This document shows, piece after piece, positions 1 through 64,000 of a stretch of 64,000 nt of DNA. The position numbers were made by a program, and so were the translations under genes. A model generated the notes under the pieces. The model saw nothing but the letters and a program-made list of their open reading frames with translations. It was not told the origin of the DNA and made no database searches. Within the stretch, counting starts at the first letter, position 1; the number at the start of each line of letters is the position of its first letter. Source of the DNA: Kaistia granuli DSM 23481 (lineage in GTDB: Bacteria > Pseudomonadota > Alphaproteobacteria > Rhizobiales > Kaistiaceae). Location: the NCBI RefSeq assembly GCF_000380505.1, contig NZ_AQYH01000016.1, positions 31,156 through 95,155 on the forward strand, read 5' to 3'.

Positions 1-404
1 ATGCGGGCGTCGGCCTTGTCGACCTTGTTGATCGCGACGATCGGCTTCAGGCCGAGCTTCAGCGCCTTGCCGACGACGAACTTGGTCTGCGGCATCGGAC
101 CTTCGGCGGCGTCGACCAGAACGATCACGCCATCGACCATGTTCAGGATACGCTCGACCTCGCCGCCGAAATCGGCGTGGCCCGGTGTATCGACGATGTT
201 GATCCGTGTATCATGCCAGACGATCGAGGTCGCCTTGGCCAGGATGGTGATGCCGCGCTCCTTCTCGATGTCATTCGAATCCATGACGCGTTCGGCCACG
301 CGCTGGTTGTCGCGGAAGGAACCGGACTGCTGCAGCAGCTTGTCCACGAGTGTTGTTTTGCCATGATCGACGTGCGCGATGATGGCGATATTGCGAAGAG
401 TCAT
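1..404 (-). CDS. typA: Translational GTPase TypA/BipA, N-terminal part (cut by window edge)
   Basis: Reading leftward from the ATG at 404, the protein begins [19 protein letters not shown], with the P-loop of a translation-factor GTPase (AHVDHGKT). It continues with the switch region (ERGITI), the G3 motif DTPGHADF and the G4 motif NKVDKADA. These are in the order and spacing of TypA/BipA, a ribosome-binding GTPase used in stress and cold growth. Only about 134 residues lie in the window; the remaining G-domain, beta-barrel and C-terminal domains are beyond base 1. LepA would start differently and has a different N-terminal context. A 240-base gap separates it from the divergent MarR gene. 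Confidence 0.95.
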
Positions 405-566
405 TTGCGAATCCGAAAAGGCGCGGCGGCGTCGGACAGGTGCCTCGAGACGGCCGGCATATTTTGCGGCGCAAAATGATCGAATTATCCGGAAAACGCA
501 ACCTCCCATCCGGAGGGCCGACTCGGCCCCCGCCGGGCGGTTTTATCGCGCCGTCGCGCCGTTTCG

Positions 567-641
567 AATGATCAAGTAATGATCAAACAATTTCTTGACT
601 TTCTCGCAAACTTTTATCTATAATCTGTATATCTTATTATA
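567..641 (+). promoter_or_regulatory. Sigma-70 type promoter and candidate operators of the marR gene
   Basis: TTGACT at 595-600 and a perfect TATAAT at 619-624 are separated by 18 bases, a strong housekeeping promoter in a region much more AT-rich than its surroundings. AATGATCAA occurs twice just upstream (567-575 and 578-586) with an 11-base period, about one helical turn. TATAAT (619-624) and ATTATA (636-641) form an inverted repeat spanning the -10 element to the ribosome binding site, where a MarR dimer could autorepress. Promoter assignment is direct from sequence; the operator role is inferred. Confidence 0.7.
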
Positions 642-658
642 ACGTGGAGGGTCAGAAT

Positions 659-1111
659 TTGGCTGCCGTAACGGAAGACCCTCTTGGTTTCCTGCTTGTC
701 GATGTCGCGAGACTTTTACGGCGACGATTTGAGAAAGCATTAGAAAATGCTGGGCTCGGTTTGACAGTTGCTGAAGCCAGGACTCTTGCTTTTGTCAGTC
801 GGCACCCAGGTCTTCGCCAGTCTACCTTGGCAGATGAACTTTGTGTCGAACCGATGACATTGGTCGGATTTCTAGATCGCCTGGAGGCGGCGGCGCTGGT
901 GGAGCGTATTCCCGACCCGGCAGACAGGCGCGCCAAGCTCATCCGGCTGACGCCGAATGCCGCCAGCATCGTTCGCCGAATTCGCGCGATCGGCAAGCAG
1001 GTGCGGGAGGACGCCGAACGTGGCGTCGATCCCGTCGCCATCGAGTCGATGCGGGTCGCCCTGCTGAAGATCCAGGACAATATTCTCGCCACCGAAGGTT
1101 CCGTCGCCTGA
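659..1111 (+). CDS. MarR family transcriptional regulator
   Basis: About 150 residues with the MarR winged-helix layout: an N-terminal dimerisation helix (LLRRRFEKALENAGLGLT), recognition helix region LADELCVEPMTLVGFLDRLEAAALVER, the wing DPADRRAKLIRLT, and a C-terminal dimerisation helix. The TTG at 659 is chosen because GGAGGG at 646-651 sits 7 bases upstream. A GTG at 644 in the same frame lacks a ribosome binding site and would overlap that Shine-Dalgarno. The gene is preceded by a strong promoter and repeated motifs, so autorepression is likely. The ligand is unknown and the downstream neighbour is on the other strand, so no target is suggested by context. Confidence 0.85.
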   Translation: MAAVTEDPLGFLLVDVARLLRRRFEKALENAGLGLTVAEARTLAFVSRHPGLRQSTLADELCVEPMTLVGFLDRLEAAALVERIPDPADRRAKLIRLTPNAASIVRRIRAIGKQVREDAERGVDPVAIESMRVALLKIQDNILATEGSVA

Positions 1112-1210
1112 ACGGTGTGGAAAAGGCGACGCGCCGTCCTGGCAAGGCGCCCGAATGGTCGCGTCGGGCGACGGACTGACGGTTCTCGAGCGGATATCCA
1201 GGCGCTTGCA

Positions 1211-2131
1211 TCAGTCTTTCGCGGGCGCCACGTTGAGCAGGATCGCCAGATTGTCATAGAGCGACGGCTCTGCGGCGACGAAGCCGCCCGGGAAGCCGCG
1301 CTCGATGGCGTCATAGGCCTCCGGCGCCGCCGTCTGCATTTCCGTCAGCGCCCGCAGCAGCGCCGCCTTGGCCTCGACCGGCATGTCCTTGCGAACGGCA
1401 TGCGGCCCGAACGGAATCAGCTGCGATTGCCAGATCACCCGCAAGGTCGAGGGCGGCAGCGTGCCGTCGCCGGCGAGCCTTGCGAACGGGCCGGAGCCGG
1501 TCTCTGGGCTGAGCGGATCGGAGGCGGACGACCACGCCGTGGCGAGATCGGCCTCGTCCTTCGCCAGCGCCGTCAGCGCGGCCTCGCTGTCGCCGGTCTC
1601 GACGATGCGCAGGAAATAGCTCGCCGGGTCGATGCCCTCCGCCGCCAGTCCCGCCAGCGGCGCCCGTCGACCGGACAGCGAATCCGCCGCGCCGACGGCG
1701 AGCCGCAGATTGCGGGCATCGGCCAGCGTGGTGATCGGGCCGTCCTTCTTCGCCACCAGCAGTGCCCGGAAGCCGAGTTCATGGTCGACGGTCGTCGGCT
1801 GGGCGATCGCCTCGGCGCAGTCGCAGCGCTGGTTGAGCGCAAGATATGCCAGCGACGACAGCACGCCATACTGGATCCGGCCGGTCGACTGCGCCTCGAT
1901 CAGCGCCTCGTAGTTGCGGGCCGGAAACAGTTCGACCGGCACGGCGAGACTATACTGCAGATGCCAGCGGAACTTCTCCAGCCGGGCGACCTCATAGGTC
2001 GGATTGTCGCCGGCGACGAAGCCGATCTTCAGGGTGCCGAGATCGTCGCGCCAGCCGGCTGATGCCGGGGCAACGCCCTGCCAGGTGACGGCGAGGGCGA
2101 GGGCGAGGGCGGCGAGACGGTTGCGGCGCAT
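1211..2131 (-). CDS. PhnD/TauA-like phosphate-phosphonate type ABC substrate-binding protein
   Basis: 306 residues with an N-terminal signal peptide (MRRNRLAALALALAVTWQG, cleavage near ASA-GW). The mature part resembles periplasmic binding proteins of the PhnD family: LKIGFVAGDNPTY at the start of domain 1 and IQYGVLSSLAYLAL for the binding loop. It begins 3 bases after the add stop codon, so it is the third gene of the deoB-add unit. No permease or ATPase is adjacent, so it either uses a distant transporter or serves as a sensor. Its place after nucleoside-salvage genes hints at a nucleoside or phosphorylated ligand, but nothing in the sequence proves the ligand. Confidence 0.75.
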   Translation of the reverse strand: MRRNRLAALALALAVTWQGVAPASAGWRDDLGTLKIGFVAGDNPTYEVARLEKFRWHLQYSLAVPVELFPARNYEALIEAQSTGRIQYGVLSSLAYLALNQRCDCAEAIAQPTTVDHELGFRALLVAKKDGPITTLADARNLRLAVGAADSLSGRRAPLAGLAAEGIDPASYFLRIVETGDSEAALTALAKDEADLATAWSSASDPLSPETGSGPFARLAGDGTLPPSTLRVIWQSQLIPFGPHAVRKDMPVEAKAALLRALTEMQTAAPEAYDAIERGFPGGFVAAEPSLYDNLAILLNVAPAKD

Positions 2132-2134
2132 GAC

Positions 2135-3112
2135 TCAGCCTTCCAGCCTGGCCAGGAGGCGGGCGCGCGTCGGCGCATCGACGAAAGCGGCCTCGATCGA
2201 GGTGCGGGTCGCCTCGGCGAGATCGGCATGGGAAAGGCCCAGGTCGCTGGCGAGCCAGCCATATTCGGCGCCGATCGACGAGCCGAAATAGGGCGGGTCG
2301 TCGGAGCTGACGGTGACGCGCACACCGGCGTCGCGCAGGCGGGCGAAGGGATGGCTGGCGATGTCGGGATAGAGGCCGAGCGCCACATTCGAGCCGGGGC
2401 AGAGTTCCAGAACGATGTCTTCGTCGACGATTCGGCGCACGAGGTCCGGATCCTCGATGGCGCGCACGCCATGGCCGATGCGGCTGACGCCGAGATGGTC
2501 GAGCGCGTCGCGCACGCTCTCCGGCCCGCCGAATTCGCCGGCATGCACGGTAAGGCCGAGTCCGGCCTCGCCGGCGATGCGGAAGGCGTCGGCGAAATCG
2601 CGGGGATGGTGCATGCGCTCGTCGCCGGCGACGCCGAAGCCGGTGACCAGCGGGTGCGGTTCGTTCACCACCGTCTCGGCGGCGACGAGGATGCGGGCGG
2701 GGCCGTAATGGCGCACACCGGTGGCGATCATCCGGCCGACGATGCCGGTCGCGGCTTCCGCGTCGCGGATGCCCTGCGCCAATCCCTCGACATAGTCGCG
2801 ATAGGAGAGGCCCGAGGCGAGCGCGTGATCGGACGAGATGAAGACCTCGCCATAGATCGCACCCTCGGCGGCGAGGCTGGAGAAATAGGTGAAGGTGAGG
2901 TCGCGATAATCCTCCGGCGTGCGGAAGACGGCGCTCGCGCGGTCATAGGCGCCGAGGAACGAGGTGAAGTCGTGCCAGGCGAAGGCGCCGGTATCGTCGA
3001 ACAGGCCCGAGAGGTCGATGCCGTGCCGCGCGCCGACATGGCGGACCAGCTCCGGCGAGGCCGCGCCCTCGATATGGCAGTGAATCTCGGCCTTCGGGAT
3101 CGTCGCAACCAT
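2135..3112 (-). CDS. add: Adenosine deaminase
   Basis: 325 residues of the metal-dependent hydrolase fold. Visible motifs are the N-terminal metal pair HCHIEG, HAGEFGGPESV (catalytic HAGE), RIGHG and SSDDPPYF (catalytic aspartates). RIGHG rather than RIDHG, and the HAGE loop, favour adenosine over adenine deaminase. It converts (deoxy)adenosine to (deoxy)inosine and ammonia in purine salvage. The ATG at 3112 overlaps the deoB stop codon by one base (TAATG), so the two are translationally coupled. The PhnD-like gene follows 3 bases downstream. Confidence 0.9.
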   Translation of the reverse strand: MVATIPKAEIHCHIEGAASPELVRHVGARHGIDLSGLFDDTGAFAWHDFTSFLGAYDRASAVFRTPEDYRDLTFTYFSSLAAEGAIYGEVFISSDHALASGLSYRDYVEGLAQGIRDAEAATGIVGRMIATGVRHYGPARILVAAETVVNEPHPLVTGFGVAGDERMHHPRDFADAFRIAGEAGLGLTVHAGEFGGPESVRDALDHLGVSRIGHGVRAIEDPDLVRRIVDEDIVLELCPGSNVALGLYPDIASHPFARLRDAGVRVTVSSDDPPYFGSSIGAEYGWLASDLGLSHADLAEATRTSIEAAFVDAPTRARLLARLEG

Positions 3113-4332
3113 TAGAGAAAACTCCGTCCATGGGGTCCGGGCGCCAGCCCGAGATGCGCGGCGATCGTCTCGCCGATATCGGCATAGGTGTCGCGCGCGC
3201 CGATGTTCCTGCCGGGTATTCCGGGCCCGAAGGCGAGAACCGGCACCTGCTCGCGGGTGTGATCGCTGCCGCGCCAGGTCGGATCGCAGCCGTGATCGGC
3301 GGTGATGACGACGAGGTCGCCGGGCTCCAGCGCCGCCTCGATCTCCGGCAGGCGGGCGTCGAAGGCCTCGAGCGCGGCGGCATAGCCGGCGACGTCGCGG
3401 CGATGGCCGTAGAGCATGTCGAAATCGATCAGATTGGCGAAGACCAGATCGCCCGGCCCTGCCTTCCCGAGCGCGGCGAGGGTGGCGTCGGTAAGCGCCG
3501 CGTTGCCGGTCGCCTTGGTAACCTCGGTGATGCCCTGATGGGCGAAGATGTCGCCGATCTTGCCGATGGCATGCGTGCGGCCGCCGGCCGCCACGACGCG
3601 GTCCAGGAGCGTCGGCTCCGGCGGCTTCACGGCATAGTCGCGCCGGTTGCCGGTGCGCTCGAAGGTCTCGGCCGTCTCGCCGAGGAACGGACGGGCGATG
3701 ACGCGGCCGATGTTCAGCGGATCGACCAGGCGGCGCACGATCTCGCAGAGCGCATAGAGCCGCTCGAGGCCGAAATGGGTTTCGTGCGCGGCGATCTGGA
3801 AGACGGAATCGGCCGAGGTATAGGCAATCGGCTTCAGGGTCCGGATATGTTCCTCGCCGAGTTCCGCCAGGATTGTCGTGCCGGAGGCATGCTTGTTGCC
3901 GAGGAGGCCGGGGAGCTTCGCCTCGCGCACGATGGCGTCGGTGAGCGCCGCCGGGAAGCAGGGCTCTTCCTCCGGAAAATAGCCCCAGTCGAACGGCACC
4001 GGCACGGCGGCGATCTCCCAATGGCCGGACGGCGTGTCCTTGCCGTTGGAGATCTCGGCCGCGTGTCCGTAGAGGGCGCTCCTGTCGTCCGGCTCGCCGA
4101 GGCCGGCCGGCCAGCTGCCGCTCGCGCCCTCCGCCGCGGCGCCGAGGCCGAGGCGGGCGAGATTGGGCAGCGCCAGCGCTCCCGCGCGCAGACCCGCCCG
4201 GTCGCCGCGCCCCTCGGCGCAGGCGGCGGCGATATGGCCGATCGTGTTCGCGCCCTCGTCGCCATAGGCGGCCGCGTCGGGCGCGCCGCCGATGCCGACG
4301 GAATCGAGAACAATCAGGATGGCGCGGGACAT
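3112..4332 (-). CDS. deoB: Phosphopentomutase
   Basis: 406 residues, the usual DeoB length. The start [20 protein letters not shown] carries the first metal aspartate. [12 protein letters not shown] is the DeoB cap/phosphothreonine region, and [17 protein letters not shown] holds the second metal site of the alkaline-phosphatase superfamily. It interconverts (deoxy)ribose-1-phosphate and -5-phosphate, feeding nucleoside sugars to central metabolism. It is the first gene of a deoB-add-binding-protein unit and is divergent from upp, with 170 bases between. Together these form a nucleoside salvage locus. Confidence 0.95.
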
Positions 4333-4502
4333 GGATGGGACAACCTGTGCGAATGGAACCGGCAGGATAGGAGGCGAGGCCACCCGCCACAAGTCGCCGT
4401 TCGATGGGGACAGCGGCGGCGCGCGGGCGGCGCGACGCTGCCACCGGTTTCCAGCGCGGGAACGGCGCGCTACGGTGGCGCCATCCAGTTCAAGAGAGGC
4501 CA

Positions 4503-5135
4503 ATGATGAACGGCGTGACGGTGATCAACCACCCCCTGGTGCAGCACAAGCTCACCATCATGCGCGACAAGCACACGTCGACGGCCGGCTTCCGCCGGCT
4601 GCTGCGCGAGATCTCGACGCTGCTCTGCTACGAGGTGACGCGCGATCTCGAAATGACGACGACGACGATCGAGACGCCGCTGACCGAGATGGAAGCGCCG
4701 ACGCTGGCCGGCAAGAAGCTGGTCTTCGCCTCGGTGCTGCGCGCCGGCAACGGCCTGCTAGAGGGCATGCTCGATCTCGTGCCGGCGGCCCGCGTCGCCC
4801 ATGTCGGCCTCTATCGCGATCCGAAGACGCTGCAGGCGGTCGAGTACTACTTCAAGGCGCCGGATTCGCTCGACGAGCGTCTGACCATCGTCGTCGATCC
4901 GATGCTGGCGACCGGCAATTCGGCGATCGCCGCCGTCGATCGGCTGATGGAGCGCGGCGCCAAGGACATCCGCTTCCTCTGCCTGCTGGCGACGCCGGAA
5001 GGCATCGCCAATTTCCAGGCCGTGCACCCGACCATCCCGATCTTCACCGCCTCGATCGACAAGAAGATCGACGACCACGGCTATATCGTTCCCGGCCTAG
5101 GCGACGCCGGCGACCGGATGTACGGCACCAAGTAG
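4503..5135 (+). CDS. upp: Uracil phosphoribosyltransferase
   Basis: 210 residues. [19 protein letters not shown] and the PRPP-binding loop [11 protein letters not shown] are the UPRTase signatures, and the C-terminus ends in the typical [14 protein letters not shown]. It makes UMP from uracil and PRPP. Two ATG codons at 4503 and 4506 are possible; AGAGG at 4494-4498 fits either. The last 39 bases overlap the end of the convergent transglutaminase gene. UPRTase is also the first step of the URC uracil-catabolism route, whose URC1 and URC4 homologs are at 19.1-21.7 kb, though the two loci are not one operon. Confidence 0.96.
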
Positions 5136-5978
5136 CTCGGACGGCCGTCCCGGCGCATTGCCGGCGGACGACGGCTCGATCTCCTCGGTGACGACGGAGA
5201 AATTCACCAGCGTGGCGTTGCCGAAGGAATTCGTCAGCGCCACGTCGGTGGCGTCGCGGCCGCGCGCCATGACGACGCGGCCGATGCGCGGCTTGTTGTG
5301 GCGGGCGTCGAATGTGTACCAGCGGTCGCCCAGATAGGCCTCGAACCAGGCCGAGAAATCCATCGGCGCTGGATCGCGCGGCACGCCGATATCGCCGAGA
5401 TAGCCGGTGCAATAGCGGGCCGGGATGTTCATCGCCCGGCAGAGCGCGATCGCGAGATGCGCGAAATCGCGGCAGACGCCGAGCTGCTCGCCATGCGCTT
5501 CCAGCGCGGTGCGGGTTGGTCGCGCCAGCGCATAGTTGAACGTCAAATGGTTGTGGACGTAGTCGACGATCGCCTGCACGCGCTGCCAGTTTTCCGGCAG
5601 GTGGCCGAAGAGCGGCCAGGCGATGAAGCCGAGATGATCCGTCTCGCAATAGCGGCTGCCGAGCAGATAGACGAGGCATTCCTCCGGCAGGTCCTGCACC
5701 GGCAGGATGCGGGCATCCGGCGCGATCGGATCAGGTTCGCCGTCCGATTCGACGATACCCCTCGCCCACAGGCGGGTCTGGCCGGCCGGCAGCACCGTGC
5801 GGCTGGCCAGATTGCCGAAGCCGTCGAGATAGGTGTCGATCGCCAGCGCCGGTTCGGAGGCGACATAGTCATGCTCGATCACCCGGTCGCCGAGGCTCGG
5901 ATGCACCCGCAGCATCATCAGCATCGGGGTCGGCTGCGGGCATTCGAAGGCGATGTCGTATCCGATGCGGATCTGCAT
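5097..5978 (-). CDS. Transglutaminase-like cysteine protease family protein
   Basis: 293 residues. The C-terminal half has the transglutaminase-like triad: Cys in [23 protein letters not shown], His and Asp in [15 protein letters not shown]. The N-terminal part ([18 protein letters not shown]) is the beta-rich domain found ahead of this core in bacterial homologs. There is no signal peptide, so it is probably cytoplasmic. The substrate is unknown; relatives are described as proteases or peptide-modifying enzymes. The ATG at 5978 lies 126 bases from the divergent moeB-like gene. Its stop codon lies inside upp, a 39-base antiparallel coding overlap. Confidence 0.8.
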
Positions 5979-6104
5979 GGCGGGCGCTTCCTCGAAAAAT
6001 GGTTTCATTTCCCAATGCCGCAATGCAGCGAAACGTTCCGTCGCGTCGCGCGGCGTCGCGACGGCGATCTCGCCATCGCCGCCGTCCATGCCTAAGATCG
6101 GGGC

Positions 6105-6854
6105 ATGATGTTCTCGTCTGACGAAATCGAACGCTATGCGCGCCACTTGCTGCTTGCCGAAGTCGGCGGTCCCGGCCAGCAGAAGCTGAAGGCGGCGCGC
6201 GTATTGGTTCTGGGCGCCGGGGGGCTCGGTGCGCCGCTGATCCAGTATCTGGCCGCGGCGGGTGTCGGTACGATCGGCATCGTCGACGACGATGTCGTCG
6301 CCCTTTCCAACCTGCAGCGACAGGTGATCCACGACACCGACTCGGTCGGCGCGCCGAAGGTCGAGAGCGCCCGCGCGTCGATCGCGCGGCTCAATCCGCA
6401 TGTCGTGGTCGAGACGCATAGACTGCGCCTCGACGCTGAAAACGCCGATGCGCTGATTTCCGGCTATGACGTGGTCGCCGACGGCACCGACAATTTCGAG
6501 ACGCGCTTTCTCGCCGCCGACCGCTGCGCCGAGCTTGAGCGGCCGCTGGTCACGGCCGCCGTCGGCCGCTTCGACGGCTCGCTGACGACGCTGATGCCCT
6601 GGGAGTCGAATGCCGAGGGCGCCTTGAATCCGCGCTTTCGCGATCTCTTCCCGGAGCCGCCGCCGCCCGGCCTGTTGCCGAGCTGCGCCGAGGCGGGGAT
6701 TCTTGGCGCGCTGACGGGAATTCTCGGCAGCTTGCAGGCGGCGGAGGTGCTGAAGATCATCTTGGGGATCGGCGAGCCGCTGATCGGCCGGCTGCTGCTG
6801 GTCGACGCGCTCTCGATGCGCTTCGAGACGATCCGCTACAAGCGACGGAAGTAG
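6105..6854 (+). CDS. moeB: HesA/MoeB/ThiF family adenylyltransferase
   Basis: 249 residues of the E1-like fold: nucleotide-binding VLVLGAGGLGAPLIQYLAAAG, the acidic loop VDDDVVALSNLQRQ with the Asn-Leu-Gln-Arg motif, DGTDNFETRF, and PSCAEAG with the catalytic-type cysteine. RDLFPEPPPPG is typical of the alphaproteobacterial MoeB branch. It should adenylate the C-terminal Gly-Gly of MoaD or a ThiS-like carrier. The two CxxC zinc pairs of Escherichia coli MoeB are absent and there is no rhodanese domain, so it is a minimal form. No other molybdopterin genes are adjacent, so MoaD or ThiS as partner is open. Confidence 0.88.
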   Translation: MMFSSDEIERYARHLLLAEVGGPGQQKLKAARVLVLGAGGLGAPLIQYLAAAGVGTIGIVDDDVVALSNLQRQVIHDTDSVGAPKVESARASIARLNPHVVVETHRLRLDAENADALISGYDVVADGTDNFETRFLAADRCAELERPLVTAAVGRFDGSLTTLMPWESNAEGALNPRFRDLFPEPPPPGLLPSCAEAGILGALTGILGSLQAAEVLKIILGIGEPLIGRLLLVDALSMRFETIRYKRRK

Positions 6855-6896
6855 GTGGCGGGGCGAGGCCGGTCCACCGCGGGGCGAGCCCCTTTG

Positions 6897-7076
6897 TCAG
6901 CGACCGAGGCCGAAGCCGGCCAGGATGGCGAGGAACGGCACGGCCGGGTGGCGCGCGCCGCGCTGGTCCCTCGATCCGCCCTGCGGCGTCTCGACATCTG
7001 GTACTTCGGCGGCCGGCGGCGTCCGCTCGAAGCGGGACTGATACAGGCTCTTGAACAGATAGCTGGCGGGAATCAT
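6897..7076 (-). CDS. Small protein of 59 residues, divergent from the lacI-type gene
   Basis: From the ATG at 7076, preceded by GGAGGAA with good spacing, a frame of 60 codons runs to a TGA at 6897. The product starts MIPASYLFKSLYQSRF, has a charged Pro-rich middle, and ends in a short hydrophobic segment FLAILAGFGLGR that could touch a membrane. No family is recognised. The strong ribosome binding site and the LacI-type operator array just upstream support a real, regulated gene. It may be the start of a LacI-controlled unit whose other genes are missing, since the next gene downstream (moeB) is on the opposite strand. Confidence 0.55.
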   Translation of the reverse strand: MIPASYLFKSLYQSRFERTPPAAEVPDVETPQGGSRDQRGARHPAVPFLAILAGFGLGR

Positions 7077-7104
7077 GGCGATTCCTCCTGGTCAACGATG
7101 GTGA

Positions 7105-7202
7105 GTGAATCGATTCAATCTATGAGCGGAGTCACGCTGATTGAACCGTTTCAAGCTATGAGGCTCACAGGCTGTCGTCAAGCGTAATTTGAACCGATAC
7201 AA
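7105..7202. promoter_or_regulatory. Three LacI-family operator sites in the divergent intergenic region
   Basis: Three near-identical 14-base palindromes fit TTGAANCGNTTCAA: 7105-7118 (GTGAATCGATTCAA), 7141-7154 (TTGAACCGTTTCAA, full match) and 7189-7202 (TTGAACCGATACAA). The central CG and symmetric arms are classic for LacI/GalR dimers. They lie between the 59-residue gene (start 7076) and the LacI-type regulator (start 7319), 36 and 48 bases apart. This allows cooperative or looped binding and joint control of both directions. Confidence 0.75.
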
Positions 7203-7318
7203 GAGATTGTGATATCGTCGCGCCGGGCGTGGCCCGAGACCGGGCGAGCAGCCGGTGGTGGCGTTAGGGCTCGGGCGTCTATACAGGGAAGGTTCCGGCG
7301 ACAGATGAGCGGAGTGAC

Positions 7319-8377
7319 ATGAATCGCGTGGTCAAGCTGTCCGACGTGGCCAAGGCCGCCGGCGTTTCGCAGGGCACGGCTTCCAACGCCTTCAACCGCC
7401 CGGAGATTGTGCGACCGGAAGTGCGCGAACGGGTCGAGGCCGCGGCGCGCGAGCTCGGCTATGCCGGGCCAGATCCGAAGGGCCGGCTGCTCAGAGCCGG
7501 CAAGGTCAATGCGATCGGCGTGGCGACGACCGAGACGCTCGACTATTTCTTCGCCGATCCCTATGCCCGCGCCATGATGGCGTCGATCTCCGCCGCCTGC
7601 GACCTGCGCGGCGCCGGCATCTCGCTGATCTCCGCCGCCAATGAAGAGAAGCTGGCCTGGAACATCCAGAGCGCCATCGTCGACGGACTGATTCTGCTCT
7701 GCATCGAGGGCGGCGAACGGCTGGTCGAACTGTCGCGCGAGCGCCGGCTGCCCTTCGTGGCGCTGCAGCTCGCCGCGCCGGACGAGACGATCTCCACCAT
7801 CGGCATCGACGAGTTCGACAGCGCCCGCGCCGCCGCCCGCCATATCGGCGCGCTTGGCCATCGCGACGTCGCCATCGTCGCGCTGGAGCTGGTCGACGAT
7901 CGCGTCGGTCCCGTGTCGCCGGAGCAGGTCGACGCCGCCTTCTATTCCGGCTCGCGCGACCGCATCCGCGGCTATCTCGCCGGGCTGGCGGAATTCGGCG
8001 TTGCACCGGAGCGCGTGTCGGTCTTCGAGACGATGAACAACGCGCCGACGGTGATCGCGGCGCTCGAACATTTCTATGCCGATGGGCGCGCGCCGACGGC
8101 GCTGCTCTGCATGTCGGACCGCGCCGCGCTGATCGCGCTCGACTGGCTGCGCGGGCGCGGCCTGTCAGTGCCGGGCGATGTCTCGGTGATCGGCTTCGAC
8201 GGCGTGCCCGAGGGCGCGGTGTCGGATCCGCCGCTCAGCACCGTGGCGCAGCCGATCGCCCAGATGGGCCGGATGGCGGCCGAAATGATCTTCGAGGGCA
8301 TCGACGGCCCGCGCCGCGAGCGCGTCGAGGTCGAGCTGGTCGTGCGCCAGTCGACGGCGCCGCCGAGGGTAAGATAG
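7319..8377 (+). CDS. LacI family transcriptional regulator
   Basis: 352 residues. The N-terminal helix-turn-helix reads VKLSDVAKAAGVSQGTASNAFNRPE, followed by the hinge RVEAAARELGY that contacts the central CG of the operator. The rest is a periplasmic-binding-protein-like ligand domain with FVALQLAAPDETISTIGIDEFDSA and the C-terminal VSVIGFDGVPEGAVSDPPLSTV typical of sugar-responsive members. The GTAS variant of the usual TVS recognition helix is notable. The ATG at 7319 aligns with the family start. Three matching operators lie 117-214 bases upstream, so it very likely regulates itself and the divergent small gene. The effector is unknown. Confidence 0.92.
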   Translation: MNRVVKLSDVAKAAGVSQGTASNAFNRPEIVRPEVRERVEAAARELGYAGPDPKGRLLRAGKVNAIGVATTETLDYFFADPYARAMMASISAACDLRGAGISLISAANEEKLAWNIQSAIVDGLILLCIEGGERLVELSRERRLPFVALQLAAPDETISTIGIDEFDSARAAARHIGALGHRDVAIVALELVDDRVGPVSPEQVDAAFYSGSRDRIRGYLAGLAEFGVAPERVSVFETMNNAPTVIAALEHFYADGRAPTALLCMSDRAALIALDWLRGRGLSVPGDVSVIGFDGVPEGAVSDPPLSTVAQPIAQMGRMAAEMIFEGIDGPRRERVEVELVVRQSTAPPRVR

Positions 8378-8465
8378 GGCCCGTCTCCAGCGGCGGCAGC
8401 TTGGATTTCCGCTTCCGCCAGAATGACGGGGATTTAGTCTCCGGCCAGGCAAGGTGAAGCCCGGA

Positions 8466-8604
8466 AATTCCCTCCCCCTTGTGGGGAGGGTTAGGGAGGG
8501 GGGATCGGCTCCGTCTCCGCAGGCGCAACACCCGTCAACGCGCGTTTTCCCATGCCGAGGTGGTACCCCCCACCCCGTCCCTCCCCACAGGGGGGAGGGG
8601 GAAG
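8466..8604. repeat. Composite paired-palindrome intergenic repeat, copy 1
   Basis: About 139 bases with a C-rich/G-rich palindrome at each end (CCTCCCCCTTGTGGGGAGG near 8471-8489 and CTCCCCACAGGGGGGAG near 8581-8596) and a unique-looking middle. A second copy with the same outer ends and similar length lies at 20343-20478. A degenerate copy of a different short palindrome (GGATTTCC...AATGACGG) precedes it at 8402-8430. The whole gap 8378-8706 between lacI and the dehydrogenase gene holds only these repeats and no gene. Confidence 0.65.
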
Positions 8605-8706
8605 GCTTCCTGCCTCGCCTGTCGGGAAGCGGGAAAGCAGAGAACTCCCCGCCGGCCCGTCGCCCCAAAAAATCCGAATCCGGCTTACCTCGATCGCTTA
8701 GCCGAC

Positions 8707-9702
8707 TCAGAGCATCGAGGCGAGGACGCGGTCCGGCGGCTTGTGGCCGTCGAAATAGGCGCGGATGTTGATCAGCACCTTCTCGCCCATGGCGATGCGG
8801 CCTTCGATCGTCGCCGACCCCATATGCGGCAGGAGCACCGCCTTGCCCTTGGCGGCGAGGCGGACCAGCTTCGGGTTGACGGTCGGCTCATGCTCGAACA
8901 CGTCGAGGCCGGCGCCGGCGATGGCGCCCGTCTCGAGCAGGCGGGCCAGCGCGGTCTCGTCGATGACGTCGCCGCGCGAGGTGTTGACCACATAGGCTTC
9001 CGGCCGCAGCAGCTTCAACCTGCGCTCGGACAGCAGGTGGAACGTGCCGGGCGTGCGTGGGCAATTGACCGAGATGATGTCCATGCGGGCGAGCATCTGG
9101 TCGAGGCTGTCCCAATAGGTCGCCTCCAGCCCTTCCTCGATCGCGGCCGGCAACCGGTGGCGGTTGTGATAGTGGATCGACAGGCCGAACGCCTTGGCGC
9201 GGCGCGCCACCGCCTGGCCGATCCGGCCCATGCCGACGATGCCGAGCCGTTTCCCCGACATCCGCCGGCCCAGCATCCAGGTCGGCGACCAGCCGGCCCA
9301 GTCATGGTCCGGCGTCAGCACGCGGGCGCCCTCGACCAGCCGGCGCGGCACGGCGAGGATCAGCGCCATCGTCATGTCGGCGGTATCCTCGGTGAGCACG
9401 CCCGGCGTGTTGGTGACGGTGATGCCGCGCGCCAGCGCCTTCTCGACGTCGATATGGTCGAAGCCGTTCGAGAAGCTGGCGATCAGCTTCAGCTGCTCCC
9501 CCGCCTGACTGAGAATTGAGCCGTCGATTCGGTCGGTGACGGTCGGTACCAGCACGTCCGCGACCTTCACCGCCTCGATCAGTTCGGCCGGCGTCATCGG
9601 CCGGTCGTCGATGTTGAGCCGCGTGTCGAACAATTCGCGCATCCGCGTCTCGACGGCGTCCGGCAGCCGGCGCGTGACGATGACCAGCGGCTTCTTCTTC
9701 AT
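8707..9702 (-). CDS. D-isomer specific 2-hydroxyacid dehydrogenase (D-glycerate/glyoxylate reductase type)
   Basis: 331 residues. The NAD(P)-binding motif is GIVGMGRIGQAVARRAKAFG. The catalytic set is Arg in NTSRGDVIDE, Glu in FEHEP and His in LPHMGSAT. The FSNGFDHIDVEKALARGITVTNTP stretch is that of glyoxylate/hydroxypyruvate reductases rather than phosphoglycerate dehydrogenase, and there is no C-terminal ACT domain. It acts in the cytoplasm on short 2-oxo/2-hydroxy acids. It is divergent from the SH3-domain protein gene; the 193-base gap between them shows no clear motif. Confidence 0.88.
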   Translation of the reverse strand: MKKKPLVIVTRRLPDAVETRMRELFDTRLNIDDRPMTPAELIEAVKVADVLVPTVTDRIDGSILSQAGEQLKLIASFSNGFDHIDVEKALARGITVTNTPGVLTEDTADMTMALILAVPRRLVEGARVLTPDHDWAGWSPTWMLGRRMSGKRLGIVGMGRIGQAVARRAKAFGLSIHYHNRHRLPAAIEEGLEATYWDSLDQMLARMDIISVNCPRTPGTFHLLSERRLKLLRPEAYVVNTSRGDVIDETALARLLETGAIAGAGLDVFEHEPTVNPKLVRLAAKGKAVLLPHMGSATIEGRIAMGEKVLINIRAYFDGHKPPDRVLASML

Positions 9703-9895
9703 CGTTGCGGCCTCTTCGTTGAGAGCTCCTTAACCATGGAGCGTCACACTATGCGCGACGGCTGGTGTAACCCCGTCGCTGCGTCCCTCGATCCTCTACC
9801 AGACGGCCTGGCGATCACAAACGTATCGGTGGCCGGCCTCACGGGAAAGAACTTCCGGTCGCAGCGCGGGGCGATAGAAGAGGGGTGACGAGGCA

Positions 9896-10486
9896 ATGAT
9901 TTCGGCTGCGATCAAGGGACTGTTCCGTCGGCTGCGCAAGGCGCGCCCCGTCCGCTCGTCCCTGAGCCTCGCCATGGTCGCGGCCAGCTTGCTCGTGTTG
10001 CAGCCGAACGAGACGGCATCCGCCCAGGGCGCCGCCGGCGCCGCGCCGAAGCTCGGCCCGAGCGGCTTGCCGCTGCCGCGTTTCGTCTCGCTGAAGGCCG
10101 GACGGGTCAATGTCCGTGTCGGCCCCGGCCAGGGCTACAAGGTGTCCTGGGTGTTCACCCGCTCCGGCCTGCCGGTCGAGATCGTGCAGGAGTTCGACAA
10201 TTGGCGCCGCATCCGCGATTCCGATGGCACCGAGGGCTGGGTTTTCCACAGCCTCCTCGTCGGCAAGCGCACCGCCGTCGTCGCGCCCTGGCAGGACGGC
10301 GACCCGCTGCCGATCCGTGTCTCGCCGAACGACACGGCCGAGATCGCCGCCTATCTGCAGCCCAAGGTCGTGTCGCAGATTTCCGAGTGCGACAAGGGCT
10401 GGTGCCGGCTTACCGACAAGCGTTTCCGCGGCTGGATCAAGCAGACCAATCTCTGGGGCGTCTACCCGGACGAGACGATCGACTGA
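9896..10486 (+). CDS. SH3-domain protein, exported
   Basis: 196 residues. The N-terminus has basic residues (RRLRKARPVRSS) and a hydrophobic stretch ending near ASA-QG, a likely signal peptide. Two SH3-like repeats follow: VNVRVGPGQGYKVSWVFTRSGLPVEIVQEFDNW..GWVF, then PIRVSPNDTAEIAAYLQPKVVSQISECDKGWCRL..GWIK. Such bacterial SH3 proteins act at the cell wall, usually as targeting or binding modules; the ligand is unknown. The two cysteines of the second repeat (ECDKGWC) could form a disulfide in the periplasm. Confidence 0.8.
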   Translation: MISAAIKGLFRRLRKARPVRSSLSLAMVAASLLVLQPNETASAQGAAGAAPKLGPSGLPLPRFVSLKAGRVNVRVGPGQGYKVSWVFTRSGLPVEIVQEFDNWRRIRDSDGTEGWVFHSLLVGKRTAVVAPWQDGDPLPIRVSPNDTAEIAAYLQPKVVSQISECDKGWCRLTDKRFRGWIKQTNLWGVYPDETID

Positions 10487-10554
10487 GGCCGTCCTGGCTC
10501 GAGCAGGAACCAGATCCCTCGACCGCAGGCGGGAGAGGGAAATCGATGACCCGC

Positions 10555-11109
10555 TCAGGGCTTTGAAGCAGGCGCTTGAAATTCCGGGGCTTGTATCGGC
10601 GCGTAACGCTTTTCAAGCAGGAACATGCCATCCTCCTCGGCTTCGCCGGGGAAGCCCGGGTCCGGGTGACGCTTGTGAAAATACGCTGTAATGTGGAAGC
10701 CGCATACGTTCACGTAGAAGTGGATATTCCGCGTCTCGAAGTACGGCGTATGTGTCGTCCAGATCTTCGTGTCCGGATAGGCTGCCTCGATGGCTCGCCA
10801 AGCCTTGCGCCCGATCCCTCGACCAAGTTCGCTTGCGCGAACGAATAGAAAATCCAGAGAATTGCATTGGGTTTCGGCATTGATTTGCACGACAGCCCCG
10901 CCGACCCAGCGGCCATCCTCAAGAATTCGATGCACCACGGCATTGGGGGCGTTGAATGAGGCGTTGATATCGTCGTCCGACGGTATCGGCCCATGCTCCA
11001 GCGAGCCAAACGCATCGATGACCGCGATGACGAAGGCTGCCTGCAGGTCCTCTCGAAAGCGCGGCAGGTCAGAGGGGGAGGCGATATCGAGTGTTACGAG
11101 GCCGGCCAT
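10555..11109 (-). CDS. GNAT family N-acetyltransferase
   Basis: 184 residues from the ATG at 11109. The acetyl-CoA site is recognisable as [31 protein letters not shown], with the R/Q-x-x-G-x-G/A pattern GRGIGRKA, followed by [23 protein letters not shown], the GNAT motif B with Asn-x-x-x-Phe-Tyr. The frame stays open to 11214, but the extra 35 residues do not look like GNAT sequence and AGGAA precedes the ATG at 11109. The substrate is unknown. It stands alone between the SH3 gene and irr. Confidence 0.78.
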
Positions 11110-11247
11110 CGGCTGGTTCCTGTCGAGCGAGGTCCAAGAGCCGCTCACGGCGAGCGCCCCGGGGATGAGATGACAGGGCCATTTGAGTGACGGCCCTGAG
11201 GCTGAGGCTTTCACTTCCTGCAGGTATCTATGCGGAGCGGCCCATAG

Positions 11248-11280
11248 AAAAACGCCGCGCGGCTGGGCCGGCGCGGCGTT
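11248..11280 (-). terminator. Rho-independent terminator downstream of irr
   Basis: AACGCCGCGC (11251-11260) and GCGCGGCGTT (11271-11280) form a perfect 10-base stem with a 10-base loop. On the minus strand the stem is followed by a run of Ts (AAAAA at 11248-11252 on the plus strand). It lies 25 bases after the irr stop codon. Confidence 0.8.
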
Positions 11281-11304
11281 CTGAAATTTCGGCTTGGCCT
11301 TGGA

Positions 11305-11757
11305 TCAGTTGTCGATCCGGCGCAGGCGGACGACGATGTCGACGCGCGTGATCTCCATGCCCTCGGGCGGAACCGGAACGTCCTCGACCCGCAGCGTCGA
11401 CAGCGGAATGTCGAGCACCCGGTTCTCCCCTTCGATGAAGAAGTGGTGGTGGTCGTCGACATTGGTGTCGAAATAGGTCTTCGAGCCGTCGACCGCGACT
11501 TCGCGCAGGAGACCCGCCTCGGTGAACTGGTGCAGCGTGTTGTAGACGGTGGCGAGCGAGACGGGCACGCGATGGTTCATCGCTTCCTCATGCAGGCCCT
11601 CGGCCGAGATATGGCGGTTGCCGCGCTCGAACAGGATCTCGGCCAGCGCCAGGCGCTGGCGGGTCGGACGAAGGCCTGCCGTCCGCAGCATGACGCGAAC
11701 TTCCGACGCCTTCTTGTCGGTCGTGCGGGCTGCTTTTTTGACAATGTCCATGCGCAT
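11305..11757 (-). CDS. irr: Iron response regulator Irr (Fur superfamily)
   Basis: About 150 residues of the Fur fold: winged helix LRTAGLRPTRQRLALAEILFERG, recognition helix VSLATVYNTLHQFTEAGLLREV, then TYFDTNVDDHHHFF with the His cluster implicated in heme sensing by Irr. The C-terminus RVDIVVRLRRIDN is Irr-like, and the CxxC zinc pairs of Fur/Zur are missing. Irr controls heme and iron genes in Rhizobiales and is degraded when heme is available. ATG 11757 is preferred over a TTG at 11772 because GGAC lies upstream; ATG 11751 is also possible. An Irr-type site is visible at bfr 2 kb away. Confidence 0.9.
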   Translation of the reverse strand: MRMDIVKKAARTTDKKASEVRVMLRTAGLRPTRQRLALAEILFERGNRHISAEGLHEEAMNHRVPVSLATVYNTLHQFTEAGLLREVAVDGSKTYFDTNVDDHHHFFIEGENRVLDIPLSTLRVEDVPVPPEGMEITRVDIVVRLRRIDN

Positions 11758-11903
11758 GGGCGGTTCGTCCAAATCTTAGCGTTCAGGTCGTCGGATCGGC
11801 CCCGTCACCTTGCAGCGGCGGGGCCAGTCCAAATAACCTAACTCTAAAATGAAGCTTTAGCAACTGACCGTTGGAAGCGGCCAATTGCCTCGCTTCCAAC
11901 GCC

Positions 11904-13118
11904 TCAGACGAGCTTCTTGCGCGCGGCGAGCGTGCGCAGGCGAAGCGCGTTCAACCGGATGAAGCCGGCGGCGTCCTTCTGGTCATAGGCGCCGCGATCG
12001 TCCTCGAAGGTGACGAGCGCGTCGGAATAGAGCGACTTCGGCGACGAGCGGCCGACGACGATGGTGTTGCCCTTGTAGAGCTTCAGCCGCACCGTTCCCT
12101 CGACATGCTCCTGGCTCTTGTCGATCAGCGCCTGCAGCATCTCGCGCTCCGGGGCGAACCAGAAGCCGTAATAGATCAGCTCCGCATAGCGGGGCATGAT
12201 CGAATCCTTGAGATGGGCGGCCTCGCGGTCGAGCGTCAGGCTTTCCATGGCGCGGTGGGCGGCAAGCAGGATGGTGCCGCCCGGCGTCTCGTAGATGCCG
12301 CGCGACTTCATGCCGACGAAGCGGTTCTCGACCAGGTCGAGCCGGCCGATGCCATTGTCGCGGCCGAGCTCGTTGAGCTTGGTCAGGATCGTCGCCGGCG
12401 ACATGTGCACGCCGTTGATGGAAACGGCGTCGCCCTTCTCGAAGCCGATCTCGACATAGGTGGCCTCATCCGGCGCGTCTTCCGGCGCGACGGTGCGCAT
12501 GAAGACGTAGGGCGGGGCTTCCTGGGCCGGGTCTTCCAGAACCTTGCCCTCGGAAGACGAGTGCAGCAGGTTGGCGTCGACGGAGAACGGGGCCTCGCCG
12601 CGCTTGTCCTTCGGCACCGGGATCTGGTTCTTCTCGGCGAAGTCGAGCAGGTCGGTGCGCGACTTGAAGTCCCACTCGCGCCAGGGCGCGATCACCTTGA
12701 TGTTGGGATCGAGCGCATAGGCGGACAGTTCGAAGCGGACCTGGTCGTTGCCCTTGCCGGTGGCGCCATGGGCGACGGCGTCGGCGCCGGTCTCATGCGC
12801 GATCTCGACCAGGCGCTTGGCGATCAGCGGCCGGGCGATCGAGGTGCCGAGCAGATAGGTGCCCTCGTAGAGAGCATTGGCGCGGAACATCGGGAACACG
12901 AAGTCGCGGACGAATTCCTCGCGCAGATCCTCGATGTAGATCTGCTTGATGCCCATCATCTCGGCCTTCTTGCGGGCCGGGTCGAGCTCTTCGCCCTGAC
13001 CGAGATCGGCCGTGAAGGTCACGACTTCAGCGCCGTATTCGAGCTGCAGCCATTTCAGGATGATGGAGGTGTCGAGCCCGCCGGAATAGGCGAGGACGAC
13101 CTTCTTGACGTCGGACAT
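11904..13118 (-). CDS. argG: Argininosuccinate synthase
   Basis: 404 residues, the normal ArgG length. [23 protein letters not shown] carries the SGGLDTS P-loop of N-type ATP pyrophosphatases. [16 protein letters not shown] and [17 protein letters not shown] match the citrulline/aspartate-binding regions. It joins citrulline and aspartate with ATP to form argininosuccinate. The ATG at 13118 fits the family start; the longer open frame to 13187 gives a non-conserved leader. It is monocistronic between irr and bfr. Confidence 0.97.
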
Positions 13119-13242
13119 TGTGAGGCCGTTTCCGCGAAGTGAAGGATGGCAGCGCTTATAGTATGCGCGCCGGGGGGCGGCAACCACGGCCCCCTTCGCG
13201 CGGCGGAGCGCCGCGCCGCCGGCCAGACGGGGGCGGCTGGAA

Positions 13243-13266
13243 CCCCTGCGGGCGAACCCGCAGGGG
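13243..13266 (-). terminator. Strong hairpin downstream of bfr
   Basis: CCCCTGCGGG (13243-13252) and CCCGCAGGGG (13257-13266) form a perfect 10-base GC stem with the tetraloop CGAA, 13 bases beyond the bfr stop codon. There is no T-run on the minus strand, so it may work as a stability element or a Rho-assisted end rather than an intrinsic terminator. Confidence 0.5.
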
Positions 13267-13279
13267 GAACGTCGTGCGC

Positions 13280-13765
13280 TTATTCGGCGTCGTTGCTGGG
13301 GGCTGCCTGGAGCTGGGCGTAGAGCTCCTTGCCGAGGTCCTTCAGCAGGTCGAGCTGGGTCTCGAGGAAGTCGATATGGCCTTCCTCGTCCTGCATCAGC
13401 TCTTCGAACAGCGCCATCGAGACATAGTCGCCGGCGGCGTGGCAGACGTCGCGGCCTTCCTTGTAGTAGTTGCGCGCCGTGTATTCGCCGCGCAGATCCG
13501 CCTCCAGGACTTCCTTGATGTTCTGGCCGATCTCCAGCGGGTCGAGGACCTGCAGATTGGGGAAGCCCTCGAGGAAGATGATGCGCGCGATCAGCTTGTC
13601 GGCGTGGTGCATCTCCTCGATCGACTCGGCCCGCTCCTTCTTGGCGAGCTTGGTGTAGCCCCAGTCCTCGGTCAGCCGATAATGCAGCCAGTACTGGTTG
13701 ACCGCCGTCAGCTCGAGGCGAAGCGCCCGGTTGAGATATTCGATGACCTTGGCATCGCCCTTCAT
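13280..13765 (-). CDS. bfr: Bacterioferritin
   Basis: 161 residues. The ferroxidase ligands are in place: Glu18, Glu51 and His54, with Tyr25 nearby, plus later EYTARNYY and EEGHIDFLE. Met52 (IEEMHHAD) is the heme-b ligand shared between two subunits, which marks Bfr as opposed to non-heme ferritin. The protein stores iron as a 24-mer in the cytoplasm. bfd lies upstream in the same direction (95-base gap), and an iron-control-element-like palindrome sits just before the start, suggesting Irr regulation. Confidence 0.95.
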
Positions 13766-13777
13766 GACGGCATCCTT

Positions 13778-13794
13778 TCTGGAATGGTTCTAAA
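13778..13794 (-). promoter_or_regulatory. Iron-control-element-like (Irr) site upstream of bfr
   Basis: Read on the minus strand the site is TTTAGAA-N3-TTCCAGA. The rhizobial ICE motif bound by Irr is TTTAGAA-N3-TTCTAAA, so the left half is perfect and the right half matches 5 of 7. It ends 13 bases before the bfr ATG, in the position of a repressor or overlapping-promoter site. A second partial repeat GGTTCTA/TAGAACC (13786-13792, 13803-13809) overlaps it. Confidence 0.55.
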
Positions 13795-13860
13795 TTGGAG
13801 GATAGAACCAGAGTTCCGGATCGTCAAATGGCGGATGCCGTTTCGGCCGGGGGCGTCCGT

Positions 13861-14112
13861 TCAGCCGAACAGGGCGACGTCTTCGTTTTCCTCGGCGCCG
13901 CTGCCGAGCGGTTCGGGGCAGGTGATGATCGCGCCGGATTCAGCCAGCAGCCGGCGAACCAGCACGAAGCAGACGGTGCATTGCGCCTTCATGCCGAGCG
14001 CGCGATAGACGCGGGCGGGCGTCAGCGGTCGCCCCGGCGTCTCGCGCGCCAGGCGCTCGGCGGTTTCGAGGATCAGGGCCTTGGTGAGGGTATTGCAGGA
14101 ACAGACGATCAT
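13861..14112 (-). CDS. bfd: Bacterioferritin-associated ferredoxin, (2Fe-2S)-binding
   Basis: 83 residues beginning MIVCSCNTLTKALI. The four cluster cysteines are in CSC near the N-terminus and CTVC about 35 residues later, as in Bfd. Bfd binds bacterioferritin and passes electrons to its heme to release stored iron. The C-terminal acidic tail (GSGAEENEDVALFG) is longer than in some Bfd proteins. The frame stays open upstream to 14241, but the extension is not Bfd-like. It lies immediately upstream of bfr in the same direction. Confidence 0.88.
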   Translation of the reverse strand: MIVCSCNTLTKALILETAERLARETPGRPLTPARVYRALGMKAQCTVCFVLVRRLLAESGAIITCPEPLGSGAEENEDVALFG

Positions 14113-14283
14113 GGCAGGGGACTGAGGTTGCCTCCGTGGGCTTCCGTTTCGCCAGAGATAGGACTCCGCGGGGTCGACCGCCAGCCGGCAGCCGGCCCTC
14201 CTTCCGATGTGTCGCAGCCGGAAACGCGGCCGCGCCGTCACCTCATTCGCCGCAAGGACGGCGATTCGATGGCGGCCCGGCCT

Positions 14284-15087
14284 TCAGCCCGAAGCCGCGG
14301 CGACGGCGCGCTTCGCCATCACCTTGACCAGATTGGCCCGGTAGGCGGCCGAGCCGTGCAGGTCGGCGAGCATGCCGTCCGGATCGACCGTAAGCGGATC
14401 GAGCGCCGCCGGCGTGAGATTTCCGGCCAGCGCCGCCTCGAAGCTCGCCTCGCGATAGACGCCGTCCTGGCCGGCGCCGGTCACGCCAACCCGCACGTCG
14501 CCATCCTGCATCCGCGCCACGAAGACGCCGGCCATGGCATAGCGCGAGGCCGGGTTGGGAAATTTGGCGTAGGCCGCCCGGGATGGAATCGGGAAGCTCA
14601 CGGAGACGAGGATCTCGCCTTCCTCGAGCGCCGTGGTGAACAGGCCCTGGAAGAAATCTTCCGCCGCCAGTTCGCGCTGCGTGGTGCGCAGCGTGGCGCC
14701 GAGCGCCAGCACGGCGGCGGGGTAGTCGGCGGCGGGATCATTATTGGCGAGGGAGCCGCCGATCGTGCCGCGATGGCGCACATGCGGATCGCCGATCTGG
14801 CCGGCAAGGGCCGAGAGCGCCGGCAGGGCGGCCTGGATCTCGCTGGAACCGGCCACCTCGGCATGGGTGACGGCGGCGCCGATCGTGACGGTGTCGGTGG
14901 TGACGGCGATCCCCTTCAGCGCCTCGAGCCGGCCGAGATCGACCAGGTCGGACGGCGCGGCAAGGCGCTGCTTCATCGTCGGCAGCAGGGTCATGCCGCC
15001 GGCGAGATAGCGGCCCTCGGCCGCCGAGGCGAACAGGCTCTGCGCTTCGGCAAGATCCTTCGGGCGGTGGTAGTTGGTCTCGTACAT
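14284..15087 (-). CDS. coxM: Xanthine dehydrogenase/CO dehydrogenase family FAD-binding (medium) subunit
   Basis: 267 residues. The FAD-binding signatures are YLAGGMTLLPTMKQRL and GTIGGSLANNDPAADYPAA, both diagnostic of CoxM/CutM-type subunits, followed by the C-terminal CO-dehydrogenase flavoprotein domain. It would pass electrons from the 2Fe-2S subunit to FAD and on to an acceptor. It starts 4 bases after the coxS stop, so the two are coupled. No large molybdopterin subunit is present here. The 171-base gap downstream to bfd shows nothing recognisable. Confidence 0.88.
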   Translation of the reverse strand: MYETNYHRPKDLAEAQSLFASAAEGRYLAGGMTLLPTMKQRLAAPSDLVDLGRLEALKGIAVTTDTVTIGAAVTHAEVAGSSEIQAALPALSALAGQIGDPHVRHRGTIGGSLANNDPAADYPAAVLALGATLRTTQRELAAEDFFQGLFTTALEEGEILVSVSFPIPSRAAYAKFPNPASRYAMAGVFVARMQDGDVRVGVTGAGQDGVYREASFEAALAGNLTPAALDPLTVDPDGMLADLHGSAAYRANLVKVMAKRAVAAASG

Positions 15088-15091
15088 CGGA

Positions 15092-15580
<489 letters not shown>

Positions 15581-15646
15581 GAAACTCCTCCCTCTCCGGC
15601 GGCCTGTGGTGGGCACGGCCGGAAAAACCTCATGCGCGTCGTGTTC

Positions 15647-16339
15647 TTATCGGCTGGCCACCGCCAGGAAGACGATGACGACCAGCAGGGCGAGCAGGCC
15701 CCAGACATAGGGGCCGCCGAGGAAGCCGCGGCTCGCGGCGACTTCGACTTCTTCCTCGATTTCTTCCGCGACTTCGCCGAGGTCGAGCGCCTCGTCGTCG
15801 ATCTTGTGCTCGATGCGGTCCGTCAGTTCTTCCGTGGCGGCTGCGTCGGCGGCATCGGGGCTGGTCGGGGTGGTCAGCGAGGAGGCCATTGTCGGCTCGT
15901 CTCCAGAAAGGCGGGTGGCAAATGCGCCGAAGAAATCATCGGCCATCTTCTTGGCTGTGCTGTCTATCAGTCTTGAGCCGAGTTGCGCCAGCTTGCCGCC
16001 GACCTGGCCTTTCACGACATAGGTCAAAAGCGTCGCGTCGCCATCCTCGGCGAGCCGCACATCGGCGCCGCCCTTGGCGAAGCCGGCGACGCCGCCCTTG
16101 CCTTCGCCGGAGATCGTGTAGCTCTCGGGCGGGTTGACGTTGGTCAGCGTGACATTGCCGACGAAGGTCGCCTTGACCGGCCCGACCTTGGCGACGACCT
16201 TGGCGCTCATGGCGTCTTCCGCCGTCCGCGTCAGTTCCTCGCAGCCGGGAATGCAGGCCCTCAGGACATCCGGATCGTTCAGCGCGCGCCAGACCGCGTC
16301 GCGCCTGGCGGGGATCCGGTATTCGCCCGTCATTTCCAT
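15647..16339 (-). CDS. coxG: CoxG/SRPBCC family protein with C-terminal membrane anchor
   Basis: 230 residues. Residues 1-150 are the CoxG-type START-like domain (EYRIPARRDAVWRALNDPDVLRACIPGCEEL and GKGGVAGFAKGGADV). Next come an acidic linker (EIEEEVEVAA) and a single C-terminal transmembrane helix (VWGLLALLVVIVFLAV). In Oligotropha-type systems CoxG recruits or anchors CO dehydrogenase at the membrane. Here it heads a coxG-coxS-coxM unit that lacks coxL. Confidence 0.85.
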   Translation of the reverse strand: MEMTGEYRIPARRDAVWRALNDPDVLRACIPGCEELTRTAEDAMSAKVVAKVGPVKATFVGNVTLTNVNPPESYTISGEGKGGVAGFAKGGADVRLAEDGDATLLTYVVKGQVGGKLAQLGSRLIDSTAKKMADDFFGAFATRLSGDEPTMASSLTTPTSPDAADAAATEELTDRIEHKIDDEALDLGEVAEEIEEEVEVAASRGFLGGPYVWGLLALLVVIVFLAVASR

Positions 16340-16518
16340 CAGTCATGGTCCCTAGTCGGGCGGCTGGCAAACCTGCCTGCTGCCTTGATCGGCGCGTCGT
16401 CGCGCCAGCGATCCTTGCAGGTTCATCTTGCATGGGCCTTCTGGCAACGGCAAGCCGGGCCGCGTGTTCCTCGTCGGGATCGATTGGCTTTCGTCGCGCC
16501 GAACGCTATGAACCGACG

Positions 16519-17496
16519 ATGAAGACCGCTTCCGACATTCCGCCCGCACGGGGCACCAGCACGCCGGCCTCGCGCTGGCCCGTCATGCTCGAGACCGAGG
16601 GTTGGCCCGATTACGCGCTGATCGATTCCGGCCATGGCCGGAAGCTGGAGCGCTACGGCCCCTATCGGATCGTTCGCCCCGAGGCGCAGGCGCTGTGGAC
16701 GCCGCGTCTTTCGGCCGAGGAATGGGATCGCGCCGACGCGATCTTCACCGGCGCCAAGGACGAGGATTCCGACGGCCGCTGGAAATACAGGAAGCCGATC
16801 GGCGAGACCTGGCCGATGGCCTGGCCGCTGCCGCGCGCCGTCGGCGAGGGCGAGGTGCGCTTCCTCGGCCGCTTCACCGCCTTCCGCCATGTCGGCTTCT
16901 TCCCGGAGCAGGAGATGCACTGGGCCTGGTTCGGCAAGAAGATCCGCGAGGCGAACTACGCCGACGCCAAGCGCCAGCCGAAGGTGCTGAACCTGTTCGG
17001 CTATACCGGCATCGCCTCCTTCGTCGCCGCCATGGCCGGCGCCCAGGTGACGCATGTCGACGCCTCGAAGAAGGCGATCGGCTGGGCTCGCGACAACCAG
17101 ACCATGTCGGGGATCGCTGATCTGCCGGTGCGCTGGATTGTCGACGACGCGATGAAGTTCGTGCAGCGCGAGGTGCGCCGCGGCTCGAAATATGACGGCA
17201 TCATCCTCGATCCGCCGAAATTCGGCCGCGGCCCGAATGGCGAGGTTTGGGACATCTTCGAGCGCCTGCCCGAGATGATGGCGCTCTGCCGCCAGCTGCT
17301 CGCCGACGATGCGCTGTTCCTCTGCCTCTCCGCCTATTCGATCCGCGCCTCGTTCATGGCGATCCACGAGACCTCGGCCGAGGCGCTTTCCGGCCTGCCG
17401 GGCACGCTCGAATCGGGCGAATTGCTGATCCGCGAGGAAGGCGGCGGCCGCACCCTCTCCACGTCCCTTTTCTCCAGGTGGTCCCGCGATGGCTGA
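16519..17496 (+). CDS. Class I SAM-dependent methyltransferase, probably rRNA-directed (RlmI-like)
   Basis: 325 residues from the ATG at 16519. The SAM motif I is VLNLFGYTGIASFVAAMAGA, the acidic strand 2 end is THVDASKKAIGWARDN, and motif IV is LDPPKFGRG, as in RlmI/RlmKL-like RNA methyltransferases. The N-terminal 150 residues lack a recognisable PUA domain, so the target base is uncertain. It overlaps the start of the following SpoU methyltransferase by 8 bases, so the two RNA-modifying enzymes are likely co-translated. Confidence 0.8.
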   Translation: MKTASDIPPARGTSTPASRWPVMLETEGWPDYALIDSGHGRKLERYGPYRIVRPEAQALWTPRLSAEEWDRADAIFTGAKDEDSDGRWKYRKPIGETWPMAWPLPRAVGEGEVRFLGRFTAFRHVGFFPEQEMHWAWFGKKIREANYADAKRQPKVLNLFGYTGIASFVAAMAGAQVTHVDASKKAIGWARDNQTMSGIADLPVRWIVDDAMKFVQREVRRGSKYDGIILDPPKFGRGPNGEVWDIFERLPEMMALCRQLLADDALFLCLSAYSIRASFMAIHETSAEALSGLPGTLESGELLIREEGGGRTLSTSLFSRWSRDG

Positions 17497-18325
17497 TCAT
17501 TCCTCGATTGCCGCGCCCGGCGCGGTCAGGACCATCACCAGCCTGACCAATCCGACGATCAAGGATATCCGCGCCCTCGCCTTGCCGAAGAACCGCAAGG
17601 AGAGCGGCCTCTTCGTCACCGAGGGCATGAAGCTGGTCGCCGACGCGGTCGAGGAAGACTGGCCGATCAAGATTCTCGTCTATGGCGCCAAGGTCGCGGA
17701 TCATCCGGTCGTCAAGCGCGTCGCCACGACGGCCCACGCGAGGGGCGGTGATGTTCTGGAAGTCTCGGAAGCGGTGCTTTCAAAAATCACGCGCCGCGAC
17801 AATCCGCAGATGGTGGTCGGCGTCTTCGAGCAGAAGCTGACGCCGAAGAGCGAGATCCGGCCCGGTCCCGCTGGCGTCTGGGTGGCGCTTGAGGGCATCA
17901 AGGATCCCGGCAATCTCGGCACCATCATCCGCACGGCCGACGCGGTCGGCGCCGAGGGCGTCATCCTGGTCGGCGACACGGTCGATCCGTTCGGCGTCGA
18001 GGCGGTCCGCGCCACCATGGGATCGATCTTCCACATGAAGCTCGCCCGCATGGGCGTCGACGAGTTCAAGGCATGGCGGAAGGGCTGGCCCGGCATCGTC
18101 GTCGGCACGCATCTCTCCGGCAAGTCGGACTATCGCACGATCGATTATGACCGGCCGGTGATGCTGTTCATGGGCAATGAGCAATCCGGCCTGCCGGAGG
18201 ATCTCGCCGCCACCTGTGATCACCTGGTCAAGATCCCGCAGGCGGGAAGGGCGGATTCGCTCAATCTGGCGATCGCCACCGGCGTGATGCTCTACGAGAT
18301 CCGCCGCGACAAGCTGAAGCTCTGA
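17489..18325 (+). CDS. TrmH/SpoU family RNA 2'-O-ribose methyltransferase
   Basis: 278 residues. All three SpoU knot motifs are clear: NLGTIIRTADAVGAEGVI (motif 1 with catalytic Arg), VMLFMGNEQSGLP (motif 2 with catalytic Glu) and KIPQAGRADSLNLAIATG (motif 3 with Ser-Leu-Asn). The N-terminal domain (KNRKESGLFVTEGMKLV) is the substrate-binding L30e-like domain of RlmB/TsnR relatives. The target nucleotide cannot be told from sequence. It follows the class I methyltransferase with an 8-base overlap and precedes lspA. Confidence 0.88.
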   Translation: MADHSSIAAPGAVRTITSLTNPTIKDIRALALPKNRKESGLFVTEGMKLVADAVEEDWPIKILVYGAKVADHPVVKRVATTAHARGGDVLEVSEAVLSKITRRDNPQMVVGVFEQKLTPKSEIRPGPAGVWVALEGIKDPGNLGTIIRTADAVGAEGVILVGDTVDPFGVEAVRATMGSIFHMKLARMGVDEFKAWRKGWPGIVVGTHLSGKSDYRTIDYDRPVMLFMGNEQSGLPEDLAATCDHLVKIPQAGRADSLNLAIATGVMLYEIRRDKLKL

Positions 18326-18396
18326 CATCCTGCCGGTGCGCGCGCCCTTGCCGCGAACCGGTGCCCATTTGGCTCGAAAACAATCCGGAACCCGTG

Positions 18397-18921
18397 ATGA
18401 CGCCTGAGACGGACATCAAGGCCGAGACCGCCGCCGCCCGAATTCCGGGGCCGCTCTCGGCGCTCGGCCTCGCGATCATCGCGCTGACGGTGGTGATCGA
18501 CCAGGTTTCGAAATGGATTGCCGACGCCAATCTGGTCTACCAGCAGGGCATCGAGCTGGTGCCGAATTTGCTGGCGCTTTACCGCGTCAACAATACCGGC
18601 ATCGCCTTCTCGCTCGGCGACAGCGCCGACAGCGTCATGCTGGTCGTGCTGACCTCGATCGTGACGGGGGTCGTGCTTTATGTCTGGCGCGGCTCGACCG
18701 AGGGCGGCCGCCTCGGCACCGCCGCCTTCGCGCTGATCACCGGCGGCGCGCTCGGCAATCTGATCGACCGCGTCTGGCACGGCCATGTCATCGACTTCCT
18801 GTTCCTGCACTGGGGCGCGCGCGGCTTCTTCGTCTTCAACCTGGCCGACGTCGCCCTGACGATCGGCCCGGTGCTGCTCGCCTGGGTCTATCTGTTCCAC
18901 GGCGGCAAGAAGGCGGGCTGA
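18397..18921 (+). CDS. lspA: Lipoprotein signal peptidase (signal peptidase II)
   Basis: 174 residues with four transmembrane segments. The two catalytic aspartates are in GNLIDRVWHGHVIDF and FNLADVALTIG, and the conserved VNNTGIAFSL lies between helices 1 and 2. It cleaves diacylglyceryl-modified prolipoproteins at the inner membrane. The ATG at 18397 gives the usual length; a GTG at 18361 would add 12 residues before a non-conserved leader. Confidence 0.93.
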   Translation: MTPETDIKAETAAARIPGPLSALGLAIIALTVVIDQVSKWIADANLVYQQGIELVPNLLALYRVNNTGIAFSLGDSADSVMLVVLTSIVTGVVLYVWRGSTEGGRLGTAAFALITGGALGNLIDRVWHGHVIDFLFLHWGARGFFVFNLADVALTIGPVLLAWVYLFHGGKKAG

Positions 18922-18931
18922 GCCCGGCCTG

Positions 18932-19050
18932 CCACCCTCACCCAACCTCTCCCGCAGGCGGAAGAGGGAGCGCGGCGCGAGTTGCCGCTTCTTGCCTGAA
19001 CCTCCCCCTTGAGGGGAGGTCGAAAACGCCCTTCGCGTTTTCGGGAGGGG
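18932..19050. repeat. C-rich palindromic repeats and hairpin between convergent lspA and URC4
   Basis: Three palindromic units are packed into the 157-base gap: CCTCTCCCGC-AGGC-GGAAGAGGG (near 18945-18969), CCTCCCCCTTGAGGGGAGG (19001-19019) and a perfect 9-base stem CGAAAACGC/GCGTTTTCG (19021-19043). The first two share ends with the repeats at 8.5 and 20.4 kb. Lying between convergent genes, they could end both transcripts. Confidence 0.6.
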
Positions 19051-19078
19051 GCGGCTGGCGGCCTGCGCCAACAGCCCC

Positions 19079-20314
19079 TCAAAACACCGTGCCGTCGCTC
19101 TCGATCGCGAGCGGCGGGCCGCCCTTGGCGCGCTTTTCCCTGGCGATCCGGCGGCCGGCCGCCCAGGTGCCGCCTTCCAGAACTTTTGCCAAGGGCAACG
19201 CCTCCGCGTCGAGCCCGAGCTTTTCGCGGATCAGCGCCGCCGTGCGGTCGAGCAGCGCCACCGTCAGCGCCCGCCATTCGACGATGAACTCGTCGCCCGC
19301 CTTCCAGCGCTTGCCTGTCGCGGACGAATCCTTCGGCACCAGCACGCCGAGATCGAGGAACAAGCCGCCATTGCGGTATTCCGGCAGGCCGGTCAGCCCG
19401 TCGAGATCGACGACCTCGACGCCGGTCCAGATCAGCGGCTCGATCAGAGAATAGGTCAGCCATTGCGACAGCTTGTGGAACGGCATCAGGCCCGAGGTCG
19501 CGTCGTCGGTCGTGAGCCTCCTGTGCTCCCAGGTGTCGCCGAGCGCGACGCCCTCGCGCAGCAGTCGGCTTGGCCAGATCGGCCCGAACGCCTCCAGCAC
19601 CAGCTCCAGGATCTTTGGCGCGGAGACTTTGCCTTCCTCATCGGCGCTGGCGAGCACCGTGTCGAACAGCCCGCCCGGACGCGCTTCCTCCGTGCCGAAC
19701 AGGTCGGCGCGGTCGGCGACGACCCGGCCGAGCGCGTTCAGGAGCTTGGCCCGGCCTTCGAGCCCGACCATCGGGTTCTCGGGCGTGACCTGGAATCCCT
19801 CGGCGAGGTCGCTTGCCTCCAGCACGGCGAGGGCCGCCGCGTCAGCGCGGAGCGGATCGGCAGGATCCTGCGAGAACAGGCCCGAGGCGAACATGGCGAA
19901 GCTCGCGACGCCGAGGCCTTCCGAGCGGGAGAACGTCTCGCCGGTCGCTGTCTCGTGGTAGCGCCAGTCGGGGCCGGCGCCGGCGTCGAGCAGCACGCTG
20001 ACGATGGCGAGGTCGTAGGCCGCGCGGCCGAAGACGAGTGGATCGGTGATGCCGGCGGCGTCGACCAGCCCGCCGAAGCGGTCGATCTGCCCGGCCTCGA
20101 AATGGCGCCAGCGCGCATGGAACGGGATTTCGAGCTCCGGATAGTTCTCGCGGATCGTCTCGATGACGTAGTCGGCAACCGCCGGAAGCTTTGCGAGATC
20201 GACGGTGAAATGGTCGAGCTCTCCAGTGATGGCGAGATCGAGCAGCCGGTTGGCGCGCTCGCGCACGGCGCTGGCGGTGAGGAGGGAAGGGATCGAGGCC
20301 AAGGGAAGCTCCAT
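19079..20314 (-). CDS. URC4-like protein (DUF1688 family), uracil catabolism
   Basis: 411 residues without signal peptide. The whole length resembles the DUF1688/URC4 family: AVRERANRLLDLAI, FHARWRHFEAGQIDRFGGL, GLGVASFAMFASGLFS, FHKLSQWLTYSLIEPL, GLPEYRNGGLFLDLGVL. In Lachancea kluyveri, URC4 is required with URC1 for the URC uracil-breakdown pathway, though its exact reaction is not settled. The URC1 (GTP cyclohydrolase II-like) homolog lies just upstream on the same strand, separated by a repeat, which supports this role. The start at ATG 20314 is chosen over a TTG at 20344 that lies inside the repeat. Confidence 0.85.
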   Translation of the reverse strand: MELPLASIPSLLTASAVRERANRLLDLAITGELDHFTVDLAKLPAVADYVIETIRENYPELEIPFHARWRHFEAGQIDRFGGLVDAAGITDPLVFGRAAYDLAIVSVLLDAGAGPDWRYHETATGETFSRSEGLGVASFAMFASGLFSQDPADPLRADAAALAVLEASDLAEGFQVTPENPMVGLEGRAKLLNALGRVVADRADLFGTEEARPGGLFDTVLASADEEGKVSAPKILELVLEAFGPIWPSRLLREGVALGDTWEHRRLTTDDATSGLMPFHKLSQWLTYSLIEPLIWTGVEVVDLDGLTGLPEYRNGGLFLDLGVLVPKDSSATGKRWKAGDEFIVEWRALTVALLDRTAALIREKLGLDAEALPLAKVLEGGTWAAGRRIAREKRAKGGPPLAIESDGTVF

Positions 20315-20342
20315 GGTCAGGGGGACGCGATTGCCTCGCTCC

Positions 20343-20478
20343 AATTCCCTCCCCCTTTTGGGGCGGGCTAGGGAGGGCGTACCTGCGCCGTCGTCTCCGA
20401 TGAATTTATTGGGGCGGCAAACGCCCGGCGTACAGCCGGTACCCCCACCCCGGCCCTCCCCGCAAGGGGAGGGGGAAG
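20343..20478. repeat. Composite paired-palindrome intergenic repeat, copy 2
   Basis: 136 bases with the same boundaries as 8466-8604: left end AATTCCCTCCCCC, right end GGAGGGGGAAG, a palindrome at each end (one broken: CCTCCCCCTTTTGGGGCGGG), and CCCCCACCCCG before the right one. The middle differs between copies. It fills the whole gap between URC4 and the GTP cyclohydrolase II-like gene. Confidence 0.65.
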
Positions 20479-20487
20479 AATGAGCTC

Positions 20488-21744
20488 TCAGTATTTCTCC
20501 AGCGAGCGTCCGACGGTATGGGCGAGGTCGTCGGCCGAGGGAGGCGCGTCGGCGCTGAAATAGCCGGCCGCCTTCTTCGCCTCCATCTCGACGCGGGCGT
20601 CGATCGGGATCAGCGCGTCGGGCAGCGGCACGCGCTCGCGGATCTCGATGCCGGAGCTGGTGATCGCCTCGTATTTCATGTCCGACATCGAGACGAAGCG
20701 ATCAATCCGGGTGATGCCGAGCCAATGCAGCACGTCCGGCATCAATTGCTGGAAGCGGGCGTCCTGCACGCCGGCGACGCATTCGGTGCGCTCGAAATAG
20801 GTCGCCGCCTGGTCGCCGCCCTGCTGCCGCTTGCGGGCATTGTAGACGAGGAACTTCGTCACTTCGCCGAGCGCGCGACCTTCCTTGCGATTGTAGACGA
20901 TGAGGCCGACGCCGCCCGCCTGCGCTTCCTTCACCGCCTCCTCGATGCCGTGGATGAGGTAGGGCCGGCAGGTGCAGATGTCGGAGCCGAACACGTCGGA
21001 GCCGTTGCATTCGTCATGCACGCGGCAGGCGAGGCGCCGTTTCGGGTCGGCGATCGCGTCGGCGTCGCCGAAGATGTAGAGCGTGATGCCGCCGATCGGC
21101 GGCAGGAACAGGTCGAGGTCGGGCCTCGTCACCAGCTCGGGATACATTCCGCCGGTCTGCTCGAACAGCGAGCGGCGCAATTGTTCCTCGGCGACGCCGA
21201 AGCGCGCGGCGATGCCCGGCAGGTGCCAGACCGGATCGAGCGCCGCCTTGGTGACCGAGACGTCGCCATTCTCGTGCACGATGGCGCCGTCGATCGGGAT
21301 GCGCTTCAGCCGGATTGCCTCATGCAGCTCGATCATGGTGAGCCGCGCCTTGGTGACGGCGATGGTCGGCCGGATGTCGACGCCCTCGGCGATGAGATCG
21401 CTGAACAGGTCGGCGGCGAGATGGCCGAACGGATCGAGCGAAACGATCCTTCCCGGCTCCGACCATTGCGGATGCGGGCCGATCGTCACCGCCGGCGAGG
21501 TATTGCGGAAATCCGGCCGCTGGATCGGGTTCAGCGCGCCGGACGAGACGGCGAGCGCCCGGTAGAGCGAATAGGAGCCGCCATGCGTGCCGATGGTGTT
21601 GCGGTCGGAAGGGTTCGAGACCGTGCCGATGACCGGGCCGCGTCGGCGGGGGTCAGGGTCGCCCCAATGGATCGGAAAGCGGACCGGCGCCTGGGCGCCC
21701 GGATGCGAGGTCAGGCGGATATGCGTCGAACGGTTGATCGTCAT
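20488..21744 (-). CDS. GTP cyclohydrolase II-like protein, URC1 type
   Basis: 418 residues, about twice the size of RibA. The C-terminal half holds the GCH2 zinc site HDECNGSDVFGSDICTC (C-x10-C-x-C) and VIYNRKEGRALGEV-like substrate loop (GLIVYNRKEGRALGEV). The long N-terminal domain (HWGDPDPRRRGPVIGTV, SVTKAALDPVWHLPGIA) is that of URC1 rather than riboflavin enzymes, and there is no DHBP synthase domain. URC1 is thought to open the pyrimidine ring of a uracil-derived ribonucleotide. It is upstream of URC4 on the same strand. Confidence 0.85.
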   Translation of the reverse strand: MTINRSTHIRLTSHPGAQAPVRFPIHWGDPDPRRRGPVIGTVSNPSDRNTIGTHGGSYSLYRALAVSSGALNPIQRPDFRNTSPAVTIGPHPQWSEPGRIVSLDPFGHLAADLFSDLIAEGVDIRPTIAVTKARLTMIELHEAIRLKRIPIDGAIVHENGDVSVTKAALDPVWHLPGIAARFGVAEEQLRRSLFEQTGGMYPELVTRPDLDLFLPPIGGITLYIFGDADAIADPKRRLACRVHDECNGSDVFGSDICTCRPYLIHGIEEAVKEAQAGGVGLIVYNRKEGRALGEVTKFLVYNARKRQQGGDQAATYFERTECVAGVQDARFQQLMPDVLHWLGITRIDRFVSMSDMKYEAITSSGIEIRERVPLPDALIPIDARVEMEAKKAAGYFSADAPPSADDLAHTVGRSLEKY

Positions 21745-21825
21745 GATGCTCCAACGGCTTGCAAGAGCACGCCAGCATGATCCGTGACGCAGCGGAAGGG
21801 AAGAAAATTCGCGTGGTCGCCTCGG

Positions 21826-21928
21826 CGTCATCCCCGCGCAGGCGGGGATCCATGCAGCCGAAGCACTGGGAGGCCCGCACCCCCGGGAAACCCGGCTGCT
21901 GGATCCCGGGTCAAGCTCGGGATGACGG
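21826..21928. repeat. Two short palindromic repeats of the GGATCCC...GGGATGACG type
   Basis: Copy 1 (inverted) has arms ATCCCCGC (21830-21837) and GCGGGGAT (21842-21849), flanked by CGTC and CCATGC. Copy 2 reads CTGGATCCCGGG...CTCGGGATGACGG at 21899-21928. A third copy is at 31533-31562 and a decayed one at 8402-8430. The 283-base gap 21745-22027 holds no gene that I can support. Confidence 0.65.
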
Positions 21929-22027
21929 CGAGGGTGGGGGAGGGTGGAGCGAGCCGCCCAAGTCCGACAAAGCCGAAGGAGAGTCCTCCCGGCTCACCGC
22001 CATGCGAAGGCAGGATTGGCCCCGTTC

Positions 22028-23041
22028 TCAGCCCGTGCGGCTGAAGGAGAACAGCGTCTCCTGGCGATAGGTCTCGCCGGGGCGCAGGATCGCGTCCGGG
22101 AAGTCCTTCTGGTTCGGTGCGTCGGGGAAGAGCTGCGGCTCCAGGCAGAGGCCGGCATTGGCGCCATAGACCTCGCCGTTCAGGCCCGCATCCCGCGCCT
22201 TGATCATGTGGCCGCCATAGAACTGCACGCCCGGCTCGGTCGACAGGATGTCGAGCGCGACGCCGCTGTTCTTCGAGGCGAGGCGTGCCAGCGGATGCGG
22301 TGTCGCCGTCTTGGCGCGGGTGACGACGAAATTGTGGTCATAGCTGTCGACCACGCCGTCGCTGCCCTCGCCGACGTGGCGGCCGGCGCGGAAATCGAAC
22401 GGCGTGCCCGCGACGGGGCGGAATTCGCCGGTCGGGATCTTGCCGGCGTCGACCGGCAGGTAGGTCTCGGCCGGGATCGTCAGCACGTGATCGCGGATCG
22501 TGCCGGCGCCGTCGAGGTTGAAATAGCTATGCTGGGCCAGATTGACCGGCGTCGGCTTGTCGGTTGTGGCGGTGATCGAGGTCTTGAGCGTGCCGGGCGC
22601 GTCGACCGAATAGGTCAGCTCGACATCGAGTTTGCCCGGATAGCCTTCGTCGCCATCTTCGCCGGTGATGCCGAGCGTCACGCTCGACGCATCGGCGCGA
22701 AGCAGCTTCCAGACGCGCGTGCCAAATCCCTTGAAGCCGCCATGCAGATGGTTCGGCGCCTCGTTGGGCGAGACCTGGAACGGCGTTCCGTCGATGGTGA
22801 AGCGCCCGCCGGCGATGCGGTTGGCGAAGCGGCCGGCGACGGCGCCGAAATAGTTGGGGTTGCGCAGATAGCCCTCGATCGTGTCGTAGCCGAGCACGAG
22901 CGGATGGGGAACGCCGGCGAGCCGGATGTCCTGGATGACCGCGCCATAGGTGAGGATCGTCGCCGTGAGATCGCCGTTCGAGATGGTGACGGCATCGACG
23001 GCAGTGCCGTCCGGCAGGGCGCCGAAGGAGCGGGAAGGCAT
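22028..23041 (-). CDS. galM: Aldose 1-epimerase
   Basis: 337 residues. NHLHGGFKGFGTRVW contains the first catalytic His region, QHSYFNLDG the second, and the base Glu is in GLCLEPQLFPDAPNQKDFP. FGAVAGRFANRI is the sugar-contacting Arg motif. It interconverts alpha and beta anomers of hexoses. With the phosphomannomutase gene directly upstream on the same strand (80-base gap containing a palindrome), it forms a small sugar-metabolism unit. There is no signal peptide, so the enzyme is cytoplasmic. Confidence 0.93.
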   Translation of the reverse strand: MPSRSFGALPDGTAVDAVTISNGDLTATILTYGAVIQDIRLAGVPHPLVLGYDTIEGYLRNPNYFGAVAGRFANRIAGGRFTIDGTPFQVSPNEAPNHLHGGFKGFGTRVWKLLRADASSVTLGITGEDGDEGYPGKLDVELTYSVDAPGTLKTSITATTDKPTPVNLAQHSYFNLDGAGTIRDHVLTIPAETYLPVDAGKIPTGEFRPVAGTPFDFRAGRHVGEGSDGVVDSYDHNFVVTRAKTATPHPLARLASKNSGVALDILSTEPGVQFYGGHMIKARDAGLNGEVYGANAGLCLEPQLFPDAPNQKDFPDAILRPGETYRQETLFSFSRTG

Positions 23042-23086
23042 GGGGACGTCTCCGCAGCAGGGTTGGTTAGGGGCAATGGGTCGATC

Positions 23087-23111
23087 GACCCTCCCCCGGC
23101 GGGAGAGGGTC
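23087..23111. repeat. GACCCTCCC/GGGAGAGGGTC palindrome between pgm-like gene and galM
   Basis: An inverted repeat with 9- to 11-base arms and a short GC loop, of the same C-rich family as the 8.5, 19.0 and 20.4 kb repeats. It lies in the 80-base gap after the phosphomannomutase stop and may act as a hairpin in the transcript. Confidence 0.5.
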
Positions 23112-23121
23112 GCGAATGGGC

Positions 23122-24621
23122 TCAGATGGTCTGGTTGTAGGCGCCGACTTCCGGGTTTTCGCGCAGCGTCTCGTCGACGGCCTTGAACATCTCGCGCATG
23201 CGGGCTTCCGAGACGGGGCTCTCGACCACGACGACGAGCTCGGGCTTGTTCGACGAGGCGCGCACCAGGCCCCAGGTGCCGTCCTCGTTGACGACGCGCA
23301 CGCCGTTGACGGTGACGAGGTCGATGATCTTCTGGCCGGCGACCAGTTCGCCCTTCGCCTGCTTCTCCTGGAAGCGGGCGACCACCTTGTCGATGACGCC
23401 ATATTTCTTCTCGTCGTCGCAATGCGGCGACATGGTCGGCGAGCCCCAGGTCTTCGGCAGCGCGTCGCGCAGTTCGGCCATGGTTTTGCCGGGGTTACGG
23501 TCGAGCATGTCGAGGATGGCGAAGGCCGAGACCAAGCCGTCGTCATAGCCGCGGCCGATCGGCTTGTTGAAGAAATAGTGGCCGGACTTCTCGAAGCCGG
23601 CGAGCGCGTTCAGCGCGTTCACCCGCCGCTTGATGTAGGAGTGGCCGGTCTTCCAGTAGTCGGCCTTGACGCCGTTGGCGATCAGCACCGGATCGGTGGC
23701 GAACAGGCCCGTCGACTTGACGTCGACGACGAAGGTCGAGTTCGGATGCAGCGCCGAGAGGTCGCGCGCCAGCATGACGCCGACCTTGTCGGCGAAGATC
23801 TCCTCGCCGGTATTGTCAACGACGCCGCAGCGATCGCCGTCGCCGTCGAAGCCGAGGCCGACCGCCGCGCCATGCTCGAGCACCGCATCGCGGATCGCGT
23901 GCAGCATCTTCATGTCTTCGGGGTTCGGATTGTAGCGCGGGAAGGTGAAGTCGAGCTCGGCGTCCATCGGGATCACCTCGGCGCCGATCATCTCCAGCGC
24001 CTTCGGCGCGAAGGCGCCGGCTGTGCCGTTGCCGCAGGCGGCGATCACCTTGATCGGGTGCTTCAGCTTCGGCCGGTTGGTGATGTCGGCCATGTAGCGG
24101 GCCGGGTAATTGTCGTGGAACACATACGAACCGCCACCAGCGAGGTCGAAGCTCGCCTTGAGGACGATTTCCTTCAACCGGCTCATCTCGTCGGGGCCGA
24201 AGGTCAGCGGCCGCGCCGCGCCCATCTTGACGCCGGTCCAGCCATTCTCGTTGTGCGAGGCGGTGACCATGGCGACGGCCGGCACGTCAAGATCGAACTG
24301 GGCAAAATAGGCCATCGGCGTCACCGCGAGGCCGATGTCGTGCACCTTGACGCCCGCCGCCATCAGGCCGGTCACGAGCGCCAGCTTGATCGAGGCCGAG
24401 TAGGAGCGGAAGTCATGGCCTGTAACGAGCTCGCGCTTGACGCCCATCTCGCCGAGCAGCGTGCCGAGGCCCATGCCCAGCGCCTGAACGCCCATCAGGT
24501 TGATCTCGTCGCCGAACAGCCAGCGCGCGTCATATTCCCGGAAGCCGGTCGGCTTCACCATCGGCTTCGATTCGAAATCGTAGGTGTTGGCGACGAGCTT
24601 GGGCACCGGTGTCGGAAACAT
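23122..24621 (-). CDS. Phosphomannomutase/phosphoglucomutase
   Basis: 499 residues of the alpha-D-phosphohexomutase family. TASHNENGWTGVK carries the catalytic phosphoserine, GFDGDGDRCGVVD the magnesium loop, GHSYIKRR and EKSGHYFF the sugar-ring and specificity loops (GHYFF favours mannose/glucose rather than glucosamine), and the C-terminal phosphate-binding loop is RASSNKPELVV. It makes mannose-1-P or glucose-1-P for polysaccharide precursors. Start MFPTPVPKL at 24621. Confidence 0.93.
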   Translation of the reverse strand: MFPTPVPKLVANTYDFESKPMVKPTGFREYDARWLFGDEINLMGVQALGMGLGTLLGEMGVKRELVTGHDFRSYSASIKLALVTGLMAAGVKVHDIGLAVTPMAYFAQFDLDVPAVAMVTASHNENGWTGVKMGAARPLTFGPDEMSRLKEIVLKASFDLAGGGSYVFHDNYPARYMADITNRPKLKHPIKVIAACGNGTAGAFAPKALEMIGAEVIPMDAELDFTFPRYNPNPEDMKMLHAIRDAVLEHGAAVGLGFDGDGDRCGVVDNTGEEIFADKVGVMLARDLSALHPNSTFVVDVKSTGLFATDPVLIANGVKADYWKTGHSYIKRRVNALNALAGFEKSGHYFFNKPIGRGYDDGLVSAFAILDMLDRNPGKTMAELRDALPKTWGSPTMSPHCDDEKKYGVIDKVVARFQEKQAKGELVAGQKIIDLVTVNGVRVVNEDGTWGLVRASSNKPELVVVVESPVSEARMREMFKAVDETLRENPEVGAYNQTI

Positions 24622-24863
24622 GGGAACTCCCGTTCGAAAAGGTGGATTGGAGATTGGCGCGGAAATCGTTGCCAAATCAACACCACAACCGCGCAACCCG
24701 AGGGACAACGTGCGGATGCAGCGCCGACGATAGGATCGCGACTGCGTCGCCAGTATGTCGGGCGGAGGCGGCGGGACCCTGTCGGGCGGGTAAACCCACA
24801 GCCGATTGCGTGGTTCCCCCGGGAGCCATGGACGCGGCCCCGCCATGACCTCGCCGCTGTGCC

Positions 24864-24892
24864 TTGACGCTTCCCCGCGCTCGCCCCTAACG
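24864..24892 (+). promoter_or_regulatory. Possible promoter of the nucleoside hydrolase gene
   Basis: TTGACG at 24864-24869 is followed after 17 bases by CTAACG at 24887-24892, a good -35 with a poor -10. It lies 53 bases before the coding start. The rest of the 323-base gap 24622-24944 shows no gene, RNA or repeat that I recognise. Confidence 0.35.
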
Positions 24893-24944
24893 TCCGCCCG
24901 CCTTACTGGATCCGATCCTTCCCGATCGCATGGAGTGCCCGCGC

Positions 24945-25904
24945 GTGGCCAAGAAGCTCATTCTCGACGTCGACACCGGAACCGACGACGCCGTCGCCAT
25001 CATGCTGGCGGCGCTGCATCCGGAAATCGAGCTGGTCGGCGTCACCACCGTCAACGGCAATGTCGAGGTCAAGTTCTGCACCGACAACACGCTGCGCGTG
25101 CTCGACCATATCGGCCGTTCCGACATTCCGGTCTATGAGGGCTCGAACCGCCCCCTCGTGCGCGACAATTTCCCGGTGGCGCGTGGCGTCACCGACCAGG
25201 CGTCGAAATTCCATGTCGAGACGCTGCCGGTGCCGGCGGCGAAGTCGAAGAAGGCCGCCAAGGGCGCCGTCGACTACCTGGTCGAGACCTATCGCAATGC
25301 CAAGGATCCGATCGCGCTGATGCCGGTCGGACCGCTCACCAACATCGCGGCAGCGCTCGCCGCCGATCCGGATTTCGCCAGGCGCGTGCCGGAGCTGATC
25401 ATCATGGGCGGCGGCCACGAGATCGGCAACATGACGCCCTCGGCCGAGTTCAACATCTGGGCCGATCCGGAAGCGGCGGCCCGCGTGCTGAACGCCGGCT
25501 TCGAGAAGGTGACGCTGGTGACGCTCGACGCGACGCACCGGGCGCTGGTTTCCTATGCCGATTGCGACCGTCTCGCCGCGCTCGGCACGCCCGCCGGCCA
25601 GGCGACGTCGGACATCGTCCGCTTCCGCATCGAGATGCACGACATCGCCCAGAAGATGGATGTGCTCGGCACGGCGCCGGTGCATGACGCCGTCTGCGTC
25701 GCCTATCTGGTCGATCCCGCGATCCTGACGACGCGCCGCCATCACGTCGACGTCGAGACGGGTGGCGCGCTGACCGTCGGCCGCACGGTGATCGACACGC
25801 ATTTCCGCGGCAACCGAGAGCCCAATGCCGATGTCGCCTTCGACGCGGATCCCAAGCGCTTTGTCGACATGCTGGCCGAGATTTTCGCCCGCCCGCATGG
25901 CTAG
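24945..25904 (+). CDS. Nucleoside hydrolase (inosine/uridine-preferring family)
   Basis: 319 residues. The N-terminal calcium-binding cluster DVDTGTDDAVAIM is diagnostic, joined by NGN (VTTVNGNVEV), MPVGPLTNIA, IIMGGG, AEFNIWADPEAA and the C-terminal PVHDAVCVAYL aspartate. It splits ribonucleosides into base and ribose. GTG 24945 gives the family-like start MAKKLILDVDTG with GGAG upstream; ATG 24930 adds five residues. Together with add, deoB and upp it extends the nucleoside-salvage theme, and with URC1/URC4 could supply uracil. Confidence 0.92.
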   Translation: MAKKLILDVDTGTDDAVAIMLAALHPEIELVGVTTVNGNVEVKFCTDNTLRVLDHIGRSDIPVYEGSNRPLVRDNFPVARGVTDQASKFHVETLPVPAAKSKKAAKGAVDYLVETYRNAKDPIALMPVGPLTNIAAALAADPDFARRVPELIIMGGGHEIGNMTPSAEFNIWADPEAAARVLNAGFEKVTLVTLDATHRALVSYADCDRLAALGTPAGQATSDIVRFRIEMHDIAQKMDVLGTAPVHDAVCVAYLVDPAILTTRRHHVDVETGGALTVGRTVIDTHFRGNREPNADVAFDADPKRFVDMLAEIFARPHG

Positions 25905-25937
25905 GGCGTTCGCCCTCGGAAGGGAGCGGCGGCGGGA

Positions 25938-27608
25938 CTACCCCCGCCGCACCACCTTCTCCGATGGCACGTCAAAATGCTGGATGCCCTTCTTCGCCGC
26001 CTCGTCGAGCGCGTCCTCGTAGCCGGCATCGGCATAGCGCAGCACGCCGAGCGAGGTGTCGTTGGTGAGCGCCCGCGCAAGCCGTTCGCCAGCGGCCGGT
26101 GTACCGTCGGCGACCAGCGTGACGCCGGCCGAGGTCATGTAGCCGGCATAGCCGCCGCCGCCCGAATGGACGGTGACGAGATCGGCGCCGGAGGCGGCAA
26201 GCGCCATGGCGTCGAGCAGCGGCCAGTCGGCGATGGCGTCGGAGCCGTCACGAAGGTTCTCCGTCATGATGTTGGGATGCGCCATCGCGCCGGCGTCGAG
26301 GTGGTCGCGGGAAAAGGCGATCGGGCCGGAGAGCGCGCCGGCCGCGACCATGTCGTTGACCGCGAGCGCCAGTTCGGTGCGCGCGCCGTGGCCGAGCCAG
26401 GCGATCCGCGCCGGCAGGCCCTCGAACGGCACGTTCTCGCGCGCCAGCCTTATCCAGTTGGTGACGATCGGGTTGTCGGGGAAGCGCTCCAGCACGAGAT
26501 CGTCGATGCGGCGGATGTCTTCCGGGTCGTTTGAAAGCGCCATCCAGCGGAACGGCCCGATGGCGCGGGCAAACAGCGGCCGCAAATACGCCTCGGTGAA
26601 GATCGGGATGTCGAAGGCGTTCGCCACGCCGGCCTCGCGGGCCTGGGTGCGGATCAGATTGCCATTGTCGAACACGACCGAGCCATGGCGCCGGAAATCC
26701 AGCATGGCGCGGACATGCGGGACGATCGAGGCGCGCGACAGCGCCATCAGCCTGGCCGGGTCGGACTGGCGCAGGGCCCGGACCTCGGCCAGCGGAAGGC
26801 CGGCCGGGACATAGCCATAGACAAGGTCATGCGCCGAGGTCTGGTCGGTGACGATATCGGGATAGATGCCGCGCCGGACAATCTCGGGATAGATCTCGGC
26901 GGCGTTGCCGACCAGGGCGACGGAGAGCGGCTCGCGATGATGGCGGGCGTGGGCAATCCGCTGCAGGGCGGTGTCGAGGTCGGGCGCGATCTCGTCGACA
27001 TAGCCGATCGCCTTGCGCTTTTCCGCCCGCTCGGGATCGACGTCGACGGTGAGGATGGCGGCGTTCGCCATGCGGCCGGCGAGCGGCTGCGAGCCGCCCA
27101 TGCCGCCGAGCCCGGCGGTCAGGATGAAGCGGCCCCGCAGATCGCCGCCGAAATGCTTCTCGGCGATCCGCATGAAGATCTCGTAGGTGCCCTGGATGAC
27201 GCCCTGGCTGCCGATATATTGCCAGGCGCCGGCCGTCAGCCCGCCCCAGCAGATCAGGCCTTTCTGCTCCAGCTCGTAGAAATATTCCGCCTTCGCCCAT
27301 TGGCCGACGATGTTGCAGTTCGCCATGATGACGATGGGCGCCTGCACCTGCGTGCGCAGCAGGCCGATCGGCTTGCCTGACTGGACGATGAGGGTCTGGT
27401 CCTCGTCCAAGGTTTTCAGCGCCTGGACGATGGCGTCATGCGCTGCCCAGTTGCGCGCCGCCTTGCCGAGGGCTGCGTAGACGATCAGGCTGTCCGGGTC
27501 CTCGCCGACCGAGAGCACGTTTTCGAGCAACCGCAGCAGGCCCTCCTGCCGCCAGCCCTTGCAGCGGAGCGTCGTGCCCGAGGTGACGGGATAGCGCGGG
27601 TTCCTCAT
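25938..27608 (-). CDS. Urocanase-family protein lacking the catalytic cysteine; candidate thiourocanate hydratase
   Basis: 556 residues, full urocanase length and architecture: DPDSLIVYAALGKAARNW, LIVQSGKPIGLLRT, the NAD-binding TAGLGGMGGSQP, and HSGGGGYAGYM. In urocanase the signature is FQGLPARICWLG, whose Cys is essential; here it reads FEGLPARIAWLG, with Ala403. Further changes are YGG to YAA and THAD to TQVQ in the substrate loop. Characterised thiourocanate hydratase is a urocanase homolog with no urocanase activity. As last gene of a cluster starting with a histidase-like lyase, hydration of thiourocanate in ergothioneine breakdown is the best reading. A canonical HutU is the alternative, argued against by the Cys loss and the absence of hutI/hutG. 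Confidence 0.8.
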   Translation of the reverse strand: MRNPRYPVTSGTTLRCKGWRQEGLLRLLENVLSVGEDPDSLIVYAALGKAARNWAAHDAIVQALKTLDEDQTLIVQSGKPIGLLRTQVQAPIVIMANCNIVGQWAKAEYFYELEQKGLICWGGLTAGAWQYIGSQGVIQGTYEIFMRIAEKHFGGDLRGRFILTAGLGGMGGSQPLAGRMANAAILTVDVDPERAEKRKAIGYVDEIAPDLDTALQRIAHARHHREPLSVALVGNAAEIYPEIVRRGIYPDIVTDQTSAHDLVYGYVPAGLPLAEVRALRQSDPARLMALSRASIVPHVRAMLDFRRHGSVVFDNGNLIRTQAREAGVANAFDIPIFTEAYLRPLFARAIGPFRWMALSNDPEDIRRIDDLVLERFPDNPIVTNWIRLARENVPFEGLPARIAWLGHGARTELALAVNDMVAAGALSGPIAFSRDHLDAGAMAHPNIMTENLRDGSDAIADWPLLDAMALAASGADLVTVHSGGGGYAGYMTSAGVTLVADGTPAAGERLARALTNDTSLGVLRYADAGYEDALDEAAKKGIQHFDVPSEKVVRRG

Positions 27609-27621
27609 CACGTCTCGCCCT

Positions 27622-28758
27622 TCATTTCTTGCCCTTCCGCTTCTTCCTGGTCTCTTCCTCGAACACGTAGCGGGCGATCTCGATGCCCATCGCCGCCTCG
27701 ACCGGCGGATAGACGGACGGATCGAGCACGCCGGCCGAGAGCGGGATGATCGTCTTCGGCACATGCAGCACATGCACGTTCATGCCGACATGCAACTGGC
27801 CGACCGAGAGCGGCTCGCCGTCCTTGTCGAGCGTGGTGATGACATCCGGGAAGGTGGCAATCCGTGTGCCGGCGGCGTCGTCGATCGCCATGTATTCGTT
27901 CATGACATGCAGCGTCGTCGCCTTGTCGCCGCTGCCGATCACCACCGTGCCGATGTCGAAGGCGGCGTTGGTGTAGACAACGTCCTTGCGGGCGATGCGG
28001 CCGGAAACGGCGATCGCGCCGCCCGTCACCTTGCAGATCGCGTCGATGACGGCGCTGCCGCCGCCCTTGCCGGGGCCCTTGCCCTCGGCGGCGAGGATCG
28101 CCTCGCCGAGCGCCAGCGCCATCGAGATGCCGCCGAGCGCGGCGTTCTTCCGCACATAGCTGGCGCGCACCGGATTGCGGGCCGAGGCGATGAAGCCGCC
28201 CGACATGTCGGAGGCGGTGCGCAGGATCGGCGAGATCTTGGCGGTGGCGCCGCGCACGGCCAGCTCGATATAGCGGTTGTCGGCGCGATTGCCGCCGACC
28301 GCGGTCTGGATCGTCGGCTCGGGCGAGGCGGCGAGGCCGATCGAGCCCATGTCGCCGGTCGGGTGGGCGCGGATGTCGCCGACGGCGTCGAGCACCTTGG
28401 TGCCGAGGATGGCCGAAGGCAGCCAGCCGTTCAGCGTCGAGGAACGGCCGTTCTGGCCGACCATCAGCGCCGCCAGCGGCTCGCCAAGGGCTTCCTGCAA
28501 CAGGCGCACCGCCTTGACGTAGTCGACGCCCTGCATCTCCCATCGCGTCGTGCCGGCCGGCGCGCCGATGGCGGCGGCGGTGGCAACCCAGTCGTCCTTC
28601 TCGAGCTCGTCAAGCGTGACCAGCTCGGGCCGGCCGATGCGCACGGCCGCGAGGCCCAGCATGCGGCCGTGATCGGCCCAGCCGCCGCCGCCCGCCGCGT
28701 AGACAGAACCGCCGCGAACGGCGGCTTCAACGTCCTTCTCGGTCAGGATGCGGCCCAT
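27622..28758 (-). CDS. DUF917 family protein; candidate thiohydantoin-propionate desulfhydrase
   Basis: 378 residues matching DUF917 along its length: GGSVYAAGGGGWADHGRML, APAGTTRWEMQG, PLAALMVGQNG, GDIRAHPTGDMGSIG, MNEYMAI, FPDVITTLD and HVGMNVHVLHVPK. DUF917 proteins often neighbour hydantoinases. AAGGAA precedes ATG 28758. It lies 13 bases before the urocanase-like gene and 78 after the M20 gene. In ergothioneine breakdown the thioxo-imidazolidine propionate must lose sulfur before ring opening, and this is the only enzyme of the cluster without another assigned step. The role is therefore by elimination. It could instead be a second hydantoin-acting hydrolase. The C-terminus is strongly basic (RKKRKGKK). 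Confidence 0.7.
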   Translation of the reverse strand: MGRILTEKDVEAAVRGGSVYAAGGGGWADHGRMLGLAAVRIGRPELVTLDELEKDDWVATAAAIGAPAGTTRWEMQGVDYVKAVRLLQEALGEPLAALMVGQNGRSSTLNGWLPSAILGTKVLDAVGDIRAHPTGDMGSIGLAASPEPTIQTAVGGNRADNRYIELAVRGATAKISPILRTASDMSGGFIASARNPVRASYVRKNAALGGISMALALGEAILAAEGKGPGKGGGSAVIDAICKVTGGAIAVSGRIARKDVVYTNAAFDIGTVVIGSGDKATTLHVMNEYMAIDDAAGTRIATFPDVITTLDKDGEPLSVGQLHVGMNVHVLHVPKTIIPLSAGVLDPSVYPPVEAAMGIEIARYVFEEETRKKRKGKK

Positions 28759-28836
28759 GGCGGAAGTTCCTTTCGGGAGCGTTTCGAGCGAATTGGACAC
28801 CGGGTCGCGGGCAAGAAACCGCGGCCCTTCCTGGTT

Positions 28837-30093
28837 CTAGGCGAGGGCCTTGTCGAGGCGGAGCACGGCTTCGTAGAGGACGGCGGCGCCGGCGGCGATC
28901 TCGCCTGGCTCCGACCATTCGTCCGGCGTGTGGCTGCGGCCGTCCTTCGAGGGAATGAAGATCATCGCCGAAGGGGCGATGCGCGAGAACCAGGCCATGT
29001 CGTGGCCGGCGCCCGACGCCATCCAGTGGGTCGTGAGGCCGAGCGCCCCGCTCGCATCCTCCAGCACGTCGAGCAGGCGGGGATCGGATAGCGCCGGCAA
29101 GGCGTCGGACAGGATGCGGAATTCGCTGATCCGCGTCGCCGTTCCGGACATCGCCCGCGTCAGCAGCGGGCGCAATTCCTCGACGAAGCCCTGCAGAAAG
29201 CCGCGCTCCTCGGCGCGCGCGTCGAGCAGCAGGGTGACCCGGCTCGGCACGACATTGGCGGCATTCGGCTCGATGCGGAATTCGCCGACGGTCGCGACGA
29301 AATGGCCATGGCCGGCGGCCGCGCGGCGGCGCGCATCCTTGGCGATGACCGAGACGGCCGCGGCGGCGCCGACCAGCGCGTCCTGGCGCAGCGTCATTGG
29401 CGTCGTGCCGGCATGGTCGGCGCGTCCCTCGATGACGATCTCGATCCGCGTGATGCCGGCGATCGCGGTGACGATGCCGATGTCGCGGCGTTCGTCCTGC
29501 AATACCGGCCCCTGCTCGATATGCATCTCGAGATAGGCGGCGATGTCGTCGCGCTTTGCCGTGTCGAGCTCGTCGACGTCGCCGCCCATGCGGTCGATCG
29601 CGGCGGCGAGAATTTCGCCGGTCGGCTCCGAACGGGTCAGCTGCTCTTCCGAAAGCTGGCCGGCAATGGCGCGGCTGCCGATGCAGGAGAGGCCGAAGAT
29701 CGACACCTCCTCGGCCAGGCAGTCGATCACCTCGAAGGCATGATCAAGCTTCGCGCCGTGGCGCGTGAGGCTGCGGGCGACGGCGATCCCGGCCATCACG
29801 CCGGCCGTGCCGTCGAAGCGGCCGCCATCTGGCACGGTATCGCTGTGCGAGCCGATGACGATCGTCTTGGCGTCCTCGGTCCGGCCCTCGCGCCGGCCGA
29901 TCAGATTGCCAGCGGTATCGATGCGGACGGCGAGCCCGGCGTCGCGCATGCGCTCGGCGACGAAGGCGCGACCTTCCAGGAACATCGGCGAGAAGGCGCG
30001 ACGCGTCCAGGGCCGGTCGGCGTCGGTCAGCGCGGCGAGTGCCATCAGATCGTCCCAGAGCCCGGTCTCGTCGATGGGCAGATTGGCGCGCAT
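28837..30093 (-). CDS. M20 Zn-dependent amidohydrolase (N-carbamoyl-amino acid hydrolase/allantoate amidohydrolase type)
   Basis: 418 residues. The metal site is GSHSDTVPDGGRFDGTAGV with CLAEEVSIFG (Glu-Glu), AYLEMHIEQGPVL, and the C-terminal SGAGHDMAWF. The lid domain has GITRIEIVIEGRADHAGTTPM. This set is that of carbamoylases and allantoate amidohydrolases, not of peptidases. It would release carbon dioxide and ammonia from an N-carbamoyl amino acid. It starts 8 bases after the hydantoinase-like gene, the usual pairing for hydantoin ring use. In the proposed pathway the substrate is N-carbamoyl-L-glutamate. Confidence 0.87.
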   Translation of the reverse strand: MRANLPIDETGLWDDLMALAALTDADRPWTRRAFSPMFLEGRAFVAERMRDAGLAVRIDTAGNLIGRREGRTEDAKTIVIGSHSDTVPDGGRFDGTAGVMAGIAVARSLTRHGAKLDHAFEVIDCLAEEVSIFGLSCIGSRAIAGQLSEEQLTRSEPTGEILAAAIDRMGGDVDELDTAKRDDIAAYLEMHIEQGPVLQDERRDIGIVTAIAGITRIEIVIEGRADHAGTTPMTLRQDALVGAAAAVSVIAKDARRRAAAGHGHFVATVGEFRIEPNAANVVPSRVTLLLDARAEERGFLQGFVEELRPLLTRAMSGTATRISEFRILSDALPALSDPRLLDVLEDASGALGLTTHWMASGAGHDMAWFSRIAPSAMIFIPSKDGRSHTPDEWSEPGEIAAGAAVLYEAVLRLDKALA

Positions 30094-30101
30094 GGTGCGG
30101 A

Positions 30102-31475
30102 TCAGTTTCCGATCGGCAGGGTGGCCGGCGGTCGCACGAACCGGCCCGATCCGGGTTCGGCCAGCACGTCGCGTCCGTCGAAGGCCAGTTTCCCGCGCAG
30201 GAACGTCGTGCTCACGCGCCAGGGGAGCTCGATGCCGTGATAGGGGCTCCAACCCACTACATTATGCCCACTCGCGCTGGCGTCATAGAGCAGCGGCTCC
30301 GGCGTCAACACGGCAATGTCGGCGTCCTTGCCGATTTCGAGCGCGCCCTTCTCGTGATCGATGCGGAAGTGCTTCGCCGGGTTCGCCGCCATCAGCCGGG
30401 CCGCCCAGGTCAGCGGGATGCCGCGCTCGAGCGCGCCCTTGACGAAGAGGGGCAGCATCACCTCGAGTCCCGGCACGCCGGAGGCATTGTCCAGCATGGC
30501 CGGCTTGGTCTTGCGGTCCTCCGACCACGAAACGTGATCGGTCGAGACCAGCGTGACATGGCCGAGGGTCACCTGCCGCCACAGCGCCTCGACCTCGGCG
30601 CGCGGCCGGATCGGCGGGTTGATTTTCGCCTTGCCGCCGAGGCGGCGGACGTCGTTCTCCTCGTCGAGCGTCAGATAGTGGATGCAGACCTCGACGGTTG
30701 CGGCAAATCCCTCGGCGCGGTAGCGCGCTGCGAGTTCGGGCCCGCGCGCCAGGGAAGAATGCACGACATGGGCCGGGCAACCCGTCAGCGCGCCGGTCTC
30801 GAAGATTTCGACATCGGCGAGAAGCTCCGTGATCGGCGGCCGTGACAGGCCATGCGCGCGCCAGTCGGTGACGCCCGAGGCCCGGACACGGGCCATATGC
30901 GCATCGACCGCCTCGTGGATCTCGTTGTGGACGCCGGCGGTGAGCCCTGTCGGGGCGATGGCGGCGAAGCAATCGGCGAGCAGCGCCGGCGGAATGCGCG
31001 GAAAGCGTTTGGCGTCGGTGCCGAAGGTCGAGAATTTGAACGCGGCGACGCCGGCCGCCACCATTTCGGGAATGCGGGCCGGGCCCTCCTGCGGGTCGAT
31101 CGTCCCATAGAGAGCATAGTCGACGCGCGCCTGCGGTGAGGCATGGGCGATCTTCCTCGCCACGGCCGCGGCGGAGCAGACGAGATTGCCCTCGTCATAG
31201 GGCATGTCGACGATGGTGGTGACGCCGCCGGCCGCCGCCGAGCGGGTCGACCAGAGGAAGTCCTCCTGGTCCTTCTGGCTCAGCGAATGTACCTGCGCGT
31301 CGATGGCGCCAGGCAGGATCAGCGCCTCGCCCAGCGCGTGCTTTTCGCGCGCTGCCGGAGCCTCGCCCTGGCCGATCAGGGCGATCTTGCCGTCGCGCAC
31401 CGCGACGAAGCCGCCGGGGATGATCCGATCGGCGGTGACGACGGTTCCGGAGAGGACGAGATCGAAATCGCTCAT
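30102..31475 (-). CDS. Dihydroorotase/hydantoinase-type amidohydrolase
   Basis: 457 residues of the cyclic amidohydrolase family. The N-terminal metal motif is PGAIDAQVHSLSQ: the usual first His of HxH is Gln61 and the second is His63. VAAFKFSTFGTD supplies the carboxylated Lys, GVHNEIHE and HVVHSSL metal histidines, and STDHVSWS the catalytic Asp. The QVH variant also occurs in one dihydroorotase branch. Carbamoylase gene 8 bases downstream suggests a hydantoin substrate; hydantoin-5-propionate fits the cluster. No pyr genes are nearby, so a pyrimidine biosynthetic role is unlikely. Confidence 0.85.
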   Translation of the reverse strand: MSDFDLVLSGTVVTADRIIPGGFVAVRDGKIALIGQGEAPAAREKHALGEALILPGAIDAQVHSLSQKDQEDFLWSTRSAAAGGVTTIVDMPYDEGNLVCSAAAVARKIAHASPQARVDYALYGTIDPQEGPARIPEMVAAGVAAFKFSTFGTDAKRFPRIPPALLADCFAAIAPTGLTAGVHNEIHEAVDAHMARVRASGVTDWRAHGLSRPPITELLADVEIFETGALTGCPAHVVHSSLARGPELAARYRAEGFAATVEVCIHYLTLDEENDVRRLGGKAKINPPIRPRAEVEALWRQVTLGHVTLVSTDHVSWSEDRKTKPAMLDNASGVPGLEVMLPLFVKGALERGIPLTWAARLMAANPAKHFRIDHEKGALEIGKDADIAVLTPEPLLYDASASGHNVVGWSPYHGIELPWRVSTTFLRGKLAFDGRDVLAEPGSGRFVRPPATLPIGN

Positions 31476-31532
31476 GGCTGCTTCCTCGGGTTCGGCGCCC
31501 CGGCGGGGGGCTGGGCCCATGAACACGGTCGA

Positions 31533-31562
31533 CGTTGGATCCCGGCCTTCGCCGGGATGACG
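31533..31562. repeat. Short palindromic repeat of the GGATCCC...GGGATGACG type
   Basis: Arms ATCCCGGC (31539-31546) and GCCGGGAT (31551-31558) around CTTC, ending in GATGACGG, like the copies at 21.8-21.9 kb. It lies inside the 112-base gap between permease 2 and the amidohydrolase gene, the widest gap of the enzyme half of the cluster, and may reduce transcription into the enzyme genes. Confidence 0.65.
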
Positions 31563-31587
31563 GCGGAGAATGACACGCGCGCCCGCC

Positions 31588-32346
31588 TCATCCCGTAACC
31601 TCCGCCAGCCGGCCCGTGCGCCGGGCGACGCGGCGTTCGAGGATCGCCAGGGCGTCATAGAGCAGTACGGCGAGCAGCGCGACGATGATGCCGCCCTGCA
31701 GGATGAAGGCGGTGTTGGAGGTGAGCAGGCCGGCGATGATCACCTCGCCGAGCCCCTTGGCGGCGACGGTCGAGCCGATCGTCGCCGTCCCCATGTTGAT
31801 GACGACCGAAAGTCTTATGCCGGCGAGGATGACGGGCAGCGCCAGCGGCAGCTCGACGCGAAAGAGCTGCTGGTTCGGCGACAGGCCCATGCCGCGCGCC
31901 GCCTCGACGACATTGCCGGGCACTTCCTTCAAGCCGGTGATCGTGTTCTCGAAGATCGGCAGCAGCCCATAGAGCACAAGCGCGATCAGGGTCGGCTTGA
32001 CGCCGAAGCCGACGACGGGAACCGCGAGGGCCAGCACGGCGACGGGCGGGAAAGTCTGGCCGATATTGACGAGGCTGCGCGACAGCGGCAGAAACTCCGC
32101 CCCCATCGGCCGGGTGACGAAGACCCCCATGACCAGCGCCAGCGCCGCGCCGATCAGGCTTGCCACCGCGACGAGGCCGAGATGGGCGAGCGTCAGGCTG
32201 AGCAGGCTCGACTGGGTGTAGATCGCCGGCGCGTTGTTTTCGGTGAAGGGCTTCAGGATCGGCTCGAACCATTCCGGCCTGAGAACGAGCGCCAGCAGCA
32301 GCGCCAGCGCCGCCAGACGGGCGACAGGACCGACAAGACGGCTCAT
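31588..32346 (-). CDS. Quaternary-amine type ABC transporter permease 2 (OpuA/OsmW family)
   Basis: 252 residues with about six transmembrane helices and the binding-protein-dependent permease loop VEAARGMGLSPNQQLFRVELPLALPVILAGI (EAA motif). INMGTATIGSTVAAKGLGEVI is the hallmark of the glycine betaine/choline/ergothioneine (QAT) permeases. Its ATG overlaps the ATPase stop codon by 4 bases (ATGA). A paralogous, larger permease is two genes upstream, so the importer likely has a heterodimeric channel. Substrate assignment is discussed under the cluster. Confidence 0.88.
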   Translation of the reverse strand: MSRLVGPVARLAALALLLALVLRPEWFEPILKPFTENNAPAIYTQSSLLSLTLAHLGLVAVASLIGAALALVMGVFVTRPMGAEFLPLSRSLVNIGQTFPPVAVLALAVPVVGFGVKPTLIALVLYGLLPIFENTITGLKEVPGNVVEAARGMGLSPNQQLFRVELPLALPVILAGIRLSVVINMGTATIGSTVAAKGLGEVIIAGLLTSNTAFILQGGIIVALLAVLLYDALAILERRVARRTGRLAEVTG

Positions 32347-33281
32347 GCCGGGCCGCTCGCATGGGCGAGAAGGGATTGGAGCGAGATCTTTCCGCGCACC
32401 GTGCCGTCACCCGCCGTGACCGGCAGCGCGTCGCGTCGGTGCCAGAGCAGTTCGGAAAGCGCATCGCGCAGCGTCGCCGTTTCCAGGATTGGCGGTCCCT
32501 CGGCCGTGCCCGGTTCGACGATCGAGGCGACCGGGGAGAGCGACAGCAGACGGAACGGCCGATCGACGCCGTCGACCAGTTTTTCCACGAAGCCGGGGGC
32601 GGGGTTGGCGAGGATCTCGGCCGGCGGCGCATATTGCAGCAGCTTGCCGCCATCCATGACGGCGATCTTGTCGCCGAGATGGATCGCTTCCTCCATGTCG
32701 TGGGTGACGAGCACGACTGTGATTCCGAGCCGCTGCTGTACGGCGAGCAGGTCCTCCTGCGCCTTGGCGCGGATGATCGGGTCGAGCGCGCCGAAAGGTT
32801 CGTCCATCAATAGCAGGCCGGGTTCGGCGGCGAGGGCGCGGGCGACGCCGACGCGCTGCTGTTCGCCGCCGGAAAGCTGGTGCGGGAATTTTTCGCGAAA
32901 ATCCTCCGGCTTCATGCTGAAGAGGGACAGAAGCTCGTCGACGCGCCTGGCGACGCGCGAAGAGTCCCAGCCGAGCAAGGTCGGCACGGTGGCGATGTTG
33001 CGGGCAACCGTCCAGTGCGGGAACAGGCCGTTGCCCTGGATGACATAGCCGATGCCGCGCCGGAGTTCCTCACCCGAGACCGAGGCGGTGTCCTTGCCGT
33101 CGATCAGGATGGTGCCGGAGGTCGGCTCGATCAGCCGGTTGATCATGCGGAGGGTCGTCGACTTGCCCGAGCCGGAGGTGCCGACGATCACCGTGATGGT
33201 GCCGCGTTCGACGGAAAACGAGACGTCGTCGACGGCGAGCTGTTCGCCGAAGCGGCGACTGACATGGTCGAGTTCGATCAA
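32343..33281 (-). CDS. Quaternary-amine type ABC transporter ATP-binding protein
   Basis: 312 residues. Walker A is GTSGSGKSTT, the signature motif LSGGEQQRVG, Walker B LLLMDEPFGALDP, and the H-loop VTHDMEEA. The C-terminal ~90 residues form a CBS-like regulatory region (AVMDGGKLLQYAPPAEIL..LSLSPVASIV..VRGKISLQSLL) as in ProV/OpuAA relatives. QGNGLFPHWTV is the QAT-type Q-loop. The start is a TTG at 33281 overlapping the permease stop as TTGA; no ATG or GTG fits the family N-terminus MIELDHVSRRF better. Confidence 0.9.
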   Translation of the reverse strand: MIELDHVSRRFGEQLAVDDVSFSVERGTITVIVGTSGSGKSTTLRMINRLIEPTSGTILIDGKDTASVSGEELRRGIGYVIQGNGLFPHWTVARNIATVPTLLGWDSSRVARRVDELLSLFSMKPEDFREKFPHQLSGGEQQRVGVARALAAEPGLLLMDEPFGALDPIIRAKAQEDLLAVQQRLGITVVLVTHDMEEAIHLGDKIAVMDGGKLLQYAPPAEILANPAPGFVEKLVDGVDRPFRLLSLSPVASIVEPGTAEGPPILETATLRDALSELLWHRRDALPVTAGDGTVRGKISLQSLLAHASGPA

Positions 33282-34468
33282 AGCCGGCGCCTTTCGGTGA
33301 GTTCGATGACCGCGTCGAGCAGGATGGCGGCGGTGAAGGCGAGCGCGATGGTGGGGACCGCGCCGAGCAGCACGAGGTCGGTCGCCGCCTGGCCGATGCC
33401 CTGGAAGACGAAGGTGCCGAAGCCGCCACCGCCGATCAGCGCGGCGATGGTGACCAGGCCGATATTCTGCACCAGCACGATGCGGATGCCCGTCAGGATG
33501 ACGGGGAGCGCCAGCGGCAGCTCGACCTGGAACAGGCGCTGGAAGCGCGTCATGCCCATGCCCTCGGCCGCCTCGACCACCGAGCGGCGCACCTCGCCGA
33601 GGCCGACTACCGTGTTGGCGACGACGGGAAGCAGCGAATAGAGGAAGAGCGCGATCAGCGCCGGCGCCGTACCGATGCCGCGAATGCCGAGCTGGGCGGC
33701 GATCGGGAACGAGGCGGCGAATAGGCTGAGCGGCACGATCATCAGCCCGTACATCGCCATGGACGGCACGGTCTGGATGATGTTGAGGACCGGCAGCGTG
33801 ATGCCGCGCAGGGTCGGGTTGCGGTGGCAGGCGATGCCGAGCGGCAGGCCGACGACGATCGCCGCGGCGAGCGAGCTGACGGCGAGGAGGATGTGCTGCC
33901 GCCCCTCGCGCCAGAACTTGTCGGCGTTGGTGGCGTATTCCTTCAGGATCGACAGCCCGTCCCAATGGCCGGAGCCGAGGATCAGCGCGACGGCGACCGC
34001 AGCCCCCGCCAGCATGCCGAGCCGGGCGAGCGGGCCGAGCCTCAGCTTGGCGATGGCGTCGGTGGTCAAGACCGCGAAGGCGAAGGCCATCAGCCAGAAG
34101 CCGGAGGCCGGCGAAACGCGCGCGAAGGTATTGCCGGGCGGCACCACGGTCGCCGGCACCAGGCCGATCAGCAGCGCCAGCACGAGCAGCGAGACGATGC
34201 CGGTGGTGAGCCGCAGCCAGGCGTTCGTGCGCAGCACGGCGACGATGGTGGCGATCGACAGGATGCCGATGCCGATCGCCGCCCACAGCGTCGGCAGTGA
34301 TCCAGCGAGGCTCAGCCCCTGGCCGGAGATCAGCCGGTTCGGCTTCAGCGTGGCAAAGGGTTGCCAGTCCATGCCGGCGACGGCGATCAGCGCCACGACG
34401 ACGCCGACGCGGTCGAGCCGCGCGGTGAGCGGGACGGGTGGGGCGGCGGTCTGGCTGGCGTCCGTCAA
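33278..34468 (-). CDS. Quaternary-amine type ABC transporter permease 1 with N-terminal extension
   Basis: 396 residues. The C-terminal 220 residues are a QAT permease: SLAAAIVVGLPLGIACHR, VVEAAEGMGMTRFQRLFQVELPLALPVI (EAA motif) and VQNIGLVTIAALIGGGGFGTFVFQG. The N-terminal ~170 residues add about four extra hydrophobic segments, making it longer than typical OpuAB/OsmY-type permeases (~220-300). The apparent start is TTG 34468 with GGGAA upstream; a GTG and an ATG lie further in. It is translationally coupled to the ATPase gene. Confidence 0.85.
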   Translation of the reverse strand: MTDASQTAAPPVPLTARLDRVGVVVALIAVAGMDWQPFATLKPNRLISGQGLSLAGSLPTLWAAIGIGILSIATIVAVLRTNAWLRLTTGIVSLLVLALLIGLVPATVVPPGNTFARVSPASGFWLMAFAFAVLTTDAIAKLRLGPLARLGMLAGAAVAVALILGSGHWDGLSILKEYATNADKFWREGRQHILLAVSSLAAAIVVGLPLGIACHRNPTLRGITLPVLNIIQTVPSMAMYGLMIVPLSLFAASFPIAAQLGIRGIGTAPALIALFLYSLLPVVANTVVGLGEVRRSVVEAAEGMGMTRFQRLFQVELPLALPVILTGIRIVLVQNIGLVTIAALIGGGGFGTFVFQGIGQAATDLVLLGAVPTIALAFTAAILLDAVIELTERRRL

Positions 34469-34591
34469 GCCGGTTGGTTCCCTTCGGGGGCTGCTGTCTC
34501 GGCCAAATCGGGGCGCCGAAGGATCGGCGCGGCGCGAAGCAGGAGCTTAGGGCCAAATCCCCTTGCCGCAAGGTGATATTGGCTAACGGGA

Positions 34592-34683
34592 GGTTAACGG
34601 GGCGGGCCCTGTTAACCCCCGGACGGCAACCGCGTCGGCGCCGCCCGGTTTCACGTGAAGCGTCGTCCGGTTTAGCGCCGGAC
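34592..34683 (-). promoter_or_regulatory. Hairpins between the binding-protein gene and permease 1
   Basis: Immediately after the binding-protein stop codon on the minus strand lie GTCCGG/CCGGAC (34665-34670, 34678-34683) and, further on, GGTTAAC/GTTAACC (34592-34598, 34611-34617) extended by a GGG/CCC core. A palindrome TTCACGTGAA lies between them (34650-34659). No T-run follows. Such stem-loops after the first transporter gene often stabilise the upstream mRNA and give excess binding protein. Confidence 0.5.
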
Positions 34684-35595
34684 CTACTTCAGAAGGCCCT
34701 TCTCGGTCAGCCAGCTCTTGGCGACTTCCTTGGCCGGCTCGCCGCCGACCTGGATGCGGCCGTTCAGTTCCTGCAGCGTCTTGAGGTCGAGCGCGGCGAA
34801 CACCGGCGTCAGGACCTCCTGGATCTTCGGGAACTTCTTGAGCACTTCCTCGCGCACGATCGGCGCCGGCGCATAGACCGGCTGCACCGCCTTGTCGTCG
34901 TCGAGCACGACGAGGCCGGCGGCCTGGATGGCGCCGTCGGTGCCGTAGACCATGGCGGCGTTGACGCCGTCGGTCTGCTCGGCCGCCGCCTTGATCGTCG
35001 CCGAGGTGTCGCCGCCCGAGAGAACCAGCAGCTGGTCCGGCTTCAGCGCGAAGCCATAGGCGGTCTGGAAGGCCGGAAGCGCGGCCGCCGAATTGACGAA
35101 CTCGGCCGAGCCGGCGAGCTTCACCTTGCCGCCGCCGGCGACCCACTTGCCGAAATCCGACAGCGATTTCAGATTGTTGGCGCTCGCTACCTCGCCGCGC
35201 AGGCCAATTGCCCAGGTGTTGTTGGCGGGCGAGGGCGCCAGCCAGACGATCTTGTTGGCGTCATAGTCGAGGGTCTTGGCCGCGTCATAGCCCTTGGCGG
35301 CGTCCTTCCAGAGCGGATCGTCGGCCTTGTTGAAGAAGAAGGCGGCATTGCCGGTATATTCCGGATAGATGTCGATTTCGCCGGCCGTGATCGCCTTGCG
35401 CACCACCGGCGTGCCGCCAAGCGAGATGCGGTCGTCGACGGAAATCCCGTTCGCCTCGAGCACGAGCGCGATGACGTTGCCGAGCAGCGTTCCCTCCGTG
35501 TCGATCTTCGACGAGACGACGACATCGGCCGCCCGCGCCGCGCCGATCGAGGCGAGGATCGTGGCGGCGGCCACGATGGTCTTCAAGGCTTTCAT
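34684..35595 (-). CDS. OpuAC/OsmF-type ABC substrate-binding protein, candidate ergothioneine binder
   Basis: 303 residues with a signal peptide (MKALKTIVAAATILASIGAARA, cleavage before ADVVVSSK). VSSKIDTEGTLLGNVIALVLEANG and EIDIYPEYTGNAAFFF are the hallmark loops of quaternary-amine binding proteins (OsmF/YehZ, EgtU domain). The hinge region reads GGDTSATIKAAAEQTDGVNAAMVYGTDG. Ligands of the family are trimethylated amines, including ergothioneine in EgtU-like members. As the gene directly after the lyase, it fits uptake of the lyase substrate. Ligand identity is inferred. Confidence 0.88.
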   Translation of the reverse strand: MKALKTIVAAATILASIGAARAADVVVSSKIDTEGTLLGNVIALVLEANGISVDDRISLGGTPVVRKAITAGEIDIYPEYTGNAAFFFNKADDPLWKDAAKGYDAAKTLDYDANKIVWLAPSPANNTWAIGLRGEVASANNLKSLSDFGKWVAGGGKVKLAGSAEFVNSAAALPAFQTAYGFALKPDQLLVLSGGDTSATIKAAAEQTDGVNAAMVYGTDGAIQAAGLVVLDDDKAVQPVYAPAPIVREEVLKKFPKIQEVLTPVFAALDLKTLQELNGRIQVGGEPAKEVAKSWLTEKGLLK

Positions 35596-35658
35596 GGCAG
35601 GGTCCCTCTACTGTCGGTTGATCTGGTCGTCCCGATTGTTCTTAGGGTGACGCTGACG

Positions 35659-37227
35659 TCAATGCGAGAAAATGAGTTCGTCGGTTGTGATGGATTCGTA
35701 GAAATTCCTGACTGTTTCCAAGAGCGCCGGCTGGAAAAGGTTGCGTTCGATCGTCTCGATGTCGAGCGACAGCGCGCGATCTTTGTCGAGGAAAGCGACT
35801 TCCGAACGAACCGATCCGTGCACGATCGCCACCAGCCCCGTCGGTTTCAGCCCCTGCATGTCGAGCCCCTGGGCGGCCAGCAGGGCTTCGATCGCCGTCA
35901 TCATGCGGAGCGCGGTGATCTGGCGGTTGAGCCGCTCGACGATCAGCGGCGCGAACATAGCCTCGTCCTCCATGCCGCCGGCGATCAGGAGCGGCATGGC
36001 CGAGACCGGCGCCAGCTCCGCCATGACGCGGCTGGCGAGATCGCCGGCGAGCTTGACCAGCGGCCCGAAGCCCGTGGCGTCGGTCGCCTCGGAGACGAGA
36101 TTGGTCGGCAGCAGGCCGCGCCCGCCATTGGCGATCAGCACGATGCGGTTCAGGATGTTGCGGGCGAGATGAGCGAGGCCCGGCCCGACCGATTGCAGCG
36201 TCAGCGCCAGTTCCAGCGGCAGCGAGCCGCCCGAGGTCATCGGAATGCCGTCGATGACGACGGGGTTGTCGTCCGGCCGCGCCGTGGCCGCTTCGACGGC
36301 CGCGGCGGCAAAGGCGACGACCCCGGCCGAGGCGCCGAAGATCTGCGCCATCATCCTAAGGCTGAGCGGGTCATGCAGATGGGTCGCCGGCGTCCAGGGG
36401 AACGCCTCCGCGACGGCGGTGAGCACGGTGCCGGCGGCGGCCTCGCGAGGCGAGCCGATCCGCACGGCCACCCGCCAGGGCTCGGGCGAGGCCCGCAGCG
36501 CCGCCGCCGCGCTCGATCCGGTCGCCATGGCGACGCGCACCGTCTGGGCTGCCTCGATCAGGGTCGCCCCGGCGCTGGCGATCGTCAGGGCGTTGGTGCT
36601 GACGGCGGAGAGCGCGTCCTTCAGGCGGAACACATGCGGCGTGAGGCCCGCCTCGCGCAGGGCGACCTCGGCCGGTTTCAGCACGCCGCGATGGAACACC
36701 TGGCCTTCGCCGGCGAGCGCCGTCGCCACCTGGCTCATCAGGCCGATATCGGCGGCGCCGATCGAACCGAGGCGGCGTACCACCGGCACGATGTCGGCGT
36801 CGAGCGCCGCGACATAGGCGCGGACGAGATCGGGGCTGCAGCCGACCATGCCGGAAAGCGCGGTGTTGACGCGAATGGCGATGCCGGCGCGGACGATCTC
36901 CGGCGCCAGCGGCTCGCCGACGCCGAAATGATGCGCCCGGACCAGGTCGGTGCGATCGGCGGAGGTGGCAAGCGCGACCGCGCGGTCCTTGATCGCGCCG
37001 ACGCCCGTCGTCACGCCGTAGAGCGGCCGGCCACCCTCGACCGCGCCACGCACCGCTTCATAGGCGTTCTGGACTTCGACGAGGCGAACCTCGCATGGCA
37101 CCACATGCAAGAGACCGCGCCCGATCAGCGACAGGGTCGACAGGCGGAGGGGGGAACCGTCCAGGATCACGGTATCACGCTGCGAGCCGGTCGCGTCTCC
37201 CAGCATTATCTCGGCGGTAGGTGGCAT
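35659..37227 (-). CDS. HAL/PAL-fold lyase without the MIO motif; candidate ergothionase
   Basis: 522 residues, the size of histidine ammonia-lyase. Tyr70 (LYGVTTGVG) matches the catalytic Tyr of HutH. The ASG triad that cyclises to MIO is replaced: the segment reads GSIGAADIGLM (154-164), so no Ser is available, and one residue is lost. HutH QDPYSLR is HDPLSLR (catalytic Tyr lost) and the LLNGTQ Asn is Ser (AVSTNALT); the Glu of QEDHVS is kept (MEDEAM). Ergothionase, which eliminates trimethylamine from ergothioneine, is a HAL homolog reported to lack MIO. AAGGA supports ATG 37227; ATG 37245 is possible. First gene of the cluster. Confidence 0.82.
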   Translation of the reverse strand: MPPTAEIMLGDATGSQRDTVILDGSPLRLSTLSLIGRGLLHVVPCEVRLVEVQNAYEAVRGAVEGGRPLYGVTTGVGAIKDRAVALATSADRTDLVRAHHFGVGEPLAPEIVRAGIAIRVNTALSGMVGCSPDLVRAYVAALDADIVPVVRRLGSIGAADIGLMSQVATALAGEGQVFHRGVLKPAEVALREAGLTPHVFRLKDALSAVSTNALTIASAGATLIEAAQTVRVAMATGSSAAAALRASPEPWRVAVRIGSPREAAAGTVLTAVAEAFPWTPATHLHDPLSLRMMAQIFGASAGVVAFAAAAVEAATARPDDNPVVIDGIPMTSGGSLPLELALTLQSVGPGLAHLARNILNRIVLIANGGRGLLPTNLVSEATDATGFGPLVKLAGDLASRVMAELAPVSAMPLLIAGGMEDEAMFAPLIVERLNRQITALRMMTAIEALLAAQGLDMQGLKPTGLVAIVHGSVRSEVAFLDKDRALSLDIETIERNLFQPALLETVRNFYESITTDELIFSH

Positions 37228-37409
37228 GATGTCCTTGGGTTGCATGGTCCGCTTCGCCCTGGCACAGCTTAGCTCAAATTTGCGGCAGGCGATCCTGTCT
37301 CGCGGAAACGATCCGCCGGCCGAGCGGGGGACCGTGACGCAATTGATCCTCGCGCGCCGCGGGGCCATCATCGCCATCCCATTCGAATCGAGTTCCAAGG
37401 ACGAACACC

Positions 37410-38801
37410 GTGATCGACAGCCTGATCGACAGTTCCGATGTCGCGATACCGATCCATGCGGTGGAGCCGGACGGCTTGGAGGCTCTCCTCGCCTCGCTCG
37501 GCGAGATCGAGGCTGCGTGGGCGCGGTCGACGGGTTTCGACGCGGCGGCCGGCGCCGTTACGATCATCGCCGACGCGAAGGGCGTCATCGGTCGCGTCCT
37601 GTTCGGGCTCGGGCGGGCCGACAGCCGTCGCCTCGCGCCGCTGATCACCGGCAAGCTGCCGAATATCCTGCCGCAGGGCGACTATCACTTCGTCAGTGAT
37701 CTTCCGGATCCGACCCTCGGCGCGCTCGGCTGGGCGCTCGGAAACTACCGCTTCGAGCGCTACAAGACCAATGCCGCCCCGGTGCCGAGGCTTGTCGTCC
37801 CGGCCGGCGTCGACGCGCCGAAGGCCCGCAGCATGGCGCGTGCGATCACTATGGTGCGCGATCTCGTCAACACGCCGGCCAGCGACCTCGGCCCGGCCGA
37901 GCTTTCTGCCGCGATCCATACGCTGGGCGCCCGCTTCGGTGCCACCGTCAGCGAGATCGTCGGTCGCGATCTGCTTTCCTCCAGCCTGCCGATGATCCAC
38001 GCGGTCGGCCGCGCCGCTGATGCCGAGCGCGCCCCGCGCCTCGTCGATCTCGTCTGGGGCGATCCCGATCACCCGAAGGTGACGTTGGTCGGCAAGGGCG
38101 TGACCTTCGATACCGGCGGTCTCGACATCAAGCCGTCAAGCGGCATGCTCCTGATGAAGAAGGACATGGGCGGAGCCGCCAACACCATGGGCCTCGCCCA
38201 CATGATCATGGACGCCAAGCTGCCAGTCCGGCTGCGGCTGCTGGTGCCGGCGGTCGAGAATGCGATTTCCGGCCCCGCCTTCCGGCCGGGCGACGTGCTG
38301 CGCTCGCGCGCCGGGGTGACGGTGGAGATCGGCAATACGGACGCCGAGGGCCGGCTGATCCTCGCCGACGCGCTGGCGCTGGCGGCGGAGGAGAATCCGG
38401 CGCTTCTGGTCGATCTGGCGACGCTGACGGGGGCTGCCCGCGTGGCGCTCGGCCCCGAGCTGCCGGCGATCTTCACCCATGACGACAGTCTCGCCGCCGA
38501 TCTCGCCCGCCATGCGGAGGAACGCTCCGATCCGCTCTGGCGGTTGCCGCTCTGGGCGCCCTATGAGGCGATGATCGATTCCAAGATCGCCGACATCAAC
38601 AATGCCGGCGCGGGCGGTTTCGCCGGTTCGATCACCGCGGCGCTGTTCCTGGACCGGTTCGTGCCCAAGACGATCCCCTGGATCCATGGCGACATCTATG
38701 CCTGGAACCCTTCGGGCAAGCCCGGCCGGCCGGAGGGCGGCGAGGCCCAGACCATCCGGGCCCTGTTCGCGCTGATCCAGCAGCGCTTCGGCACGGTTTG
38801 A
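37410..38801 (+). CDS. pepA: Leucyl aminopeptidase family protein (M17)
   Basis: 463 residues. The M17 signature NTDAEGRLILADAL is intact, with VGKGVTFDTGGLDIKPSSGMLLMKKDMGGAA supplying the metal ligands Lys and Asp and the bicarbonate/Arg region following. The N-terminal domain is shorter than in E. coli PepA and typical of the alphaproteobacterial second paralog. The start is a GTG at 37410 with AAGGA 7 bases upstream. It is divergent from the lyase gene, with about 180 bases between them in which no clear regulatory motif stands out. Confidence 0.93.
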   Translation: MIDSLIDSSDVAIPIHAVEPDGLEALLASLGEIEAAWARSTGFDAAAGAVTIIADAKGVIGRVLFGLGRADSRRLAPLITGKLPNILPQGDYHFVSDLPDPTLGALGWALGNYRFERYKTNAAPVPRLVVPAGVDAPKARSMARAITMVRDLVNTPASDLGPAELSAAIHTLGARFGATVSEIVGRDLLSSSLPMIHAVGRAADAERAPRLVDLVWGDPDHPKVTLVGKGVTFDTGGLDIKPSSGMLLMKKDMGGAANTMGLAHMIMDAKLPVRLRLLVPAVENAISGPAFRPGDVLRSRAGVTVEIGNTDAEGRLILADALALAAEENPALLVDLATLTGAARVALGPELPAIFTHDDSLAADLARHAEERSDPLWRLPLWAPYEAMIDSKIADINNAGAGGFAGSITAALFLDRFVPKTIPWIHGDIYAWNPSGKPGRPEGGEAQTIRALFALIQQRFGTV

Positions 38802-38928
38802 TCGGGTCGGAAAGCGACGGAGTGTTGACGGTGGTGCATGCCGTTCGACGGGATCCGCCCTTGTGGGAGACGTCAGGCCGGGCTTAAATAGAACGGGTCC
38901 GAAACGATCAGGGATGAGGGAGCCATTC

Positions 38929-39279
38929 ATGCCCGTCGAACTCAGGCCGACGCAGGCGCTTCGCCTCTGGCATGATGTGACGCTCGACCTCGTCCGTGAC
39001 GGCGAGCATGATCTTTCGGCGCGGCAGATGGCCGTTCTGCTCACCGTCTATCTCGAAATGCCGCCGCACACCGTGCGCGGTCTGGCCGCCAAGCTCGGCG
39101 TCACCAAGCCGGCGATCACCCGGGCGCTCGACACGATGGGCCGACTCGGTCTGGTCAGTCGCCACCGCGATGCCAAGGATCGCCGCAATGTGGTGATCCA
39201 AAGGACCGTCGCTGGCGCTCTCGCCGTCGAACGCCTGGGCGATGTCGTCATCGCCCGCCACAAGGAATTGCCGCTGTGA
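38929..39279 (+). CDS. MarR-type winged-helix regulator, short form
   Basis: 116 residues. The winged helix is clear: SARQMAVLLTVYLEMPPHTVRGLAAKLGVTKPAITRALDTMGRLGLVSRHRDAKDRRNV with recognition helix TKPAITRAL and wing DAKDRRNV. The N- and C-terminal dimerisation helices are abbreviated compared with 140-residue MarR proteins. ATG 38929 has GAGGGAG upstream; an in-frame ATG at 38914 is an alternative. It overlaps the NlpC/P60 gene by 4 bases (GTGA), so it may report on or regulate cell-wall hydrolysis. The 127 bases upstream show nothing else. Confidence 0.8.
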   Translation: MPVELRPTQALRLWHDVTLDLVRDGEHDLSARQMAVLLTVYLEMPPHTVRGLAAKLGVTKPAITRALDTMGRLGLVSRHRDAKDRRNVVIQRTVAGALAVERLGDVVIARHKELPL

Positions 39280-40139
39280 CACTGGATCCCCGCCTCAACG
39301 CATTTCGCACGGATCTCGCCGATGCCAGGCTCAAGGGGCAGGTGGAGGCGGCGCGCTTCGTCGCCGGAGAACGCAGGCGCGTGACGGCGCCCCTGGCCGT
39401 CATTCGCCGGGCGCCGCAGCCGGACGCTCCCATCGACAGCGAGGCCCTGCGCGGCGAGACGGTGCGCGTCTTCGAGACGACGACCGAAGGGTGGTGCTGG
39501 GTCCAGCTTGAGACCGATGGCTATGTCGGTTTCGTCGCCGCCGATACGGTCGGCCCGCTCGATCCGGAACCGACGCACCGGGTGACGGCGCTCCGCACCT
39601 TCGTCTATCCGGCTGCCGACATGAAGCTGCCCCCTGTGGCGACCCTGTCGATCGGCAGTCGCCTGGCACTGGGCAAAGCAGCCGAGACGCGGGGAACCCC
39701 CTATTTCTGGCTGGCCGACGGCTGCGGCGCCGTCGTCGCCCGCCATGTCGAGGCGCTGGACACGCCGCCCCAGGCGGATTTCGTCACGGTGGCGGAACGG
39801 TTTGTGGAAACGCCCTATCTCTGGGGTGGCCGCTCGGCCTTCGGCATTGACTGTTCCGGACTGGTGCAGCTCTCGCTGGCGATGACTGGCGTTTCCGTAC
39901 CGCGCGACACCTATCAGCAGCAGGGCGCGATCGGGGAACCGGTGGCAGGCGGTCTCGATGGAGGTCTGCGGCGTGGCGACCTGATCTACTGGCAAGGCCA
40001 TGTCGGCATCGTGAGCGACCCGGCCACGCTGCTGCATGCCAGCGGCTATCAGATGTGCGTCGTTTCGGAGCCGCTTGAGGACGTACTCGCCCGGTATGGC
40101 CGATCCGGCAAGGTGGTGGCCGCGGTAAGGCGACCCTAG
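39276..40139 (+). CDS. NlpC/P60 family cell-wall hydrolase (C40)
   Basis: 287 residues. N-terminal SH3-like repeats (VTAPLAVIRRAP...GWCWVQLETDGYVGFV and VYPAADMKLPP...) precede a C-terminal NlpC/P60 domain with Cys in FGIDCSGLVQLSL, His in WQGHVGIVSD and the third polar residue His in LLHASGY. No signal peptide is visible, so export or a cytoplasmic recycling role (as for the gamma-D-Glu-diamino-acid endopeptidases) is open. The GTG start overlaps the MarR gene stop. A terminator follows two bases after its stop. Confidence 0.9.
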   Translation: MTLDPRLNAFRTDLADARLKGQVEAARFVAGERRRVTAPLAVIRRAPQPDAPIDSEALRGETVRVFETTTEGWCWVQLETDGYVGFVAADTVGPLDPEPTHRVTALRTFVYPAADMKLPPVATLSIGSRLALGKAAETRGTPYFWLADGCGAVVARHVEALDTPPQADFVTVAERFVETPYLWGGRSAFGIDCSGLVQLSLAMTGVSVPRDTYQQQGAIGEPVAGGLDGGLRRGDLIYWQGHVGIVSDPATLLHASGYQMCVVSEPLEDVLARYGRSGKVVAAVRRP

Positions 40140-40140
40140 C

Positions 40141-40167
40141 GGCGGGCTCCGGGCCGCCGGGCTTTTT
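40141..40167 (+). terminator. Rho-independent terminator after the NlpC/P60 gene
   Basis: GGCGG (40141-40145) pairs with CCGCC (40154-40158) around a GC-rich core, followed by GGGC and TTTTT (40163-40167). It begins right after the stop codon. Confidence 0.7.
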
Positions 40168-40185
40168 CAATTCCGGTGAAGTACG

Positions 40186-40201
40186 TACCTCATTTGAGGT
40201 A
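40186..40201. promoter_or_regulatory. Palindrome TACCTCA-TT-TGAGGTA, candidate operator
   Basis: Perfect 7-base inverted arms (40186-40192 and 40195-40201) separated by TT, preceded by GTACGTAC. It lies about 65 bases before the start of the small 69-residue gene and after the upstream terminator, where a promoter for that gene should be. No family of regulator is recognised from the motif. Confidence 0.5.
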
Positions 40202-40266
40202 TGTTGTTCCCGCCCGTTTCGCTTAATCTCCTTCCCCATGGGTCGGGGATAAGCGGAGAAACGGGA

Positions 40267-40476
40267 ATGCAGGCAACAGCCCGGTACATCGAAGAACTGT
40301 CGGAGCAATTGAGCCTGCTCGCGAAACGTCACGAGTTTCACGATCTCGCCTATCTGCTCAAAATGGCGTCCGACGAAGCTCGCACTACCGTCGCCCAGGG
40401 CGCTGGCAAGGAACTGGCCGAGCCGTCGGAGGGGCCTGAGCCCGTCGGATGCCTAGCTCGCGCTGATCTCGCTTAA
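40267..40476 (+). CDS. Hypothetical protein of 69 residues
   Basis: Starts MQATARYIEELSEQLSLLAKRHEFHDLAYLLKMASDEAR, a predicted helical pair with heptad-like leucines, followed by a disordered Pro/Gly/Glu tail. GGAG lies 8-9 bases before the ATG. The N-terminal helical stretch resembles small Rhizobiales proteins that precede transporters or reductases, but I cannot name a family. The frame is open further upstream to 40201, without a ribosome binding site. Its last 4 bases overlap the convergent ghrA-like gene. Confidence 0.6.
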   Translation: MQATARYIEELSEQLSLLAKRHEFHDLAYLLKMASDEARTTVAQGAGKELAEPSEGPEPVGCLARADLA

Positions 40477-41432
40477 TACCCGCGCGAAACGTCGACCAGA
40501 TTGGGCAGCGACCCGCCCGCCTCGAAGGCGAGGATCTGGTTGCGGATGCCGTTGGCGAGAACACTTGCCTCGCTCGACGCCGCGACATGCGGCGTGACGA
40601 CGACGCGGGGGTGATCCCAGAACGGGCTGTCGGCGGCAAGCGGCTCGGGCTCGAACACGTCGAGGCTGGCGCCGATCAGCCGGCCGTCCTCGAGAGCGGC
40701 GAGAATGTCCGCCTCGACCTGCAGGCCGCCGCGGCCGCCATTGATCAGCACGGGCCCACCGAGGGCACCATCGCTGGCCAGGCGATCGAACACCGAGCCG
40801 TCGAGGATGCCGCGCGTCTCCGGCGTCAGCGGCACCAGGGCGACGAGGATGTCGGTGCGGCCGAGAAACGCCGTCAGCCCGTCCTCGCCGTGGAAAGTCT
40901 CGATGCCAGGCACATTCTTGGCCGAGCGGCTCCATCCGGCAACCTGGAAGCCGAGGCGTGCCAGCACGGTCGCCGCGTCGCGGCCGAGCTCGCCGAGACC
41001 CATGATGCCGACGCGGACATCATTTGCCACCGGCTGCCGCAGCTCGCGCCAGATATGCGTCGCCTGCTGGCGGGCATAGGCGAGGTGCTGGCGGTGGTGC
41101 AGCAGCACCTGCAGCGTCACCCATTCGGTCATGCGGGTGGTCAGGTCCGGATCGACGACGCGGACGATCGGCACGTCCGGCAGCGCCTCGTTGCCGACGA
41201 CATGGTCGACGCCGGCGCCGAGCGAGAACACGGCCTTGAGGTTCGGCAGGTTGGCGAAGGCCTCGGCCGGCGGCCGCCAGGCCAGTACGTAGTGGATGGC
41301 TGCCGGATCGGGGACGTGCGGCCAGATCGCCAGCGGCCGCTCCGGCTCGCCCGCGAACGGGACGGCCCAGGGCTCGGGCGCCCAATTGCCGGAAGCGATC
41401 AGGACGCCGGGGAGTGTAGTCTTGACGGTCAT
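40473..41432 (-). CDS. ghrA: Glyoxylate/hydroxypyruvate reductase A-like dehydrogenase
   Basis: 319 residues. The Rossmann motif GIMGLGELGRDAATVLARLG, catalytic Arg in NGGRGGLQVEADIL, Glu in FEPEPLAADSPFW and His in TPHVAASSEASV follow the GhrA branch, as does LKAVFSLGAGVDHV. It reduces glyoxylate or hydroxypyruvate with NADPH. Its ATG overlaps the stop of the ABC ATPase gene by 4 bases, so it is co-translated as the last gene of the yej-type transporter operon, which is an unusual partnership. Confidence 0.9.
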   Translation of the reverse strand: MTVKTTLPGVLIASGNWAPEPWAVPFAGEPERPLAIWPHVPDPAAIHYVLAWRPPAEAFANLPNLKAVFSLGAGVDHVVGNEALPDVPIVRVVDPDLTTRMTEWVTLQVLLHHRQHLAYARQQATHIWRELRQPVANDVRVGIMGLGELGRDAATVLARLGFQVAGWSRSAKNVPGIETFHGEDGLTAFLGRTDILVALVPLTPETRGILDGSVFDRLASDGALGGPVLINGGRGGLQVEADILAALEDGRLIGASLDVFEPEPLAADSPFWDHPRVVVTPHVAASSEASVLANGIRNQILAFEAGGSLPNLVDVSRGY

Positions 41433-43093
41433 TGCGAAACGATGCCTTCCGGGGCCGTCTCGATCGAGAAGGCGGCTGCGATCAGGGCTCGGGTATAATC
41501 GGTTTCCGGCGCAGTGAAGATCTGTTCCGACGTGCCGCGCTCGACCACCTTGCCGCCGCGCATGACGATGACCTCGTTGGCGAGCGCCCGCACGACCTTG
41601 AGGTCGTGGCTGATGAACAAATAGGCGAGGCCGTGCCGCTTCTGCAGGTCGCGCAGGAGGTCGACGACCTGGGCCTGCACCGACATGTCGAGGGCCGAGG
41701 TCGGCTCGTCCAGCATGACGAATTGCGGCTCGAGCACCATGGCGCGGGCGATGGCGATACGTTGGCGCTGGCCGCCGGAGAATTCGTGCGGATAGCGGTG
41801 CCGGGTCGCGGGATCCAGCCCGACTTCCTCGAGCCCCTGCGCCACTTTTCGTTCCCGCTCCCGGAAGGAAAGCTGCGGTTCATGCACGCGCAGCCCCTCG
41901 GCGACGATCTCGCCGACCGACATGCGCGGGCTCAGCGAGCCGAACGGATCCTGGAAGACGATCTGCATATGCCGGCGCAGCGGCCGCATGGCCTGGAAAC
42001 CGCGCCCGTCGATGCGCTCGCCCTTGAAATCGATCGCGCCCTTCGAGCCGATCAGCCGCATCATGGCGAGGCCGAGCGTGGTCTTGCCGGAGCCGGATTC
42101 GCCGACGACGCCGAGCGTCTGGCCGCGCCGGACGGCGGCGTCGATGCCGTCGACCGCCTTGATGTTGTCGACCGTGCGCCGGAAGACGCCGCGCTTGATC
42201 GGGAACCAGACCTTGAGGTCATGCGTGGCGACCACGACCGGCGCGGTTTCGTCGGCCGGCGGCGGTGCGCCCTTCGGTTCGGCCGCCAGCAGGTGCTTGG
42301 TGTAGCTGTGCTGCGGATGGTCGAAGAGCTCCCGGGTCGGCCCCTGCTCGACGATCTTGCCCTTGGTCATCACGCAGACCCGGTCGGCGATCTTGCGCAC
42401 GATGCCGAGGTCGTGGGTGATGAAGAGCAGCGCCATGCCGGTGCGGGTCTGGATCTCCTTCAGAAGCTTCAGGATCTGCGCCTGCACGGTGACGTCGAGC
42501 GCCGTGGTCGGCTCGTCGGCGATCAACAGGTCCGGCTCGTTGGCGAGCGCCATGGCGATCATGACCCGCTGCCGCTGGCCGCCGGAAAGCTGGTGCGGAT
42601 AGGCGTTGAGGCGCTTCTCGGCGTCGCGGATGCCGACTTCGGCCAGAAGCTCCAGGATGCGCTTCTCGGCCGCCTTGCCTGACATGCCGCGATGAATCTT
42701 GAGGATCTCGCCGATCTGCTGCGAAATCGTGTGCAGCGGATTGAGCGAGCTCATCGGTTCCTGGAAGATCATGGTGACGTCGTTGCCGCGTACCTTGCGC
42801 AGCTCGCGCTCGCTAACCGTCAGCAGGTCCTTGCCGTTGAACAGGATTTTTCCCGTCGGATGCTCGGCAGAGGGGTAGGGCAGCAGCTTCAGCACGGAGA
42901 GCGCCGTCACCGACTTGCCGGAGCCCGATTCGCCAACGAGGGCGACCGTCTCGCCGCGACCGACGGTAAACGAGATCCGGTCGACGGCGATGGTGCGCGT
43001 CTCGCCCTGCAGGAAGTGGACGGAGAGGTCCTCGACGGAGAGCAGAGGGTTCGCGGACGGATCGGCGTTCATGGTCTGGGTCTTGTCCATCAT
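41429..43093 (-). CDS. yejF: Peptide/microcin-C-type ABC transporter double ATPase (YejF)
   Basis: 554 residues containing two full ATPase domains. Walker A: VGESGSGKSVTAL and VGESGSGKTTLGL; signatures LSGGQRQRVMIA and FSGGQRQRIAIA; Walker B ADEPTTALDV and DEPTSALDM. Each domain has the oligopeptide-ATPase C-terminal motif (VCVMTKGKIVEQGPTRELFDHPQHSYT). The fused double form is that of YejF/YliA-type dipeptide or microcin C importers. It starts one base after the yejE stop codon. Confidence 0.92.
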   Translation of the reverse strand: MMDKTQTMNADPSANPLLSVEDLSVHFLQGETRTIAVDRISFTVGRGETVALVGESGSGKSVTALSVLKLLPYPSAEHPTGKILFNGKDLLTVSERELRKVRGNDVTMIFQEPMSSLNPLHTISQQIGEILKIHRGMSGKAAEKRILELLAEVGIRDAEKRLNAYPHQLSGGQRQRVMIAMALANEPDLLIADEPTTALDVTVQAQILKLLKEIQTRTGMALLFITHDLGIVRKIADRVCVMTKGKIVEQGPTRELFDHPQHSYTKHLLAAEPKGAPPPADETAPVVVATHDLKVWFPIKRGVFRRTVDNIKAVDGIDAAVRRGQTLGVVGESGSGKTTLGLAMMRLIGSKGAIDFKGERIDGRGFQAMRPLRRHMQIVFQDPFGSLSPRMSVGEIVAEGLRVHEPQLSFRERERKVAQGLEEVGLDPATRHRYPHEFSGGQRQRIAIARAMVLEPQFVMLDEPTSALDMSVQAQVVDLLRDLQKRHGLAYLFISHDLKVVRALANEVIVMRGGKVVERGTSEQIFTAPETDYTRALIAAAFSIETAPEGIVSQ

Positions 43094-43094
43094 C

Positions 43095-44243
43095 TCAGCC
43101 GAACGTCTTTCTGGGGTCGAAGGCGTCGCGAACGGCCTCGCCGATGAAGACCAGCAGGCTCAGGATCACCGAGATGACGACGAAGCCGGTCAGGCCGAGC
43201 CAGGGTGCCTGCAGGTTATTCTTGCCCTGCGCCAGCAGCTCGCCCAGCGACGGCGAGCCGGGCGGCAGGCCAAAGCCGAGGAAGTCGAGCGAGGTCAGCG
43301 TCGTGATCGAGCCGTTCAGAATGAAGGGCAGGAAGGTCAGCGTCGCCACCATGGCGTTGGGCAGCACGTGGCGCATGATGATGGTGCGGTTCCTGACACC
43401 GAGCGCCCGCGCCGCGCGCACATATTCAAAGTTGCGGGCCCTCAGGAATTCGGCGCGCACCAGCCCGACCAGCCTGACCCAGGAGAATAGCAGGAGGATT
43501 CCGAGCAGAACCCAGAAGCTTGGCACCAGGATCGAGGCCATGATCAGAAGGATGTAGAGCTCGGGCAGCGAGGTCCAGATGTCGATGAAGCGCTGGAAGA
43601 TCAGGTCGAGCCAGCCGCCGAAATAGCCCTGCACCGCGCCGGCGAGGATGCCGATCGCCGAGGAGACGATGGTAAGCACCAGGCCGAACAGCACCGAGAG
43701 GCGGACGCCGTAGAGCAGGCGAGCGACCACGTCGCGACCCTGGTCGTCGGTGCCCATCCAGTTGAAATTCCCGAGCGTGCAGTTGGGATCTTCATTGCCG
43801 AGCGGATAGGCGCGGCAGCGATCCTCCTTCGGAATCATCCACCAGGGCGGCGCCGGCGCTGGTGTCGCCATCTCGTTGTTGACCGTGTCGTAGGAATAGC
43901 GGATCGGCGGCCAGATCATCCAGCCATTGGCGTTGATCTCTTCCTGGATGAACGGATCGCGAAAATTGGTCGTCGCCAGGAAGCCGCCGAATTTCTCCTC
44001 CGGATAGTCGGCGAAGACCGGCAGCAGCAATTCGCCCTTGTAGGAGGCGATCAGCGGCCGGTCGTTGGCGATGAAATTGGAACCAAGCGTCAGGCCGAAC
44101 AGCGCGAGAAACAGCCAGAGCGACCAGTAGCCGCGCCGATGCGCCTTGAAATTCGCCCAGCGGCGGAGGTTGAGCGGCGACAGCGCCAGACGGCCTGGCT
44201 CGATCTCGCGGGCCTGTGCGGAAACATCGGTCACGTCAGACAT
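43095..44243 (-). CDS. yejE: ABC transporter permease (YejE-like)
   Basis: 382 residues. A first transmembrane helix ([18 protein letters not shown]), a long periplasmic loop with the YejE-typical [30 protein letters not shown] and [13 protein letters not shown], then five helices with the EAA loop [40 protein letters not shown] is the DppC/OppC family motif. It overlaps yejB by 8 bases, and yejF follows after one base. Confidence 0.93.
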
Positions 44244-45348
44244 CCCGCCGTTCGAAATCGATGCGAGGATCGATCCAGGTGTAGGTCAAATCGGAGAGCA
44301 GGCCGATCACGAGGCCCATCAGCGAAAAGATGAACAGGGTCGCGAACACGACCGGATAGTCGCGGTTGATCACCGATTCGAAACCGAGCAGGCCGAGCCC
44401 GTCGAGCGAGAAGATCGTCTCGATCAGAAGCGATCCGGCGAAGAAGGCCGAGATGAAGGCGCCCGGGAAGCCGGCGATGACGATGAGCATCGCGTTGCGG
44501 AAGACGTGGCCGTACAGCACCTTGCGTTCCGACAGGCCCTTGGCCCGCGCCGTCACGACATATTGCTTGCGGATTTCGTCCAGGAACGAATTCTTGGTCA
44601 AAAGCGTCGTCGTCGCGAAGGCGGAGAGCGACATCGCGGTGATCGGCAGGGCGATGTGCCAGAAGTAATCGACGATCTTGCCGCCGAGCGACAGGCTCGA
44701 GAAATTGTCCGATGTCAGTCCTCGCAGCGGGAACCAGTCGAAGAAGCTGCCGCCGGCGAACAGGATGACCAGCAGGATCGCGAACAGGAAGCCAGGGATC
44801 GCATAGCCGACGACGATCACCGCCGAGGTCCAGATATCGAAGCGCGCACCGTCGCGCACCGCCTTGGCGACGCCGAGCGGGATCGAGATGCCGTAGGAAA
44901 TCAGCGTCATCCACAGCCCGAGCGAGATCGAGACCGGCATCTTCTCCTTGATCAGGTCGAGGACGCGGATATCGCGGAAATAGCTCTGGCCGAAATCGAA
45001 GCGCACATAGTTCCAGATCATCAGCCCGAAGCGCTCCAGCGGCGGCTTGTCGAAGCCGAACTGCTTTTCGAGCTTGGCGATGAATTCCGGGTCCAGGCCC
45101 TGGGCGCCGCGATATTTCGACGAGACCGGCGCGCTGCCGAGCGTTCGGTCAGTGCCGCCCATGCCGGCATCGGCGCCGCCGCCACCGCCGATACGGCTGG
45201 TCGCGGAGACGTCGTTGCCCTGCAACTGGGCGATGACGCGCTCGACCGGGCCGCCCGGCGCGAACTGGATGATGATGAAGCTGATCGCCATGATCCCGAA
45301 GATCGTCGGGATCATCAGCAGGAGGCGTCGGAAAATATAGGCTGCCAT
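44236..45348 (-). CDS. yejB: ABC transporter permease (YejB-like)
   Basis: 370 residues. The N-terminal helix [36 protein letters not shown] is the DppB-type start. A Gly-rich insert ([14 protein letters not shown]) and [33 protein letters not shown] mark YejB. The EAA loop reads [23 protein letters not shown]. It starts 8 bases after the second binding-protein gene. Confidence 0.93.
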
Positions 45349-45356
45349 CTGTCTTC

Positions 45357-47279
45357 CTAACCAGCCTTGCCGATGGCGGCGGCCCGCTCGGGGTCCTGCC
45401 ACCACGTCATTTCCGGTGAAAAGCCGTAGTCGGGTTTCGTCTCCGGCCAGCCGAACTTGTCCCAGACCGCGACGCGGTGCGCCTCGGAAAGCCAGGCCGG
45501 AAACCAGATATGCAGGGATCGCAGCACGCGGTCGAGCCCGCGCATCAGCGTCACCAGCTCGGCGCGGTTCTGGACGTTCGCCGCCCGCGCCACGAGAGCG
45601 TCGACCACGGGGTGCTTGAGACCGGCAAGATTGGAGCCGCTCGGAAGATCGGCGCTGACCGAACCGAAAATCTGCTCGATGCCGTCGATCGGCGTCGCGT
45701 CGAACATGATGCGGTGGGCCATGATGTCGAAATCGAAGGCGTTCTTGCGGCTTTGATACTGTGCCGCGTCGACCATCCGCATCGAGGAGGGGATACCGAT
45801 CGCCTTCAAATTCTCGATCAGTGGCGACAGCACGCGCTCGAAGGCCTGCGACTGGATCAGGAATTCGAGCGTCAGCCGCTCGCCGGCGGTGTTGACCAGC
45901 TCGTTGCCGTGGCGCTGCCATCCCGCTTCCGCAAGCAGGGTCGCTGCCTGGCGCAGCAGCTTGCGGTCGCGCCCGCTGCCGTCGGCCTCTGGCGGCATGA
46001 CGGCGGGGCCGAAGGCCTCGGCCGGCAACTGGGCGCGGAACGGTTCGAGCAGCGCCAGTTCGTCGGCGTCGGGCGGACCGCTGGCGGCGAAGTCCGAGAA
46101 CTCGAAGAACGAAGTGGCGCGGACATAGAGCCCGAAGAACAGGTTCTTGTTGGTCCAGGCGAAATCGAGCGCCATGCCGATCGCCTGCCGTGTCCGCGGA
46201 TCGGCGAACTTGGCGCGGCGCAGGTTGAAGAACCAGCCATACATATCGGCCCGGCGTTCGGCCGCGAAGGTCGGCTTCCGGACGCGGCCGTCGCGCACTG
46301 CCGGGAAGTCATATCCGGTCGCCCAGGTCTTGGACGACACTTCCTCGCGGAAGGTCAGTTCTCCCTTGGCGAAGGCTTGGAACTGCACCTCGTTGTCCTG
46401 GTAGAACTCGACGCGGATGCGGTCGAAATTGCCGCTACCAAGCGCAACGGGCAGGTCCTTGCCCCAGTAGTCCTCGACCCGCTGGTATTCGATCGAGCGG
46501 CCGGGGCTGATATTGCCGACACGATAGGGACCGGATCCGAGCGGCGCGACCATCGTGGAGGCCTCGAAATCCCGGCCGGCCCAGTCGGCGCGCGAGAAGA
46601 TCGGCAGGGTCGAGGCGACGAGGATCGGCACCTTGCGGTTCTGCCTGCCCGAGAACACCACGGTGACCTCGTGCGGACCAGTCGCAGTGACCGAGACCAT
46701 CTCCCGGATCGACTGGGTGATGTCGGGATGTCCCTTCTCCTTCAGGGTCTCGAAGGAGAAAACGACGTCGTCGGCGGTCAGCGGAGTGCCGTCGTGGAAG
46801 CGGACATTCTGGCGCAGCGCGAAGACGTAGCGGTTGCGATCCTCCGAAACCGTCACGCTCTCGGCGACGAGGCCGTAGACCGAGTCCGGCTCGTCGGCGG
46901 CGGAGGTCATCAGCGTGCTGAAGCAGAGCTCGATGCGCGGCGGCGCATCGCCCCGGAAGGTGAATCCGTTCAGCGTGTTGAAGGTGTAGGCGTTCTGGTT
47001 GTAGTACCAGCTCGGCGCGGAAAAAATGAAGCTGCCGCCCTTCGGCGCATGCGGGTTCAGATAGTCGAAGTGCTTGAAATCGGCCGGATATTTGAGGTCG
47101 CCGAAAACGGAAAGGCCATGCCGGCCGGCCGCCTCCGCCGCCTGGGCGCCGCGTGGCGAAAGCCCGATCACCGGCAGGAAGGCGCCGGCCGCCGCGCTGG
47201 CAAACAGGGCGCGACGGGTCAGGCCGTGTCCACGGTTCGCGTCGCTCAACGCTCGGTCGCTCAAGGATGGCTCACTCAA
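45357..47279 (-). CDS. YejA-like extracellular solute-binding protein, second copy
   Basis: 640 residues. The N-terminus has a twin-arginine-like signal ([21 protein letters not shown]) ending near AQA-AE. The mature part is a family 5 peptide-binding protein: [82 protein letters not shown]. No ATG or GTG exists before the signal; TTG 47279 overlaps the upstream stop as TTGA and is chosen. It is a tandem paralog of the next gene upstream, so one importer is served by two binding proteins. Confidence 0.88.
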
Positions 47280-49153
47280 GGCTTGGCCCCCAGGGCCTTT
47301 TCCTTGGCCGGGTCGATCCACCAGGAATAGACGTCGATGCCGACATATTCGGGCTGCTTTTCCGGAATGCCGAACTTGTTCCAGTAAGCGACGTTGATGG
47401 TGTCGCTGAACCATTGCGGCACGACGTAGTAGTTCCACAGCAGCACGCGATCGAGCGCATGGGTCGCGGCGACCAGATCCTCGCGGTTGGTCGCGAACAC
47501 GACCCGATCGATCAGCTTGTCGATCGCCGGGTTCTGGATGCCCATCAGGTTGCGGCTGCCGGGCGTCTTGGCGGCGGCCGAGCCCCACATCTCGCGCTGC
47601 TCGTTGCCGGGCGAATGCGACTGCGCGATCACGGTCGAGACGACATCGAAATCGAAATCGTTGACGCGGGCGACATATTGCGCGGTGTCGACAACGCGCA
47701 GGCGGGCGTCGATGCCGATCCGCTTCAGATTCTGGATATAGGGGGCGACGACGCGCTCGAAGGAGGGATCGCTTTCCAGGAACTCGATGGTGAAGGGCTC
47801 GCCGGTCTGGGCGTTGACCAACTTGTTGCCATTCAGCACCCAGCCTGCCTCCTGCAGCAGGGCGACGGCGCGGCGGAGATTGTCCCGGAAGGCCTGCGGT
47901 GTGTCGTTGACCGGCAGCTTGAATTCCTCGGTGAAAACCTCCGGCGGAACCTGATCGCGGACGGTTTCGAGGATCTCCAGTTCCTTGCCCTGCGGCAGGC
48001 CGCTGGAGGCGAGGTCGATGCCGGCGAAATAGCTGTTGATTCGCTTATATTTGTCGAAGAACAGCGTGCGGTTCATCGTTTCGAAGTCGAAGACGTAGTT
48101 GAGCGCCTGGCGGACGCGCGGGTCCTTGAACTTGTCACGCCGCTGGTTGAGCACATAGCCCTGCATGCGGCCCGAGGAGGCGAGCGGGAAGGAGCGCTGT
48201 ATGACCTTGCCGTCCTTCACGGCGTCGAAGTTGTACTCGGTCATCCAGCGGCCGATGCGGTTTTCCTGCCGGTAGTCGTCGAGGCCACCCTTTTTGAAGG
48301 CTTCCCAGCCGGCGTTCGGATCGCGGTAGTAGTCGACCTTGATGCGGTCGAAATTGTTACGGCCGACCTGCGTCGGCAGGTCCTTGCCCCAATAGTCCTC
48401 GGCCCGCTTCCAGACGATCTGCCGGCCTGGGCTGACGGATTCGATCTGGTAGGCGCCGGAGCCGAGCGGAATCTCCAGCGTCGACTTCGAGATGTCGCGC
48501 TTCTTGCCGCTCGCATCCGTGCCCTCCCACCAGTGCTTCGGCAGCACGGCGAGATCGCCCATGATGTTCGGCAGCTCGCGATTTCCCGGCTTGTCGAAGG
48601 TGAACGTCACCTCGCGATCCCCGGTGATCTCCGCCTTGACCACGTTGGCGTAGTACTTGTTGTACATCGGGCTCTGCGCCTTCAGGGTCTCGAACGACCA
48701 GATGACGTCTTCCGGCGTGATCGGCTTGCCGTCATGCCAGTGCGCCGCCGGGTTCAGGCGGAACTTCACCCAGGCGAAATCGTCGGGATAGCTCATCGCC
48801 TCGGCGATCAGACCGTAATTGGTGCCGGGCTGGTCGGTCGCCTGCTCCATCAGCGTGTCGTAGAGCAAGCCGCCACCGAAAGCCGCGAAGCCGGAGGCCG
48901 GGGTACCCTGCACGATATAGGGGTTCAGGCTGTCGAAGGTGCCGACGGCGGCGCTGTTGAGCGTGCCGCCCTTCGGCGCATCGGGATTCACATAGTCGTA
49001 GTGCTTGAAGCCGGCCGGATATTTCGGCTCGCCGATCAGCGAGGTCGCGTGGCGCCAAGGCGCGGCGCCCTCCGTCGTCTCGGCCGCCATGGCGCCGGTC
49101 GTCGCGGGTAGCAGGAGCGACAGGCTGAACAAGGCGGCGGCGACGAGCTTCAT
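47276..49153 (-). CDS. yejA: YejA-like extracellular solute-binding protein, first copy
   Basis: 625 residues. A Sec signal peptide (MKLVAAALFSLSLLLPATTGAMA-AE) precedes a full YejA-type fold: [70 protein letters not shown], and the C-terminal VPQWFSDTINVAYWNKFG. It is the first gene of the yejA-yejA2-yejB-yejE-yejF-ghrA operon. YejABEF imports microcin C and related peptides in enterobacteria. A terminator stands between it and the cytochrome gene upstream. Confidence 0.92.
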   Translation of the reverse strand: MKLVAAALFSLSLLLPATTGAMAAETTEGAAPWRHATSLIGEPKYPAGFKHYDYVNPDAPKGGTLNSAAVGTFDSLNPYIVQGTPASGFAAFGGGLLYDTLMEQATDQPGTNYGLIAEAMSYPDDFAWVKFRLNPAAHWHDGKPITPEDVIWSFETLKAQSPMYNKYYANVVKAEITGDREVTFTFDKPGNRELPNIMGDLAVLPKHWWEGTDASGKKRDISKSTLEIPLGSGAYQIESVSPGRQIVWKRAEDYWGKDLPTQVGRNNFDRIKVDYYRDPNAGWEAFKKGGLDDYRQENRIGRWMTEYNFDAVKDGKVIQRSFPLASSGRMQGYVLNQRRDKFKDPRVRQALNYVFDFETMNRTLFFDKYKRINSYFAGIDLASSGLPQGKELEILETVRDQVPPEVFTEEFKLPVNDTPQAFRDNLRRAVALLQEAGWVLNGNKLVNAQTGEPFTIEFLESDPSFERVVAPYIQNLKRIGIDARLRVVDTAQYVARVNDFDFDVVSTVIAQSHSPGNEQREMWGSAAAKTPGSRNLMGIQNPAIDKLIDRVVFATNREDLVAATHALDRVLLWNYYVVPQWFSDTINVAYWNKFGIPEKQPEYVGIDVYSWWIDPAKEKALGAKP

Positions 49154-49247
49154 GGGCGTGATTCTCCAGCTGACAACTCACATTACTAAGGCGGATTGCG
49201 CGCAGGGCAACTGCTGCGTGATCAACGCCCGGAGCGACATCGCAACA

Positions 49248-49278
49248 GAAAAAGGCCGGAGGATGATCTCCGGCCTTT
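49248..49278 (-). terminator. Rho-independent terminator of the cytochrome c gene
   Basis: AAAGGCCGGAG (49251-49261) and CTCCGGCCTTT (49268-49278) form a perfect 11-base stem with a 6-base loop. On the minus strand it ends in a run of five Ts. It lies about 30 bases after the cytochrome stop codon and 95 before the yejA start. Confidence 0.85.
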
Positions 49279-49307
49279 CGTAGTGTGTCAGCAGTGACGG
49301 ATGGCGC

Positions 49308-50084
49308 TTACGGCGTGGCGGGCTGCGGCGCGGCCGGCTCGGCGGGAGCCGGGGCTGCGGGGGCAGCCGGAGCCGGGGCAGCGGGCGCCTCGGGGGCAGC
49401 CGGCGCTGCCGGGGTCTCGGCCGCCGGAGCGGCGGGAGCCGCAGGCGCGTCGGTTGCCGGAGCCGCCGGAGCGGCCTCTGCAGGGGCAGCCGGAGCTTCT
49501 GCCGCGGCCGGAGCCTCGGCGGGAGCGGCTGCCTCGGGCTCGGGCAGCGGAACCGGGCTCTCGGCCAGCGTGCGGAGGTAGGCGATCAGGTTGGCGCGGT
49601 CCTCGGACTTCGAGATGCCGGCGAAACCCATGGCCGTTCCGGGCATGTCGGCCTTCGGGCTCTTCAGGAAGGTGTAGAGGTGCTCGTAGGTCCACTTCTT
49701 GCCTTCGTCATGCGCGGTCTGCATGACGCCGGAATACTTGAACCCTTCGACCGAGCCGATCGGGCGATCAATGATGTTGTAGAGGTCCGGACCGACCTTG
49801 GTGCCGGCGCCCTCGACGAAATTGTGGCAGGCGGCGCACTTCTTGGCGACGGCCTCACCGGCCTCGACCTTGGCGCTGGCCAGCAGAACCGCGACAGGCG
49901 GCTCCTGCGCGGCCGCGGCGCCAGCGGCCCCACCGGTCGTCTCTTCCGCGACTTCGATGACGAAGCCCGGCTTTTCCGGCACGGCCGGCGCATAGATCAC
50001 TTCCGAGAAGATGCTCAGCGACATCACTACCAGAAGCGTAAACAGGACCGCACCGACGATCTTGTTGAGCTCGAAAGAATCCAT
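49308..50084 (-). CDS. Membrane-anchored class I cytochrome c with Pro/Ala-rich tail (CycM-like)
   Basis: 258 residues. Residues 10-30 form an uncleaved transmembrane anchor (GAVLFTLLVVMSLSIF). The class I cytochrome domain has Cys83-Ala-Ala-Cys86-His87 as heme site and Met152 (MPGTAMGFAGI) as sixth ligand. Residues from about 180 to the end are a low-complexity tail of Pro and Ala with scattered Glu, not needed for heme binding. CycM-like proteins carry electrons from the bc1 complex to oxidases on the periplasmic face. It is divergent from kdsB. Confidence 0.92.
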   Translation of the reverse strand: MDSFELNKIVGAVLFTLLVVMSLSIFSEVIYAPAVPEKPGFVIEVAEETTGGAAGAAAAQEPPVAVLLASAKVEAGEAVAKKCAACHNFVEGAGTKVGPDLYNIIDRPIGSVEGFKYSGVMQTAHDEGKKWTYEHLYTFLKSPKADMPGTAMGFAGISKSEDRANLIAYLRTLAESPVPLPEPEAAAPAEAPAAAEAPAAPAEAAPAAPATDAPAAPAAPAAETPAAPAAPEAPAAPAPAAPAAPAPAEPAAPQPATP

Positions 50085-50272
50085 CGGTCTTGGCCCCAGA
50101 CGCTTCGATTAGGCTATAGGAACCGGCAGCCCCCGTGGCGCCATGTCCCCCTCTCATGTGGCGCGGAAACTACAAGCTTTCCAGTGTTGGGTGCAATACG
50201 TATGAACGCCTCATGATTGAGACGTTTTGCCACCTGCATGCGTCGCCTGTCGAACTAATCAAGGAAAACCTG

Positions 50273-51031
50273 ATGCGTTCCGCCTCCGAGGCCCTTGTTC
50301 TTATCCCCGCTCGCATGGCCGCCACCCGGCTGCCGGGCAAGCCTTTGGCCGATATTCACGGCATTCCGATGATCGTGCATGTCTGGCGGCGCGCCGCGGA
50401 GGCGAGAATCGGTCCGGTGGTGGTGGCGACCGACGACGCCGGCATCGCCGCGGCCGTCCGCGCGGCCGGTGGCGAGGCGGTGATCACCCGGGCGGACCAT
50501 GAAAACGGCTCGGCGCGCATCCACGAGGCGGCGCAGATCGTCGATCCCGAGCGTCGCTACGACGTCATCGTCAATGTCCAGGGCGACCTGCCGACGATCG
50601 AGCCGGCTTCGGTCGCCGCCTGCTTCGCGCCGCTCGCCGATCCCGCCGTCGACATCGCGACGATCGCCGCCGTGATCGACCGCGACGAAGACCGTACCAA
50701 TGAGAATGTCGTGAAGATCGTCGGCTCGCCGCTCGCGGCCGACCGCTTGCGCGCCCTCTATTTTACCCGCGCCACGGCGCCATGGGGCGAGGGGCCGCTG
50801 CTGCACCATATCGGCCTCTACGCCTACCGGCGGGCGGCGCTCGATCGCTATGTCGCCTTGCCGCCCTCCGTGCTGGAGAAGCGCGAGAAGCTGGAGCAGC
50901 TCAGGGCGCTCGAGGCCGGCATGCGCATCGATGTCGCGATCGTTGACGCCGTCCCGCTCGGTGTCGATACTCCCGCCGATCTCGAAAGGGCGCGCACCCT
51001 GCTCTCCGCCCCGGATGACGCCGGCCGCTAG
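50273..51031 (+). CDS. kdsB: 3-deoxy-manno-octulosonate cytidylyltransferase (CMP-KDO synthetase)
   Basis: 252 residues. [19 protein letters not shown] is the CTP-binding loop, [12 protein letters not shown] the metal/sugar region, and [39 protein letters not shown] the KDO-binding and dimer region. It activates KDO for lipopolysaccharide core assembly. ATG 50273 has AGGA with good spacing; the frame is open further upstream without conserved sequence. pheA follows 34 bases later. Confidence 0.95.
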
Positions 51032-51065
51032 ACCGGCGGCAAACTTGAACAGAAGTCTCAGCCAC

Positions 51066-51914
51066 ATGAAGAAGATCGTGTTCCAGGGCGAGCCTGGCGC
51101 CAATTCCCACATCGCCTGCGCCGACGTCTATCCCGACTACGAGGCCGTGCCGGCGCCCACCTTCGAGGATTGCTTCCAGGCGATGTCGCGCGGCGATGTC
51201 GACCTCGCGATGATTCCGATCGAGAACTCGCTCGCCGGTCGCGTCGCCGATATCCACCACCTGCTGCCTGATTCGGGCCTGCACATCATCGGTGAGTATT
51301 TCCTGCCGATCCGCTTCCAGCTGATGGCGCTGAAGGGCGCGACGCTGGAGACGATAAAGACGGTCGAGAGCCATGTGCATGCGCTCGGCCAGTGCCGTCG
51401 CATCATGCGCGAGCATGGCTATCGCGCCATCGTCGCCGGCGATACGGCTGGCGCGGCGCGGATCATCTCCGAGACGGACGACCTGACCCGGGCGGCCCTG
51501 GCACCGCGTTTCGCCGCCGAAATCTACGGCCTCGACATCCTGGCCGAGAATGTCGAGGACGCCGCCCACAACACGACGCGCTTCGTCATCCTGTCGCGCG
51601 AGCCGGCGCATGCCGCCTATGGCGCAGGGCCGGTGATCACCACCTTCGTCTTCCGCGTCCGCAACATCCCGGCCGCGCTCTACAAGGCGCTCGGTGGCTT
51701 TGCCACCAACGGCATCAACATGACGAAGCTCGAGAGCTACCAGCTCGACGGCCGCTTCTCGGCGACGCGCTTCTATGTCGATGTCGAGGGGCATCCCCAG
51801 GATTCGGGCCTCGCCCATGCGCTGGAGGAGCTCGCCTTCTTCTCGGCCGAGCTGCGGATTCTGGGCGTCTATCCGGCGGCGCCGTTCCGCGCCGACGTCG
51901 TCGCGCCGCGCTAG
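51066..51914 (+). CDS. pheA: Prephenate dehydratase
   Basis: 282 residues. The catalytic domain starts KIVFQGEPGANSHIACADVYP, has PIENSLAGRVADIHHLL, and ends with the essential Thr-Arg-Phe in HNTTRFVIL. The C-terminal ACT domain (IPAALYKALGGFATNGINMTKLESYQLDG) keeps the ESRP-type element as ESYQ, which may alter phenylalanine feedback. There is no chorismate mutase domain. It produces phenylpyruvate for Phe synthesis. Confidence 0.95.
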   Translation: MKKIVFQGEPGANSHIACADVYPDYEAVPAPTFEDCFQAMSRGDVDLAMIPIENSLAGRVADIHHLLPDSGLHIIGEYFLPIRFQLMALKGATLETIKTVESHVHALGQCRRIMREHGYRAIVAGDTAGAARIISETDDLTRAALAPRFAAEIYGLDILAENVEDAAHNTTRFVILSREPAHAAYGAGPVITTFVFRVRNIPAALYKALGGFATNGINMTKLESYQLDGRFSATRFYVDVEGHPQDSGLAHALEELAFFSAELRILGVYPAAPFRADVVAPR

Positions 51915-51934
51915 GTTCCGACGGATCTGTCTCG

Positions 51935-51958
51935 AAGGGCGCTTGCCGTGGCAGGCGC
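51935..51958. terminator. Bidirectional hairpin between convergent pheA and nudC
   Basis: GGGCGCTTGCC (51935-51945) pairs with GGCAGGCGCCC (51948-51958) through 10 Watson-Crick pairs and one G-T pair, with a two-base loop. It lies 20 bases after the pheA stop and 15 before the nudC stop. Only a short TT follows on the plus strand. Confidence 0.6.
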
Positions 51959-51973
51959 CCCTTATCGTGGGGG

Positions 51974-52939
51974 TCAGCCGCCTTCGACCCAGGCGCGGAT
52001 CAGCGTATGGGCGATCGCCATGCGTGGCGGCGTCGAGAGGCCGTCCGGATGCTCGCCGTCCAGCATGGCGCGAGTCTCGTCGCGCGAGAACCAGCGGCAA
52101 TCCTCCAGCTCTTCCGTATCCGGCACGATGTCGGTCGAGATCGCCTGCGCGATGCAGCCGATCATCAGAGACATCGGGAACGGCCAGGGCTGGCTGGCGT
52201 GATAGGCGACGCGGCCGATCCGGATGCCGGCCTCTTCCTGGATTTCGCGCCGGACCGCGTCCTCGATCGTCTCGCCTGGTTCGACGAAGCCGGCGAGGCA
52301 GGAATAGGTGCCAGGCGCGAAGCGCGCCTGCCGGCCCATAAGGCAGCGGTCGCCGTCGACCGCCAGCATGATCGCCACCGGATCGGTGCGCGGAAATTTC
52401 TGCAGGCCGCAATTCGGGCAGTCGCGCCGGTAGCCGCCCATGGCCATGGTCGAGCGCGTGCCGCAGCGGCCGCAGAAACGGTTGGCGGCGTGCCAGTGCA
52501 GCAGGGCGCGGGCCTGCGCCAGCGCGCCAAGCGTCGCCGGCTCGACCGTATCGGCGAGAATGCTGCCGGAAAATGCGTTGATCGCCAGCGTCCGCAGCGG
52601 CACGGCATGGAACGCGTCGACATCGAATGAGGTGTCGCTGCCGACGATCGCGGCGATACGCGGCGCCGAATTCTCCCAGCCGAGCAGGATGGCGTCGTCC
52701 ATGGCGGCTCCGAGCGCCTTCGCTTCCTTCAGGCTGAACAGGCTCTCCGTTGCGCCGCCGGCCCGGATCATTGCCTCGTCGCCGCGCAGCAGGTAGACGC
52801 GCGCGGTCGGATCGGCGAGGGCGGCGGCGAACGTCGATTCGTTGCGCGCCTCGCTGCGGCGGTCGAGCGAGTTGCCGGAGAATCCGACCAAGGTGCTGGG
52901 CTCGACGGGGGGCAATCGGTCGAAGAAATTGCGGGTCAT
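51974..52939 (-). CDS. nudC: NAD(+) diphosphatase (NudC)
   Basis: 321 residues. Three parts are visible: an N-terminal domain (to about 150), a zinc ribbon CGRCGTRSTMAMGGYRRDCPNCG, and the Nudix domain with GFVEPGETIEDAVRREIQEEAGI. SQPWPFPMSLM is the SQPWPFPxS motif that is specific to NudC. It splits NADH to NMNH and AMP and can remove NAD caps from RNA. It is convergent with pheA. Confidence 0.95.
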   Translation of the reverse strand: MTRNFFDRLPPVEPSTLVGFSGNSLDRRSEARNESTFAAALADPTARVYLLRGDEAMIRAGGATESLFSLKEAKALGAAMDDAILLGWENSAPRIAAIVGSDTSFDVDAFHAVPLRTLAINAFSGSILADTVEPATLGALAQARALLHWHAANRFCGRCGTRSTMAMGGYRRDCPNCGLQKFPRTDPVAIMLAVDGDRCLMGRQARFAPGTYSCLAGFVEPGETIEDAVRREIQEEAGIRIGRVAYHASQPWPFPMSLMIGCIAQAISTDIVPDTEELEDCRWFSRDETRAMLDGEHPDGLSTPPRMAIAHTLIRAWVEGG

Positions 52940-53087
52940 GGTGGTGCTGCTATGTACGGGAAATGGCGGCCGACGGGGCGCCGACTCGAAGGCAATTCGT
53001 TGATTACGCCACAGACCTTTTCACCGCGATAGCCCCCGGGCACGGTTCGGGCTTGCCATTTCGATCGGGAACGACGATATGTCTCCG

Positions 53088-53186
53088 CGGGAGGTTGGTG
53101 GTGGACGAGCCACTCGCCAATCGGGTCAGGTCCGGAAGGAAGCAGCCCCAACGAGCCACGGCACGGGTCGCGTGCCAGCCTCCTAC
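53088..53186 (+). ncRNA. ffs: Signal recognition particle RNA, small bacterial type
   Basis: The apical domain GTCAGGTCCGGAAGGAAGCAGCC is present around 53125-53147 with the GGAA tetraloop and the A-C-rich symmetric loop. Outer strands GGAGGTTGG (53090-53098) and CCAGCCTCC (53175-53183) pair to close the rod. This 4.5S RNA binds Ffh to target membrane proteins. It lies directly upstream of dnaX, a conserved location in alphaproteobacteria. The exact ends are estimated from the helix. Confidence 0.92.
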
Positions 53187-53318
53187 CTTTTCCCCAGCCA
53201 TCGCGTCAGCCTTGATGATCAGCCGGGCGCGCCCACCAGGGTGTGCTAAGGTTCGGAAAGGCTTGCCCGCGAGGGCGGCCAGGGTTTGGTGCAACAGCAG
53301 GACTACAACGGGCGACGC

Positions 53319-55118
53319 ATGGACGGCGGCGATCTTTCCAGCACCCCGAAGGATGGCGCGAACGGCGCCTATCGCGTTCTGGCGCGCAAATACCGGCCGA
53401 AGAGCTTTGACGACCTCGTCGGCCAGGAGCCGATGGTCCGCACGCTCAAGAACGCCTTCGAGACGGGCCGCATCGCGCAGGCCTACATGCTCACCGGGGT
53501 TCGCGGTGTCGGCAAGACGACGACGGCCCGCATTCTCGCCCGTGGCCTCAATTATTCCATCCCCGGCCAAATCGACCGCCCGACCATCGACATGCCCGAG
53601 CTTGGTGTCCATTGCGCCGAGATCATGGAAGGCCGCCATGTCGACGTGCTCGAGATGGACGCGGCGTCGAACAACGGCATCGACAACATTCGCGAGATCA
53701 TCGAGGCCGTCCGCTACAAGCCGGTCTCGGCCCGCTACAAGGTCTATATCCTCGACGAAGTGCACATGCTGTCGGGCGCGGCCTTCAACGGCCTGCTGAA
53801 GACGCTCGAGGAGCCACCCGAGCATGTGAAGTTCATCTTCGCGACAACCGAGATCCGTAAGGTTCCGGTCACGGTGCTGTCGCGCTGCCAGCGCTTCGAC
53901 CTGCGCCGGATCGAATCGGACCGGCTGATCGGCCTCTTGCGGTCGATCACCGAGAAGGAGCAGGTCTCGATCGGCGACGATGCACTCGCCATGATTGCCC
54001 GCGCCGCCGAGGGGTCTGCGCGCGATTCTCTGTCGCTGCTCGACCAGGCCATCGCCCATGGCGCCGGCGCGATCTCCGCCGAGGATGTGCGCGGCATGCT
54101 CGGCCTCGCCGACCGCGCCCGCGTCATCGATCTGTTCGAGGCGTTGATGGGTGGCCGCATCGCCGAAGCGCTGGCGCTGCTCAAAGAACAATACGACATC
54201 GGCGCGGACCCCGCCGTCGTGCTGCAGGATCTTGCCGCCTTCACCCATGCCGTGACGCGCTTCAAGGTCGTGCCGGATAGCGGCGAGGATGCCGCTCTGC
54301 CGCAGGACGAGCGGACGCGCGGTCGCGCATTCGCCGAGACCGTATCTCTGCGCGTGCTGGCACGCGCCTGGCAGATGCTCCTGAAGGGCATCGAGGAAGT
54401 CTCCAGCTCGAGCCGGCCGCTCGCCGCCGCCGACATGGTGCTGATCCGCATCGCCCACGCCGCCGACCTGCCGACGCCGGACGAGGCGTTGCGCCTGTTG
54501 AAGAGCGGCAGCTTCGCCGCGTCGTCGGCCTCCGCGCCGCCGATATCGGGCGCGTCGGGCTCGGCGCCCCAGGGCGGCCCCGTCGGCCAGATGCGCACCA
54601 TCGCTAGCGCCGCGCCGATGCCGACCATGGCGATGGCGCAACCCGCCGGTGTGCCGCAGGCCAAGGCCGAGCCGGCCGTCCGGTTTCAGCGCTTCGAGGA
54701 TCTCGTCGCCTATGTCGGCCTCAAGCGCGACATTCCGCTGAAACTGGCGCTTGAACAGCAGGTCAAGCCGATCCGCTTCGAGCCGGGCCTGCTCGAATTC
54801 GAGCCGACAGAGGATGCGCCGCGCACGCTGGCGCAGGATCTCGGCCGCAAGCTGACCGACTGGACCGGCGAACGCTGGGTCGTGGCGCTCGGACGCGGCG
54901 CAACGGAAATGACGATCGCCGAGGCGCGCAATTTCGCCAGGGACAAGGCGCGCTCGGACGCCGCCGCGGACCCGCTCGTCGCCGCCGTGCTGTCGCGCTT
55001 TCCCGGCGCCAAGATCGTCGATATCCAGATCCGTGGCGGCGAGGCCGATATCGGCCTGCCGTCGCCGGCCGTGCCGGTCGAGAATCCGGACGAAGCGCCC
55101 GATCCCGACGAAGATTGA
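53319..55118 (+). CDS. dnaX: DNA polymerase III subunit gamma/tau
   Basis: 599 residues. RVLARKYRPKSFDDLVGQE opens the clamp-loader AAA+ domain, with Walker A GVRGVGKTTTARILAR, Walker B ILDEVHMLS, sensor 1 ATTEIRKVPVTVLSRCQ, and sensor 2 GSARDSLSLLDQA. The zinc module of E. coli is reduced to one Cys (GVHCAEIMEGRHVDV), as usual in alphaproteobacteria. The C-terminal third is the tau-specific region after an Ala/Pro linker. ATG 53319 gives a family-like N-terminus; TTG 53286 and GTG 53289 are weaker. No frameshift slippery run was seen. Confidence 0.96.
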   Translation: MDGGDLSSTPKDGANGAYRVLARKYRPKSFDDLVGQEPMVRTLKNAFETGRIAQAYMLTGVRGVGKTTTARILARGLNYSIPGQIDRPTIDMPELGVHCAEIMEGRHVDVLEMDAASNNGIDNIREIIEAVRYKPVSARYKVYILDEVHMLSGAAFNGLLKTLEEPPEHVKFIFATTEIRKVPVTVLSRCQRFDLRRIESDRLIGLLRSITEKEQVSIGDDALAMIARAAEGSARDSLSLLDQAIAHGAGAISAEDVRGMLGLADRARVIDLFEALMGGRIAEALALLKEQYDIGADPAVVLQDLAAFTHAVTRFKVVPDSGEDAALPQDERTRGRAFAETVSLRVLARAWQMLLKGIEEVSSSSRPLAAADMVLIRIAHAADLPTPDEALRLLKSGSFAASSASAPPISGASGSAPQGGPVGQMRTIASAAPMPTMAMAQPAGVPQAKAEPAVRFQRFEDLVAYVGLKRDIPLKLALEQQVKPIRFEPGLLEFEPTEDAPRTLAQDLGRKLTDWTGERWVVALGRGATEMTIAEARNFARDKARSDAAADPLVAAVLSRFPGAKIVDIQIRGGEADIGLPSPAVPVENPDEAPDPDED

Positions 55119-55142
55119 TTCATTGAACTGAAGGAGTGACCC

Positions 55143-55466
55143 ATGCGCGACATTCTCGGCATGATGAGCAAGGCCAAGGAACTGCAGTCGAAGATGCAGG
55201 ACATGCAGGCCGAAGTCGCCACCATCGAAGTGGAAGGCTCCGCCGGCGCCGGGCTGGTCACCGTCGTGATGACCGCCAAGGGCGATCTGCGCAAGCTGAC
55301 GATCGATCCGTCGCTCCTGAAGCCGGAAGAGGTCGAGATCCTCGAGGACCTGATCACCGCCGCCCATGCCGACGCACGCGCCAAGGCCGAGCGCACCATG
55401 GCCGACAAGATGCAGGAACTGACGGGCGGCCTCGGCCTGCCGGCCGGCCTCAAGCTGCCGTTCTGA
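55143..55466 (+). CDS. ybaB: YbaB/EbfC nucleoid-associated protein
   Basis: 107 residues: [43 protein letters not shown] is the characteristic tweezer-dimer fold with the GxGLV core, and it ends in a Gly/Leu-rich tail. It binds DNA as a dimer. It lies 24 bases after dnaX and ahead of recR, the standard dnaX-ybaB-recR order. Confidence 0.95.
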
Positions 55467-55557
55467 TCCTTCGAAATCGGCGGGCGGATGTCGATCATTC
55501 GCCCATTCCGACGCCCGGTCTCGGGCGACTACGATTTCATCCAGCCAAAGCGCATTC

Positions 55558-56163
55558 ATGTCTCGCAGCACTGCCGGTCCCGAGATCGAACGCCTGATCC
55601 AGCTTCTCGCGCGGCTGCCAGGCCTCGGGCCGCGCTCGGCGCGCCGCGCCGCGCTGGCGCTTGTCAAGAAGAAGGACCAGCTGCTGGTGCCGCTGGCGGG
55701 CGCGATGACGGTGGCCGCCGAGCGGATCCTGACCTGCTCTACCTGCGGCAACATCGATACCGCTGATCCCTGCACCATCTGCAGCGACCCGACGCGCGAC
55801 GCCAGGACCATCGTCGTCGTCGAGGATGTCTCGGACCTCTGGGCGCTGGAGCGGGCTGGCGCCATCAAGGCGCGCTATCACGTCCTCGGCGGCACGCTGT
55901 CGCCGCTCGACGGCGTCGGGCCGGATGATCTCAACATCGATACGCTGGTCCAGCGCTGTTCGACGGGCGAAGTCTCGGAAGTGATCCTCGCGGTCAACGC
56001 CACCGTCGACGGCCAGACCACCGCGCATGTCATCACCGACCGGTTGACCGGCACGCCGGTCAAGGTCTCGCGCCTCGCCCATGGCGTGCCTGTCGGTGGC
56101 GAACTCGACTATCTCGACGAGGGTACGCTCGCCGCCGCGATCCGCGCCCGCACGCCGTTCTGA
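55558..56163 (+). CDS. recR: Recombination mediator RecR
   Basis: 201 residues. A helix-hairpin-helix ([17 protein letters not shown]), four-Cys zinc finger [16 protein letters not shown], Toprim domain ([18 protein letters not shown]), and the C-terminal Walker-B-like region [18 protein letters not shown] are all present. With RecF/RecO it loads RecA at gaps. Confidence 0.97.
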
Positions 56164-56195
56164 CGGCCTCGCTCGCTTTGACAGGAGAACCCCTT

Positions 56196-56810
56196 ATGCC
56201 GTCCGAACAGCCTGTTGCCGCGATCCTTCTCGAAGCCCATCGTTTCTGGTTCGAGGAACTGGTCGCCGGCATCGAGGCGCCGGCCGAGCGGGTGAAGGTG
56301 TGGTTCTCCCGCCATGACGCCACCGACGAGGCCTGCCGGCAGCGCTTCGGCGATCATCTCGACGCTGTCGCTGAGACGGATTGGCCGTTCGAGACGCTGT
56401 CGCCGGCGGCCGGCATCGGCTTCGTCCTGTTCCTCGACCAGTTTCCGCGCAACCTCTTTCGCGAGGACGGCCGGGCCTATGCGTATGACGCGCGCGCTCG
56501 CGCTGCGGCGCGTCGGCTGATCGAAAGCGGCGTCGGACGCTTCACGCCGATGGAACGCGTCTTCCTCTATCTGCCGTTCGAGCATAGCGAGGAACTGGCC
56601 GACCAGGACAATTCGGTCGCCCTCTACCAGGCCTTGCTCGCCGAAATGCCGGAGGCCGAGAAGGGCACCTATGCCTCCTTCCTCGACTATGCCGAAAAGC
56701 ACCGCGACGTGATCCGCCGTTTCGGGCGCTTCCCGCATCGCAACGCCGATCTCGGCCGCGTTTCGACGTCGGAGGAAGCTGAATTCCTCAAGGACGGGCG
56801 GGGCTACTGA
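56196..56810 (+). CDS. DUF924 family protein
   Basis: 204 residues. The DUF924 signatures FVLFLDQFPRNLFREDGRAYAYDARARA, MPLEHSE-like YLPFEHSEELADQ, and RRFGRFPHRNADLGR are clear. The fold is an all-helical repeat; the biochemical role is not established. ATG 56196 has AGGAG nine bases upstream. It follows recR by 32 bases and its end overlaps the convergent membrane protein gene by 23 bases. Confidence 0.88.
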   Translation: MPSEQPVAAILLEAHRFWFEELVAGIEAPAERVKVWFSRHDATDEACRQRFGDHLDAVAETDWPFETLSPAAGIGFVLFLDQFPRNLFREDGRAYAYDARARAAARRLIESGVGRFTPMERVFLYLPFEHSEELADQDNSVALYQALLAEMPEAEKGTYASFLDYAEKHRDVIRRFGRFPHRNADLGRVSTSEEAEFLKDGRGY

Positions 56811-57201
56811 TCCGCCACCGGCAACGGATCACCGGGATTGCGGCAAAGCCGATCTGACCGGCGAAACCGAGTATGCCGGGCCAGGTGGCATAGGCCGCCA
56901 ACTGATCGGCCGCGGGCCGGCCGAAGCCGAGGCGCCCGAGCGCGAATTCGGCGGCCAGCAGCAGAAGCAGGGCGACGACCCCCATGCCGATATCGGCCCC
57001 GTGTCGCGCGGTGACCTGCGATCGCCGGAGAATATGGCCGCAGACAACCCACGCCGCGGCGAGCATGATGGGCAGCTCCAACGCAACGGCCGTCAATGCG
57101 CCTATCCTGGGCTCCAGCCAGAGGACCCGGACGGTGCCAAGCACGAAGCCGATCGCGAAGACGACCGCAAAGTAGATCGCTGCGGACCGGATTGGGCCCA
57201 T
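56788..57201 (-). CDS. Predicted four-helix membrane protein
   Basis: 137 residues with four hydrophobic segments: SAAIYFAVVFAIGFVLGTV, LTAVALELPIMLAAAWVV, MGVVALLLLLAAEFAL, and YATWPGILGFAGQIGFAAIPVI. The motif RVLWLEPRIG between helices 1 and 2 resembles small Rhizobiales membrane proteins of unknown function. It starts 4 bases after the rmuC stop and is probably co-transcribed. I cannot give a function. Confidence 0.72.
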   Translation of the reverse strand: MGPIRSAAIYFAVVFAIGFVLGTVRVLWLEPRIGALTAVALELPIMLAAAWVVCGHILRRSQVTARHGADIGMGVVALLLLLAAEFALGRLGFGRPAADQLAAYATWPGILGFAGQIGFAAIPVIRCRWRISSPARP

Positions 57202-57205
57202 GGGG

Positions 57206-58378
57206 CTATTCCCCGGCCAGAAGATCCGGCTGGCGGTCATAGGCGGGGGAGCCCTCGTCGCCGAATTCCAGCGCCTCGATCTTGGCGCCCCGCGCGGTGA
57301 GCTTGCGGGTCGAAATCAGGATGTCGTCGATGTCCTTCGACGCCTGGTCGAAATGCGTCTTCAGCTTGAGCACGCGGTCGTTCACCCGGCCGACATCCTC
57401 CATCAGCTTCATCACTTCACCTTGGATCAGATGCGCCTGTTCGCGCATGCCGGCATCCTTCAGCACCGACTGGATTACCTGGATCGACAGCATGAGGAGC
57501 GACGGCGAGACGATGACGATCCTGAGCCGGTGCGCCGACTGGACCAGATCCTCAAAGCGCTCGTGAATGTCGGCGAAGATCGACTCCGACGGCACGAACA
57601 TGAAAGCGGTGTCCTGGGTCTCGCCGGGGATCAGATAGCGCTCGGCAATGTCCTTCAGATGCTTGGTCACGTCGCGGCGGAATTGCGTCTCGGCAGCGCG
57701 GGTTAGTTCGGGCCCTTCGGCGGCGCGGATGGCGTTCCACGCCTCAAGCGGAAATTTGGCGTCAATGACGAGGCCGGCCGTGTTGTTCGGGAAGGCGACC
57801 ACGCAATCCGGCCGGTTGCCGTTCGAGAGCGTCGCCTGGAACTGGTAGCCGCCGATCGGCAGGCCATCCTGGACAATCGCCTCCATCCGCGCCTGGCCGA
57901 AGGCGCCGCGCGTCTGCTTGTTGGCGAGGATGTGCTGCAGGCCGACCACCTGGCTCGACAATTCGGTGATGTTGCGCTGCGCCGTGTCGATGACGGCGAG
58001 GCGCTCGTTCAGCCGCGCGAGGTTCTCATGCGTGTTGCGGGTCGATTCGACCATGGTCTGGCCGATGCGGTGGCCGAGCCCGTCCATCCGGTTGGAGAGA
58101 CCGTGCAGCAGCTCCGATTGTCGCGAGCCGAACACTTCCGCCATCGTCTGCATCCGGCCGGTCATCTCGCTCTGGATGCGGACCAGATCGGCGACGCGGC
58201 GCTCCAGTTCGTCGCCCTGCATCGCCTGGTCGGTCTCGGCCACACTCTGTCGGCGCATGCTGCGCAACAGGACGATCAGGACGAGAAAGAGCAGCGTGAC
58301 GCTGATGCTGGCGGCCGCCAGCATCAGCATGGCGACGGTGATCGGCCGGTCGCCGACGATGAAAAGAACATCCTGCAT
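57206..58378 (-). CDS. rmuC: DNA recombination protein RmuC
   Basis: 390 residues. A single N-terminal transmembrane helix (TVAMLMLAAASISVTLLFLVLIVLL), a coiled-coil rod (about 45-140), and the C-terminal RmuC nuclease-like domain with VIDAKFPLEAWNAI, FMFVPSESIFADI and IVIVSPSLLMLSIQVI. It limits inversions and has been linked to phage and toxin defence. It is divergent from def with 140 bases between. Confidence 0.93.
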   Translation of the reverse strand: MQDVLFIVGDRPITVAMLMLAAASISVTLLFLVLIVLLRSMRRQSVAETDQAMQGDELERRVADLVRIQSEMTGRMQTMAEVFGSRQSELLHGLSNRMDGLGHRIGQTMVESTRNTHENLARLNERLAVIDTAQRNITELSSQVVGLQHILANKQTRGAFGQARMEAIVQDGLPIGGYQFQATLSNGNRPDCVVAFPNNTAGLVIDAKFPLEAWNAIRAAEGPELTRAAETQFRRDVTKHLKDIAERYLIPGETQDTAFMFVPSESIFADIHERFEDLVQSAHRLRIVIVSPSLLMLSIQVIQSVLKDAGMREQAHLIQGEVMKLMEDVGRVNDRVLKLKTHFDQASKDIDDILISTRKLTARGAKIEALEFGDEGSPAYDRQPDLLAGE

Positions 58379-58518
58379 CCACCATCCATAACAGATTCGG
58401 ATGGAAAGAGGAGATCAAAACAAGAACACGCGCGGACACGCCACGGGCGCCATCCATCATTCCTCGTTGACCGCCATCCCCGCATCTCCTATCTGAAACG
58501 CCTCAATCCGAGGTTTTC

Positions 58519-59073
58519 ATGGCCCTACTCGACATCATTACCCTGCCGGACGCGAAGCTGAGGCTCGTCAGCGAGCCGGTCGAGCGCATCGACGACGAAT
58601 TGCTGCGCTTCATGGACGACATGCTGGAGACGATGTACGAGGCGCCGGGCATCGGCCTCGCCGCCATCCAGGTCGGCGTGCCGCGCCGCGTCGTCACCAT
58701 CGACGTGTCGGGCCGCGAAGAGGGCAGCACGCCCGCGCCGCTGTTCCTGATCAATCCGGAGATCCTCAGGGTCTCGGATGAGCGCTCGGTCTATGAAGAG
58801 GGCTGCCTGTCGATTCCGGACTACTATGCCGAGGTCGAGCGTCCTGCTTCCGTCCGGATCCGCTATCTCGATCGCGACGGCAAGCTGCAGGAAATCGAGG
58901 CGGACGAGCTGCTCGCCACCTGCGTGCAGCATGAGATCGATCATCTCGACGGCAAGCTTTTCATCGACTACCTGTCCCGGCTGAAGCGCGACATGGTGAT
59001 CAAGAAGTTCGTCAAGGCCGCCAAGACCGGCGATCTGCCCGAGTTCAAGTCGCACACCCCCGACGAGATGTGA
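58519..59073 (+). CDS. def: Peptide deformylase
   Basis: 184 residues. The three metal motifs are [12 protein letters not shown] (GxGLAAxQ), [12 protein letters not shown] (EGCLS) and [12 protein letters not shown] (HExDH). It removes the N-formyl group from nascent proteins. It is followed by fmt after 7 bases and then truA, a standard def-fmt-truA operon. Confidence 0.97.
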
Positions 59074-59080
59074 GGCGGAT

Positions 59081-60013
59081 ATGAGCCTCCGCGTCGTCTT
59101 CATGGGCACGCCCGACTTCTCCGTGCCCACGCTGGTCGAGATCATCGGTCAGGGCCACGAGGTCGTCGCCGTCTATTCGCAGCCGCCCCGTCCGGCCGGT
59201 CGCGGCATGGCCGAGCGCAAGTCGCCCGTGCATGAGACGGCCGAGCGCTTCGGCATCCCCGTCTTCACGCCGAAATCGCTGAAGGGCGCCGACGAGCAGG
59301 AGGCCTTTGCCTCGCTCGACGCCGATGTCGCGGTGGTGGTCGCCTATGGGCTGATCCTGCCTCAGGCGATCCTCGACGCGCCGCGCGAGGGCTGCCTCAA
59401 CCTGCATGCCTCGCTGTTGCCGCGCTGGCGCGGTGCGGCTCCCATCCACCGGGCCATCATGGCCGGCGATGCCGAGACCGGCGTGATGGTCATGCGCATG
59501 GAAGCGGGGCTGGATACGGGTCCCGTCGCCATGGTCGAGAAGATCGCGATTGGCGCCGACGTCACCACCGGCGATCTGCATGACAAGCTGGCGCGGCTCG
59601 GCGCCGATCTGATGGTGCGGGCGCTCGCCGCCGCCTCGCGTGGCGGGCTCGATGCCGTGCCGCAGGCGGAGGAGGGCGTCACCTATGCCGCCAAGATCGA
59701 CAAGGGCGAGGCGCGGATCGACTGGCAGAAGCCGGCGAAGCAGGTGCACGACCATATTCGCGGCCTGTCGCCCTTTCCCGGCGCCTGGTGCGAGATGACG
59801 CTCGGCGGCAAGGTCGAGCGGGTCAAGGTGTTGCGCTCGGCCATGGCAGAGGGGTCGAGCCAGCCCGGAACCGTGCTGGACGATCAGCTCACCATTGCCT
59901 GTGGCGAAGGCGCGGTCCGGCTGGTCGAGGTGCAGCGCGCCGGCGGCAAGCCGCTGCGCGCGGTCGACTTCTTGCGCGGAGCATCGGTTGCAGCCGGCGC
60001 TCTCGTCGGCTAG
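59081..60013 (+). CDS. fmt: Methionyl-tRNA formyltransferase
   Basis: 310 residues. The formyl-THF site motifs are [21 protein letters not shown] (with catalytic Asn/His region) and [13 protein letters not shown] (catalytic Asp). The C-terminal OB-fold-like tRNA-binding domain starts at [19 protein letters not shown]. It formylates initiator tRNA, the counterpart of Def upstream. Confidence 0.97.
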
Positions 60014-60021
60014 GTCGGGCG

Positions 60022-60807
60022 ATGCCCCGCTACAAGCTCCTGATCGAATATGACGGCACGCCTTACTCCGGTTGGCAGCGTCAGGCCAATGCACCCTCCG
60101 TGCAGCAGTCGCTCGAGGCCGCCATCCAGCGCTTCTCCGGCGAGGCGGCGCTGACCTTCGGTGCCGGGCGCACCGATTCGGGTGTCCATGCGACGGGCCA
60201 GGTGGCGCATTTCGATCTCCCCGGCCACTGGACAGGCCTGCGCATCCGCGACGCGATGAATGCGCAGCTTCGGCCGGAGCCGATCGCCGTGCTTGAAGCG
60301 GAGCCGGTCGCGGATGCATTCGACGCGCGCCGATCCGCGGTGAAGCGTCACTATATTTATCGCGTGCTGGACCGCCGCGCGCCGGCCGCGCTGGAGATCA
60401 ACCGCGTCTGGGATGTCCGCAAGCACCTCGACATCGACGCGATGCAGCGGGCGGCCGACCTGCTGCTCGGCTGGCACGACTTCACCACCTTCCGCTCGGC
60501 CGATTGTCAGGCCAAGAGCCCGATGAAGACGCTGGAGCGGCTGGAGATCACGCGCGACGGCGAGCACGTCCTGTTCGGCGTGTCGGCGCGCTCTTTCCTG
60601 CACAATCAGGTGCGCTCGATGGTCGGCACGCTGAAAAAGGTCGGCGAGGGCAAATGGCCGTTCGAGCGCGTCGGCGAGGTGCTGGAAGCGCGTGATCGCA
60701 AGGCCTGCGGTCCGGTGGCGCCTCCGGGTGGGCTCTATCTCGTCAAGGTCGACTACGGCTCACCCGCCGAACAGTCGAGTGAAGATGCCGCTGAGGATGA
60801 GGCTTAG
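60022..60807 (+). CDS. truA: tRNA pseudouridine(38-40) synthase
   Basis: 261 residues. The catalytic Asp is in [31 protein letters not shown] is the TruA N-terminal motif and [21 protein letters not shown] the C-terminal one. It modifies the anticodon stem-loop of many tRNAs. The start at ATG 60022 is 8 bases after fmt. Its last 48 bases overlap the end of the convergent membrane protein gene. Confidence 0.97.
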
Positions 60808-61344
60808 GACCAGGTCGGCGCCGACGAGGCCGATCTTGAACGGTTGCGTTCCGCCCAGCGTCGCGCCGACGATCTGGTAGTGGTAGCGCAGCATCACGCC
60901 GACGACGGCGAGCGACAGCACGGCGGCGAACTCGATCGGGATCAGGCCGAGCCCGACGAGCAGGGCGATCAGCGCCTGCGGCGCCGACATGACGACCGAA
61001 GCCCAGTTCCTCACCACGACATAAGACGCATAGGTCCGCGCAATGCCGAGATTGCGGGCGAAGGCAGCCAGCAGCAGTGGCATCATCACCCAGTCGAGGC
61101 CGAGATCGATCAGGCGCGACAGGACGAACAGCCCGTCCGAGGGACCGGTGACCATGACGTCGGGCGGCCGCAGCCGGTGTTCCACGGCGATGCTAATGGC
61201 GAAGAACGGCAACACGTAGAGAATGGCGCCGAACGAGCGCCAGAAGCCGTCCAGACTGAAGTCGAAACGCTGGATGCCCTCGCGTCGGCCGAGAAAGAGT
61301 TCGAGCGCGCCGGTCAGCGCGCTGGAAGCCTGGGGGCTGATCAT
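60760..61344 (-). CDS. Predicted multi-pass membrane protein
   Basis: 194 residues with about five transmembrane segments: [70 protein letters not shown], and [18 protein letters not shown]. It begins [27 protein letters not shown], a soluble N-terminal helix. Similar proteins sit next to dapE in Rhizobiales, but no function is known to me. It follows dapE by 11 bases. Confidence 0.78.
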
Positions 61345-61355
61345 CCGCCGCCGCC

Positions 61356-62507
61356 TTACGCGAAATACTGGTCGAGGAAGCCACGGTAGATCGTCGTCAG
61401 GGTCTCGAGATCGGCCAGCGCGACGCGTTCGTCGACCTGATGCATGGTCTGGCCGACGAGACCGAATTCCACTACCGGGCAATAGTCCTTGATGAAACGT
61501 GCATCCGAGGTGCCGCCGCTGGTCGACAGCGCCGGCTGGCGGCCCGTTGCCCTCTCGATCGCATCCGACAGCGTGCCGATCAGCTTTTCCGAATGCGTCA
61601 GGAAGGAGTCGCTGCCGCCTGGCTGCAGCGCCAGCTCGAAATCGATGGCGTTGCCGGCCGCCTGTTCCAGCCGGCTCAGCAGCCAGGCCTCCAGCGTGTC
61701 ACGGGTCCACTCGTCATTGAAGCGGATGTTGAAGCGCGCCTGCGCCTCGGCCGGGATGACGTTCCAGGCCGTGTTGTCGACCTCGAGGCCGATGAATTCG
61801 AGGTTCGAGGCGTCGAACCGTTCGTTGCCGGCGTCGAGCGCCTCCGCCGTCAGCCGGCGGATCAGCGTGGTGAGCTGCGGGATCGGGTTCTGCGCCAGAT
61901 GTGGATAGGCGACATGACCCTGGCGGCCATTGACGATGATGGTGCCGGAAAGGCTGCCGCGGCGGCCGACCTTGATCGCATCGCCCAACCTCTGCGGATT
62001 GGTCGGTTCGCCGACGATCGACGCGTCGAAGCGGTGGCCTCGTTCGGCCGCCCAGGCGAGCAGTTTGGACGTGCCGTTGATCGACGGGCCTTCCTCGTCG
62101 CCGGTGATAAGCAGCGAGATGGTTCCCGCTCGCGGTCCGTCGGCGAGGAAATCGAGCGCCGCCGCGACAAAGGCCGCGATGCCGCCCTTCATGTCGACGG
62201 CGCCGCGGCCATAAAGCATGCCGTCCGCGATGTCGCCGGAGAACGGCTCATGGCTCCAGCGCGCGGCATCGCCCGGCGGCACCACATCGGTGTGGCCGGC
62301 GAAGACGAAATGCGGCGCGCCCGAGCCGATGGTCGCAAACAGGTTTTCCACGTCCGGCGTGCCGGCTTCCGAGAAGACCGGGCGCTCGACGGAGAATCCG
62401 GCCTCGGTGAGGATGCTCTCCAGATAGGCGAGCGCCCCGCCTTCGTCCGGCGTCACCGACGGGCAGCGGATGAGGTCTTGCAGGATGCGAACCGGATCGC
62501 TGGCCAT
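61356..62507 (-). CDS. dapE: Succinyl-diaminopimelate desuccinylase
   Basis: 383 residues of the M20 family. Metal ligands are in FAGHTDVVPPGD, GRGAVDMKGG and TGDEEGPSINGT (catalytic Glu-Glu), with TSGGTSDARF and GLVGQTMHQVDE near the C-terminus. It removes succinate from N-succinyl-LL-diaminopimelate, the step after DapD and DapC. It follows dapD by 14 bases. Confidence 0.95.
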   Translation of the reverse strand: MASDPVRILQDLIRCPSVTPDEGGALAYLESILTEAGFSVERPVFSEAGTPDVENLFATIGSGAPHFVFAGHTDVVPPGDAARWSHEPFSGDIADGMLYGRGAVDMKGGIAAFVAAALDFLADGPRAGTISLLITGDEEGPSINGTSKLLAWAAERGHRFDASIVGEPTNPQRLGDAIKVGRRGSLSGTIIVNGRQGHVAYPHLAQNPIPQLTTLIRRLTAEALDAGNERFDASNLEFIGLEVDNTAWNVIPAEAQARFNIRFNDEWTRDTLEAWLLSRLEQAAGNAIDFELALQPGGSDSFLTHSEKLIGTLSDAIERATGRQPALSTSGGTSDARFIKDYCPVVEFGLVGQTMHQVDERVALADLETLTTIYRGFLDQYFA

Positions 62508-62521
62508 GGCGGTGGATCCTG

Positions 62522-63376
62522 TCAGTCGCGGAGCAGCTCGTTGACGCTGGTCTTCGAACGGGTCTTGGCGTCGACCTTCTTGACGATCACGGCGCAATAG
62601 AGCGACGGACCGGGCTGGCCGTTCGGCAGGTTCTTGCCGGGCAGCGAGCCGGAGACGACGACGGAATAGGGCGGCACGCGGCCGATATGGATCTCGCCCG
62701 TCTCGCGGTCGATGATCTTGGTCGAGGCGCTGATGAAGACGCCCATCGAGATGACCGAGCCTTCGCCGACGATGACGCCCTCGACCACCTCGGAGCGGGC
62801 GCCGATGAAGCAATTGTCCTCGATGATGGTGGGGCTCGCCTGCAGCGGCTCGAGCACGCCGCCAATGCCGGCGCCGCCGGAGAGGTGGACGTTCTTGCCG
62901 ATCTGCGCGCAGGAGCCGACCGTCGCCCAGGTGTCGACCATGGTGCCACTGTCGACATAGGCGCCGAGATTGACGAAGGACGGCATCAGGATGACGTTCG
63001 GCGCGATATAGGCCGAATGGCGGACGACGGAGCCCGGCACGGCGCGGAAGCCGGCCTCGGCGAAGCGATCGGCGCCCCAGCCCTCGAACTTGGTCGGCAC
63101 CTTGTCCCACCAGGTCGAGCCGTTCGGCGCACCCGGCACCGGCGCCATGTCATTCAGGCGGAACGACAAGAGCACGGCCTTCTTCAGCCAGTCATTGACG
63201 ATCCACTCGCCGTCGATCTTCTCGGCGACACGAACCTGGCCTCGATCGAGCAGGCCGAGCGTCGTCTCGACCGTCGAGCGGAGGGCGCCCTGGGTCGCCG
63301 GGCTGACATTCGCGCGATCCTCGAAGGCGGCTTCGACGGTGGTCCGGAGGGCGGCGAGGTCGTGCGTGGTCATCAT
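62522..63376 (-). CDS. dapD: 2,3,4,5-tetrahydropyridine-2,6-dicarboxylate N-succinyltransferase
   Basis: 284 residues. The N-terminal domain ([19 protein letters not shown]) precedes a left-handed beta helix of hexapeptide repeats from about residue 110 ([44 protein letters not shown]). The C-terminal region is [26 protein letters not shown]. First gene of a dapD-dapE-membrane protein unit for lysine and peptidoglycan precursors. MM start at 63376. Confidence 0.96.
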
Positions 63377-63560
63377 CTATCCCTGGAAATAGGCGGAGCC
63401 GGCAGAGGCGCGGCCGGCATGGTTCGGCCGGGACGATATCGGGCAGTGCCGGGAAGTCAACGCGCAAGGCGTTCGGCCGCCGGTTTTCCGCCAATACGGG
63501 GCGGCGCCCTCGCGATCGAAGGCGAAATGCCTGCCGGCTGCGCGCCGGCAGGGCAGGAGA

Positions 63561-63700
63561 TCACAACTGCGTCGTCAGGCCGACCACGACAGTCCGGCCC
63601 CGACCCGTCATCGCCGTCGAATCGCCCGAGACCGCAGGGCTGTAGGCCATGTTGGTCAGGTTCTCGACAGTGACGAAAGGCGTCGAGACGAGTGCGGTGG
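63561..63700 (-). pseudogene. C-terminal remnant of a TonB-dependent receptor
   Basis: On the minus strand the frame ending at the TGA at 63561 reads TPFVTVENLTNMAYSP..MTGRGRTVVVGLTTQL. Ending on hydrophobic residue pairs after GRGRT, with an upstream VENLTN motif, is the signature of the last two beta-strands of TonB-dependent outer-membrane receptors. Only about 40 residues are recognisable; the rest of the ~650-residue receptor is absent and the upstream frame is not receptor-like. It is a truncated relic next to the IS end. The preceding 184 bases after dapD hold nothing else. Confidence 0.55.
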
Positions 63701-63924
63701 AGAGGAAACGGTGAGCGCCGCTCACGGCGCGAGGGTCTGAGCTGGAGTGACGCAACGTCTCGCATCAGGGTGACGTTGCGCTGGATTGGACATTACGAGA
63801 TCGCGAGTCCGGCCGGCTGCACCATCGCGCATGGGATCAGGCCCCCGCGGGCGATCGCGACCGCTGCCTCCAGATCCTGCGCCAGGCAGGGCATGGCGCC
63901 CTAGCTGTCGAAGCTATGAAGGTT

Positions 63925-64000
63925 GTTCATCCGGGCCGGTGCTGAGAGGCTGGGGTTGCGACGCTCCAACGTCTGGCACCGGAGGCCCCGGATGAACGTG
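63925..64000 (+). mobile_element. Left end of an IS481-like insertion sequence
   Basis: At the window edge the ATG at 63992 begins a frame starting Met-Asn-Val, preceded by GGAGG at 63981-63985. IS481-family transposases often begin Met-Asn-Val/Ile-His-Lys-Asn-Ala. TTCATCCGGG (63926-63935) and CGGTGC (63937-63942) recur inverted as CCCGGATGAA (63987-63996) and GCACCG (63976-63981), a hairpin over the 5' leader and start codon. The transposase itself is outside the window, so the family call rests on three residues and leader structure. Confidence 0.45.

Follow-up and report, generated by a model that had tools for sequence, protein, structure and literature searches.

Within the 64,000-nucleotide window of Kaistia granuli DSM 23481 DNA analysed here, nine adjacent genes, all read from the minus strand, form an operon-like cluster (25938-37227). 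In order, they encode a HAL-fold lyase of 522 aa that lacks the MIO group and is the predicted ergothionase (35659-37227; PF00221), an OsmF/YehZ-type periplasmic binding protein (34684-35595; NF049931, 5teu), ABC permease 1 (33278-34468; PF00528), an ABC ATPase of the ProV/betaine class with a TTG start (32343-33281; PF00005), ABC permease 2 (31588-32346; PF00528), the hydantoin-5-propionate amidohydrolase ErtD (30102-31475; NF058538), the M20-fold N-carbamyl-L-glutamate amidohydrolase ErtE (28837-30093; NF058540), a thiohydantoin desulfurase of the former DUF917 family (27622-28758; NF058529) and a urocanase-fold thiourocanate hydratase (25938-27608; NF058530). The activities assigned to these enzymes are all predicted. 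The coordinates give gaps of 63 and 215 nt, then overlaps of 4 nt between the ATPase and each permease, then gaps of 112, 8, 78 and 13 nt. The Pfam domains were, in turn, Lyase_aromatic, OpuAC, BPD_transp_1 (both permeases), ABC_tran, Amidohydro_1, Peptidase_M20, S-Me-THD_N with S-Me-THD_C (the former DUF917) and Urocanase. Coordinates and domains agree with a preliminary description of this DNA, which had listed nine same-strand genes for a lyase, an ABC importer, two hydrolases, a member of the DUF917 family and a homolog of urocanase; the short spacing that it described holds for most of the gaps, not for all of them. We infer that the nine genes are co-transcribed. No regulator gene was found within or beside the cluster, and neither the promoter scan (one promoter-like sequence against a mean of 0.8 in shuffles) nor the terminator scan (three against 4.4) rose above shuffled sequence.

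Ergothioneine is a mushroom antioxidant, and its bacterial catabolism was reportedly resolved into five steps in Paenibacillus by Beliaeva, Leisinger and Seebeck in 2021. All five enzyme types of that pathway are present here, and four of them exceeded the cut-offs of curated NCBIfam equivalog models. The hydratase scored 1041.3 bits against NF058530 (cut-off 930) and did not reach the S-methyl model NF058531 (758.8 bits, cut-off 880); it also passed the hutU model (703 bits, cut-off 375). Its closest PDB chain was 7ned (787 bits, the next at 626 bits), which we take to be the Paenibacillus enzyme of the 2021 study. Likewise, the desulfurase passed NF058529 (581.1 bits, cut-off 440) and not its S-methyl counterpart NF058532 (280.6 bits, cut-off 450), and ErtD (768.5 bits, NF058538 cut-off 600) and ErtE (592.7 bits, NF058540 cut-off 520) both passed. 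The loss of the urocanase Cys, which the preliminary description had pointed out, was evident from Ala403 in its place (codon 26400-26402, minus strand). All 98 proteins of thiourocanate type in the loci (94 distinct sequences, with the window's own gene counted twice) have Ala at this position, and all three HutU controls have Cys.

The remaining enzyme, the lyase, fell below every NCBIfam cut-off, including that of hutH (182.6 bits, cut-off 539). As noted earlier from the sequence, it lacks the MIO serine: the Ala-Ser-Gly triad is missing, and the loop reads GSIG-AAD-IG, with Ala158-Ala159-Asp160 (codons 36748-36756, minus strand) in place of the triad and one residue fewer than the HutH loop. 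A comparison with the Treponema denticola enzyme, which the preliminary description had proposed, turned up both the active-site pattern of this ergothionase (6s7j) and the best fold match, by a modest margin over MIO enzymes. Sequence identity to 6s7j was 26-27%, and by sequence score the lyase stood at 127 bits to 6s7j compared to 136 bits to a chain named probable HAL. The predicted structure was built on an alignment of 32 rows, comprising the window's lyase, 29 sequences picked from 120 listed homologs and two HutH-type locus proteins. At Lys392 (codon 36052-36054, minus strand) and Leu288 (codon 36364-36366, minus strand), Lys and Leu, respectively, were found in 6s7j and in 71 of 71 locus lyases (one of them, L061, a fragment without the loop), compared to Val or Tyr and to Tyr in three HutH/HAL controls; the Tyr at the Leu288 position is presumably P. 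putida Tyr280. We picked the compared residues from the alignment, and their functional roles are assumed. Alignment and structure together place a HAL fold without the MIO triad and the active-site residues of 6s7j in one protein. The two enzymes share the HAL fold, a shortened MIO-less loop and a Leu/Lys/Ser-x-Asn pattern, and differ in that the T. denticola loop has Glu-Gly whereas this clade has Ala-Ala or Cys-Ala.

We also considered how the genes are distributed, and the type strain K. adipata DSM 17808 was one further carrier of the cluster. Using a lyase threshold of 250 bits, chosen after the score lists had been seen, the lyase was present in 14 of 17 hydratase-bearing genomes compared to 2 of 280 others, which leaves three hydratase-bearing genomes without this lyase and two lyase genomes without the hydratase. 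The number of first-look candidates scored per genome was at most four in the hydratase scan, nine in the binding-protein scan and five in another, so misses are possible. Of the 80 loci kept, 78 include the desulfurase. In a scan of the phylum 6 of 398 genomes exceeded its cut-off, all from the order of the window's own genome, which is one of the six, and the scan therefore yielded no Burkholderia-type sequence for comparison. Nine loci had no linked lyase, three of them at contig ends; the six other genomes, when searched, all encoded the same lyase elsewhere, making a new entry step in such clusters unnecessary. The active-site pattern, the fold match and the co-occurrence with the hydratase suggest that the lyase is an ergothionase, as predicted from sequence.

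Collectively, gene content and order, four enzymes above curated cut-offs, the active-site changes, synteny and co-occurrence support the interpretation that the nine genes very probably serve the predicted import of ergothioneine and its breakdown, through the five steps already known, to L-glutamate. The YehZ/OsmF-type ABC importer would take up the betaine, and the MIO-less lyase would eliminate trimethylamine from ergothioneine to yield thiourocanate; we propose that the MIO electrophile may be dispensable here because the trimethylammonium group leaves easily. Thiourocanate hydratase would then produce thiohydantoin propionate. Its sulfur would be replaced by oxygen, with release of sulfide, through the former-DUF917 desulfurase; ErtD would open the hydantoin ring, and ErtE would strip the carbamoyl group to give glutamate, CO2 and ammonia. 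The earlier assignment of each enzyme to one step of this pathway is upheld by the curated cut-offs for four of the five enzymes and, for the lyase, by pattern, fold and co-occurrence. In contrast to the Paenibacillus pathway, the one described here is alphaproteobacterial, has a divergent lyase below the NCBIfam cut-offs and is linked to a four-gene importer.

Alternative substrates for these enzymes were weighed against ergothioneine. An unusual histidine-utilisation locus, in which HutH and HutU homologs have relaxed active sites, would account for the HAL and urocanase folds, for the hutU model being passed and for the database names of relatives of the lyase, which include histidine ammonia-lyase. 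However, the MIO triad and the urocanase Cys are gone consistently in the relatives, the hutH cut-off was missed by a wide gap, and a genus-mate (G244) has this cluster together with a separate HutU-type match. Furthermore, as the preliminary description had stated, hutI, hutG, hutF and hutC were absent among the nine genes by Pfam, so that neither an imidazolonepropionase nor a formimidoylglutamate enzyme is encoded there, and we consider the histidine reading close to negligible. In the genome as a whole, the HutH and HutU homolog searches matched only the cluster lyase and the cluster hydratase, with neither a further HAL homolog nor a further urocanase homolog, and EgtD had no match, making classical histidine utilisation in this genome unlikely. 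Degradation of S-methyl-ergothioneine, with methanethiol released in place of sulfide, is very improbable: the separate S-methyl hydratase and desulfurase models both match these proteins, yet their scores are far under cut-off while the plain models are passed. The hydratase was also closer to 7ned than to 8q9u (605 bits), a chain labelled urocanate hydratase that we assume may be an S-methyl enzyme. A route from ergothioneine sulfonate, an oxidised form, would likewise employ a lyase, a hydratase, a hydantoinase and a carbamoylase of this kind. Such a pathway in Agrobacterium radiobacter is cited in PMC13405746, but the desulfurase would be superfluous if sulfite left earlier, and it is well above its cut-off and present in nearly all loci; we therefore give this substrate very little probability as well.

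For the importer, the choice of cargo is less settled. The enzymes could degrade ergothioneine while the linked importer carries another solute, such as glycine betaine as an osmolyte, which we consider less likely than not. The binding protein passed the OsmF glycine betaine equivalog NF049931 (504.5 bits, cut-off 400), and the adjacent ATPase, encoded with the two permeases, had proV (TIGR01186) as its best model without reaching the cut-off (290 of 327 bits). In 73 of the 80 loci kept, this importer was absent from the stretch covered, and three genus-mates without an over-cut-off hydratase match have a binding protein 63-65% identical. Linked and unlinked copies are also alike. In the binding-protein tree, 16 linked rows (including L137, whose neighbour is a lyase and whose genome has no hydratase match) and 21 unlinked rows (drawn from the best 30 places of the binding-protein scan, with flanks covered for only ~1.5 kb) were intermixed, and the cluster-linked importers do not form a clade of their own. 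The tree had nine label changes, at least four of them forced by starred branches, and as few arose in 13 of 500 shuffles, suggesting some clustering of linked binding proteins. Since there is no separate clade, and no position of the mature binding protein separates linked from unlinked copies, the specificity of the importer cannot be read from its sequence. Against another solute, PMC5894108 reports that the affinity of YehZ, a close relative (5teu; 464 bits, 76% identity), for glycine betaine is no better than millimolar, and that it does not bind proline, choline, ectoine or carnitine. Seven of the 80 loci have the importer within the operon. A matching binding protein (threshold of 350 bits, chosen after the score lists had been seen) occurred in 10 of 12 hydratase-bearing genomes compared to 36 of 237 others, taking the 249 genomes of this count to be G000-G248. 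Because the linkage recurs in several families, ergothioneine is a candidate ligand, and from position only it is likely the cargo.

The literature searched contained no link between a YehZ or OsmF protein and ergothioneine. The importer resembles the YehZYXW/OsmF systems (5teu, 4nd9, 4wep) in that its binding protein exceeds the OsmF equivalog cut-off, and differs from them in that its genes lie within an ergothioneine-catabolic cluster. With EgtU (9egi, 7txl; PMC9732360) it shares the broad class of quaternary-amine binding proteins and the ergothioneine cargo, here predicted; in contrast, the sequences are distant (108 bits to 9egi), and the importer described here has a separate binding-protein chain and two permease genes.

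The preliminary description had expected automated annotation to misname the whole cluster, which is no longer so: current NCBIfam models give ergothioneine names to four of the five enzymes, and only the lyase among them lacks a specific model. With the pathway published and four genes correctly named, the disguise as a histidine locus is mostly gone, the lyase excepted. Likely ergothioneine consumers now include alphaproteobacteria, among them relatives of Rhizobium, Shinella, Devosia and Kaistia, and the predicted ergothionase of this clade reaches no curated model and, among the relatives with a name, is called histidine or aromatic amino acid lyase. This bears on published counts: PMC13405746 concluded from BLAST with the Burkholderia enzyme that ergothionase is confined to a few genera, and noted that divergent homologs would escape such a search. 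The clade described here may be an example. For a solute-binding family whose function is unsettled, the linked importer points to a concrete candidate ligand. We suggest, tentatively and with more doubt than conviction, that the orphan YehZYXW/OsmF systems now catalogued as weak transporters of glycine betaine in fact carry ergothioneine, and that the catabolic operons reveal this true ligand. If so, ergothioneine uptake by the copies that lie outside such operons would serve protection rather than nutrition.

The nine same-strand genes claimed in the preliminary description are real: all lie on the minus strand, from the lyase start at 37227 to the urocanase homolog stop at 25938. In order, with Pfam families in brackets, they encode the lyase (Lyase_aromatic), the importer binding protein (OpuAC), permease 1 (BPD_transp_1), the ATPase (ABC_tran), permease 2 (BPD_transp_1), ErtD (Amidohydro_1), ErtE (Peptidase_M20), the desulfurase (S-Me-THD, former DUF917) and the urocanase homolog, or hydratase (Urocanase). 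The ATPase gene overlaps each permease gene by 4 nt, and the remaining gaps are 8-112 nt except for 215 nt between binding protein and permease 1. The recognised flanking genes, both on the plus strand, are a nucleoside hydrolase (24930-25904) and an M17 aminopeptidase (37410-38801), with no evident tie to the ergothioneine pathway. Elsewhere in the window, a DUF1688 protein (19079-20344, minus strand) neighbours a GTP cyclohydrolase II-like protein (20488-21831, minus strand), a pair that we take to be URC4/URC1 of a uracil-degradation route. A bacterial small signal recognition particle RNA (53090-53186) was the window's only Rfam match over gathering score, and ARAGORN found no tRNA in the window.

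The hydratase, desulfurase, ErtD and ErtE pass the NCBIfam equivalogs for thiourocanate hydratase (1041 bits/cut-off 930), thiohydantoin desulfurase (581/440), ErtD (768/600) and ErtE (593/520), and the ergothioneine-breakdown interpretation is sound. The S-methyl hydratase and S-methyl desulfurase models missed their cut-offs (759/880 and 281/450). As proposed, the urocanase Cys is absent: Ala replaces it in all 98 thiourocanate-type proteins of the loci, a set that comprises 94 distinct sequences and contains the window's own gene twice, compared to Cys in 3/3 HutU controls. The hydratase shares 96% identity with its Kaistia terrae counterpart and 92% with the K. adipata one, which makes Kaistia the likely genus of the genome. 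The hydratase's closest PDB chain, 7ned, carries the entry name urocanate hydratase and is presumably the Paenibacillus thiourocanate hydratase.

From 421 hydratase relatives, 80 loci were retained. The lyase-ErtD-ErtE-desulfurase-hydratase arrangement was observed in 63, and the five enzymes plus importer in the same place in seven. Partial loci ran from ErtD to hydratase (4) or ErtE to hydratase (3), had hydratase alone (2) or lacked ErtD (1). Nine loci had no lyase; three of these (L002, L016, L062) are at contig ends, and all six remaining genomes encode the same lyase elsewhere. Loci L009, L012, L017, L055, L058 and L070 are hydratase-desulfurase-ErtE clusters, some with ErtD, with the lyase not nearby but elsewhere in the genome; the gene set of L009 is divergent and includes a binding protein of the SBP_bac_3 family, a regulator of the GntR/UTRA type and a monooxygenase of the NtaA/DmoA type.

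Among 297 genomes of the same order, the hydratase model matched in 157, of which 17 exceeded its cut-off (1014-1061 bits), the others among the matches listed scoring at most 720 bits. With the lyase counted at ≥250 bits and the hydratase at its model cut-off, both occurred together in 14 genomes, hydratase only in three and lyase only in two (Fisher, 2.3e-19). The trait is patchy within Kaistia: 2/7 sampled genomes, the window's and G244, have a hydratase over the cut-off. Genome G294 has the hydratase, lacks the window's lyase clade and carries at locus L162 (6688-8319) a second MIO-less lyase, more T. denticola-like, with the loop GSIGAGDLG. A lyase with a full OsmF-type importer was found at L140 (1419-7166) in the family-mate G182 (98% complete), which had no match in the hydratase search of the 297 genomes; removal of trimethylamine may be the sole step in that genome. 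A DUF917-family protein adjoining an OPT transporter (L141, 9710-10762) matches both desulfurase models below their cut-offs (239/440 and 215/450), possibly indicating a third function.

Homolog searches of the window's genome returned a single protein each for HAL and urocanase, and nothing for the EgtD-type methyltransferase. The host is therefore likely to consume ergothioneine but not make it, and is likely unable to use histidine via the hut route.

Either the cargo of the importer family is ergothioneine in general, or a general betaine importer has been recruited repeatedly into the cluster. With 504 bits, the binding protein exceeds the OsmF equivalog cut-off of 400, and it has 76% identity to 5teu. 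According to PMC5894108, 5teu is YehZ of Brucella abortus; YehZ is reported there to need millimolar concentrations to bind glycine betaine and not to interact with carnitine, choline, proline or ectoine. The same paper found that the more distant M. tuberculosis ProX binds polyphenols, which argues against a single ligand for the wider family. Of 12 hydratase-bearing genomes, 10 had a similar binding protein (≥350 bits), which in 8 of them was linked, that is, encoded beside breakdown genes; of the others, 36 of 237 had one. Linked and unlinked copies were intermixed in the tree, no mature position separated them, and three genus-mates without a hydratase over the cut-off carry a binding protein 63-65% identical to the window's. 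The seven importer-bearing loci (of 80) are from Kaistia, Chthonobacter, Microvirga, Devosia (three) and an Azospirillaceae bin. Among the papers searched, none connected YehZ with ergothioneine; for OsmF with ergothioneine, the sole match was an oral cancer paper, where the letters likely mean something else.

The pathway is already published, and the expectation that automated annotation would misname the cluster was only partly borne out: current models cover four of the five enzymes, and the lyase clade is still misnamed. What the cluster adds is this divergent clade, together with a hypothesis on the importer that can be put to the test.
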